IMG/VR virus record: IMGVR_UViG_3300003322_000558
Coordinates: 1 to 43,830 of that record
Direction: 5' to 3' (one strand)
DNA: 43,830 nucleotides
From: a virus
The notes beneath the pieces are model-generated. The model saw only the letters and a program-made list of their open reading frames with translations. It was not told where the DNA came from and made no database searches. The position numbers and the translations under genes are program-made. Numbering within the stretch: position 1 is the first letter of the stretch; every line of letters begins with the position of its first letter. This document shows, piece by piece, positions 1 to 43,830 of this stretch.

Positions 1-231
1 CGCGGTGCCGCACAGGCGTCGGGCAAGTATTCCACAGCCAAGGCCAGCGGCTTCTTCGGCAAAGCCAAGGGCGAGGACGGCTGCGCTCTGTTCCTGGTGC
101 GGCGTGATGAGGGTGAAGACTTTGGCCGAATTCTGCATGCCAAGGCATTGATCGTCGGGCAAGACGGCATTGAACCTGACGTGTACTACACCCTTGATAC
201 CGCCGGCAACGCCGTCAAGGCGGAGGACTGA
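1..231 (+). CDS. C-terminal fragment of a DUF7666-type repeat protein (5' end outside window start)
   Basis: The frame is open from base 1 and stops at TGA 229-231, giving 76 residues with no start. It opens with a Gly/Ala/Ser unit (RGAAQASGKYSTAKASGF) of the kind that forms tandem repeats in DUF7666 phage proteins, then a compact C-terminal domain ending in NAVKAED. The N-terminal half of such a protein ends the window (43458-43830) in the same repeat type; the 15-mer GCACAGGCGTCGGGC occurs at both ends. I infer one gene cut by the window edges of a circular or permuted genome. Function is unknown; the position places it in the early rightward operon. Confidence 0.75.
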   Translation, partial: RGAAQASGKYSTAKASGFFGKAKGEDGCALFLVRRDEGEDFGRILHAKALIVGQDGIEPDVYYTLDTAGNAVKAED

Positions 232-234
232 GAC

Positions 235-420
235 ATGCGAAACCCCAACCAATCCCCCTCCTACCACGGGCGCTACCCGCGCACGATGGAAGAAGCCTAT
301 GGCCCAGGTGCGCGCCTGACACGCGAGAAGGAGCCGATCGACTGGACGAATGTGGTGTGCTATGTGGCGTGCGTGCTGTGCGCCGTGGCACTGGGCGTGC
401 TGTGTGCGTGGAGGGGTTGA
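235..420 (+). CDS. small single-pass membrane protein
   Basis: A 61-residue protein preceded by a GGAGG ribosome site inside the end of the upstream gene (start 4 nt after its stop). The N-terminal half is polar and Pro/Arg-rich; the C-terminal third (about residues 38-58, VVCYVACVLCAVALGVLCAW) is one hydrophobic helix with three cysteines. It is tightly packed in the early operon. I recognise no function; a small inner-membrane protein made early is a typical place for host-modifying or exclusion genes, which is inference only. Confidence 0.7.
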   Translation: MRNPNQSPSYHGRYPRTMEEAYGPGARLTREKEPIDWTNVVCYVACVLCAVALGVLCAWRG

Positions 421-421
421 G

Positions 422-604
422 ATGCAAGTTTTCACTGTTACGGTGCAGTTTCAACTTGTCGATGTAAATGCGCATTCCGACATCTTGTCTTCGACGCATG
501 CCACACGTATTCAGACAACGGTAGAGAACGCACTAGCTCAAGGCATAAAGGATACTGCAGTTGCGTTCTCTACCCCGATAGTTGAAGTGAGGACGGTGCC
601 ATGA
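422..604 (+). CDS. hypothetical early protein (60 aa)
   Basis: ATG 422 is preceded by GGAGGGG at 410-416 with good spacing; a longer frame from 350 exists but would overlap the previous gene and lacks such a site. The product starts MQVFTVTVQFQLVDV and looks like a small beta-strand/helix protein with no cysteines. Its stop overlaps the next ATG (ATGA at 601-604), so translation is probably coupled. Function unknown. Confidence 0.65.
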   Translation: MQVFTVTVQFQLVDVNAHSDILSSTHATRIQTTVENALAQGIKDTAVAFSTPIVEVRTVP

Positions 605-780
605 CATCCGAACAATGCGCGGCCCGCCAGGCCGATCACGAGAACCTGATTCGTGAGTTGGTTGATGCGCTCGCCGAACTCTGCGATGTCGCTGTCGGCA
701 GCGTCGAATTGAGCGACTGGCCTGAACTGCAGGAAGCGCTGGAAAAAGGCCGGAGCGCATTGGAGAAAGTTGATGCGTGA
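601..780 (+). CDS. hypothetical early protein (59 aa), helical
   Basis: A 59-residue frame (MTSEQCAARQADHENLIREL...) starts at the ATG overlapping the previous stop and ends at 778-780, overlapping the VRR-NUC start. The sequence is rich in Glu, Leu and Ala and should be mostly alpha-helical. The exact head-to-tail overlaps on both sides support it as a real gene in a coupled series. No function recognised. Confidence 0.65.
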   Translation: MTSEQCAARQADHENLIRELVDALAELCDVAVGSVELSDWPELQEALEKGRSALEKVDA

Positions 781-1051
781 GTCCACAGTCGAACGCCATC
801 TGCGCAAGCAGTGGCTGGCCATCGGCGGCGAGATCCGCAAGCTGGCATGGCTGTGCCGACGCGGTGCGCCCGACCGGCTCCTGATGCTGCCCGACGGTCG
901 CCTGTGGTTCGTGGAACTCAAGGCGCCAGGCAAGGGCGCCGAGGACCATCAGGCGCGCGAGCATCGCCGGCTGTGGCAAATGGGCCAGAAGGTGCTGGTG
1001 CTCGATACGATCGAAGCGGTTGATGTGTTCGTGAAGGGGGTGATGCAATGA
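773..1051 (+). CDS. VRR-NUC domain nuclease
   Basis: A 92-residue single-domain protein of the VRR-NUC family (PD-(D/E)XK fold). It shows the family core: GAPD at 31-34, then a strand with VELK at 47-50 supplying the catalytic E and K; the N-terminal helix carries E and R residues (STVERHLRKQW). Phage VRR-NUC proteins are thought to act as structure-specific nucleases in replication or resolution of branched DNA. ATG 773 is chosen over TTG 770 because GGAG at 762-765 sits 7 nt upstream. It overlaps both neighbours by a few bases. Confidence 0.88.
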   Translation: MRESTVERHLRKQWLAIGGEIRKLAWLCRRGAPDRLLMLPDGRLWFVELKAPGKGAEDHQAREHRRLWQMGQKVLVLDTIEAVDVFVKGVMQ

Positions 1052-1206
1052 ACAACTGGTGCACTTGGCGCGTTACGCTCTACTTCGACTTCTGCCGCGT
1101 GGTGAAGACCGTGCGCGCAGGCTGCGCTGCCGCAGCAATCGGCAAGGTCCGCGTACCGGGTTGTACGCCCAATGCGGTGGTGTGCGAACCGACAGGGGGC
1201 GTGTGA
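1048..1206 (+). CDS. hypothetical early protein (52 aa)
   Basis: ATG 1048 overlaps the VRR-NUC stop (ATGA), and the frame ends at TGA 1204-1206, which overlaps the next ATG. The product begins MNNWCTWRVTLYFDFCRVVK and has a hydrophobic stretch, four cysteines and an Ala-rich middle. The overlaps on both sides are the main support. Function unknown. Confidence 0.6.
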   Translation: MNNWCTWRVTLYFDFCRVVKTVRAGCAAAAIGKVRVPGCTPNAVVCEPTGGV

Positions 1207-1508
1207 TGGGACGCCCGAGAAATGCTGTGCGCGACGCCGCATTGGCCGCCGGCCAGAAGTATTACCTGGCTGACAAGCCCTGCCTACACGGCCACATGGG
1301 TTTGCGCAATACGAAATCAAACAACTGTGTGCAGTGCACCGGCCGACGCTACAGGGCGAACCGATTCTTGAAGACGCTAGGCCAACCGTTGCCTGTCCTG
1401 CGCGAACCGGTGTTCGTGTCGGCCTACGCCGTCGAGCGTGTGCGCCCCGCCGAGCTGGTGACGTGGGGCGGCCCGTACCCAGCGCTGATGGCAGCAGCCT
1501 GGAGATAA
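1206..1508 (+). CDS. Cys/His zinc-ribbon-like protein (100 aa)
   Basis: ATG 1206 overlaps the previous stop as TGATG. The N-terminal half carries a C-x2-HGH motif (PCLHGHMGLRNTKSN) followed by a C-x2-C pair (NNCVQC), a pattern found in small phage zinc-binding proteins and in the metal site of endonuclease VII-like proteins. The C-terminal half (Val-Arg-Pro-rich) is unassigned. Without a visible catalytic set I call only a probable metal-binding DNA-associated protein. A longer frame from 1059 exists but conflicts with the 52-residue gene. Confidence 0.65.
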   Translation: MGRPRNAVRDAALAAGQKYYLADKPCLHGHMGLRNTKSNNCVQCTGRRYRANRFLKTLGQPLPVLREPVFVSAYAVERVRPAELVTWGGPYPALMAAAWR

Positions 1509-1555
1509 TTCAACCACCGCCCGTTGGTCACGGGCACAACCATAGGAGCAACACG

Positions 1556-2398
1556 ATGTACAAGAAAAGCATCACGGGTATCGCAATCGCGGCGCTGATG
1601 GCCGCAAGTCTGCCAGCCTTCGCCGGCGGCAACTCCAACAACAGCGACACGATCGCACAGGGAGGGACGGGAAATGGCTACGGCGGCAATGGATATGGCG
1701 GCGCTGGTGGTTCTGCGAGTGCTGGCGCTGTGGGTGTTGGTATCGCTGCTGGTGGTGCTGGCGGTAACGGTGGTAGTGGTGGCGCCGGTGGCGCTGGCGG
1801 TCAAGGTGGCGCAGGGGGCTCGGTGGTTGGTTCGGGTAACTCGTCGGCCACGGGTGGTGCAGTCGTAGGGTCGGGCAACTCGACGCAGGGCCAGCAGCAA
1901 GGCCAGGCGCAGTCGTCGAAGAACTCCAACCGCAACGACAACCGCAGCAGCGCGTCGGCCAGCAACAGCGGCAACAACGCGGCGCAGCAGGTGAATGTGG
2001 GCGGCGATACCGTGACCTACCAGGCGCCGAAGATCCCCGTGGCCACTGCGTATGCCGCCGGGCTCACGGCCAGCAACGGCACGTGCATGGGCTCGACGAG
2101 CGCTGGCGTGCAGGGCATGAGCGTGGGCGTGTCGATCGGCTCGACGTGGAAGGACGCCGGCTGCGACCGTCGCTACAACGCCCAGGCTCTCGCCGCTGTT
2201 GGCCAGGCCAAGGCCGCTGTCGCACTGCTGTGCCAGGATACCGACATCGCCCGCGCGATGGACGTGGCCGGCACCCCCTGCGCAAAGGCAGAGGTTAAGG
2301 TGTCTGATACTGTGATTGATGCTGATACCACAGTCGCGCAGGTGCAGCACACCGACCCGATCGTGCGCAGCCGGCTAGGCCTGCCACCGCTGAAGTAA
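1556..2398 (+). CDS. secreted glycine-rich protein
   Basis: The start at 1556 follows AGGA at 1543-1546. The 280-residue product begins with a clear Sec signal peptide (MYKKSITGIAIAALMAASLPAFA, cut after AFA near residue 23). Residues 30-95 are almost entirely Gly/Ala/Ser (GGAGGxGG units), followed by Gln/Asn/Ser-rich linker to about 140. The C-terminal domain (about 150-235) contains four cysteines (GTCMGS, AGCDRR, LLCQDT, TPCAKA), compatible with two disulfides in the periplasm. It lies in the early operon, not beside lysis or tail genes. Role unknown; envelope modification or superinfection exclusion is inference. Confidence 0.85.
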   Translation: MYKKSITGIAIAALMAASLPAFAGGNSNNSDTIAQGGTGNGYGGNGYGGAGGSASAGAVGVGIAAGGAGGNGGSGGAGGAGGQGGAGGSVVGSGNSSATGGAVVGSGNSTQGQQQGQAQSSKNSNRNDNRSSASASNSGNNAAQQVNVGGDTVTYQAPKIPVATAYAAGLTASNGTCMGSTSAGVQGMSVGVSIGSTWKDAGCDRRYNAQALAAVGQAKAAVALLCQDTDIARAMDVAGTPCAKAEVKVSDTVIDADTTVAQVQHTDPIVRSRLGLPPLK

Positions 2399-2423
2399 TC
2401 GGCCTAGGAATTCTCAGGAGTTG

Positions 2424-2450
2424 GGCCAGCGTAATGCCGGCCTCTTTTTT
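2424..2450 (+). terminator. probable rho-independent terminator after the glycine-rich gene
   Basis: GGCC at 2424-2427 pairs with GGCC at 2439-2442, and after one mismatch GC pairs with GC around the loop GTAAT; TC and six T follow (2445-2450). The stem is short, so it may be leaky and only reduce expression of the helicase downstream. Confidence 0.5.
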
Positions 2451-2464
2451 CAAAGGACAATGAA

Positions 2465-2692
2465 ATGCAGCAAAGCAACATCCCCTCGCGGCACCAGATC
2501 GGCGACATCGTATCGCTGAACGTAGGCGATGAACAAATGCCCGTAGCACAGGCAAAGATCACCGCCATTACATTCACCGATTACGGCAAGGTGCTTTACG
2601 ATCTCTCCCTTCTATTGATGAGTGCCGGCGAGGCTCAGTATTTTCCGCTCATGCAGCGGGTAGACAGCGTACTCGTCGGCGAGGCCAACTGA
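2465..2692 (+). CDS. hypothetical early protein (75 aa)
   Basis: ATG 2465 follows AAGGA at 2453-2457. The product (MQQSNIPSRHQIGDIVSL...) reads like a small beta-barrel: a GDIV strand, a strand containing AKITAITF and a further strand with KVLYDLSLLL. This resembles small SH3-like or KOW-like folds, but I cannot assign a family. It sits just upstream of the helicase. Confidence 0.7.
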   Translation: MQQSNIPSRHQIGDIVSLNVGDEQMPVAQAKITAITFTDYGKVLYDLSLLLMSAGEAQYFPLMQRVDSVLVGEAN

Positions 2693-2694
2693 CC

Positions 2695-4095
2695 GTGCCC
2701 CTCCCCGTTTTCACCCCCCGCCCCCTGCAGCACCCCATGATCGACCACATCCTCGCGCATCCCCGCGCGGGGGTATTCGCCGGGATGGGCACCGGTAAGA
2801 CCAGCGGCACGCTCTGCGCACTCCACACGCTGCAGCTGGTGGAGAGCGGGCCTGTCCTGGTGATCGCGCCGCTGCGGGTGGCCGAGAACACCTGGCCGGA
2901 CGAGGTGGGGCGCTGGGATCAGTTTGCTGGCGCGTTCACCCCGATCACGATCCTGGGCGATGGCAACCAGCGCGCCGCCGCGCTCGACCGCGCACTGCGC
3001 GCGCCTAATGCCCTGGCCACCGTGAACTTCGAGAACCTGCCGTGGCTGGTGGAACGTCTCGCGGCGAAGAAAATCCAGTGGCCGTTTCGGACCGTGGTGG
3101 TCGACGAGGCATCGAAACTGAAAGGGTTCCGGTTGAAGCAGGGCACGCAGCGCGCCCGCGCGCTCGCCACCGTGGCGCACAAGCATATCGACCGCATCAT
3201 CCTGCTGACCGGCACGCCGGCGCCCAACGGGCTGGCGGACCTCTATGGGCTCCTGTGGTTCATCGACGGCGGGCAGCGCCTGGGCCGCACGTTCAGCGCG
3301 TTTACCCAGCGCTGGTTCCGCAAGTCGTTCAATGGCTTTGGGGTCGAGCCGCTGGACCACGCGCACGACGAGATCCACGCCAGGATCAAGGACGTATGTC
3401 TGAGCCTGGACGCTGCAGACTGGTTCGACCTGCACGAGCCGGTGAAGAACGTGATCGACGTGCACCTGCCGGCCAAGGCGCGCGGGCTCTATAAGGAAAT
3501 GGAGTCGAAGTTCTTCGCCGAGATCGACGGGCACGAGGTCGAGGCGTTCAACGCCGCGGCGAAGTCGATGAAGCTGCTGCAGCTGTGCTCCGGCGCCGCG
3601 TATGTGGGCGAGGACAACAGCGAGTGGGCGGTGGTGCACGACGCGAAGATCGCGGCGCTGGAGTCGGTGGTCGAGGAAGCCGGCGGCATGCCTGTGCTGG
3701 TGTTCTACCACTTCAAGTCCGCGCTGGCGCGGCTGCTGAAGGCGTTCCCCGGCGCGATCAACGTGGGCACGTCGGAGGGCCTGCGCGCGGCGAAGGCCGG
3801 CAAAGGGAAGGTGTGGCTTGGGCATCCGGCCAGCATGGGGCACGGCGTGGATGGGCTGCAGTACCACACCAACATTTGCGCCTTCTTCGACCTGAATTGG
3901 AACCTCGAAGAACACTTGCAGGCCATCGAACGGATTGGCCCGACACGCCAGGCGCAGGCCGGGTTTGATCGACCGGTGTTCGTCCACTACATCACGGCGC
4001 GCGATACGGTGGACGAGGTAGTGCTGGAGCGCATTCGCACGAAGCGCGAGGTGCAGGACTTGTTGATGGAAGCTCTTAAACGGAGGAAGGAATGA
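2695..4095 (+). CDS. SNF2-type DEAD-like helicase/translocase
   Basis: A 466-residue superfamily 2 ATPase. Walker A is GMGTGKT (30-36), the Walker B/DEAD-like box is VVVDEAS (134-140), motif III is LTGTP (171-175), and a C-terminal helicase domain ends with a motif VI region QAIERIGPTRQ. Phage proteins of this length occur in replication modules next to VRR-NUC and family A polymerase, as here, and probably translocate on or remodel DNA during replication or recombination. GTG 2695 has GAGG at 2681-2684. The gene overlaps the following one at ATGA. Confidence 0.9.
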   Translation: MPLPVFTPRPLQHPMIDHILAHPRAGVFAGMGTGKTSGTLCALHTLQLVESGPVLVIAPLRVAENTWPDEVGRWDQFAGAFTPITILGDGNQRAAALDRALRAPNALATVNFENLPWLVERLAAKKIQWPFRTVVVDEASKLKGFRLKQGTQRARALATVAHKHIDRIILLTGTPAPNGLADLYGLLWFIDGGQRLGRTFSAFTQRWFRKSFNGFGVEPLDHAHDEIHARIKDVCLSLDAADWFDLHEPVKNVIDVHLPAKARGLYKEMESKFFAEIDGHEVEAFNAAAKSMKLLQLCSGAAYVGEDNSEWAVVHDAKIAALESVVEEAGGMPVLVFYHFKSALARLLKAFPGAINVGTSEGLRAAKAGKGKVWLGHPASMGHGVDGLQYHTNICAFFDLNWNLEEHLQAIERIGPTRQAQAGFDRPVFVHYITARDTVDEVVLERIRTKREVQDLLMEALKRRKE

Positions 4096-4379
4096 CGGGC
4101 ACTTTCACTTGCAAAGTTTGCGGTATGGGACCGGAGGCTTGCGTGGGCTCGGGGTGCTTCGGCACGCGCAGCATCGACGACGCAACCGGCGAGGAATGGA
4201 ACGCCGCCAGCGCGGCAGCGCGCCGCGAAGGAACACGATACCTCTGCACGCCCCCCAGCCGCGTCGTCGGCATATGCGAGTTCCAAGGCCAGATTATCGT
4301 GGCCTGCGAAACCGGCGTGTTCCGACTGGATGGCGGCAAGCTGGTGCCGATTCCGTTTGCGCAGGCTACTTCGAACTAG
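4092..4379 (+). CDS. small zinc-finger-like protein, last gene of the rightward arm
   Basis: ATG 4092 follows a very strong GGAGGAAGGA site and overlaps the helicase stop. The 95-residue product has CKVCG near the N terminus and two further cysteines within 20 residues (EACVGSGC), a likely metal site; the C-terminal half has repeated short strands (VGICEFQGQIIVACETGVFRL) suggesting a small beta fold. Its last 14 bases overlap the end of the convergent holin gene. Function unknown. Confidence 0.75.
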   Translation: MTGTFTCKVCGMGPEACVGSGCFGTRSIDDATGEEWNAASAAARREGTRYLCTPPSRVVGICEFQGQIIVACETGVFRLDGGKLVPIPFAQATSN

Positions 4380-4887
4380 CCTTCGCAATCAGATCCGTCT
4401 TGGCGCGGCTGCCAGCTGTCGAGCCGAAGTAGTAGGCGATGACGCTGGTCCAGCTTGTGCCGAGCGCGCCGAGCATGATAAGCAGCGCGTCGCGGCCTTC
4501 TTTCGGCAGCTCGTTGCGCATCATCGTGGCGAGCACGCTGAAGAAACCGAGGGTGATGGCACACGCCAGGATGCGCGGGGTCCAGTCCATCACCGTCATT
4601 TCGCGCTTGCGTGCGCTGTCGCGGTCATCGGCGGCGATCTTTTCCAGCGCCTGCGTGTTCTGGAACCCAAGCTCCTGCATGCGCACGGCAAAATCCTGAT
4701 CGGCCTTCTTGAGCGCCAGCATCTGTTCCGGCGTGGCCCCGCTGATCGCCTGCTTCAGCGCATCCTCGGTCTTGTCGGAGAGGCCCAGCGCATCCGCGAT
4801 GGCGCCGACGGCCATGCCGCCCAGCGGGCCGCCGAGCGCAGTGCCGATCCACGGGGCGACCGTGCCAACGATCTGTTTCCAGTCCAT
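4366..4887 (-). CDS. holin (3TM / GTA-type family)
   Basis: A 173-residue membrane protein, the last gene of the leftward arm. The N terminus has a Gly-rich hydrophobic segment (IGTALGGPLGGMAVGAIADALG), the middle is a charged helix, and the C-terminal third has two membrane helices (ILACAITLGFFSVLATMM; LLIMLGALGTSWTSVIAYYFG) before a basic tail. This is the arrangement of phage holins related to the GTA_holin_3TM family. The start at 4887 overlaps the endolysin stop as TGATG; longer upstream starts lie inside the endolysin gene. It would open the inner membrane for the endolysin. Confidence 0.8.
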   Translation of the reverse strand: MDWKQIVGTVAPWIGTALGGPLGGMAVGAIADALGLSDKTEDALKQAISGATPEQMLALKKADQDFAVRMQELGFQNTQALEKIAADDRDSARKREMTVMDWTPRILACAITLGFFSVLATMMRNELPKEGRDALLIMLGALGTSWTSVIAYYFGSTAGSRAKTDLIAKASSK

Positions 4888-5378
4888 CACGCACCCCCCG
4901 CCGAGGTTTCCAGATTGCCGGCCACACGGTTCATCCAACCCTTGCCGAAGCTGGCCCACGTGGGCAGCGCCACCAGCAGCCTGATGCGCTGGGCGTTGAA
5001 GCGCATGCTGGTCTGCCGCACGTCGTGCGCGGCGACGGCCGCCAGGGTCTTCGGCCCGATCACACCGTCGTCCGCCACCCACACCGCGCGCTGCAGCAGC
5101 CGGATAGCCTGCTTCGGCCCGCTGTTGTAGCTGGTGTCGAACACATCGAACCGGATGCCGTCAGGCAACTCGTCGGCGCGCACGGTGTCCCAGTACTGGT
5201 TCTTTGCGATGACTTTGGCGGTTTCCTTCGGCATGTCGCGCATCGGCCCCATGTAGCCAGCTTGGCGCGCGGTGCGCGCTGTTACCCCCCAATTGGTCTC
5301 GCCGCCCGGGTCCGCTGCATTCCACACGTAACCACCCTCGTGGCCAATGAGCAGATCGAAAGCCTGATCGAAGTTCAT
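4887..5378 (-). CDS. endolysin, glycoside hydrolase family 108
   Basis: A 163-residue muramidase-type endolysin. The N-terminal GH108 signature HEGGYVWN places the catalytic Glu at residue 14 (EGGY), followed by DPGGETNWGVT. The C-terminal part (YNSGPKQAIRLLQRAV...DGVIGPKTL) matches the peptidoglycan-binding region usually paired with GH108. No signal peptide or signal-anchor is visible, so export should depend on the holin. ATG 5378 has GGAGGTGAAG just upstream; the frame overlaps neighbours at ATGA on both ends. Confidence 0.92.
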   Translation of the reverse strand: MNFDQAFDLLIGHEGGYVWNAADPGGETNWGVTARTARQAGYMGPMRDMPKETAKVIAKNQYWDTVRADELPDGIRFDVFDTSYNSGPKQAIRLLQRAVWVADDGVIGPKTLAAVAAHDVRQTSMRFNAQRIRLLVALPTWASFGKGWMNRVAGNLETSAGGA

Positions 5379-5701
5379 TTCTTCACCTCCAGCATGAACC
5401 AGTCCCACAGCAACTTGCCGAAGAACACGAACCCCGCAAATACCCCGGCCTGCACCACCTTCTCCAGCGCCGTGCGCAACACCTGGTTGCGCAGGTTGTG
5501 CCAGTTGATCAGCGACTCGTGGTAGCGCCGATGCCCCTCGATGTCGTTGTCGGGGAAGCCGCGGGCGAGCGCCACCACGATCTTCTCGATGTTCTCGATC
5601 TTGCCGGCCTGCTCCACCTGTCTGTCGTGAATTGCCATCATCACGTCAAGCAGCGGCTGGCCACCAATCTGGAGTAGCTGTTGCTGCCATAGCTTGTCCA
5701 T
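5375..5701 (-). CDS. lysis-cassette membrane protein (possible holin partner)
   Basis: A 108-residue protein: a mostly soluble, helical N-terminal region (about 1-75, with FPDNDIEGHRRYHESL) and one hydrophobic helix near the C terminus (VVQAGVFAGFVFFGKLLWDW). It starts at 5701 after GGGGAGAA and its stop overlaps the endolysin start. Position and topology suggest a second holin or antiholin. It lacks the coiled-coil periplasmic domain of an Rz spanin, and no Rz/Rz1 pair was found nearby. Confidence 0.7.
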   Translation of the reverse strand: MDKLWQQQLLQIGGQPLLDVMMAIHDRQVEQAGKIENIEKIVVALARGFPDNDIEGHRRYHESLINWHNLRNQVLRTALEKVVQAGVFAGFVFFGKLLWDWFMLEVKK

Positions 5702-5785
5702 GTTCTCCCCGGATTAAACATCCCCGTCAAAAGAGACTTGCTTGTGTGATTGTTATCGAATGCTGACCGGTTTACTTCAGAAACT

Positions 5786-6685
5786 CTATCGGGCTCGGCG
5801 ATACCAGATCTTGCACACCACCGTCAATGTGCTCACGGAGAAACCCGCGACCACGTTGAGGTTAAGCGTGGTCGTAGTTGCAAGCGAGAATCGCTGGGTG
5901 GGCACTGGCACGGCCACTGTTGTGCCAGTGCCTTGGTTGTTGATTTGCACGTAGTCTGGCGCCGCCGGGAGGCTGGCCCCAGTGGCAACACCTGCGCTCA
6001 ACGTATTGACTACTGTCGACCCGGCAGGGCTGAACGTGCACGAGCCGCCTACGGTGTAGTCGCCACCGCCAAGCGTGAGCGATGTCGCCGTGGCCAGAAC
6101 GCTGTTCGTTAGCGCCAGCGAAGTGTTCTGATTGCTGCCGTACTCGCCCCAAGCCCCTGCGTTCGCACTGTTGTTGGTGGTGGTGCCGACGATGCCGGCC
6201 GTTTGGCTAGGTGTAATGGCGCCCGTGGCGGTTAGCGCCGCCACGTTGACGGTGCCCGTAAAGGTGGGCGTGTCGCTGAAGACTACGCTACCGGTGCCTG
6301 TCTCGTTCGTCAGGACTGTGGCCAGCTGCGCAGACGTGGTGCTGGCGAATTGACCGAGCGTACCGCCGGTCAACGCGAACGTTGTGCCGCACGACAAGCC
6401 GGTATTGGTGGTGAATTGCAGCGCGCTGTTCGCCGTGCTGCAACTCGGAACCACAAACGCGGACGGCGCGGTGGATGCCCCGGTGAAGTTCCCCAGCACC
6501 CGATTTGCCGCGATGGGCGCCAGGCTGCCAGACGACACGGCGCCCCACGTTGGCGGCACGGCGGGGCCATTAGACACGATGGCCTGCCCCGCTGTCGACC
6601 CTGCTGGGCTGATGAGTTGCGGCGGCACGGTCTGCGCGAAGGCCGACGCGCTGAACAGCGCCAGAATTGCGAGGGTTCGTTTCAT
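5786..6685 (-). CDS. tail appendage-like protein with N-terminal signal peptide
   Basis: A 299-residue protein rich in Thr, Ser, Gly and Ala. The first 17-18 residues are a textbook Sec signal peptide (MKRTLAILALFSASAFAQ). The rest has segments such as GNFTGASTAPSAF and LGQFASTTSAQLATVL that are frequent in phage tail fibre shafts, with three cysteines (VPSCSTA, LSCGTT, GGSCTF). ATG 6685 overlaps the tailspike stop (TGATG); a GTG one codon upstream is less likely. It is placed as a tailspike companion, but the signal peptide is odd for a virion protein. Confidence 0.75.
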   Translation of the reverse strand: MKRTLAILALFSASAFAQTVPPQLISPAGSTAGQAIVSNGPAVPPTWGAVSSGSLAPIAANRVLGNFTGASTAPSAFVVPSCSTANSALQFTTNTGLSCGTTFALTGGTLGQFASTTSAQLATVLTNETGTGSVVFSDTPTFTGTVNVAALTATGAITPSQTAGIVGTTTNNSANAGAWGEYGSNQNTSLALTNSVLATATSLTLGGGDYTVGGSCTFSPAGSTVVNTLSAGVATGASLPAAPDYVQINNQGTGTTVAVPVPTQRFSLATTTTLNLNVVAGFSVSTLTVVCKIWYRRAR

Positions 6686-9084
6686 CACAGGTTCATCCCG
6701 AAATAGGAGAAAGTGGGCGCGACAGAGAAATTGACCGTGATACTGTCACCAGGATGCAGAAGGAATTGCCCGGAGGTGGCGCTATTGATGCCTACGCCAT
6801 TCATGCTAATACCCGTCACGGTTCCTCCAAAGACATTGAATCGGATGACGTATGCCAAGGTATTGACAAAAGGAACCCCACTCGTGATAGACGGCGTAGA
6901 AACCACAGAGTTAAGGAAAGTCCCCCGGTTTCCGCGGATCATCCGGTTCTGGCTACCCCCCGAATTGATCGCGAGGTTAAGCGGCTGGACAGCGCCAGCC
7001 AGATCGCAGTTGGAAATGGTGTAGTAATCCACATCGGCAGAAATTGCGACGGCGTACGCAGCCTGCCACGGGAAACCATCCGGCGTGTTGTCATAGCCTG
7101 CAGTAACGTCCGCTACCGTCGTGCCCACGCCCGCACTCAATGCTATGGCGGCAAGGTTGCCGAGCGCAGCGACGCGGTTTGTACCAGCGACGACCCCGCC
7201 CACGATTTGCACGCGGTTGGCCCCGTTTATGAGGTAGCCGTAGGCCCCCGCTGACACAACATTGCAGTTCGCGAATTCAAACACTCGGATAGCCCCAGGG
7301 CCGGCCAAGTAGATCGCAGTATCGTCCCAACATGCGAACCAGCACCCGGTAAATTTCACTCCGAACACGCCGCCACTTACGACACTAAGACTTTCTGCAG
7401 ACAGTACGCGATTGGCGATGTAATCGAAATACGTGTTATTGACATAAATGTTATTGATAATGACGCCCGCACTGGCTTGCAACTGGATGGCGTAATAGAA
7501 TCGCTCGATAAAACAGTTGTCCAGCTGTACCGTGTCCCACGTTGCGGAGTTGATCGTCAGGAAGTTCGTGCCGAAAACCGTGGTCATCGCACTTGTACGG
7601 TTCGGCGTCGGCGTCGGCACGGGCACAAACAGTCGGCATGAATCGAAAAAGAGACCGGCGCCTGTGCCGCAGACAAAGGCCGATTTTCCGATGTTGGCCA
7701 CATACCCAACCAAGTTTGTGAAATAGATCGCACCGGCGGGTCGCGTCGGGCTGCCCATCTGCGCAACCCTGCCCACGTTGATCAGATCGATGTTCTCGAA
7801 ATGCACCCGGTACGTATTTTCCATGTACCAGATCAGCGCATTCGCTCCGGGCGGGGCTAGGTACTCGATGGCGCAGTTCGAGAATTCACCATTCACCACC
7901 AGATCGGAACTGCCTGACGTGTTCCACGTGAATGTGGGGGCATTGGCGCTAAGAAGCAACTTAACCCCGGCGCGGCTCTCGCCGACGATAGCGATGCTTC
8001 CCTTCAGGATTGTGGTAACTGGCGCCGTGATCTTGTAGCGACCGTTCGGGATTTTAATGGTCACGCCAATCACATTCTGCGCATCGACGGAACCGGGGTT
8101 CAGCGAATTCGCGTAGGCAATGGCAGCGCTAAATGCCGCAGTATCGTCCGCAACCCCGTCACCCACGGCGTCGAAGTCCATCACGCTAACGGTCTCGCGC
8201 AGCTTGCTGTCGACGGTGCGGCTGGCTACCGCGCCTGCGTAGCCAGGGATGAACGCAAGTTTCGTGCTATTTATCGCGGCATTCGACGCAACCGTAGAAT
8301 CAGTGACCGAGCCAACGGGCGGAATCTGTGTCGACAACGTGGTGCCGATATAGCCCCAGATTTCCGTGACGTACGATGGGATCGGCGTCGTGAACGTCAG
8401 GACCGTGCCCGCCACGCTCCAGCCGGAGAAATCGCGCGGAACACCGTCCCAGTGCACCTCCAGATTGCCGGGTGAACCGGGCGCGCGCGGCAATGTTACG
8501 GACGTACTCACACCAGGGGTAAAGTCCGCACCCGCCACCAGTGTATAAGGGATACGATCTCCCGCACCCAGACTGGATGGGATTGGCAACACCGTCACGT
8601 TGCCCAGCGCATCGAACCCGATCACGGTATTGCCGCGCGCTGATTGCGCCGGCAGGGGTGCCAGCGGTGTGTCACTCACGCTGATCTTGATGGCGCGATC
8701 CGTGATTTCCTTTACTTGTTGAATCTGGATTTCCGCCCGGTCTAGCGCGTCCTCAACAACCTGCGCGAAGAACGGCCCCGGGTTTGGCAGGTCGGTCGGC
8801 TGCGTGTAGTCAAGGTCCCCCGTCAGCGTGAGCTTCTCACCAATCTGCAAGATCGTACCGCTGATCGGGTAGATGATAGTGCCGCCAGGGTTGTTGTCCT
8901 GGTTGCTATTCAGCACTACCGAATAGTCGGAATCGAGTACCAGATCGGCGTCAACTCCACTGGTACTCGTGAACGTGACCAGCACGTCCTCTTTCTTGAA
9001 AACCTTGAAGCTAAACGGAAAGGCAGTAGTGACGCCATTCCCAAGGAACGGCCCGGCCTTGCGGTTGGCGCTGGTGATGGTCAC
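6685..9084 (-). CDS. tailspike protein with pectate-lyase-type beta-helix
   Basis: A 799-residue receptor-binding protein. Residues 1-150 resemble the T7 gp17-type virion attachment domain (GNGVTTAFPFSFKVFKKEDV; later QVVEDALDRAEIQIQQV). After a linker, VMDFDAVGDGVADDTAAF near residue 300 marks the start of a pectate_lyase_3 beta-helix, a fold used by depolymerising tailspikes. The C-terminal end (about 730-799) is probably a trimerisation or receptor domain. The beta-helix region looks AT-richer than the late genes around it, consistent with domain exchange. The late-type promoter at 9119-9151 lies just upstream. Confidence 0.9.
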   Translation of the reverse strand: MTITSANRKAGPFLGNGVTTAFPFSFKVFKKEDVLVTFTSTSGVDADLVLDSDYSVVLNSNQDNNPGGTIIYPISGTILQIGEKLTLTGDLDYTQPTDLPNPGPFFAQVVEDALDRAEIQIQQVKEITDRAIKISVSDTPLAPLPAQSARGNTVIGFDALGNVTVLPIPSSLGAGDRIPYTLVAGADFTPGVSTSVTLPRAPGSPGNLEVHWDGVPRDFSGWSVAGTVLTFTTPIPSYVTEIWGYIGTTLSTQIPPVGSVTDSTVASNAAINSTKLAFIPGYAGAVASRTVDSKLRETVSVMDFDAVGDGVADDTAAFSAAIAYANSLNPGSVDAQNVIGVTIKIPNGRYKITAPVTTILKGSIAIVGESRAGVKLLLSANAPTFTWNTSGSSDLVVNGEFSNCAIEYLAPPGANALIWYMENTYRVHFENIDLINVGRVAQMGSPTRPAGAIYFTNLVGYVANIGKSAFVCGTGAGLFFDSCRLFVPVPTPTPNRTSAMTTVFGTNFLTINSATWDTVQLDNCFIERFYYAIQLQASAGVIINNIYVNNTYFDYIANRVLSAESLSVVSGGVFGVKFTGCWFACWDDTAIYLAGPGAIRVFEFANCNVVSAGAYGYLINGANRVQIVGGVVAGTNRVAALGNLAAIALSAGVGTTVADVTAGYDNTPDGFPWQAAYAVAISADVDYYTISNCDLAGAVQPLNLAINSGGSQNRMIRGNRGTFLNSVVSTPSITSGVPFVNTLAYVIRFNVFGGTVTGISMNGVGINSATSGQFLLHPGDSITVNFSVAPTFSYFGMNL

Positions 9085-9118
9085 GGTAGGATGGCCTCAG
9101 TATGGCTAGACTACCGGG

Positions 9119-9151
9119 ATTGTTCACCACTCGTTTAGCGTTAAGTGCACC
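9119..9151 (-). promoter_or_regulatory. late-type promoter A (upstream of tailspike)
   Basis: Read leftward: GGTGCACTTAACG (9151-9139), a 14-nt spacer beginning CTAAACG, then AACAAT (9124-9119). The same 13-mer, spacer length and -10-like hexamer occur at three other sites upstream of leftward genes. Transcription would begin near 9112, 28 nt before the tailspike ATG. Confidence 0.65.
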
Positions 9152-9157
9152 TTAGAC

Positions 9158-9185
9158 TTGACAAGTTTAGCGGATGCTGTAATCT
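9158..9185 (+). promoter_or_regulatory. rightward sigma70-like promoter with operator-like sites
   Basis: TTGACA at 9158-9163 is a perfect -35; TAATCT (9180-9185, 16-bp spacer) or TGTAAT (9178-9183, 14-bp spacer) could be the -10. TTAGCGGATGCTGT (9167-9180) lies between them and resembles the operator at 43406-43419; AGCGAAACGCT follows at 9188-9198. It would drive the 30-residue gene at 9216. Confidence 0.5.
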
Positions 9186-9215
9186 TTAGCGAAACGCTTT
9201 CCATAGGAGAAAACT

Positions 9216-9308
9216 ATGCGTGACGACTGGGGCTACGCTGTGCCTATCTCGATGTTCTTCACGGCCATCACGTTCCTGATCGAGGTGGTGCGCTGGATTC
9301 TGGACTGA
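9216..9308 (+). CDS. 30-residue membrane peptide on the opposite strand to the late operon
   Basis: ATG 9216 follows ATAGGAGAAAACT, a near-ideal ribosome site, and a TTGACA promoter. The product MRDDWGYAVPISMFFTAITF... has one hydrophobic helix (about 9-24) and ends WILD; the stop (9306-9308) directly abuts the convergent stop of the giant gene at 9309. It is the only rightward gene within about 32 kb of leftward genes, with its own promoter, which is the pattern of an independently expressed accessory gene. Function unknown; a small toxin-like, antiholin or exclusion peptide are options. Confidence 0.6.
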   Translation: MRDDWGYAVPISMFFTAITFLIEVVRWILD

Positions 9309-12300
9309 TCACTTGTTGGGTGGCGGGCCCACCAGCAGCGCTCCCGGGTTCTCCGTCTTACCGTCGGCCAATGCTTGCAACCCGGACACCGTGGCGTTGA
9401 TCTGCCCTGCCGGGTAATGGAACACGATGCCGGCCGACGAGTTCAGCGCCTTCAGGAATGCCTCGTCCACCTCGCCCTGGGCGGCCTGCTTGCCCAGCTT
9501 GGCGAACTCCGCGAAGAAGCGCGCACCGCCCGGGCCGCTGTAGTCGCTGTACAGGCCAGTTGCACCTTGCACGGCGGCCGACACTTCGCGCAGACCCACC
9601 ACCGTGCCGAACAGGTAGTTGAGCTGGTCCGCGATCAGCGAACGCAGGAACTCGTCGTCATCGTCCGGGCCTCCGTGCAGCGCGGATTTCACCACTGTGC
9701 CGAGCAGTGCCGGCAGGGTGTAGAGCAGCGCCAGGTCGGCGGCGAGCAGCGCCACCTCCCGCGGCTTGCGGAAGTTGGTGCGCCCGACAGCCTCCGCAGT
9801 CAGGTTGTAGGTAGTCGAGAAGAAGCTGTAGAAATTCGTCCACAGCTTTTTCAGCGGGCCGCCCCGCTGAATGGCCGCGAGATCGCCGATCTGGCCGGCG
9901 CCCTGAGCGTCGCGCACCGCCTGGTCGGCCAACGCGATGGCCTTGTCTTCGGTCATGTCTTCCTTCGACATGGCCTTCTCGTAGGCACCCCACCACGTTG
10001 GCACGTCGGCAATCAACTGCGCCTTCTGAATCATGTAGAAGTACGATGCGTCGATCTTCTGACGCAGTTCGGACTTGCCCGACACCCGGTTCTGGATCTC
10101 GTTGATTTCACGGTTCAGCGTGTTCGCGCGCAGGCGCATGAAGTCGGACATCTCGTACATGTCCTTCATGCCTTTCTCCAGCCCGACAGCTCCGGCGGCC
10201 CAGTGGCTGGCGCCCTTCAGCACCCACTTCGGCCCGATGCGCACCGCGCTCTGCGTGAGCCCCAGCGGCTGCATCAGTGACGTGGTGAGTCGGTAGCCGA
10301 GGCCGGCTACCGTGGAACCGATGCGCAGATGGTTCAGCATGCGGCCCATCCACCCGTCAGCAGCGCTCTCACCGACTGCCACATCCTTCAGCGTGTCCTT
10401 CATCTGCTTCAGGATTTCGGGGCCATAGTGCCGGCGCACGGCTTCGTCCACGCCGCTGTTGCGTAGCAGGCGGTTCGCGTCGACCAGGTACTCGTGCCAG
10501 GCCAGGTCGTGGATCACCTGCTGCACGTGGTCGGTGATGACGCCGAGATCGTAGCGGATCGGGCGGCCGGTGGATTCCGTCCGCGATTTCAGGTGTCCGC
10601 GGCGGGTCTGCGCACGGGTGTACAGGCCGCGCTCGATCTGTTTCTGCACCTCGGCGTTGATGTCCGATTCGGCGCGCGAGCTGCGCAGTGCGTCATAGCT
10701 GATAGGGTAGTAGCCGCCCTTGAATTCGCCGAACTTCGTCTGCACGGGCTCGGCCTCCACCCACTCCGGCTCGACGCCCGTCAAGCGCTTTTCCTTGGCA
10801 GCGATCTGCGGGCGGAAGGAGTCGAGGTAGTCCCACACCCCCTGGACGAATTTCCAGTCTTCCTCGGTCAGCGTGTCGAGCAGGGTGTCGAGTTGCGAGG
10901 GGGTCAGGTTCTCGCCAGCGAGCACGCGTTCGCGGTTCACGGCGTTGCCCATGTTCAGCGCGATGCCCAGTCGTTCCTCCTTCGTGAACGACTTGCCGAT
11001 CTCCGGGAAGAACTGCTTGCGGTGCAGCCCCTTCTGTTTCAGGATCGGGCGCAGCAGTTCGCCCAGCTTCTTCGTGGCGCGCTCGTTCTCCACGGCCTCG
11101 AAGTCGCCGGCGCTGTTCATCGTGCGCACGAGGTATTCCCATGCCGCGCCGGCGTCCTGCCAGCCGTCGAACTCGCGCGCGTAGCTGGCGAACTTGCGGT
11201 GCTCGGCCTTGAACCCCCGGAACATACGGCGGATGTTCACGAGGCGCCCGCGATCGGAGGACCGTTCCTCCGGCACGACGCGCTTCGCGTTGTTCTCGAT
11301 CGAGGCGACCAGCTCGTCCACGGCCGCCTGGAATTCGCGCTGGTCCTTGGCGGTCAGCAGTTTCTTCTTCAGCCGGCCCAGGTGCTCGATGTTACGCACC
11401 GCGTCGGTCAGGCCGCGCAATTCCTCGACCGTCATGTCCTTATACGACTGGCGGCGTGCTTCATCCAGCAGGGCTGGGTCGATAATCGGTTCCAGCCCCT
11501 GTTCCTCCTGCGATTGCACCCACTCCAGCAGCGACTTGCGACGGTCGATGGCCGTCAGGCTCTGCCCGGTGCGCAGGTCGAACCGCTCCAGCAGTGCATC
11601 GATCTGCTCGCGGTAGGACGGATCGATGCTCTTGCGCGTCGATTCCTTGTCGAACTTCTTCAGGTAGTCGACCGACTTCTGGATCTCGTCCTGCGCCGCG
11701 TAGGCCGCCTTGGCCGCGTACGTGTTCACCAGCTGGTTGCGCTTCTCGGCAGCAGCCGTCTCCAGGTCGCCTTTCTTGAACGCGCGTTCGGACTCGCGCG
11801 CCGCACGCCCTTCAGCGGCCGTGTACTGCCCCGGCTTGACATCGCGCACGCGCAGCCGCGCGATCATCTGCTCGGCAAACTGGCGGGCGGCGCTGGCCAA
11901 CACGCGGCGATCGCCGATGGCCTGGTTCAGTGCGTTCAGCTCGGTGGCGATGAAGCGGGCGCGGGCGTCGTTATGGATGGCCGCGTCGGCGGCGCGGTCC
12001 ATGCTCTGCTTATCGGTCAGATCGCCATACCGCTCCAGCATGCGCTGGTCGGTCATGCCCTCGATGACGGAATCGACCGGCTCGGCGTCGAGCAGCGCGC
12101 GCACGAGCTGGTCGCCCGAGGTGTAGCCGAACATCTGCGCCGCCGCGTCCGGGCTGATACCGTCCTTGCCCAGCATGCCGTACCGGCCGTAACCCAGCTT
12201 GCTCCAGTCCAACAACGCGAACTTGTCACCCTCGCCACCGTACATGTCGCCCAGCGCGTCGATGTCGAGCTTGTGCGCATCGGCCGTGAACGGCTCGCCG

Positions 12301-15300
12301 TTGATCGTTGTCGTGCCACGGCGCAGGAACTGCATCGCGCTGTAGAGCGGCGTGGCGTAGACCTCGGCCTCTACCTCGTCGCGCACGGCGGCGCGCTGCG
12401 CGTCGGCCTGCTTCTGCAGGTCTTTCAGCACGCGACTGCGGGCGTTGTTCAGCCACTTCATGTCGCGCATGCTGCGCGTTTCCAGGTTCTGCAGCGCATC
12501 CTGCTGGGCTTCGCTGTTCAGGTTCTGGTAGGCGCGCCACTGGTTCTCGTCCATGCCGGCCGCCTGCGCCGAGTCGAACATGGGCGCGGCGCCTTCGATC
12601 ACCTGCTGTTCGGCGATGGCGTCGGACGTGGCCAGCATGCGGTCGAACACGCTGCGCACCTCGTCGGTCAACTGCACGTTCAGGCGTGCCAGGTTGCGGT
12701 AGACGTTGACGAGCCATGCGCGGAACCGCTGGAATACGCCGCGCAGTTCCTGGCTGGGTGCCTTTCCTTCAAACAGGTACGCCTCAAAGCCGCGCGCGAA
12801 CTGCTCGTGATTGTCGCGCTTCTGGTCGAGCGTCATGCCGCGCCACGTCTCGATGTCCGGCACGCCGAACCACTTCAGCACCGCGTCCATGTCGTCCTTG
12901 ATCTCCTGTGGCGCGTCGGGGCGTGCGGCGAGATCCGACAGCACCTCCAGGTAGAAGTGACCAGACTCGTGCAGGAACGTGGACAGGTCCGCGTTCTCCA
13001 GCAGGGTCAGGATCGGTGCCTGCTGCGTGATGTCACGCGGCACGGTGAGGCTACCACGTTCGCCTTGGTTGACCTGTGGGAATTTTACTTTGATCGACCC
13101 GCCGGGTTTTCCAGTGTCTATACGATAATCCGTGCGCCCATCTGGGAATTCGTCGTCGATCTGAAGCAAGGACGGGTCGATATTTATTGCCACTGCGGTG
13201 TCACCGTAACCCGTGTCGGTTTCCGCCCGTGTAGTTACATAGACATCAGGCTCGCCCGCAGATTTGAGACGCCCGGTCTGGCGGATCTGTGCAGCCTTGC
13301 CCGCGCTGGTGTGATGGTAAACAGTAACCGTACCGTCGGCGTTTAGTGGTAAACCGGTATCTTCGTCGATTTTTTGCGGTTGGTTGACCTGTTGCGGTGC
13401 GGCCGTGACGGTGTAGACGGGCGCGTTGTCGGGCGACTGCCAGCGGCCGTTCTCCAGCACTGCGGCTGGGTTCTTCTCGACGGTATAGCCCCGGCGAGCG
13501 AGCGCGTCGTACACACGAGACGCTGACTCTGACACCGCGCTATCACTATGAAGAATTTTCCCTTGGGCGATGGCGTAGTTCGCCAACTGCTCATACGCTT
13601 GGCGCGCAGCCCCCTTGCCTTGTTGATCGGGGTTTACATGGGACTCCGAAATGACAACAGCATTGGGCACCTCCTCACCGTAGACTTCGCCGACTTCCTG
13701 ATCGCCGCTACGGATGGTTTTGATAAAGTTGCTGTTTGCCGCCCACCGGCCACCAAGAGCCGCAGACGTGCTCCCGCTACCGAGCCATTCAGTATCGGTA
13801 AGCACTTGCTGTCTAGCCTGATCCGTGGTCAGCAGCGACGCGGCATGTTGGGGGTTTTGCTGTTGCCCAGCGTGCTCGTCCAGGCGTTGTTCGCCATCCA
13901 CCAGATCCTCTCGCGCGAACCGGATCGGGTAGCGCTGCGCGAATTCCTCGGGCGTCATGCCGGTGCGTGCGCCTTGCACGGCGTAGAAGTTCGACAGCAT
14001 GGTGGCGTACTGCTGGTTGACCTGCGGCGTGAAGCGGTTAACGGCGTCGAGCCGCTGGGCGATATCCTGCTGCACCGCATCGCGCGACGCCTTGAAAGCC
14101 TGGTCCGGCGCCTGCGCGGCCAGTGTGCGCTCGACCTCCTGCTGGAACTGGTTGGCGCCGGACTGCATGAATTCCTCGGCTTCCTTCTGGTTCATGCCCA
14201 GCGGGTCGGTCTTCAGGTACGGCACCAGCGGCGCGGACAGGTCGGTGCCGGCCACGTTGGTAGTGAACTCGTCCAGTGGGATGCGGATCGTGCCGCCCGT
14301 AGCGGTGGCCTCGGGCAGCTGCGCCGCGACCGACGGCGACACCTGCGCCAGCGCAGCCACGTCCACGCCGGATTGCGCCAGGCTCTGCACGTCGATGTAC
14401 ACGTCCTGCACGGGCCCGTCCGCTGTTGCCTCGCGCACGAACGCGCCGAACGTATCGGCGTCGCGCGGGCGCAGCTTGTTGACGGCGGCAAGCTGGTCCT
14501 GCTCGGTCAGCGCCGCCGCGTTGGCCTGCGCCTGCGCTGCATCCTGCTGCTTGCGCGTCATGCGGTCGCCCACGGCCTGCACGCCGCGCGCGGCACCAGT
14601 CAGCGCCCCACCCGCTACGATCGTGGCGACAAGGGTTTGCGCCAGCGCATCAGGCTGCTCCCGAATGTAATCGCCCACCGGTTTCTCCGGATTGAGCACC
14701 GCCCATTCGTTCAGATTCTGCAACGTGGTTGCAACAAGCTCGTTCGGAACTTCAGCCTTCAGTTGCTGCGTCACGAAGCTGAGCAGCGGCGTGCGCGCGT
14801 TAAGGTTGCGCAGGAACGTCGCCACAGGGAGTTTTTCAGTGGCGTATTCAATGGCCCCCTGGCTCACCCCGAACGGGATTGCCTGCTGTACAGGAACGCC
14901 CTTATCGCGCGCTTCGCCGTACGCCTGCCCTGCTGTAGTGGCAGTCAACAACGGCAGAAGACCGGCAGCCCCGCCAGTGGCCAGCGCGGAGCCCAGTTGC
15001 CCGACAGACTGCAACCCCGAATAAACGCCTGCTTCGATATTGCCGGACGCCTGTGGGATCAAGCTTTTCGACATCACATCTTGCTCGCGGCGCCACTGCG
15101 CCACGCCCGCCGCGACGCGTGCGAATGGGTTCTCCGGCAGCAGTTGAGCCGCCAACCCGACAGGCCCTTCGGAGAAAGATATTGGGCGCTGGCGCGCCTG
15201 ATCGGCGCCTTGCGCCAGCGTGTCAAAGAACGATTGCACCCCGCCATACAGACCGGAGGTGAACGATGGGCCAACACCGGCAACCACTGACTTCGCCCCG

Positions 15301-15728
15301 CCAGACAGGTAGCGCAGCGTGCGCTCGATCCCGCTCAGGTTCTCGGTATCGTCCCGACTGATCGCGGCCGTCTGCGGCGTGGCCAGCAGGCCGGACGTGG
15401 CCGGCGACTGGAACGCCAGTTTCTCGTAATCGATGCTGTCGATCACGTCGCGCCGCTCGTAATCCTTCTGCTGCAGCCGCACCGTCTCGGCTGGCACCCC
15501 GTACTTGCGGCCCAGCGCCTGCACGCGCGCCTCGGCGTCCGGGTTCTGGTCGGCCGTCTGCATGACCGACACCCGGTACGGCGTCGATTTCGTGCCGGAG
15601 TCGATGACCTGCAGGTAGGGGTTGGGCTCGGCTGTCGGGCCGGCCGGCACCTGTGCCGCTGCATCGGCGGGGCTGGCCGGGGGCGGTGCGTCGGGAACCA
15701 GCGAGAGGTACGGATTCTGATCAGCCAT
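9309..15728 (-). CDS. giant ejected virion protein with polyvalent-type domains (2139 aa)
   Basis: The largest gene, last of the ejection set. Regions by residue: 1-60 Pro/Ala-rich; 100-400 Gly/Ala-rich helices that may insert in membrane; about 645-770 an acetyltransferase-like segment (VNPDQQGKGAARQAYEQL is GNAT motif A-like); about 790-890 an ADP-ribosyltransferase-like segment (TVYHHTSAGKAAQIRQTG, YVTT); 920-924 HESGH, a zincin metallopeptidase motif with downstream GFEAYLFEG; then long charged helices, and near residue 2000 a hydrophobic stretch (LLAADLALLYTLPALLG). Such mixtures are known from phage polyvalent proteins injected with the genome. It probably also plays the T7 gp16 channel role. 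Domain calls are by motif reading only; the ORF itself is certain. Confidence 0.85.
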   Translation of the reverse strand: MADQNPYLSLVPDAPPPASPADAAAQVPAGPTAEPNPYLQVIDSGTKSTPYRVSVMQTADQNPDAEARVQALGRKYGVPAETVRLQQKDYERRDVIDSIDYEKLAFQSPATSGLLATPQTAAISRDDTENLSGIERTLRYLSGGAKSVVAGVGPSFTSGLYGGVQSFFDTLAQGADQARQRPISFSEGPVGLAAQLLPENPFARVAAGVAQWRREQDVMSKSLIPQASGNIEAGVYSGLQSVGQLGSALATGGAAGLLPLLTATTAGQAYGEARDKGVPVQQAIPFGVSQGAIEYATEKLPVATFLRNLNARTPLLSFVTQQLKAEVPNELVATTLQNLNEWAVLNPEKPVGDYIREQPDALAQTLVATIVAGGALTGAARGVQAVGDRMTRKQQDAAQAQANAAALTEQDQLAAVNKLRPRDADTFGAFVREATADGPVQDVYIDVQSLAQSGVDVAALAQVSPSVAAQLPEATATGGTIRIPLDEFTTNVAGTDLSAPLVPYLKTDPLGMNQKEAEEFMQSGANQFQQEVERTLAAQAPDQAFKASRDAVQQDIAQRLDAVNRFTPQVNQQYATMLSNFYAVQGARTGMTPEEFAQRYPIRFAREDLVDGEQRLDEHAGQQQNPQHAASLLTTDQARQQVLTDTEWLGSGSTSAALGGRWAANSNFIKTIRSGDQEVGEVYGEEVPNAVVISESHVNPDQQGKGAARQAYEQLANYAIAQGKILHSDSAVSESASRVYDALARRGYTVEKNPAAVLENGRWQSPDNAPVYTVTAAPQQVNQPQKIDEDTGLPLNADGTVTVYHHTSAGKAAQIRQTGRLKSAGEPDVYVTTRAETDTGYGDTAVAINIDPSLLQIDDEFPDGRTDYRIDTGKPGGSIKVKFPQVNQGERGSLTVPRDITQQAPILTLLENADLSTFLHESGHFYLEVLSDLAARPDAPQEIKDDMDAVLKWFGVPDIETWRGMTLDQKRDNHEQFARGFEAYLFEGKAPSQELRGVFQRFRAWLVNVYRNLARLNVQLTDEVRSVFDRMLATSDAIAEQQVIEGAAPMFDSAQAAGMDENQWRAYQNLNSEAQQDALQNLETRSMRDMKWLNNARSRVLKDLQKQADAQRAAVRDEVEAEVYATPLYSAMQFLRRGTTTINGEPFTADAHKLDIDALGDMYGGEGDKFALLDWSKLGYGRYGMLGKDGISPDAAAQMFGYTSGDQLVRALLDAEPVDSVIEGMTDQRMLERYGDLTDKQSMDRAADAAIHNDARARFIATELNALNQAIGDRRVLASAARQFAEQMIARLRVRDVKPGQYTAAEGRAARESERAFKKGDLETAAAEKRNQLVNTYAAKAAYAAQDEIQKSVDYLKKFDKESTRKSIDPSYREQIDALLERFDLRTGQSLTAIDRRKSLLEWVQSQEEQGLEPIIDPALLDEARRQSYKDMTVEELRGLTDAVRNIEHLGRLKKKLLTAKDQREFQAAVDELVASIENNAKRVVPEERSSDRGRLVNIRRMFRGFKAEHRKFASYAREFDGWQDAGAAWEYLVRTMNSAGDFEAVENERATKKLGELLRPILKQKGLHRKQFFPEIGKSFTKEERLGIALNMGNAVNRERVLAGENLTPSQLDTLLDTLTEEDWKFVQGVWDYLDSFRPQIAAKEKRLTGVEPEWVEAEPVQTKFGEFKGGYYPISYDALRSSRAESDINAEVQKQIERGLYTRAQTRRGHLKSRTESTGRPIRYDLGVITDHVQQVIHDLAWHEYLVDANRLLRNSGVDEAVRRHYGPEILKQMKDTLKDVAVGESAADGWMGRMLNHLRIGSTVAGLGYRLTTSLMQPLGLTQSAVRIGPKWVLKGASHWAAGAVGLEKGMKDMYEMSDFMRLRANTLNREINEIQNRVSGKSELRQKIDASYFYMIQKAQLIADVPTWWGAYEKAMSKEDMTEDKAIALADQAVRDAQGAGQIGDLAAIQRGGPLKKLWTNFYSFFSTTYNLTAEAVGRTNFRKPREVALLAADLALLYTLPALLGTVVKSALHGGPDDDDEFLRSLIADQLNYLFGTVVGLREVSAAVQGATGLYSDYSGPGGARFFAEFAKLGKQAAQGEVDEAFLKALNSSAGIVFHYPAGQINATVSGLQALADGKTENPGALLVGPPPNK

Positions 15729-17856
15729 TATTTGCGAGAGGGGTGACGCCCAGGCTGCGGCGATAGAGTTGCTGGCGGGTCGTGTCGTTGATCGGATAGC
15801 CGCGCTGGCGCAGGGCGTCGTCGATCAGCTTTACCTGATCCTTCGGGATCACCACGGTCTGCTGGTCGGTCACGGCGCCAGCCGGCGTCTTCTTGTCCAG
15901 CCAGAAGGGGCGGTCCACCTCAACCTGCGTGAAGATCTGCGCGGCGATGGCGCGCTGCTCGGCTTCGGAGGTCTTCTTGCCGGTGGCGGCTTCCTGTGCC
16001 TGCAGGCGCTGCGAGTAGGCGGCCGTCAACCGGCCGACCGTTTTGGCGTCGTCGGTGCCCGGCTTCGCATTGGGATTGATGCCAGCTTCCTTGATGAACT
16101 GCTTCAGGATGCCGTCGGCCGACTGCAGGCGCGTGAACACGTCGTCCTTGCCAGCCTTCAGGTCGGTCTGCAACCCGACCAGCTGCTTGTACTCGGTGTC
16201 GGCCAACTGGTTGCGCAGCGCGCCTAGGTTCGTGCGCGCGAGCACCTGCGGATCGCGCCGCAAGTCGTAGTACAGATCCCAGTTCGTCTCAATCGGCACG
16301 CCCTTGGCAAGCTTGCCGGCGAAGGCCATCATGTTGTCGAACTGGCCGGGCGGGATCGAGGCGCGCACGTCGCTCGGCAGCGCGGCGAAGTTGCCGCCGT
16401 TGGCGATCAGTTGGCGTTGCACGTTCTCGACAGCCTGGTCTTCGCGCTGCTTGATCGCAGCCGTCTGCTCGTTGTACTGGCGCGTAGCCGTCTCGCGCGC
16501 GATAGCGCGGCGCTGCGGGCTGGCGGTGGGGCCCAGCGTGTCCTCGACCTGCCGGTGGATATCCTCCAGCGTCGGTCGCGCCGGCGTGCCGCCTCCGGCG
16601 TTGTAGCCGCCCATGATGCGCGACACGTAGGTCTGCGTCTCCTTGGGCAGGTACGCCAGCCACTGCTGCGGCGTGCCATTCTTGTTGGCCTCGCGCACCG
16701 CGGCGTCTACCGCGCCGGGGCCCGCGTTGTAGGCGGCCAGCCCCTGCGGCACGTTGCCCTGGTACTTCTGCAGCATGGCCTGCAGGTAGTCGCGGCCCAC
16801 GCGGGCGCGCTCGTCCGGCGTGTCGTCCTGCGCGGGCTTGACGCCGAACCCGGGGTTGGTGTTGGTGCTGTCGAGCACCTGCATCTCGCCCTTCGCCCCC
16901 TTGGGCGAGGTCAGCAGTTGCCCGTCGGCGGCGTAACGCTGTCCGCGCGACTCCTGCCCGATGACCAGGTTCGTCAGCCGTTGGAAGTCCGTAGGCACCA
17001 TGCTCGACTGATTCTGCACCATCACCTGCGTGGCGGCGGCTTGCCCGATCTTGGCATCGGCCTCTTTCGTGATCAACCCGTTCGCCTTCAGGATGTCGTT
17101 AGCATCCATCTGGTCGGCGTACTTCTTCATGTACTGATCGGCGTAGATCGGGTCGTTGCTCTGCAGCGCGGCCTGGATCGCGGTGAAATGCGCGTTGCTG
17201 ACCTGGCGCTTGACTTGCGCCTCTGCCCATTCCGCCGACTTGCCGTTGAGTTTGGCCAGGTCGTAGGTGGCCGCGCGGATCGAGCCGACCGACTCGTCGA
17301 TCACGTCGGGGTTGTTGTAGTTCCGGCCGATGTCATCCAGTCGATTGGCGATCGTGCCCTCGCGCACCGAGTTGGCGTAGCCCCGGAACTCCGCGTTCTC
17401 GTGCTGCATCAGCCCGTTGCGGAACCCCTGAAGGATGCCGGCCGATTGCCGTGCGAATTGCTGACGCTGGGCGTCGTTGCCCAACGCGCCGGCGATGTTG
17501 GAGAAGGAGGTCTGCAGCTGGCCGCCATAGTCGTCGGCGAGCGACTGACCGTTCGGGCGCTGCAAGGCGGCCTGGCCCTTCAAGGTGGTGTACCCCTGCT
17601 GCGGGTCGTACGTCAGCTTGGCCGCCGCCTCGCGCGCCTGGTTCACGGCGTCGTCCACGCGCAACTGGTTGGCGTAGTCAATCTCCTGCTGCTGGATCTT
17701 GAACGTGGTGTCCAGCAGCTGATTGCCGGCCTGTGTCAGCGCGGCGCCCTGGCGCGCGGCGATGTCGGTGCCGATCTCGCGCGGGGCTTCGAACTGGGCG
17801 CTGGGCAGGCCAGCGCGCTGGACGGTTGGGCTATCTACGGTCGGGACGCGGGCCAC
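15721..17856 (-). CDS. internal virion protein with lytic transglycosylase domain
   Basis: A 711-residue protein with a lysozyme-like SLT domain at about residues 293-385: IGQESRG (catalytic Glu at 302), SPKGAKGEMQV, and GLAAYNAGPGAV. The flanks are long Gln/Ala-rich helices (DTTFKIQQQEIDYANQL; RQYNEQTAAIKQREDQAVENV). It corresponds to the T7 gp15/gp16 ejection proteins, where the SLT domain locally cuts peptidoglycan during DNA entry. Start is GTG 17856 with GGAG upstream. It overlaps the giant gene by 8 bases. Confidence 0.88.
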   Translation of the reverse strand: MARVPTVDSPTVQRAGLPSAQFEAPREIGTDIAARQGAALTQAGNQLLDTTFKIQQQEIDYANQLRVDDAVNQAREAAAKLTYDPQQGYTTLKGQAALQRPNGQSLADDYGGQLQTSFSNIAGALGNDAQRQQFARQSAGILQGFRNGLMQHENAEFRGYANSVREGTIANRLDDIGRNYNNPDVIDESVGSIRAATYDLAKLNGKSAEWAEAQVKRQVSNAHFTAIQAALQSNDPIYADQYMKKYADQMDANDILKANGLITKEADAKIGQAAATQVMVQNQSSMVPTDFQRLTNLVIGQESRGQRYAADGQLLTSPKGAKGEMQVLDSTNTNPGFGVKPAQDDTPDERARVGRDYLQAMLQKYQGNVPQGLAAYNAGPGAVDAAVREANKNGTPQQWLAYLPKETQTYVSRIMGGYNAGGGTPARPTLEDIHRQVEDTLGPTASPQRRAIARETATRQYNEQTAAIKQREDQAVENVQRQLIANGGNFAALPSDVRASIPPGQFDNMMAFAGKLAKGVPIETNWDLYYDLRRDPQVLARTNLGALRNQLADTEYKQLVGLQTDLKAGKDDVFTRLQSADGILKQFIKEAGINPNAKPGTDDAKTVGRLTAAYSQRLQAQEAATGKKTSEAEQRAIAAQIFTQVEVDRPFWLDKKTPAGAVTDQQTVVIPKDQVKLIDDALRQRGYPINDTTRQQLYRRSLGVTPLANNG

Positions 17857-17859
17857 GGG

Positions 17860-18507
17860 TTACTCCGAATCCGGGTATTGGAACTGGTCGACATACGTGC
17901 CGCGTGTGCCGCCACTGGCGGCCGTGGCAAGGGGAACGCGGCCGTAGCGTTTGTACCACTTGTCCGCGATCGAGGAAGCGCTGCCCAGTAACGAGGTTGC
18001 GCCAGCCATGCCCGGGCTGATGGCATCGGCGCCGGCCTGCAGCGCCGCGCCGCGCGCGGTGGCATTGGCAGCGTTCACGCGGTAGCCAAAGGCTGTACGC
18101 GCGGCGTTGTTGGCGAGCGTGGCCACGTCGACATCGCGGATGTAGTCGGTGGAGCGTTGCACGGCGGCGGGTGAACCTTCGTTGACGTTCACCCCGTTGG
18201 CGGCGAAGGCGGCGCGCTGCGCGCCCTTGACCTGCCGCGCGCGCTGGCGCACGTCGATGCCCGCCTGCACCCCCTGACGGATGGCGTCCTGCGCCTGCAG
18301 TTCGGCCAGTGCCGAATTCAGGTTTGATACGTACGCCTGGTTGGCGAGTTCGGTTTTCTGCGAGGCGGCGGATAGCTCCGCGCTTTTCGCCTGCCCGAGC
18401 GCATTTACCCCCGCCCCGATCAAGGCGCCATACCCTCCGCCACCCCCCAAAAGGCTACCGGCACCGCTCGTCGCGGCCCCAGCGCCGCCTGCACTAGCGA
18501 AACACAT
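17860..18507 (-). CDS. internal virion protein, T7 gp14-like
   Basis: A 215-residue protein starting MCFASAGGAG, then Gly-rich hydrophobic segment (LLGGGGGYGALIGAGVNALG) and a long Ala/Gln helix (AELSAASQKTELANQAYVS...LQAQDAIRQG). The Met-Cys start, N-terminal hydrophobic stretch and long helix match T7 gp14-type ejection proteins. It lies between the gp13-like protein and the transglycosylase, the same order as T7 genes 13-16. Confidence 0.75.
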   Translation of the reverse strand: MCFASAGGAGAATSGAGSLLGGGGGYGALIGAGVNALGQAKSAELSAASQKTELANQAYVSNLNSALAELQAQDAIRQGVQAGIDVRQRARQVKGAQRAAFAANGVNVNEGSPAAVQRSTDYIRDVDVATLANNAARTAFGYRVNAANATARGAALQAGADAISPGMAGATSLLGSASSIADKWYKRYGRVPLATAASGGTRGTYVDQFQYPDSE

Positions 18508-18508
18508 G

Positions 18509-18985
18509 TTAGCTATTCATCTCAAAATAGTGGAACGGAAGGCCATAGGGGCCGAATGGCACCGTGTTGGTGTGCACAGTAAAGCCTATTCGGCGTAGCC
18601 AACGGATACTTTTCTCGTTTCGGGCGTCGACGTAGTTCGAAAGCCGGGGGTAGCATCCGCGCATGACCGAAAGGTACCGCAGACCTACCCGCATAAGTGC
18701 ACCGGGCATACGTTCCACCGTGGTCGTAGCCATCATCCAGGGTTGCGCTTCTTCGCCGCCCAGCATCGTGCCCATCGGAAACAGACCGCCGACCATCAGC
18801 AGTTGCCCTTTTCCCAGGACGGCCCAGGCGTGCGACGAACGCGCTACGATGTCGTGCATGGCTGCCAGCTTGTCCGTCTCGACACCGATGGTGGCTTCCA
18901 TCTCGGCGCGATCGGCCAGTCGCAGGTTGTGGACCAGTGTCTCAACGTCGCCCGGGGTGGGCCACCGCACTTCGATTTCAGCCAC
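18509..18985 (-). CDS. T7 gp13-like virion assembly protein (GNAT-fold)
   Basis: A 158-residue protein of the phage gp13/DUF2833 type, with an acetyltransferase-like fold: RWPTPGDVETLVHNLR at the start, LLMVGGLFPMG as central strands, and a closing YVDARNEKSIRWLRRIGF. In T7, gp13 is needed for assembly of the internal core and is not necessarily in the mature virion. GTG 18985 is chosen because of GGAGGTG upstream; it overlaps the nozzle gene by 8 bases. Confidence 0.8.
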   Translation of the reverse strand: MAEIEVRWPTPGDVETLVHNLRLADRAEMEATIGVETDKLAAMHDIVARSSHAWAVLGKGQLLMVGGLFPMGTMLGGEEAQPWMMATTTVERMPGALMRVGLRYLSVMRGCYPRLSNYVDARNEKSIRWLRRIGFTVHTNTVPFGPYGLPFHYFEMNS

Positions 18986-21035
18986 CGATCGACACCTCCA
19001 TGGTCATGGCCGCCAGCGTCACCGGCAGCGGGTAGGTCTGCTGGATGCACACACTGCCGTCTTCCTGCCAGCTGGGGGTCAGCACCAGTTCCATCTGGCC
19101 GGTTTGTAGCGACGGCGGGGAGTTCCACGGCTCGGTCGTGCGCACCTTGGTTTCCTTCAGCGCATCGAAGCGCGGGCCCGCGAACACTGCGCCCGACTCA
19201 GTAACGCGCATCCAGACCTTGTTCACGTTCTTCGTGCGACCTTGCCCGAACCCACCATCGATCTGCGCGGCCAGCGGCAACGTCTGCATCTGCGCGGTAA
19301 TGGGCAGACCGACCGTAATCGTGGAGCACATGGCCGGTGCTTCCAACGTGATCGCGCCGCCGGTGACAACCTGCTGCGGGTAGACCGCGCCGTCGCCCAG
19401 GATATTCACGGTCATGCCTTCCAGCCAGGTCAGGCCGGTCACGGTGTTGGTCGGCGCGCCGGTGTAGGTCGCCCCGCAGTCGACGAAATAGCAGTCGGAT
19501 TGCGACGTGAAGCGGCGCGAGTGCAACCGTTCGACGAAACGTTTCTGCACACCATTGATCGTGCGCCGCACGATCACGTACACCGCATCCTCGTCCCCCT
19601 CACCAATGGCGCACACCGACTCGAAACTGTCATCGGTGCCGGTGTCGTGGTGGTGCCAGCCGGCGACCTGTTGCTCAGGCACGTAGGTCAGCCCGAGCAG
19701 ATCCCCGTTGGAGGACACAAACCAGGCAATCTGGTACGGTGCCTTGGGCAGCGCCATATCCACAATGGTGTAGCCATCGAACAGGTGCTGCGCCAGCAAA
19801 CTCAGGTCGTTGGTGACGTAGCCCTGGGCATCGAAGCTGTACGCCAGTTCGTTCACCCGGCCGCCTCGAGCGCGCGGATAAACGATCCGGTTGCCGACAG
19901 TCTGCGGCTGTACCATGTTCGCGCCGATGTAGCTCTGCGGCCGGGCGCTGATCGTGGAGGGAGTGAGCGCGCCGGAGTCCGTCGACTGCACGCGCCACTC
20001 GGCGCTGGCGGTCAGCAGAATCAGGTTCGTCAGCGGCACGAGGTGCCGGATGCTGTTGACCTCGCGCGCGGCGATCGTGAAGACGATGGCGTCATCGTCC
20101 TGAACCGGCAGGGACTGGTTCAGGTTGCTCTCGGTGCCAGACACTGTGGCCCATACCGTTTGCGGCTTGTTGATCGTGCCGGCGAACACCCGGCGCTGCT
20201 CGAAATACGACACCGCGGCCGGGAAGTTGTTCGTGCCAACAAATGGGTTGCTCGCGTTCGGCGGGCTGATCGAGACATCGGCCTCGATGTTGTCGTCGAC
20301 GAACGAAAGCGACGGGGTTTGCCCGATGTACCCCAGCACGCCGTTGCGGATCTTGTAGACGTTGTACCGGATGGCGCCGGGCACCGCCGACCAGGACACG
20401 GTGTTGAAGTGGCCGGCAAGCGTCAGGTCGTTCGTGGTCGATACCTGGGCACTCGCTACCGACTCGTCAAGCGAGTCCGGCGCCAATGCTGTGACAGCGT
20501 AGGTGTACGTCGTGGCGCCGGCCAGTGTGGGCACCACGCCGACGCCGGTAGGCGCGGGTAGCGTGGGCTGGAACGAGATGACGGTGTACTGCCAGCTGAG
20601 CGCCCCCAATCGACGCAGTTCCGCCGGCGGGTGGTTCTGGTGCACCAGCGTCAGCACATCGGCCGACTGCACGTAGTGGATGTCGAACAGTTCGTCCTGC
20701 GTGTAGGGGGTTGCCACCTCGTAGGCCACGCCCGGTGAGGATTCCAGCGTCTGGCCCTGCGTGTGAAAGCGCACATAGCCGGCGCCGAACTCCAGCGCGA
20801 ACGTCTGCTGCGTGTTGAAGCTGAACGGGATCAGGCGCGTGCGTTTCGTGCTGTCCTTGACTTCCCGCACGAACTCAGTGCCTGCACGGTTGCGTACCGG
20901 CCCGTGTGGCAGCACCTCGAAATTGCGGGCCAGTGCAAGCCCGGTCTGGAACTTGGACAGGTCGAGCCGCCCGAACATTTCCGGGCTGATCTCGCCGCCG
21001 GCGAAGGAGCGTGCGAGGGTGCGGATCAGTGCCAT
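18978..21035 (-). CDS. tail nozzle-like protein with fibronectin/Ig-like insert
   Basis: A 685-residue tail protein. Its N terminus (LARSFAGGEISPEMFGR...) is typical of the large nozzle/tail tube B-like proteins of BPP-1-type and other podoviruses. Residues about 160-265 (LPAPTGVGVVPTL, TYTYAVTALAPDSLDESV, SWSAVPGAIRYNVYKI) form a fibronectin type III/Ig-like insert. ATG 21035 overlaps the adaptor stop as TGATG. It should form the distal tail tube below the adaptor. Confidence 0.82.
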   Translation of the reverse strand: MALIRTLARSFAGGEISPEMFGRLDLSKFQTGLALARNFEVLPHGPVRNRAGTEFVREVKDSTKRTRLIPFSFNTQQTFALEFGAGYVRFHTQGQTLESSPGVAYEVATPYTQDELFDIHYVQSADVLTLVHQNHPPAELRRLGALSWQYTVISFQPTLPAPTGVGVVPTLAGATTYTYAVTALAPDSLDESVASAQVSTTNDLTLAGHFNTVSWSAVPGAIRYNVYKIRNGVLGYIGQTPSLSFVDDNIEADVSISPPNASNPFVGTNNFPAAVSYFEQRRVFAGTINKPQTVWATVSGTESNLNQSLPVQDDDAIVFTIAAREVNSIRHLVPLTNLILLTASAEWRVQSTDSGALTPSTISARPQSYIGANMVQPQTVGNRIVYPRARGGRVNELAYSFDAQGYVTNDLSLLAQHLFDGYTIVDMALPKAPYQIAWFVSSNGDLLGLTYVPEQQVAGWHHHDTGTDDSFESVCAIGEGDEDAVYVIVRRTINGVQKRFVERLHSRRFTSQSDCYFVDCGATYTGAPTNTVTGLTWLEGMTVNILGDGAVYPQQVVTGGAITLEAPAMCSTITVGLPITAQMQTLPLAAQIDGGFGQGRTKNVNKVWMRVTESGAVFAGPRFDALKETKVRTTEPWNSPPSLQTGQMELVLTPSWQEDGSVCIQQTYPLPVTLAAMTMEVSIGG

Positions 21036-21709
21036 CAGTTGCGCCCCGCCATCCACGGTACGATCTGCTGCGGCCGTACCTGTCGTTGCACACCGTCGGC
21101 CTGCACCGCGCGGGCTTTCGCCACCAGGTAGGCGTTGTACTGTCCGGTGCTTTCCTGGCGCCCCTCGGCGCCTTTGATGATCGGCCCGGCCAGATAGCTG
21201 GCCAGCAGGCGCGCCAGCGCCTCGACGAAGATCGGCGAAAAACGCGTGGTGTCCTCGACCCGGATCACGTAGCGGCCGACAGCTTGGTCCTGGTTCGTGA
21301 CAATGATGTCGTTGCCGTCTTCATCGATCTCGGTCGCAAAGTCCTGCGGCACGTACGATACCGCCGGGATCGGTCGGGTATCGAACGGCTGCCGCGACAG
21401 CGGCGGCACACCGGCGTAGTAATCGTTGGGAGCGTCCGGGGGCAGCACTGCGAAGAACTTCAAGCAGTCGTCCGGCTTCGCGTAGGCGTACTGCCACGAG
21501 GTGTAGGGGTAAGCCACCTGCGCCAACTGGATGCGGCGCGTGGCAAACGACCAGGTATGCTCTTGCAGGAGCATGTCGCGCGCAATCGGATACCACCGCG
21601 CGCAGTGGTCGGCCTGCGCGCTGCCTTCGGGCGGGTCGATGCTGGCGACGGTTGCCTCATCGCCCAAGTGGCTCAGGGCCAGATTGCAGATATCGGTGGG
21701 AGATGCCAT
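21035..21709 (-). CDS. tail tubular protein A-like head-tail adaptor
   Basis: A 224-residue protein with the conserved start ASPTDICNLALSHLGDEA, WYPIARDMLLQEHTWSFATRR, and a helical C-terminal part, matching T7 gp11-like adaptors that ring the portal and connect it to the nozzle. It directly precedes the nozzle gene, as expected for the family. Confidence 0.88.
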   Translation of the reverse strand: MASPTDICNLALSHLGDEATVASIDPPEGSAQADHCARWYPIARDMLLQEHTWSFATRRIQLAQVAYPYTSWQYAYAKPDDCLKFFAVLPPDAPNDYYAGVPPLSRQPFDTRPIPAVSYVPQDFATEIDEDGNDIIVTNQDQAVGRYVIRVEDTTRFSPIFVEALARLLASYLAGPIIKGAEGRQESTGQYNAYLVAKARAVQADGVQRQVRPQQIVPWMAGRN

Positions 21710-21712
21710 GAA

Positions 21713-22240
21713 TTACCCCAATGCTTGATCGAACGCAGATACGATTTGCAACCCCGTACCGGCAGTCTGACGAATCGCGAAGAACCAGCCGGCGGGCAGC
21801 GCGATCGTGTAGGAGCACGCCGCTTGATTTCCAAGACTGAGGCCGACCACAAGCGCGCCGCTGAGGTTGTTCTTGTAGTTGCCAACTGCGCTACCAGTAC
21901 CGCCAGCTACGGCATTGGTGGCGCCAATGACAATCTGGCCTTCGTTATTTGAGGCGCCACTGAGACTGATCGTGCTGTTCGCTTGCAGGCTTATTGTGAT
22001 GAGGGCGGGCTTGGTCGTATCCGACGCCTGGTACGCGGTTCCCAACGTCAATGCGCGGGAGGTAGGTGCGCCGATTGTGGAGGGCCCCGCGGGGCCAGTT
22101 GCCCCGGTCGGACCCGTGGCATCGGTGGCGCCTGTCGCCCCAGTGGGGCCGGTCGGGCCGGTCGGGCCGGCGGGGCCCGTCGCACCGGTCGGACCTGCTG
22201 GACCTTGCACTCCACCGCCACCCATTGCGATATCGGCCAT
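21713..22240 (-). CDS. collagen-like virion fibre/decoration protein
   Basis: A 175-residue protein. Residues 10-53 are collagen-like Gly-X-Y repeats ([19 protein letters not shown]...) with one Ala-Thr-Asp irregularity; residues 60-175 form a Ser/Thr/Gly-rich beta domain ([31 protein letters not shown]). Collagen-like stalks of this kind carry head or tail decorations and trimerise. Neighbours are virion structural genes. Confidence 0.82.
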
Positions 22241-22245
22241 GGTGC

Positions 22246-22740
22246 TTACCTCGGCAGACGACGCACGGCGAAGGACCAGGTGGCGTCCCGCGCCTGCGCG
22301 TCGTTGTTGGTGATGCCCAGCACGTAATCCATGTTGGCGGCGAGCTGGATCTTGTCGGTGCCCGGATCCCCCAACGACGCGTTCACCTTGTTGGTGGACA
22401 GCAGCATCAGCGTGAACAGGGCTGACGGGAGCGCGCCAGGCGTGACGTTGACGCGGCAGGTCTGCGGCTCGGGCATCGCCAGCCCTTCCGCTGTACGGCT
22501 GCGATTCGTGCCTGGATTCAGCGTGCCGCCGGTGCTGCTCGCGTTCTCGTAGAGCCGCACGGTCAGGCTGTCGGCTGTGGTGCCGTAGCTGCGCCGCTCG
22601 ATCAACACGGGGTATGGCCCGGTGCGGAACGACGCATAAGTGGTCGCGGCCGAAGCCAGCGCCGAAATCATGTTGCTATAGACGAACATCTCCCCCGCGA
22701 TGGTCGCTTGGACTGCATCGTCGCGGATAACGTCAGCCAT
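22246..22740 (-). CDS. virion structural protein, unassigned
   Basis: A 164-residue protein ([23 protein letters not shown]...) with beta-strand patterns ([42 protein letters not shown]) and no cysteine cluster. It starts just after the terminator that separates the capsid genes from the tail genes. Likely a minor capsid, decoration or tail component; no family recognised. Confidence 0.75.
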
Positions 22741-22754
22741 TTTGATCCCCTAGC

Positions 22755-22780
22755 AAAAACAGGGGCGCGCGGCCCCTGTT
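22755..22780 (-). terminator. strong rho-independent terminator after the capsid gene block
   Basis: Leftward, AACAGGGGC (22780-22772) pairs perfectly with GCCCCTGTT (22766-22758) around a 5-nt loop, and the RNA continues as GTTTTTGC. This 9-bp GC stem with a U-run lies after the scaffold/capsid/cement genes and before the tail genes, so it may keep capsid mRNA in excess over tail mRNA by partial termination. Confidence 0.85.
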
Positions 22781-22808
22781 CTGGTTCTTCTTGTTTGGCC
22801 GGAGCGGA

Positions 22809-22997
22809 TCAGGCCAGTGCGTCGTCCTTCGGCTTGCGGCCAGGCTTCTCGGATTCGACCGGTTCGAACCAGGTGCCGCCCGGGCGCGACAGTCCGATCT
22901 TGGCCAGGTCGTCCTCGATCTCGAACACGTCGCCCGGCTGGCGCAGGGCGTGACCGCCCTTGCCAGCATAGCCTTGTGCAATTGCGCGTACCAGCAT
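22809..22997 (-). CDS. small head-region protein (62 aa)
   Basis: ATG 22997 follows AGGAGAAACGCAC. The 62-residue product has GDVFEIEDDLAKIGLSRPGG, a motif seen in small proteins next to phage capsid genes, and a basic/acidic tail (KPGRKPKDDALA). No function established; it lies between cement protein and terminator. Confidence 0.75.
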   Translation of the reverse strand: MLVRAIAQGYAGKGGHALRQPGDVFEIEDDLAKIGLSRPGGTWFEPVESEKPGRKPKDDALA

Positions 22998-23009
22998 GTG
23001 CGTTTCTCC

Positions 23010-23468
23010 TTAGGCGACCGTGAAGCCGGCCGAGTAGGCGCGGTTATACTGGGTGTCCTTCGTGATGAAGGCATCCGCCGTGCCGGCCGTAACCGCAGCA
23101 CCTGCGATGCGGTAAACAACGCGCCAGAAGCGTTCCAGACCAATCGGCAGACGGCCTTGGTAGATGAAGGTGTTCGCCGTCATCACGGCTGGCGCAAGCG
23201 CAGCGGTGAGCGGGAACTCCTTTGGCGAGGCGAAGCCAACGTTATCGTCGACCTGCAGCACGAACTGCACCGTGCCGCCGGCCGCCACAACAGCGGTGCC
23301 AATACGGATGTTCAGCCAGAAATCCTCGCCCGGCCCCTCGTCGATGTTCTGCGGGGTGGACGGGATGCCCGTCGGGTTGCTGTCGTAGACGTTCGTCGAA
23401 ACCAGGTCGCCAGTGCCGTTGATCAGCGACTGGCCGTTTGAGAACTGCTCGTTGATGTCCATGTACAT
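23010..23468 (-). CDS. capsid cement protein, Bbp16-like
   Basis: A 152-residue beta-rich protein starting MYMDINEQFSNGQSL, with FWLNIRIGTAVVAAGGTVQF and FWRVVYRIAGAAV strands. This pattern, and its place immediately downstream of the major capsid gene, matches the Bbp16 family of BPP-1, which cements capsomers from outside. ATG 23468 has AGGAGAAACACC upstream. A longer frame into the capsid gene is rejected. Confidence 0.8.
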   Translation of the reverse strand: MYMDINEQFSNGQSLINGTGDLVSTNVYDSNPTGIPSTPQNIDEGPGEDFWLNIRIGTAVVAAGGTVQFVLQVDDNVGFASPKEFPLTAALAPAVMTANTFIYQGRLPIGLERFWRVVYRIAGAAVTAGTADAFITKDTQYNRAYSAGFTVA

Positions 23469-23494
23469 GGTGTTTCTCCTGTGTCTCGACGGGC

Positions 23495-24544
23495 TTAGAC
23501 CACACGGGCCTCGGCCGACAGCAGCTGATCCACCGTACGCACTGGTACGCCCAGGAAGCGGGTGGTGCCGTTGCCGAGGTGGCCCGGGCTGATCTGGCCG
23601 AACTGGTTCAGGGCCGGCTCGACCGTCACCGCGTTCTGGCTCTTGTCCAGTGCGGCAATGCCCAGGAACTCCTTCACCGTGCGGTTGGCGTAGAACACCG
23701 GCTTGCCCATGCCCATCATCGGGATGCGCGCCATGGCCTGCACCATCAGCTTCATCAGCGCGGTGGCAGCCGTCGGCGCCTGCGTGCCGGTCTGGCCCAC
23801 GAGGTCGGACACGTCGATGTTGGCGATGCGAACCGCGTAGCGCCAGTCGCGCACCGACAGGCCGCACTTCCACTGCCACAGATCCGCGTACGCGCGGAAG
23901 CGCGCCGGCGGGGTTTGCGTGTCAAAGGCATCGATCACGCCCAGGTCTTCGTGCGTCAGGCCGGCGCGCGTGCCCTTCGGGTAGATGCCAGTCACCGTGT
24001 TCTGGCCCCACACCACCAGCCACACCGAGGTGTTGTCCACGCCCGTGCCGCCGCCATCCACGATGTTCTGACCGTTGGCGGCCGACTTCAGCGAATAGCG
24101 CGGGGCGAAGCCCGTGAAGCGCTCGGGGTTCACCGACTGGTCGCCGTAGAACAGGGTCTGGCACAGCGACTGATTCATGCCCTCGATTTCGGCCTGAGCT
24201 TCCGAGAGGCGGAACGACGACGCATCGCCGTTCAGCTCGACGAGTGCCTTGTCGACTTCGTTGCGGGCTTCCAGCATGCCGCAGGTGTCATCGACCTGCG
24301 CACGGGTGGATTTCGTCGGCTGCACGCCCTGGTAGAGCTTGCGCCACGTCGGGTTGGGCAGGCCGGTGCGGACCGTGGTGCGGTGGCCGGTGGGCAGGTT
24401 GCCCTCGATCCACAGCATGTCGGTCAGGACTTCGTTCGACTGGTTCAGCAGTTCGACGACGGTTGCGGTCGACCCGTTGGGGTCGCGCGACTTGGCCCAG
24501 TCGGTCAGGGTGACGGCGCCCGGGGTGGTCGGTAGCGTTGCCAT
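23495..24544 (-). CDS. major capsid protein (BPP-1-like)
   Basis: A 349-residue protein in the position of the capsid gene between scaffold and cement genes. Features include TLTDWAKSRDPNGS at the N terminus, RTGLPNPTWRKLYQGV, and a C-terminal region with MGKPVFYANRTVKEFLG, as in BPP-1-type HK97-fold capsid proteins. It has an AAGGAG ribosome site. No cleavage site or protease gene is seen, consistent with a separate scaffold. Confidence 0.9.
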   Translation of the reverse strand: MATLPTTPGAVTLTDWAKSRDPNGSTATVVELLNQSNEVLTDMLWIEGNLPTGHRTTVRTGLPNPTWRKLYQGVQPTKSTRAQVDDTCGMLEARNEVDKALVELNGDASSFRLSEAQAEIEGMNQSLCQTLFYGDQSVNPERFTGFAPRYSLKSAANGQNIVDGGGTGVDNTSVWLVVWGQNTVTGIYPKGTRAGLTHEDLGVIDAFDTQTPPARFRAYADLWQWKCGLSVRDWRYAVRIANIDVSDLVGQTGTQAPTAATALMKLMVQAMARIPMMGMGKPVFYANRTVKEFLGIAALDKSQNAVTVEPALNQFGQISPGHLGNGTTRFLGVPVRTVDQLLSAEARVV

Positions 24545-24556
24545 TGTGTTGGCTCC

Positions 24557-25240
24557 TTAGGTTTCTTTGTTGCCGTACAAGACTTGCGCTGCCGTCTTCG
24601 CACCCTGCGGCGCGTTGCGGCCAGCGTCAAACCGGTCTTCACTGATCGCCTTCCCAGCCTTGACCATGAACCGGATGACCTCCGGGTGATTGCCAATGCC
24701 GGTCTGGTTCAGCAACGTCTTCAGTGCAGGATTGCCGAATTCCTTGACAGCCTTCGTGGCGTAGCCGAGATTTTCTTCGAACGCCGCGCCGCCATATTCC
24801 TTGTCGGCGCGGGCTTCCGCTTCCCACGTGGCCCGGGCCTGGGTGACGGCATCGGCCTGCATCGCCTGGAACCGCTGCAACTGCTTGGCGCCGAGGTCGG
24901 CGAGCTTCTGCGCGTTTTCCTGCGAGAGGTTGAATTCCTTGGCCAGGCTCTTCAGGTCCGTACCCAGTTCTGCGTCGATCTCCACGCCTTCCGGCATGCT
25001 GAAATCGGCGTATTCCTCGGGCGCGCCTTCCGGCTTCGCTTCGGTCTCCTCGCCTTCACCCTCGGCCGGCTTGTCCGCAGCTTCCTGCGGCTTTGCCTCG
25101 GTCGTGGTGTCCTGTACTGCGGGTTGCTCTGCAGCCGTGTCGGGTGCCGCGGTCAGGACCGTGGTGGCTTCCGTCGTGGCTGCGGGTGCTGCTGCACCGG
25201 GATCAGCTGGGTTCGATCCGGTTGTCGCTGCGTCGCTCAT
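24557..25240 (-). CDS. capsid scaffolding protein
   Basis: A 227-residue, very acidic protein. Residues 1-85 are Ala/Thr/Glu/Pro-rich and disordered; 95-150 is a heptad-like helix (LKSLAKEFNLSQENAQKLADLGAKQLQRF); the C terminus is basic and Gly-rich. Composition and position directly before the capsid gene are classic for a scaffold. ATG 25240 is preferred to ATG 25249, which is too close to the AAGGAG site. It overlaps the Bbp19-like gene by 38 bases. Confidence 0.85.
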   Translation of the reverse strand: MSDAATTGSNPADPGAAAPAATTEATTVLTAAPDTAAEQPAVQDTTTEAKPQEAADKPAEGEGEETEAKPEGAPEEYADFSMPEGVEIDAELGTDLKSLAKEFNLSQENAQKLADLGAKQLQRFQAMQADAVTQARATWEAEARADKEYGGAAFEENLGYATKAVKEFGNPALKTLLNQTGIGNHPEVIRFMVKAGKAISEDRFDAGRNAPQGAKTAAQVLYGNKET

Positions 25241-25550
25241 TCTTTGCATGCTCCTTGAGCATTTCGAAATACCGTTCCGGGCAGGTCTTCTGGACGTAGG
25301 CCAGCAGATTCACGCCCACCGAGCGCTTGCCTTCGTTGAATGCCATTCGCATGGCGTTCGTGTCGAAGACAGGGCCCTGGGGGTTTGCTTCTGCCAAGAG
25401 ATCCCACATCACCTGTCGGCCGCGCGGACTGGCCATCAGCCACTTGATACGTTCAGCCTTGTCCATGCGCTCGCGGTCCACGTCCACCCTGCGACGGGTG
25501 CGGGCTTCCTCGAGCGACAGGGGCGAGATCTGATCGTATGTTTGGCTCAT
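25203..25550 (-). CDS. Bbp19-like head protein
   Basis: A 115-residue helical protein. The central GRQVMWDLLAEANPQG and NEGKRSVGVNLLAYV match the Bbp19 family found between portal and scaffold genes in BPP-1-like phages; exact role unknown. The ATG at 25550 has no purine-rich site upstream; instead it lies 8 nt after the -10-like TACACT of late promoter B, so the mRNA may be leaderless. Confidence 0.78.
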   Translation of the reverse strand: MSQTYDQISPLSLEEARTRRRVDVDRERMDKAERIKWLMASPRGRQVMWDLLAEANPQGPVFDTNAMRMAFNEGKRSVGVNLLAYVQKTCPERYFEMLKEHAKNERRSDNRIEPS

Positions 25551-25558
25551 TGCGGGGC

Positions 25559-25591
25559 AGTGTAAAGGGCACGTTTAGCGTTATGTGCACC
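25559..25591 (-). promoter_or_regulatory. late-type promoter B (upstream of scaffold/capsid genes)
   Basis: Leftward: GGTGCACATAACG (25591-25579), 14 nt starting CTAAACG, then TACACT (25564-25559). Transcription should start at 25551 or 25550, the A of the ATG. An inverted repeat GTAAAGGG/CCCTTTAC encloses the site. Confidence 0.65.
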
Positions 25592-25600
25592 CCTTTACCA

Positions 25601-27286
25601 TCAGACTCCCGGCAACGTGTAGCCCTGGAACTGGTTGATGAGGTCTGTCAATCCGTTCGGCTGCGCCGTGTTGATCGAACCGAGATCTTTGGCCGTGCTG
25701 GCGGCGCTCTGCGCGGCGGCCATCATCTGCGCGGCCTGCTGTTGCTGCGCGCGCTGCTGGCGCACGACCGCCACCTGCTCGTTGCCGACGATGATTCGGG
25801 GGTCGACGCCGAGCTGGTCGGCGTACTGGTCGACCCAGGCGTCGCTGTCGAACTTGTCGAGCACGTCGGGCTTGAAGCTGGCCACCTGGCCGAGCGCGGC
25901 CACGAAGCGGTTGGTGCTGTTGGCGCCGATGGCGCGCTGTGCCTGCGCCAACACGCTCACGAACTCGATATTCAGCTCCTGGCCCTGCAATTCCTGCGGC
26001 GGGGGCGGGAACAGGCCGAGCGTGAGCATACGGTCGAAGGTGTACTCAACCAGCGGGTTCAGCGCCTCGTCGTGCAGCCGCTCGATCGTCGGCCCGAGCA
26101 CGGTCAGCTTTTCCTCGTGCAGTTCGGCCACCTCGGTTGCGGTCTTCTCGCGCCCGACGTCGTTCTGCAGCATCAGGAACAGGTCGGTGAAGAACCCGCG
26201 GCGGATGCGCTGGCGCACGTCCACGATGTCGGCGGCCAGGTGCGACAGGTCGAGGTTGACGTCCCACATGCTGCGGATGCCCGCCTGCGGACTCGCGCCG
26301 TCGTAGAACGTCACGCCGCCGGGCAGCATCTCCACGTCGCGATCCTTCAGAACGCTGGGCACCTGGAGGGGCGGCCGGGTCTTGTAGTCGATCGCCTCGG
26401 CCTTGCGCAGTTGCTCGTGCTGGAGCTGCTTCGTGCTGCCGAGCACCAGCATGCCGGGGCTATTGCCGTAGATGTCGCCACCATAGACCGACCAGCGCGG
26501 CACGATGGCCGGGAAACGTTTGAAGCCGGACTTGCGCAGCCAGTTGCCATCAAGCGCGCCTTCCTCCATATACCATGACTTCCACTCCATGTTCTGCGCA
26601 TCGCGCTTGGTGGGGTCGCGGTCGGCGTTGGGCTCGACCAGGTGGTAGATCGTGACCCATGTGTCCAGCTCGTGGTTGTCGTAGAGCGACTGGGTGGACG
26701 GGCAGCAGTTCTTGTAGCCGAACTCCTTCACGATCTGGCCGACCGTCTTCTGGTACTTGCGCATGATCACGTCCACCTCGCCGCGGTAGTTCGCGGAGAT
26801 GCGGTATTCGCCGGTGGTCAGCGGGTAGCCATGGAAGACGGTGTTGAAGTCGTCCATCAGGAACGTGGCGGCCGTGCCGTAGACGCCCAGCTCCATGTAC
26901 ATGTTGTGCAGGAAACCGTACGTGTTGTTGCGCTGGAACAGGTCCAGCATGCGGCGCGTGCACGCGTTCAGCCACAGCTTCACGCTGTGGTAGTCGTTCA
27001 GGTCAGGATCGGCCGTCTGCAGGCGGAACCACGGGCGGGCCGGGCTCGACATGCCGGACTGCATGCCGGCGCCGAGCACGCCGAGCGCGTACGTGGCTTC
27101 TTCGTCGTAGATGTTGCCGTACCGCTTCCGGCCGTCGTTCCTGTCGGTCTCGAAGTACCGGCCGCTGAACGGGAGGAAGAAGTCGGTGCAATCCTGGTAG
27201 ACCGATCGCCAGCTGGTCCAGTCGAGGTCGAGCGAGCCCCACCTGCGGTAGAACTCGTTGCGGTCCATCTTGGCATCGATGTACAT
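25601..27286 (-). CDS. portal (head-to-tail connecting) protein
   Basis: A 561-residue protein of the podovirus head-tail connector family (PF12236 type): start DRNEFYRRWGSLDLDW, TDFFLPFSGRYF, ALGVLGAGMQSGMSSPARPWF, then MYMELGVYGTAATF and DVGREKTATEVAEL. The C-terminal Gln/Ala-rich tail (QQQRAQQQQAAQMMAA-like) is typical. It forms the 12-fold ring for DNA packaging and tail attachment. Confidence 0.92.
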   Translation of the reverse strand: MYIDAKMDRNEFYRRWGSLDLDWTSWRSVYQDCTDFFLPFSGRYFETDRNDGRKRYGNIYDEEATYALGVLGAGMQSGMSSPARPWFRLQTADPDLNDYHSVKLWLNACTRRMLDLFQRNNTYGFLHNMYMELGVYGTAATFLMDDFNTVFHGYPLTTGEYRISANYRGEVDVIMRKYQKTVGQIVKEFGYKNCCPSTQSLYDNHELDTWVTIYHLVEPNADRDPTKRDAQNMEWKSWYMEEGALDGNWLRKSGFKRFPAIVPRWSVYGGDIYGNSPGMLVLGSTKQLQHEQLRKAEAIDYKTRPPLQVPSVLKDRDVEMLPGGVTFYDGASPQAGIRSMWDVNLDLSHLAADIVDVRQRIRRGFFTDLFLMLQNDVGREKTATEVAELHEEKLTVLGPTIERLHDEALNPLVEYTFDRMLTLGLFPPPPQELQGQELNIEFVSVLAQAQRAIGANSTNRFVAALGQVASFKPDVLDKFDSDAWVDQYADQLGVDPRIIVGNEQVAVVRQQRAQQQQAAQMMAAAQSAASTAKDLGSINTAQPNGLTDLINQFQGYTLPGV

Positions 27287-27289
27287 GCG

Positions 27290-27604
27290 TCAGCCCCCCA
27301 GCAGCGTGTTGCCGCCGCCCAGGCTGGTGAGCAGGGTCGAGTAACCCGACGAGCCTCCGCCTGACTGGTTCAGCCCGTAGATGGGCGCCTTGCTGGCCTG
27401 GCGGGGTTTGTTCGCCTCGGCTGCTGCAGCGGCCTGGTCTGCGGCGAGAGCGTCAGCCTTTTTCTGCGTGGCCGCCGCGCGCTGGCCGGTCAGGTCCAAT
27501 GGGTCGCCGATGGTGGTCTTGGACAGGCCGAGCGGGTCGGCGATGCGGGCCGTGGTGCTGTTTTTGAAGACGCCCAGCGGGTCGGCGATGGCTCCGGTGC
27601 ACAT
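27290..27604 (-). CDS. small virion-region protein with IADPLG repeats
   Basis: A 104-residue protein starting MCTG, with three repeats of an IADPLG-like unit (IADPLGVFK, IADPLGLSK, IGDPLDLTG), then an Ala/Lys/Gln helix (AATQKKADALAADQAAAAAEAN) and a Gly/Ser-rich end. It starts after AGGAG at moderate distance. It lies between the gp14-like protein and portal; likely a minor virion protein. Confidence 0.72.
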   Translation of the reverse strand: MCTGAIADPLGVFKNSTTARIADPLGLSKTTIGDPLDLTGQRAAATQKKADALAADQAAAAAEANKPRQASKAPIYGLNQSGGGSSGYSTLLTSLGGGNTLLGG

Positions 27605-27609
27605 GGGCG

Positions 27610-27963
27610 TCAGGCTCCTGCGAGTAGGTTGGTGGTGCTGGTGTTGCGTCCGCCGTAGAGGCGCTGGCCGGACAGCGACAGCTGGTTCGGGTCCACGCCG
27701 CCATAACCGGTGAGCAGGGTCGAGCCCTGGTTCTGGAAGCCCTGATCGGTGCCGGCCGCCGTGGCGATGTCCTGCCCGGTGCGCCCCTTGGCCTCGGCCG
27801 TATTCGCCAGGGCCTTGTTGGCGTCAGCGATCTGCTTCTGGCTCGTTTCCAGTGCGGTGCGGTCGCGGTTCAGTTGCGCGTTCTGCACCTTTTCCTGTTG
27901 GTTCAGCGAGATGGCCTGGCCTGCTACGGCGGCGATGGCCGGGATTGCTAGCGCCCAACACAT
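27610..27963 (-). CDS. small internal virion-like protein, gp14-like N terminus
   Basis: A 117-residue protein starting MCWALAIPAIAAVAGQAISL, a hydrophobic segment like the N terminus of T7 gp14, followed by a long polar helix (EKVQNAQLNRDRTALETSQK) and a Gly/Ser-rich end (GSTLLTGYGG) resembling the end of the downstream protein. AAGGAGGCCGGCA provides a strong ribosome site. Late promoter C sits 39-71 nt upstream inside the terminase gene. Confidence 0.75.
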   Translation of the reverse strand: MCWALAIPAIAAVAGQAISLNQQEKVQNAQLNRDRTALETSQKQIADANKALANTAEAKGRTGQDIATAAGTDQGFQNQGSTLLTGYGGVDPNQLSLSGQRLYGGRNTSTTNLLAGA

Positions 27964-27974
27964 TGCCGGCCTCC

Positions 27975-29588
27975 TTAGCGTTTGAGGATATTCCGGAAGG
28001 GATCGTATTGCGCGCGGCGTCCGTTATGTGCACCCGGCAGGTCAGCACGACGGGGCGTATCCATGCGGGCCAGGATCACGGCACTGGCGTAGTCCGGGCT
28101 GCGGCCGATCCGCTCAATGATCTGCTCGCGGCTTTCGACGAAAATCGTCTTGCCCTGCAGCCGCCACTGTGGGGCGCACAGGTCGACGAGCAGGCGCTGA
28201 TCCGGCGGCAGGGCGATGCCCGTATTGTTGGCCGGGTCCAGGTCTTCTCGCAGCTTCCACCAGAGCTGGCTGCGCAGGTTGGAAAAGTTCAGCCGCCCGG
28301 ACTTGTCGGTAGAGTCCGCACCTTCGGCCACGTTCACGCCGATGGTCTGCTGCGCTGCCTGGCGCAGGAAGTCGTAGGGGCTCGCTCCAACCCCGATAAC
28401 ATCGATGTGGATCGGCGCGCGGTCGCGCATGTTGGCGATGACCAGCCCAGCCACCTTGGGGCCGTCGGGCGTCTCGGTGCCGGGGTAGACGAGCAGTTCG
28501 TCGTACCACTGACCGTGCCGGCGGCTGATGACTGTCTGGTCCTTGCCGCCGCGCGCGACGTCCACACCCACCGAGTCCATGCGCGGCAGGGCGTGCGGCT
28601 TGCTCCAACGTGCCTGTGCGGCCTCGACCCAGGCTGTCGGGATGACCTGCCACGGGTCGTCCTCCATACCGGCGGCGAAGTCGCCCTTGAGCATCTGCGA
28701 GCGCAACGGCTCGGGCAGGGATTGCAGCTGCGCCATGTATCCGGTCCCCAGCAGGTAAGGGTTATCGCTGATGCGCGACGGGATGAACGTGCGCGACTGC
28801 GGCGTGATGATGTCGTCCGGGCTGTAGGCCGCACGGTCGAAGTCGTAGCACGGCTCGCCATCCACCAGCACGAAGGGTTTGGGCCCGCCCACCCACAGGT
28901 CGCGACCATTCGGGTGGCTGGGGCTGGCCGGCAGGCTGGCGGCGTAGCGGATCTCGCCAGGCTTGGCGCGGTTCGGGAACTTGGCATCAAGCCACGGGGC
29001 GAAGAACTCGATGACCCAGCGCCCTTCGGCCGACGTAGGAGGGTTGAAGGTGAACAGGGCCTGGCAACGCTGGCCAGCCACGGTGGTGCGCAGCCAGCCG
29101 AGCAGGAAGCGGATCTGCGAAATCAGGAAGTTGGTGGCCTCGTCGAACACGAGCAAGTCGTGCGGCCGGCCTTGGTACTTGCGCTCGTCGCCGGCGTTGG
29201 GCACGGCGCCAAGCTCGATCTGCAGGTGCACGCCGTCGCGCCGCTTAACGCGCCAGATGTTGTCCTTGCCGTTGTAGCCGTCCTTGGTGCCCAGAAGCTC
29301 TTCCAGGCGATCGTTGATGCCGGTGAGCTCCGTACCTACCCGGCGCAGAATCATCGCCTTACGGTGCTGCGTGAGGGTCTTGCCGCAGGCTAGGTCGGTC
29401 TTACCCCCGCCCGCCGCGCCGCCGTAGCCGATGATCGTGGCCTCGGACTGGTAGGCCATCAGCTGCGGGCCCGGTAGCGGCCTCCAGATGGCCGTATCGC
29501 GCGCCAGGATGGCATCGACCTCGGCACGCTCTGCCGCGGTCAGGTAGGGCAGCAGGGCGGCGATCTCCTGCGGGCTCATACTGGCCAT
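27975..29588 (-). CDS. terL: terminase large subunit
   Basis: A 537-residue packaging ATPase-nuclease. Walker A is GGAAGGGKT (56-64), Walker B LLVFDEA (145-151), and the C-terminal nuclease starts at VGVDVARGGKDQTV. It follows the small terminase and a small coupled gene. Start at 29588; an internal ATG at 29579 is possible. Late promoter C is embedded near its 3' end. Confidence 0.94.
   Translation of the reverse strand: MASMSPQEIAALLPYLTAAERAEVDAILARDTAIWRPLPGPQLMAYQSEATIIGYGGAAGGGKTDLACGKTLTQHRKAMILRRVGTELTGINDRLEELLGTKDGYNGKDNIWRVKRRDGVHLQIELGAVPNAGDERKYQGRPHDLLVFDEATNFLISQIRFLLGWLRTTVAGQRCQALFTFNPPTSAEGRWVIEFFAPWLDAKFPNRAKPGEIRYAASLPASPSHPNGRDLWVGGPKPFVLVDGEPCYDFDRAAYSPDDIITPQSRTFIPSRISDNPYLLGTGYMAQLQSLPEPLRSQMLKGDFAAGMEDDPWQVIPTAWVEAAQARWSKPHALPRMDSVGVDVARGGKDQTVISRRHGQWYDELLVYPGTETPDGPKVAGLVIANMRDRAPIHIDVIGVGASPYDFLRQAAQQTIGVNVAEGADSTDKSGRLNFSNLRSQLWWKLREDLDPANNTGIALPPDQRLLVDLCAPQWRLQGKTIFVESREQIIERIGRSPDYASAVILARMDTPRRADLPGAHNGRRAQYDPFRNILKR
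28002..28034 (-). promoter_or_regulatory. late-type promoter C (inside terL 3' end)
   Basis: Leftward: GGTGCACATAACG (28034-28022), 14 nt, TACGAT (28007-28002). Its 13-mer is identical to promoter B although the surrounding bases encode terminase residues. It would start transcripts near 27994 for the gp14-like, IADPLG and portal genes. Confidence 0.55.
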
Positions 29589-29806
29589 GCAGTCGCTAGG
29601 GAAACGCCGTACTCGATGAGCCCCCGTCGTTCCGCTCGCTCCATGGCGCGGAATGCGACTTTTTCAGGGGCTCCTGTGACGGCGATAAGCTGCGCCAACG
29701 AATTGGGGGTATTCGCCGCGTAAGGGCCTCTAGACCACCGAATTGCCTCGTGGAATTTGCGGCAGGCATCAACGACCTGGGCATCAGTGATGTCTGCGGT
29801 TTTCAC
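29576..29806 (-). CDS. hypothetical gene between the two terminase subunits (76 aa)
   Basis: GTG 29806 overlaps the small terminase stop (GTGA) and has GAGGA upstream; the stop overlaps the start of terL by 13 bases. The product MKTADITDAQVVDACRKF... is helical, with TGAPEKVAFRAMERAERRGLIEYG resembling a winged-helix-like HTH. A longer frame begins upstream in the small terminase and is rejected. Confidence 0.7.
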   Translation of the reverse strand: MKTADITDAQVVDACRKFHEAIRWSRGPYAANTPNSLAQLIAVTGAPEKVAFRAMERAERRGLIEYGVSLATAWPV

Positions 29807-30261
29807 ACCAGGGGTTCCTCGTCTTCGTCCTTGCGCCGCTGGGCCGCGGCCATCAGCTTGGCCAGGCGTGCGGCGGCGGCGTTGTCGTCGAGTTGCACGG
29901 GGCCGCCGTCGGCGCCGGTCAATTCGGTGTGGATACGCTCTCCGTACCGCTTTGGCGCCAACTTTGACAAGTACCAACGACGGGCATCGAAGCGCAGCCT
30001 ATCTCGAATGACGTCCTCACCAGCGTCCGCAATATCAAGCACTTGGTCGGCCAATGTGTCCAATCCGAGATCCCGCGCTTGCGTGTAATGCGCAGCAAAA
30101 CCCTCACGGTCATCCATCACCCAGCGGCGAATCGTGGCTTCGGGCGGTATGTGCTCGTCTTGGCAAATACCCCGCAACGATTCGCCCGATGCGAGTCGCT
30201 CGCAAATTTCGACAGCCAGCTCAGGGGTGTAAAGGGTCGGTCGACCGCGGGGTTTAGTCAC
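29803..30261 (-). CDS. terS: terminase small subunit
   Basis: A 152-residue protein: N-terminal HTH region (RGRPTLYTPELAVEICERLASGESLRGIC), then helical oligomerisation part (DTLADQVLDIADAGEDVIRDRLRFDARRWYLSKLAPKRYG), as in phage small terminases. GTG 30261 gives the conserved start TKPRGRP; the ribosome site is weak. It binds the packaging initiation site and hands DNA to TerL. Confidence 0.88.
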   Translation of the reverse strand: MTKPRGRPTLYTPELAVEICERLASGESLRGICQDEHIPPEATIRRWVMDDREGFAAHYTQARDLGLDTLADQVLDIADAGEDVIRDRLRFDARRWYLSKLAPKRYGERIHTELTGADGGPVQLDDNAAAARLAKLMAAAQRRKDEDEEPLV

Positions 30262-30571
30262 TGTGGGCAATTGCAAAGGCTTGGGCGAACGTGATGCCGA
30301 ACCGTTCCAGGAGTTTCCAAACGATAGCTTCCTCCGGGAAATCAAACCACTCGCGGTGAGATCGATAGTGTCGAAAATCGATGTGTAGCCTTTGCTCATC
30401 GCTGACGATGCCACGCATTGCTGCCACTATCCGGATCGGAAACGGGGACGCGCACTCCAACGCTTCCCAGCGTTTTGTAACGTCCTTCGAGTAGCCGATT
30501 TTCCACCTAGTGGTGCCTACGCACCACATGAGATAAATCCAACCGGGTTCGGGGTTTTTACGCTTCGACAT
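30254..30571 (-). CDS. GIY-YIG-type (T5orf172/MUG113-like) protein
   Basis: A 105-residue protein with GWIYLMWCVGTTRWKIGYS near the N terminus, KRWEALECASPFPI, and HIDFRHYRSHREWFDF, the order of conserved blocks in T5orf172-type GIY-YIG domains. Such proteins occur as small phage nucleases. ATG 30571 lies exactly where transcription from promoter D is expected; ATG 30580 lies within the -10 hexamer, so the start at 30571 on a leaderless mRNA is preferred. Confidence 0.75.
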   Translation of the reverse strand: MSKRKNPEPGWIYLMWCVGTTRWKIGYSKDVTKRWEALECASPFPIRIVAAMRGIVSDEQRLHIDFRHYRSHREWFDFPEEAIVWKLLERFGITFAQAFAIAHSD

Positions 30572-30578
30572 GCACCGC

Positions 30579-30611
30579 ATTGTGGCCGTTTAGCAATCCG
30601 TTAAGTGCACC
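30579..30611 (-). promoter_or_regulatory. late-type promoter D (start of terminase transcription unit)
   Basis: Leftward: GGTGCACTTAACG (30611-30599), 14 nt containing GCTAAACGG, then CACAAT (30584-30579). The expected start base, 8 nt beyond the hexamer, is the A of ATG 30571. The 13-mer overlaps the stop codon of the HTH gene upstream. Confidence 0.65.
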
Positions 30612-30837
30612 CCATCGTTTTCCACGAAACCGGTACGATCGCGCGGCGCTTCAGCTTCACGATGTAGCGCACCTGGGACTTGCTCACACCAAATTTATCT
30701 GCAATGCGCTGGTACCCCATCCCACCATCGTGGAGCTGCCGGATCAGGTCCACCTCGTGGTTGGTCAGGCGTGCCCGGCCATGGTCCTCCCCCACCCGTT
30801 TGCCACTGTCCCCCACGGCCACAATGCGTTTTTGCAT
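30601..30837 (-). CDS. HTH DNA-binding protein, candidate late regulator
   Basis: A 78-residue basic protein whose centre is a helix-turn-helix (LTNHEVDLIRQLHDGGMGYQ, RIADKFGVSKSQVRYIVK), like resolvase or sigma-type HTH modules. ATG 30837 follows GGAGGTG at good spacing; an upstream start at 30909 lacks support. It is the first gene before the late operon and ends inside promoter D. A late activator role is plausible inference; homing-type HTH domains look similar. Confidence 0.75.
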   Translation of the reverse strand: MQKRIVAVGDSGKRVGEDHGRARLTNHEVDLIRQLHDGGMGYQRIADKFGVSKSQVRYIVKLKRRAIVPVSWKTMGCT

Positions 30838-31169
30838 GGCACACCTCCAATCCGTCAAAAATTGCACGTTCAGCAGACCCCGTAACCATGTTCCCACCTC
30901 CGATACCACCTTGGCGGCGGGGTGGTGTTGGGTTAAGTCTTTGATTTTTAAGGCTTGTTACCACGTAACCACCTGAGCGCACCGATTTTTTCCTATTTGG
31001 GTACAGACACGGTATCTACGCGCACTACCACCTACTCTCTACTTACTATTTCTATACTTATTAACTAAAAGGTGGTTACAGGTAGTAAGGTGGTACAACC
31101 CAAGCCCAGTAAGGCTTCGAGCGAAACCACCAAATTCACGTTGGTGGTTTCGCGTGGTGTGTGAACGCG
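30838..31169 (-). repeat. 332-bp noncoding gap with GGTGGT/ACCACC iterons and AT-rich core (candidate origin)
   Basis: No gene is visible. The motif ACCACC or its complement recurs at about 30905, 30968, 31027, 31070, 31089, 31127 and 31143, with spaced variants such as TACCACG. Two head-on copies (TACCACCTACT at 31026 and AGGTGGTTA... from 31069) flank about 32 nt of AT-rich DNA (CTACTTACTATTTCTATACT). The gap lies directly after the primase-helicase gene. Iterons around an AT-rich segment suggest a replication origin; a regulator-binding array is the alternative. Confidence 0.55.
31121..31153. repeat. perfect 13-bp inverted repeat downstream of the primase-helicase gene
   Basis: GCGAAACCACCAA (31121-31133) is followed by ATTCACG and the exact complement TTGGTGGTTTCGC (31141-31153). 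It contains two of the iteron cores. No T-run follows in either direction, so it is not an ordinary terminator; it may be a protein-binding or cruciform site. Confidence 0.7.
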
Positions 31170-33380
31170 CTATTTTTTGCGCCATCCTCGTGTCACAACC
31201 CCCTCCACGCGCAAAGTCACCTTTTCGAAGCCCAATGCTTGCAAAACTTTGCCCATTCGCATTTCTTCACGCTTCCCTATCTGCTTCGCCTCTAAGTGGA
31301 TCGCGCCGCGTAGAACGTCGACGCCTCGGATTATTGGCTCGCTGAGTAGTCCCGCTTCGATGAAAGATTCCTTTCCTTCTTCCTGCTCGAGCCAGGTTTC
31401 GACGATAGACTCCCATGCATCGCGGATGGTGTATTCGTTGTGCGCCTCACCGGCCAACCTCTCCACCTGCCACATCACCCCGTTCCGTTCGAACAAGGCC
31501 CGGCCCTCGGCCCACAACTGCGCCGCATCGCGCTGCACTGCCGCCCGATCTGCGTGCGTCACCCTGACCGGCAGCCAGCGGCGATTGCCGGTCTCATCGG
31601 CTAGGAATTCGTCTTTGTTGGTGGTGCCGACGAAGACCAGCCGGCGGGGGAAGGTGGTTGTAAATTCGCGGAACTTTGGTACCCATTTCTCGTGGGTGCG
31701 GGTGATGAAGGCTTTGATGGACTCGAGGTCCTTTGAGTTGAGCCCGCGCAACTCCCCGATTTCGCCCACCAATGTGCCGCGCATCTTGCGCGCGAGGTTG
31801 TCGTCCTTCTCGTTGAAATCGATTTCGACGAAGAACTCTGGGGCTGGCGCCATGGCCGCCACTGCCGAGGATTTGAGCAATCCTTGTTCCCCCACCAGGA
31901 TGGGGACCATATCGGCCTTCACCCCAGGCTGCAGCACCCGCCCGGCCAGCGCGGACCACAAGTACAAGGACACCCCGCGTACATATGGCGAATCATCCAC
32001 TCCAAAGTATGTGGATAGGAACTGCTCGACGCGTGGTTTTCCATCCCACAACTGCCGGCCGAGCCACAATTGAGCGGTATCGAACCTGTTTTCCGAGGCC
32101 ACCAACAGCACCACGTCGCGCATCATCTCCTTGCCGATGGGTTTGAAACCCCCCACCTCGAGCGCTTGGCGCATACGGGTATAATCGGCGTCTTCGAACG
32201 CGCGCCAGTTGCCCCCACCATCCGCGCTCACCATGATCTCGTCACGGAACGTGTCGAACTGGATTCGTCCGCCGCAGACGTCCGGCCGGCCCAGCGCCAT
32301 GTGGAGATTGTCGATCGTGGCCAAGATCTCACCGGCCTTGTTTCGTCGGAAGGAGGGCAGCGCCTCTACTTCGGCACCCGCCGCGTCCACCAGTGCTGGC
32401 AGCGCCTCGAATTCGTCGGCGATGGGCTCCTGCCAGCCGTGCTCGCGCGCCACGCGCCAGAGCGTGCCGACAGTGATGGCGCCGTGTTCGGCCCCGTTGT
32501 CGTCCGACGCGTACGGCCACGCCCGTTCATCGACGAACGACGCTACGTACTTGCTTGAGCGCGCGCTGAACTCATGCAACAGCGCCAAACCGTCGGGGGA
32601 ACCTCCGCTACCGTGGTGGATAGCGAACATGATGTTGCGCCAATCGTCGTAGGCCAAACCCTCCCCATCGTTCGGGATGGCCGCCAGCGCGCTGCGCATG
32701 CGCTCGATGTTGGCGTCTCCTGCACCCACCTCGGGGCGTTCTGCCACCTCGCGGACCACGACAGGCACGGCCGGGGAGATCGGCCATTCCATCGCCGCGG
32801 CATCCTCCTTGGGAAGATCGGCCATGGTGAGGGGGCACAGCGGCACCGACGCGCCCGCCAACGGCAGAATGAACATGTTGCCGTACTTGCCTTCGGCCAC
32901 GCTGTTCTGCTTGGGGAATATCTCCACCTCGCGCCGCGCCACCCCACCGTCGCCCGGCTTGAGGCCACGCACCTGCAACGCGCTCTGGAGCATCGTGCGC
33001 ACGCTGTAGGCGTCCTGTGGCGCTTCCCACAGCAGGTAGATGTGGATGCCGTGTCCACCGCTGGAGCGGAACGCCAGTGGGGACATGCCGTGCGCCTCCA
33101 GTTCGGACATCAGTTCGCTGGCCACGGCCAGCATGTCGGGCCAGGGCGTCTCACCCTTGTGGCTGTCCAGGTCCAGCACGGCCACCATGGTGGTGTCCTG
33201 GCCTGGCAGGATCGGCGCCGCGCCGTACGCGGGCCCCCCGTTCACATGTTTGTCGAGCTTGGCCGCGGTCAGCGGGCTGTCGATGCGCCGCGGGCCGTCC
33301 GGGGTCTTCTTCCAGCAGATGTCGGTGCGCACACGACTCAAGATGGGATCGAGGGCCTTGACCAGATCGGGATGCTTCAT
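31170..33380 (-). CDS. primase-helicase (TOTE-type primase, PriCT, VapE ATPase)
   Basis: A 736-residue replication protein. Residues 1-180 are an archaeo-eukaryotic primase domain (VLDLDSHKG at 68-76 with D-x-D, SGGHGIHIYLLWE at 107-119). Residues 225-315 match PriCT (YDDWRNIMFAIHHG). Residues 440-640 are a VapE-type P-loop domain with GEQGLLKSS at 497-505, where the usual Gly before Lys is Leu, as in several phage relatives, and NRRWLPV at 599-605. ATG 33380 overlaps the methyltransferase stop; GTG 33389 is an alternative. It should prime and unwind at the phage origin. Confidence 0.9.
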   Translation of the reverse strand: MKHPDLVKALDPILSRVRTDICWKKTPDGPRRIDSPLTAAKLDKHVNGGPAYGAAPILPGQDTTMVAVLDLDSHKGETPWPDMLAVASELMSELEAHGMSPLAFRSSGGHGIHIYLLWEAPQDAYSVRTMLQSALQVRGLKPGDGGVARREVEIFPKQNSVAEGKYGNMFILPLAGASVPLCPLTMADLPKEDAAAMEWPISPAVPVVVREVAERPEVGAGDANIERMRSALAAIPNDGEGLAYDDWRNIMFAIHHGSGGSPDGLALLHEFSARSSKYVASFVDERAWPYASDDNGAEHGAITVGTLWRVAREHGWQEPIADEFEALPALVDAAGAEVEALPSFRRNKAGEILATIDNLHMALGRPDVCGGRIQFDTFRDEIMVSADGGGNWRAFEDADYTRMRQALEVGGFKPIGKEMMRDVVLLVASENRFDTAQLWLGRQLWDGKPRVEQFLSTYFGVDDSPYVRGVSLYLWSALAGRVLQPGVKADMVPILVGEQGLLKSSAVAAMAPAPEFFVEIDFNEKDDNLARKMRGTLVGEIGELRGLNSKDLESIKAFITRTHEKWVPKFREFTTTFPRRLVFVGTTNKDEFLADETGNRRWLPVRVTHADRAAVQRDAAQLWAEGRALFERNGVMWQVERLAGEAHNEYTIRDAWESIVETWLEQEEGKESFIEAGLLSEPIIRGVDVLRGAIHLEAKQIGKREEMRMGKVLQALGFEKVTLRVEGVVTRGWRKK

Positions 33381-34396
33381 GGCAGGCACTCCATCACTTC
33401 TTCGACGAAGACTTGCGCCTGGATAGCGTTGATCGCGTTTCCATAGGCGCGCAGTCGTCCCACTCGAGCGGGAGCCCCATGAGCCAGCGGGAATGTGCCG
33501 GGTTCAACTGGCCGCCATTTTCCATCCCGGCAGAAGAGCCAGTCAGCATCACGCCAGTAGCCGTTAGTCGGGCCGGTTGGCAGATCGCCGCCGCCAAGTC
33601 CGGCCCGTGGTTGCGCATCGCTTCCCGGATTCCGCCTTCCGTAGATCTCACCCCCTTGTCCGCTAAGGCTGCCGTTGGCGTCGGCCAGCCGGCCAGATGC
33701 ACTGCCACGTCCGCCAAGCCGATTTGTGGGTCCGTCGGTTTCCTGCCCGATGTGATTGGAGGATTCGGCTTTGCGTCCACCAACGTGGCGTTGGGCGTCG
33801 GCCAGCCTGCCAGCCACGCCACGCGACCCAGCAGCGCGTTCAACGGCACGTTCTCGCACTCCGCCCCGTCCTTCCAGTCCCGCGTCGTCGGCGTGGGCCA
33901 CCCAGTAAAGTCGGTCGCGGACGTGCGGCGCACCGACGCCCGCAGACGGAAACGGGACGGCCCCGAAGGCGTACGCCATTCCTTCCATGTCAGCTTGTAC
34001 AAGGTCGATCCAAGGGTCTGCGTCCTTGCTCGCAACCTGCTCTCCAAGGACGATTGCAGGGCGGCACTGCTCGATGAGCCAATGCCAGTACGGCCAGAGG
34101 TGCCGCTCGTCGTCAAACCCACGGCCCATGCCTGCCACGCTGAAAGGCTGGCATGGACATGAGCCCGTCCAGACAGGCCGGTCGTCGGACCAGCCGGCGC
34201 GGCGCAGGGCGACGGACCAGACGCCGATTCCGGCGAAGAAATGACATTGGGCATATCCGTGCAGATCGGCAGGGCTGACATCAAGGAGGCTCCGGTCATC
34301 GACATCGCCTGGCGCGATATGGCCTGCGGCGATCAGGTTGCGCAGCCACTGGGCCGCATAGGGATCGATTTCGTTGTAATAGGCCCCGGAAGGCAT
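33377..34396 (-). CDS. C5 cytosine DNA methyltransferase (Dcm-like)
   Basis: A 339-residue enzyme. Motif I is FAGIG (54-58), motif [10 protein letters not shown] with catalytic Cys 82, motif VI is GEQV rather than ENV, motif [17 protein letters not shown], and the final motif [13 protein letters not shown]. The long Gly/Arg-rich middle ([13 protein letters not shown], repeated as GRLADANGS) is the target-recognition region. It should methylate phage DNA against host restriction. ATG 34396 has GGAG upstream. A second long frame is embedded in the same DNA (33394-34305). Confidence 0.9.
33394..34305 (-). CDS. overprinted GWPTP-repeat reading frame within the methyltransferase gene
   Basis: A 303-codon frame, shifted against the methyltransferase, is open over nearly its whole length. 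It encodes four GWPTP units ([34 protein letters not shown]), [14 protein letters not shown]-like helix, [14 protein letters not shown], and ends [20 protein letters not shown] recall the same pattern in this alternative frame from many phage Dcm genes. It is either a true overlapping gene or a by-product of constrained codon use; the ATG 34305 has a weak ribosome site. Confidence 0.45.
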
Positions 34397-34421
34397 ATGA
34401 CTACTCCGTCTCAAAATGACA

Positions 34422-34492
34422 GAGCCCCGGAGGAGCGCGTCTAGGTGCCAACCCCCCGCCGAGTCAGCGGGTGACGCGCCCCTCCGGGGCTC
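34422..34492. repeat. long stem-loop in the leader of the methyltransferase gene
   Basis: GAGCCCCGGAGG (34422-34433) and GCGCGTC (34435-34441) pair with GACGCGC (34473-34479) and CCTCCGGGGCTC (34481-34492), giving 19 bp with one mismatch. The 31-nt apex contains its own CCCGC/GCGGG hairpin. It lies between promoter 34518-34546 and the methyltransferase ATG, so it would be transcribed as leader RNA; only a weak TTTT follows. Confidence 0.75.
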
Positions 34493-34517
34493 ACTCTAAA
34501 AAGGGGTTGGCCGTTGA

Positions 34518-34546
34518 ATGCTAAACCCTTTTCAGCAAAATGTAAA
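34518..34546 (-). promoter_or_regulatory. sigma70-like promoter for methyltransferase/primase-helicase genes
   Basis: Leftward: TTTACA (34546-34541), 17 nt, TAGCAT (34523-34518). The 3' part of the spacer and the -10 contain GTTTAGCA, an operator half-site seen at the other regulated promoters. The same 152-bp gap (34397-34548) also has AAAAGGG/CCCTTTT arms that might end transcription of the gene upstream. Confidence 0.5.
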
Positions 34547-34548
34547 AC

Positions 34549-34866
34549 TTATCCATCCCCCTCCGCCCCGCCATTCCCCGCAGACGGGGCGGCGCGCAAA
34601 TATAATGCCCTGGTGCCTACAGCGTCGTACCGATACAGAGTCACGCCCGTCAGCAGCAACAATGGCGGCTTCAGCATGGCTATAGCCTCCTCCGGAATCC
34701 AAGCCAGTGCCTCCCCGCCCCCAGGCTGGCTGGCGCTCTCCAGTTCGCGGATGTATCGGCGAAGTTCGGCCGCTTCCATCTTCGCGGCCTGTGCTTCAGC
34801 GAAGTCGGTCGGCTTGTCCAAGTGCGCAAGGCGCTCTTTCCATGTCGGGATCAGCTTCTCGCTCAT
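34549..34866 (-). CDS. hypothetical early protein (105 aa)
   Basis: Starts at ATG 34866, overlapping the previous stop (ATGA), with AGGGAGA upstream. The product begins MSEKLIPTWKERLAHLDKPTD; residues 20-45 form a charged helix (AEAQAAKMEAAELRRYIREL), and residues 50-105 (GGEALAWIPEEAIAMLK, VTLYRYDAVGTRALYL) resemble the short modules of unknown function common in phage accessory proteins of Burkholderiales. A longer frame upstream overlaps other genes. Confidence 0.68.
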   Translation of the reverse strand: MSEKLIPTWKERLAHLDKPTDFAEAQAAKMEAAELRRYIRELESASQPGGGEALAWIPEEAIAMLKPPLLLLTGVTLYRYDAVGTRALYLRAAPSAGNGGAEGDG

Positions 34867-35081
34867 TCTGTTTCTCCCTCTTTGGCACACGCCTTGTAGT
34901 AACGGCCGCTGGTGATCTGGCAAGCGCTTGTGTTGATGCTGATTAATTTCTTCTGCATGGAGAGGCGAAGCGCATCGGGCAACTCGTTGAGCGTTTGCCA
35001 GTTTTCTTCCCACTGGCACGTATCGCATTTCGTCATGCAGCCTGTACCGAGGCAATACGCCTCCATCGACTCTTTATCCAC
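34863..35081 (-). CDS. small cysteine-rich protein (72 aa)
   Basis: GTG 35081 follows GGGAGGG. The product has six cysteines including CLGTGCMTKCDTC, a plausible zinc site, and a C-terminal SGRYYKACAKEG. It overlaps the upstream stop by 8 bases and the downstream start by 4. Function unknown. Confidence 0.68.
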   Translation of the reverse strand: MDKESMEAYCLGTGCMTKCDTCQWEENWQTLNELPDALRLSMQKKLISINTSACQITSGRYYKACAKEGETE

Positions 35082-35433
35082 GATCCCCTCCCGACTGCTC
35101 GCGGGACATGGCGGCGCGGATAGCTCGCTCTAGCCTCTCGCGGTGTGCATTGCCGCCCGCGCGCTGCTCCTCGTTTGTCGCACAGACTGCGCCAGCCTCG
35201 TACTCTGCGTAATCGTCGGCCAATTCCATGATGTCAGCGATGTCCACCGCTCCCGCATCCCTCTTGTCGCTCTCTGCCGCAGGGCGCGTGTAGAGCGGCT
35301 CAACGGTCAGCTTGTTCCAGTGTGCATGCCGCTTTGCATCTTCCTCGACGGCCCAAACAATCTCACCAGTTCGCCACGCCACCGCCCCCGCATCGGCCTG
35401 TACCTGCTTGCTGTCTTTCGATTCGTTCGTCAT
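35074..35433 (-). CDS. hypothetical early protein (119 aa)
   Basis: ATG 35433 begins MTNESKDSKQVQADAGAV; AWRTGEIVWAVEEDAKRH and VEPLYTRPAAES form a module frequent in small phage early proteins (the LYTRPA element). The C-terminal half is acidic, then helical and basic (AHRERLERAIRAAMSRE). A longer upstream frame lies in the HNH gene and is rejected. Function unknown. Confidence 0.68.
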   Translation of the reverse strand: MTNESKDSKQVQADAGAVAWRTGEIVWAVEEDAKRHAHWNKLTVEPLYTRPAAESDKRDAGAVDIADIMELADDYAEYEAGAVCATNEEQRAGGNAHRERLERAIRAAMSREQSGGDRG

Positions 35434-35435
35434 TT

Positions 35436-35870
35436 TCAATCCTTCTTCCAGACTTCGCCACGCACGATGCGGCTGACGTGGCTTTCCGATAGGCCAAACA
35501 TCTTTGCCAGCGCCGTGCATCCGTGAGTGCTGCTTCCCCATACGTACATGGCCCGCATCTGCTCAACCTGCTCCCAAGTAGTAACGGCGCGAGCGTTTCG
35601 TTCGCCATATGCCTGGCGCTTCCTGCTCTTCATGTCTTCCATGTTCTGGACATGCGTGCCGATCACCAGGTGATTCGGGTTGATGCATCTGGGGTTGTCG
35701 CAGGTATGACGGACGGATAGTCCTTCGATGTCGGCAAGGGTTACGCCGTTGGCTTGGCAATAGACCGCTCGATGCATCCTTGCACTGTGCCCCTCGAAGG
35801 AACAGAAGCCATATCCGTACTTGTTTCCTCGTTTGCCGTGGTCAATGCACGGCGAGTCCTTGTCATCCAT
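35436..35870 (-). CDS. HNH endonuclease with C-terminal HTH
   Basis: A 144-residue protein with an HNH core: MHRAVYCQANG, VRHTCDNPRCINPNHLVIG (H55, N64, H67 and a C57/C62 pair), then QNMEDMKSRKR. Residues 105-140 form an HTH (WEQVEQMRAMY, ALAKMFGLSESHVSRIVRGEVW). This layout is that of free-standing phage homing-type HNH nucleases. ATG 35870 gives the conserved start; ATG 35900 is possible. Confidence 0.82.
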   Translation of the reverse strand: MDDKDSPCIDHGKRGNKYGYGFCSFEGHSARMHRAVYCQANGVTLADIEGLSVRHTCDNPRCINPNHLVIGTHVQNMEDMKSRKRQAYGERNARAVTTWEQVEQMRAMYVWGSSTHGCTALAKMFGLSESHVSRIVRGEVWKKD

Positions 35871-35880
35871 GACGTCGCCC

Positions 35881-36708
35881 CTAGTCAGCCTCGCGCTCAT
35901 CCTGCTGCGCCACCAGCCCGAACGGGTCATAACGCATCATGGATTCATCGAACAATTTGCAGGTCCGCGAATGGCCGCCACCGGGACCGCTGCCGCACGT
36001 GCATTTGCGCTCATCCTGCTGCCCCGATGCGGCGGACTCGACATAGCCGCTGTGCTCGTAAGCAAGCATGGCGCGGGCGTCTTTAGGCGAAATAGAGATA
36101 GAAAATGAGCCTCCGTCTGTAACAAATCTTGCAACCTGTTCAATTTGTTTCCGAACATCTAAGCCAAGCTTGATTTGCGGCGCTGGGGGAGCAGCGAACA
36201 GCATGGCGGCGTAGCTTTGTCTCCATGATTTCATCGAAAGATTCAAATACGCCTTCGCCATATCTTCTGTCGGCTCGACAGGCACCAGCTTCCAGCCTTT
36301 CGGCACCCCCGCGCCCATTCCCCCAGGCTGGCGAGGGGCGGCGAGTGCGCGAATCTCGTCAGCCAACTCGACAAGGTGCCAGTGATATATCCGCATGTCT
36401 TCATTGCCGAACGACAGCGACCCTAGGTCATCTACGCCAAATTCCCGTGCATAGTCGTCCGCCTTGCTTTGGATATAGTCGGCCGCTGTCGCCAGCCCAT
36501 CCCCCGCTGGGAGCGAAGCTAAAGCAGCACGTTTGCGTCGCTCTTGCTCTTGCCACGCCCACAGCGAGTTCAGATCGATCTCGCACTCAGGCACGAACAT
36601 CGCGCGGAACCACTCTTCGTGCTCCCGGTTCGTGGTGACGATGAATTCGTGGCTGTCGGTCTTGGGGCTACCGCTCAGCGCCCCACGCGCGTCGTTGTCG
36701 TTCGTCAT
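35881..36708 (-). CDS. hypothetical early protein (275 aa)
   Basis: ATG 36708 follows GAGGATCGAATGAC. Recognisable pieces: FIVTTNREHEEWFRAMFVPE, a helix (ALASLPAGDGLATAADYIQSK), PKGWKLVPVEPTEDMAKAY, and near the C terminus CTCGSGPGGGHSRTCKLF, a possible metal site. The PKGWKLVPVEPTEDM block is a mobile module in many phage accessory proteins. Function unknown. Confidence 0.7.
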   Translation of the reverse strand: MTNDNDARGALSGSPKTDSHEFIVTTNREHEEWFRAMFVPECEIDLNSLWAWQEQERRKRAALASLPAGDGLATAADYIQSKADDYAREFGVDDLGSLSFGNEDMRIYHWHLVELADEIRALAAPRQPGGMGAGVPKGWKLVPVEPTEDMAKAYLNLSMKSWRQSYAAMLFAAPPAPQIKLGLDVRKQIEQVARFVTDGGSFSISISPKDARAMLAYEHSGYVESAASGQQDERKCTCGSGPGGGHSRTCKLFDESMMRYDPFGLVAQQDEREAD

Positions 36709-36721
36709 GTCATTCGATCCT

Positions 36722-36952
36722 CTATCGTGAAATATCCATCCACCCCGATGTGAGGCCCATGGCTTCCTCGATCGCCCGGGCCGTCTTCTCCGAGATGCGC
36801 CGGATGGGGTTGGCCCCGGCCATCTGGCTGATGAACGACTGGTGGCGGTAGCCCATCGCCTCGGCCACGGCGCCCGCACCGCCTTCGGTCATCTCCACCA
36901 CGCGGCGCAGGTTCTCCACGCGGGTCTCGTACAGTCGCTCGATGCTGCTCAT
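36722..36952 (-). CDS. Cro-like HTH regulator, first gene of the leftward arm
   Basis: A 76-residue protein. Residues 12-60 form a Cro/CI HTH: VENLRRVVEMTEGG, AGAVAEAMGYRHQSFISQMAGAN, then RRISEKTARAIEEAMGLTSGWMD. The closing segment is nearly the same as in the divergent regulator at 37137 (VTEKTARKFERDLGLREGWLDE), so the two are paralogous. AAGGAGA lies upstream. With its operator-like sites at 36987 it probably sets early/late or lysis/lysogeny balance. Confidence 0.82.
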   Translation of the reverse strand: MSSIERLYETRVENLRRVVEMTEGGAGAVAEAMGYRHQSFISQMAGANPIRRISEKTARAIEEAMGLTSGWMDISR

Positions 36953-36983
36953 AGTTACCTGTTCTCCTTGATCGGTTTTACAA

Positions 36984-37012
36984 AGTTTAGCAAATGCGCA
37001 TCGCTACTGCAA
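36984..37012 (-). promoter_or_regulatory. leftward early promoter with operator-like site
   Basis: Leftward: TTGCAG (37012-37007), 17 nt, TAAACT (36989-36984). On the + strand TTAGCAAATGC (36987-36997) overlaps the -10 and matches the 43406 operator in its left half. The rest of the 184-bp divergent gap (36953-37136) holds a possible rightward promoter TTGCGC (37063-37068), 18 nt, TACGTT (37087-37092). Confidence 0.45.
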
Positions 37013-37136
37013 CCACGTGTGGCGCCTTGACCCCTGCGTTACAGACTGTTTCAGACCTAGGTTTGCGCAATTGCTTAAGGTTCAGCTACGTTTACTCCAC
37101 CTGCCCAGCCCCTTTCAACACCCTGGAGTCAACCCG

Positions 37137-37544
37137 ATGTCGATCAACACCGTACGACAGCGCAACCTGCGCAACCTCATTCGTGAAGCCGGCGGCCCGT
37201 CCACGCTCGCCGCACGCCTGGGCCACGCCGGACCCAGCTACCTCTCCCAGCTGGCCAACGCCCATCGGCCGGTGACCGAGAAGACTGCCCGCAAGTTCGA
37301 ACGCGACCTGGGCCTGCGCGAAGGGTGGCTCGACGAGGACGTGCACGAGCCCGCCAAGCTGGTAGCGTGCCCCGCCATCCTCGGCCAGGTCGTCCAGGCC
37401 GTCAGCGAGGAACTGGAGCACCAGCACGTGAGCATCGACCCGCCACGCCTAGCCGCAGTCGTGACCATGGTCTACGAGCACTCCCAGCCACTCGGACACG
37501 TCGACACCGAGTACGTGCGCCGCGTGGTCGAGCTGACGCACTGA
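37137..37544 (+). CDS. Cro/CI-like HTH regulator, first gene of the rightward arm
   Basis: A 135-residue protein. Residues 7-60 are an HTH (RNLRNLIREAGGPSTLAARLG, PSYLSQLANAHRPVTEKTARKFERDLGL) paralogous to the leftward regulator; residues 70-135 add a helical domain (ILGQVVQAVSEELEHQ, LAAVVTMVYEHSQPLG, EYVRRVVELTH) that could dimerise. GGAG at 37125-37128 supports ATG 37137. It is followed at once by a strong terminator, so it forms its own unit. Confidence 0.85.
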   Translation: MSINTVRQRNLRNLIREAGGPSTLAARLGHAGPSYLSQLANAHRPVTEKTARKFERDLGLREGWLDEDVHEPAKLVACPAILGQVVQAVSEELEHQHVSIDPPRLAAVVTMVYEHSQPLGHVDTEYVRRVVELTH

Positions 37545-37560
37545 TAAGATACGGTTCAGG

Positions 37561-37587
37561 AGCCGCGTGAGAGCGCGGCTTTTTATT
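37561..37587 (+). terminator. rho-independent terminator after the rightward regulator
   Basis: AGCCGCG (37561-37567) pairs with CGCGGCT (37574-37580) around TGAGAG, followed by TTTTATT. It isolates the regulator from the early operon that starts at 37684. Confidence 0.88.
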
Positions 37588-37620
37588 CGTTAAAAAGTTT
37601 AGCAAAAGCAAAAATTCTGC

Positions 37621-37650
37621 TTGACAGCTACAGCAAACGCTACATAGAAT
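37621..37650 (+). promoter_or_regulatory. main rightward early promoter with overlapping operators
   Basis: TTGACA (37621-37626), 18 nt, TAGAAT (37645-37650): a strong sigma70 promoter. The spacer holds AGCAAACGCTA (37632-37642), identical in 11 bases to the complement of the operator at 43408-43418; a second TTAGCAAAAGC lies at 37599-37609. A repressor bound here would block RNA polymerase. Confidence 0.75.
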
Positions 37651-37683
37651 TCATCGCAGCAGTGAACGAAAGAGGGGACCGAA

Positions 37684-37857
37684 ATGGAAACGTGGCGACC
37701 TTGGCATTACGTCTACTACCCGGCTGTCGGCCGGCCTGTGGCGTACGTGCCAATGCCGCAGAACACCCACCAGGTCCTGCTCGCAACCGAAACCACCCTG
37801 ACAATCCTGCGCGCCATGCGCAGGTTCTCGACGCCCTACAAGGAGAACAAGCAATGA
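37684..37857 (+). CDS. hypothetical early protein (57 aa)
   Basis: ATG 37684 follows AGAGGGG 7-13 nt upstream and is the first gene after the early promoter. The product METWRPWHYVYYPAVGRPV... is basic and rich in aromatic residues. Its stop overlaps the next ATG (ATGA at 37854). Function unknown. Confidence 0.72.
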   Translation: METWRPWHYVYYPAVGRPVAYVPMPQNTHQVLLATETTLTILRAMRRFSTPYKENKQ

Positions 37858-38303
37858 GTCTGGAACAAGCCCTGGCCGCGAACACGGCCGCCATGATCGA
37901 ACTCACCGCAGCCCTGCTCAAAGCTGGCGTGGTTACCCCCGACCCCAAGGCCGACAAGCCGAAGAAGGAACCCGAAGCAAAAAAGCCCAGCCCGGCTGTC
38001 GATACCCCGTCCGACACGGCTTCGACGCCGGCATCGCTCGAGACGCAGCAGAACGCCTCCAACGATGGCGCGCCGGCCAACGATGACCGCCAGTTCACGG
38101 TCGAGGAAGTCACCGCCCTGGTGACCAAGTACGCCGCCGCAACCGTCCCCGACGGCCGCGCGCGCATGATCGCCATCCTGCAGCGCCACGGCCTGAAGGT
38201 GTTCCGCGGCATCACCGACCAGGACACGATCAACGGCGTCGGCGCCATGATCGTGAAGACCTTCGAAGGCGACGGCTCGTTCGATCCGCGGGAGGCGGCG
38301 TAA
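37854..38303 (+). CDS. hypothetical early protein with C-terminal helical domain (149 aa)
   Basis: Three parts: an N-terminal amphipathic helix (SLEQALAANTAAMIELTAALLKAG), a disordered Lys/Pro/Glu/Ser linker (30-78), and a C-terminal helical domain (FTVEEVTALVTKYAAAT, RARMIAILQRHGLKVF). Similar C-terminal modules occur in small phage proteins beside recombination nucleases and single-strand-binding proteins, as here. No activity is assigned. ATG 37854 is preferred over the longer frame because of overlap and AAGGAG upstream. Confidence 0.72.
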   Translation: MSLEQALAANTAAMIELTAALLKAGVVTPDPKADKPKKEPEAKKPSPAVDTPSDTASTPASLETQQNASNDGAPANDDRQFTVEEVTALVTKYAAATVPDGRARMIAILQRHGLKVFRGITDQDTINGVGAMIVKTFEGDGSFDPREAA

Positions 38304-38307
38304 GGCC

Positions 38308-43830: not shown

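What the first reader, a model, noticed from the sequence alone, without database searches (positions are those of the whole stretch)
12900..13830. Acetyltransferase-, ADP-ribosyltransferase- and metallopeptidase-like segments inside the giant ejected protein
The 2139-residue protein combines a GNAT-like motif (QQGKGAARQAYEQL), an ART-like YHHTSAGKAAQIRQTG segment and HESGH. Phage polyvalent proteins deliver such enzymes with the genome to counter host defences. The stretch 13070-13830 looks AT-richer than the flanking coding DNA, suggesting a recent insertion of the first two modules.
Basis: partly seen in the sequence, partly recalled or inferred. Interest (0 to 1): 0.72.

Follow-up and report, generated by a model that had tools for sequence, protein, structure and literature searches.

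The report
Swappable enzyme cargo in phage ejection protein
A giant protein that this bacterial virus probably injects with its DNA carries two exchangeable enzyme modules in a variable 'cargo slot': an acetyltransferase-like one and a small ADP-ribosyltransferase-like one that has no model in the libraries searched, is common in uncultured phages and was not found in a large collection of isolated phages.

Summary
The three motifs and the AT-rich stretch are real. The 2139-aa protein (9309-15728, minus strand) is a Bbp10-type polyvalent protein (BPP-1 relatives), encoded next to a lytic transglycosylase and a T7 gp14-family protein, so it is probably ejected. Residues ~620-890 are not a simple insert but a variable cargo slot: relatives carry a PBECR1 nuclease, ART-PolyVal or other sequence there. 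HESGH lies outside it, in the conserved framework. Module 1 is a GNAT (a relative's copy passes the Pfam cut-off; this one misses by 0.3 bit). Module 2 (~100 aa) has a confidently predicted ADP-ribosyltransferase-like fold with conserved H805, Y830 and DDE858-860, yet no Pfam, NCBIfam or PDB sequence match. At least 171 IMG/VR contigs encode it; no INPHARED record does. It has moved between backbones, and a T4-like phage carries it alone behind a T4-like capsid-targeting peptide. The metallopeptidase rests on motif conservation only; the fold search found no zincin. 'Recent' is weak: a 78%-identical relative has the same cassette. New lead: a [LFYV]-x-Q tag precedes the module in proteins with the HExxH domain (26/36) but in no complete one without it (0/10), suggesting built-in release. 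Enzymatic activity and counter-defence remain inference.

The parts
9309..15728 (-). 2139-aa giant polyvalent-type ejection protein (Bbp10 family, phrog_9880)
   Evidence: ORF; phrog_9880 1602 bits; 46% identity to BPP-1 Bbp10 over 86%
15291..15569 (-). LPD22 (large polyvalent protein associated domain 22), residues 54-146
   Evidence: PF18834 E 8.1e-21, above cut-off
13059..13868 (-). variable cargo slot, residues ~621-890; no match to isolate relatives, which carry other domains or unmatched sequence here
13047..13919 (-). low-GC3 segment (residues 604-894), GC3 0.619
   Evidence: change-point and synonymous shuffles
13389..13793 (-). GNAT acetyltransferase-like module (residues ~646-780), motif A QQGKGAA at 13584-13625
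   Evidence: Pfam Acetyltransf_1 E 6e-4 (20.4 bits; cut-off 20.7); relative L009 24.6 bits
13074..13379 (-). small ART-fold module (residues ~784-885)
   Evidence: A3 alignment; AF2 pLDDT 87.7; Foldseek
13314..13316 (-). H805, predicted first catalytic residue (44/44 sequences)
13239..13241 (-). Y830, predicted second catalytic residue (43/44 Y, 1 F)
13149..13157 (-). D858-D859-E860, invariant acidic run, predicted third catalytic position
   Evidence: 44/44
13380..13392 (-). junction tag QVNQ before the ART-like module; 13-bp copy 1 (ACAGGTCAACCAA on the minus strand)
13065..13077 (-). junction tag QVNQ after the ART-like module; 13-bp copy 2
12957..12971 (-). HESGH, residues 920-924, putative zinc-binding helix of the framework
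   Evidence: HExxH invariant in alignment A6; helix in model
12777..12809 (-). second helix HEQFARGFEAY with invariant E975 and E982, candidate third zinc ligand
15721..17856 (-). neighbouring ejection-type protein with lytic transglycosylase SLT domain
   Evidence: PF01464 E 1.4e-13
17860..18507 (-). T7 gp14-family internal virion protein
   Evidence: PF24072 E 2e-7, above cut-off

Best explanation
The protein is the large ejection protein of a BPP-1-like podovirus that doubles as an effector carrier. A conserved framework (LPD22-bearing N-terminal part; HExxH domain and ~1200-residue C-terminal part) carries a variable slot just before the HExxH domain. Here the slot holds a GNAT module and a small ART-fold module. 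Proposed action: the protein enters the cell ahead of or with the DNA together with the transglycosylase and gp14-like partners; in the cell the ART module uses NAD+ to ADP-ribosylate a host macromolecule and the GNAT module acylates a host protein, in favour of the infecting phage. The HExxH domain may release modules by cleaving at the [LFYV]-x-Q junction tags. Shown here: architecture, variability of the slot, exchange of the ART module between backbones, predicted ART fold and conserved H-Y-(D/E) residues, GNAT motif. Inferred: ejection, enzymatic activity, targets, peptidase function, release.
For: Framework shared with BPP-1 Bbp10 and relatives outside the slot only. Slot contents differ: PBECR1 in BPP-1, ART-PolyVal in BL94, ctEw122 and DC33, no Pfam match in HU1 and PfDIW6; 21 of 39 slots carry ART-PolyVal. 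Gene neighbours are SLT and T7 gp14 families. ART-like module: AF2 pLDDT 87.7; all PDB hits with probability at or above 0.89 are entries that I know as ADP-ribosyltransferase-fold proteins (6b, TreTu, RhsP2); BFVD hits include an annotated phage ART and PARP catalytic domains; invariant H and DDE, Y in 43/44. Mobility: 62-76% identity of the module where the backbone is 18-56%; module and backbone trees reject each other's clades; stand-alone copies. Head packaging in another phage type: in T4-like L102/L106 (gp32-type SSB and helicase-loader neighbours) the stand-alone copy starts MKSFKEFISE, against MKTFKEFTST in T4 IPI, and two adjacent genes begin alike. GNAT.
Against: No activity, packaging or cleavage data. 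ART fold hits in the PDB have TM about 0.40-0.47 and E of 0.04 or more, and the module does not match ART-PolyVal in profile comparison. The GNAT lacks a clear N-terminal half. The HExxH domain model gave no zincin match, possibly because upstream strands were not included. The junction tag was found after the fact in related sequences.
Confidence: 0.62

Rival explanations
1. The slot modules are degenerate remnants that serve only as spacers or structural parts of the ejection channel.
For: The GNAT appears truncated, matching only about the second half of the Pfam profile; slot length varies from about 130 to about 1340 residues in relatives, so no fixed fold is needed there.
Against: The ART-like module keeps invariant active-site-type residues over 44 diverse copies, occurs alone with a capsid-targeting-like peptide and in plasmids; GNAT motif A is kept.
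Confidence: 0.15
2. The ART-like module is not a macromolecule modifier but an NADase, NAD+ phosphorylase or RNA 2'-phosphotransferase-like (KptA/Tpt1) enzyme.
For: The most frequent weak Pfam match is PTS_2-RNA (7 of 16 members, best E 0.011), also an ART-superfamily family. PMC9503650 describes NADases or NAD+ phosphorylases among the macromolecule-modifying ART clades.
Against: H-Y-(D/E) pattern rather than the H-H-h pattern that PMC9503650 gives for the RNA-repair clade; the nearest solved folds, TreTu and RhsP2, modify macromolecules (own knowledge).
Confidence: 0.25
3. One reading: one recent insertion of GNAT+ART into an uninterrupted ancestral protein.
For: Sharp GC3 boundary at residues 604-894; no counterpart of the cassette in the isolate relatives.
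Against: Relatives have other cargo, not an empty site; a 78% relative shares the cassette and its lower GC3; the ART module occurs without this GNAT in nearly all other loci.
Confidence: 0.1
4. The [LFYV]-x-Q tags are recombination seams or an inherited linker, not cleavage sites.
For: In the window the two tags are a 13-bp direct repeat that could promote in-frame loss or gain; framework proteins are all related.
Against: Elsewhere the same tag is written in different synonymous codons, so selection appears to act on the protein; it is absent upstream of the module in 10 of 10 complete proteins without the HExxH domain.
Confidence: 0.5

Closest known systems
Bbp10 of Bordetella phage BPP-1 and Rauchvirus relatives (Caulobacter phages BL94, SR18)
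   Same: Framework on both sides of the slot (34-51% identity), LPD22, HExxH domain, adjacent gene for a putative cell-wall-degrading protein (transglycosylase note in BPP-1)
   Different: Slot holds PBECR1 (BPP-1) or ART-PolyVal (BL94) instead of GNAT plus the small ART
Polyvalent proteins with GNAT next to ART (Iyer et al. 2017, PMC5512222)
   Same: They report one GNAT family that typically neighbours an ART in the same phage polypeptide; MPTase hub
   Different: Their ART is the N4-type (Roseovarius podovirus) polyvalent ART; the one here is not matched by PF18760 or any other Pfam model and does not align to ART-PolyVal by profile comparison
ART toxins TreTu (7zhm) and RhsP2 toxin domain (7rt7)
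   Same: Best structural matches together with Agrobacterium 6b
   Different: Low TM-score (0.40-0.47); no sequence match; delivered by Rhs proteins, not phage
T4 internal proteins and Alt
   Same: Head-packaged injected proteins; a stand-alone copy of the module in a T4-like phage bears a similar N-terminal targeting peptide
   Different: In the window the module sits inside a podoviral ejection protein

Membership tests
Polyvalent protein (Iyer 2017) | Large phage protein linking unrelated enzymatic domains | tested here: met
   2139 aa; LPD22, GNAT, ART-like fold, HExxH
Polyvalent protein (Iyer 2017) | Delivered into the host with the DNA | not testable with these tools
   Only indirect: SLT and T7_gp14 neighbours
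ART superfamily | ART fold | tested here: met
   Confident AF2 model; fold hits to known ARTs with probability 0.89-1.00 but moderate TM
ART superfamily, H-Y-[EDQ] clade | H in strand 1, Y in strand 2, acidic residue in a later strand | tested here: met
   H805 44/44, Y830 43/44, D858/D859/E860 44/44; exact third residue unresolved
ART-PolyVal (PF18760) | Pfam or profile match | tested here: not met
   No match; hhalign probability 1.6%
GNAT (PF00583) | Pfam score above the cut-off | tested here: inconclusive
   20.4 bits against 20.7; the 78% relative has 24.6
GNAT | Motif A (R/Q-x-x-G-x-G/A) | tested here: met
   QQGKGAA at residues 702-708
Zincin-like MPTase of polyvalent proteins | HExxH helix followed by a helix with Glu ligand | tested here: met
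   Invariant H920, E921, H924 and E975/E982; helices in model
Zincin-like MPTase of polyvalent proteins | Zincin fold (three-stranded sheet plus helices) | tested here: inconclusive
   Only two strands modelled; no zincin in the fold search
T4-type capsid targeting (L102/L106, not the window) | N-terminal peptide like that of T4 internal proteins | tested here: met
   MKSFKEFISE against IPI MKTFKEFTST, 7 of 10 identical; three tandem genes with the pattern, 0 of 200 shuffles reach 3

The most novel reading that the evidence does not exclude
The ejection protein is a self-processing cargo train: modules are clipped in and out of a fixed slot and are bracketed by a [LFYV]-x-Q tag that the built-in HExxH peptidase recognises, freeing small effectors (including a previously unmodelled mini-ART family) after injection.
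Probability: 0.22. Interest if true: 0.78.

Novelty: new variant of a known kind. Interest (0 to 1): 0.55.

Why it matters
Polyvalent proteins were predicted to deliver enzymes, but which parts are cargo, how cargo changes and how it is freed is open. Here the slot boundaries are sharp enough to test by deleting cargo in a BPP-1-type laboratory phage. The small ART-fold module (about 100 aa, 171 or more viral contigs, no Pfam or NCBIfam model, none in 50,697 INPHARED records) is a new small effector family to assay, and its occurrence as a T4-type internal-protein candidate points to injection by two different routes.

Tried and rejected
One simple recent insertion: rejected because relatives fill the slot with other content and a 78% relative shares the cassette. 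Assignment of module 2 to ART-PolyVal (PF18760), PTS_2-RNA or Tox-ART-HYD1: no significant match. Direct PDB sequence match for the whole protein or module 2: none credible. Zincin proof by fold search: failed. Phage isolates encoding module 2: none. Mixed GNAT+ART alignment for folding: discarded because a GNAT fragment was misaligned. A plasmid relative might be half of a toxin-antitoxin pair, but its upstream neighbour has no recognisable domain. No literature on Bbp10 function was found. A reverse transcriptase (BPP-1 tropism switching): a crude YxDD-type scan of the window showed none.

Full report
What is there. The window holds a minus-strand ORF of 2139 codons, 9309-15728. The window is an IMG/VR virus record. 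Its nearest isolate relatives over this gene are Bordetella phage BPP-1 (Bbp10) and Caulobacter Rauchvirus phages, 45-46% identical over about 86%. The gene next to it encodes a transglycosylase SLT domain and the following one a T7 gp14-family internal virion protein, both above Pfam cut-offs. I take this as a T7-like ejection-protein cluster; delivery itself is inferred.

A cargo slot. BPP-1 and BL94 align with residues 46-619 and 859-2136 only, and the more distant isolates likewise do not align with about 653-876. What relatives carry in the gap differs: PBECR1 nuclease in BPP-1; ART-PolyVal in BL94, ctEw122 and DC33; stretches with no Pfam match in HU1 and PfDIW6. Over 49 proteins the slot (end of the N-terminal block to the HExxH domain) runs from about 130 to about 1340 residues. 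Of 39 slots scanned, 21 contain ART-PolyVal and a few contain GNAT, PBECR1, LPD23, Pribosyltran or DUF6782. So the right picture is a variable slot, not a single insertion.

Composition. GC3 in residues 621-890 is 0.619 against 0.820 +- 0.022 in 2000 synonymous-codon shuffles, and the best single low segment, 604-894, coincides with the slot. The closest relative (L008, 78% identical) carries the same pair of modules, also GC3-poor (0.72 and 0.77 against 0.84-0.92). The acquisition therefore probably predates their split; 'recent' is only relative. A second, weaker low-GC3 segment (142-379) shows that composition alone does not prove an insertion.

Module 1, GNAT. Pfam Acetyltransf_1 scores 20.4 bits in the window (cut-off 20.7) and 24.6 in L009, the same contig as L008; motif A is intact; the N-terminal half of the profile is not matched. 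Two other viral loci carry close relatives of this GNAT. Iyer et al. 2017 (PMC5512222) report that a GNAT family in phage polyvalent proteins typically neighbours an ART, so the pairing is not new.

Module 2, a small ART-fold module. Residues about 784-885 define a family of roughly 100 aa: 171 viral contigs confirmed in one scan, seven contigs of bacterial genomes or MAGs, and remote plasmid copies in Actinobacteria. It has no significant Pfam, NCBIfam or PDB sequence match; PHROGs gives only weak matches to families of unknown function. No INPHARED record matched in four searches, although BFVD holds a 58%-identical uncharacterised protein of an uncultured phage. AlphaFold2 on 44 sequences gave pLDDT 87.7 and pTM 0.77. 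The PDB hits with probability at or above 0.89 are Agrobacterium 6b, TreTu and RhsP2, entries that I know to be ART-fold proteins (TM 0.40-0.47, E 0.04 or more). BFVD neighbours include an annotated mycobacteriophage ART and PARP catalytic domains. H805 and D858-D859-E860 are invariant and Y830 is Y in 43 of 44, the H-Y-acidic pattern that PMC9503650 gives for the H-Y-[EDQ] clade. It is not ART-PolyVal: profile comparison failed, and L025 carries both kinds side by side. I conclude: ART fold likely (about 0.9), active transferase plausible (about 0.65), target unknown.

Mobility and delivery. Leaving out the 78% relative, the window's module is 62-76% identical to copies in proteins whose HExxH domain is 36-56% and N-terminal block 18-47% identical. 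Module data reject the backbone clade L024+L059+L028+L029 (AU p 2e-53), and backbone data reject the module clades L021+L024+L030 (p 0.008) and L059+L108+L020 (p 5e-5); the clades were named after seeing the trees. Stand-alone copies exist (L022/L023, 112 aa; L102/L106, 109 aa). L102 is T4-like (gp32-type SSB and helicase loader). Its copy starts MKSFKEFISE and the two genes before it start MLSFKQFISE and MLTFKQFFDE; T4 IPI starts MKTFKEFTST. A DNA pattern for this start finds exactly these three sites, and no shuffle of 200 reaches three. The T4 propeptide is known to target proteins into the head, from which they are injected (PMC9026906, PMC3012670). This is indirect but independent support that the module is an injected effector.

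HExxH domain. HESGH belongs to the framework. H920, E921, H924, E975 and E982 are invariant in 41 aligned sequences. The model places HExxH and the second Glu-bearing motif on two consecutive long helices, as in the polyvalent MPTases described by Iyer et al., but shows only two strands and no zincin hit. In L013 an insertion separates the two helices. I call it a probable metallopeptidase, unproven.

Junction tags. Before module 2 and before the HExxH domain a short tag [FLYVMI]-x-Q-[GQS] recurs: 29 of 46 junction windows against 9.4% of other 25-residue windows. It is present upstream of the module in 26 of 36 proteins with the HExxH domain and in 0 of 10 complete proteins without it (Fisher p 5e-5; rows are related and the motif was chosen after the fact). 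In the window QVNQ brackets module 2 on both sides as a 13-bp direct repeat; elsewhere codons differ. The simplest readings are a processing site of the built-in peptidase or a conserved linker; only biochemistry can tell.

Verdict. New here: a slot with sharp boundaries, an ART-fold family without a model in the libraries searched, its occurrence behind a T4-like targeting peptide, and the tag association.

Noticed in passing
L102:6614-9303: Three consecutive genes of a T4-like phage (615, 155 and 109 aa) start with a T4-internal-protein-like peptide; the third is the ART-fold module, the second looks ART-like by eye (not tested), the first matches no PHROG.
   Followed up: partly
window 14592-15305 (residues 142-379): Second low-GC3 segment (0.69) in the giant gene, in sequence that does align to BPP-1; the 78% relative is not GC3-poor there. 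Unexplained.
   Followed up: partly
L115:2075-3411: Actinobacterial plasmid: a 138-aa relative of the ART-fold module overlaps the end of a 307-aa gene of unknown function by 4 bases; possible toxin-antitoxin or effector-partner pair, near a VbhA/Fic pair.
   Followed up: partly
L086, L094, L104, L105: Phage proteins of 430-522 aa with a constant frame: the ART-fold module, a shared linker, then a variable second region (some ART-PolyVal-like by eye) and a shared C-terminal end; looks like a second modular effector design.
   Followed up: no
window 6685-9084: 799-aa protein with pectate-lyase-like fold (PF12708), probably the tail spike, with low GC3 (0.69).
   Followed up: no
window 25601-27286, 31170-33389, 40780-43377: Head-tail connector (PF12236), primase-polymerase with VapE-like domain, and family A DNA polymerase: podovirus core genes.
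   Followed up: no
L013, residues about 1085-1340 of its ORF (start 5145): Large insertion between the HExxH helix and the second Glu-bearing helix: possibly another cargo position inside the peptidase-like domain.
   Followed up: no
L026/L114 and L113: Relatives of the window's GNAT sit in different large phage proteins; in L026 the QxxGxG motif is altered and Pfam does not recognise it.
   Followed up: no
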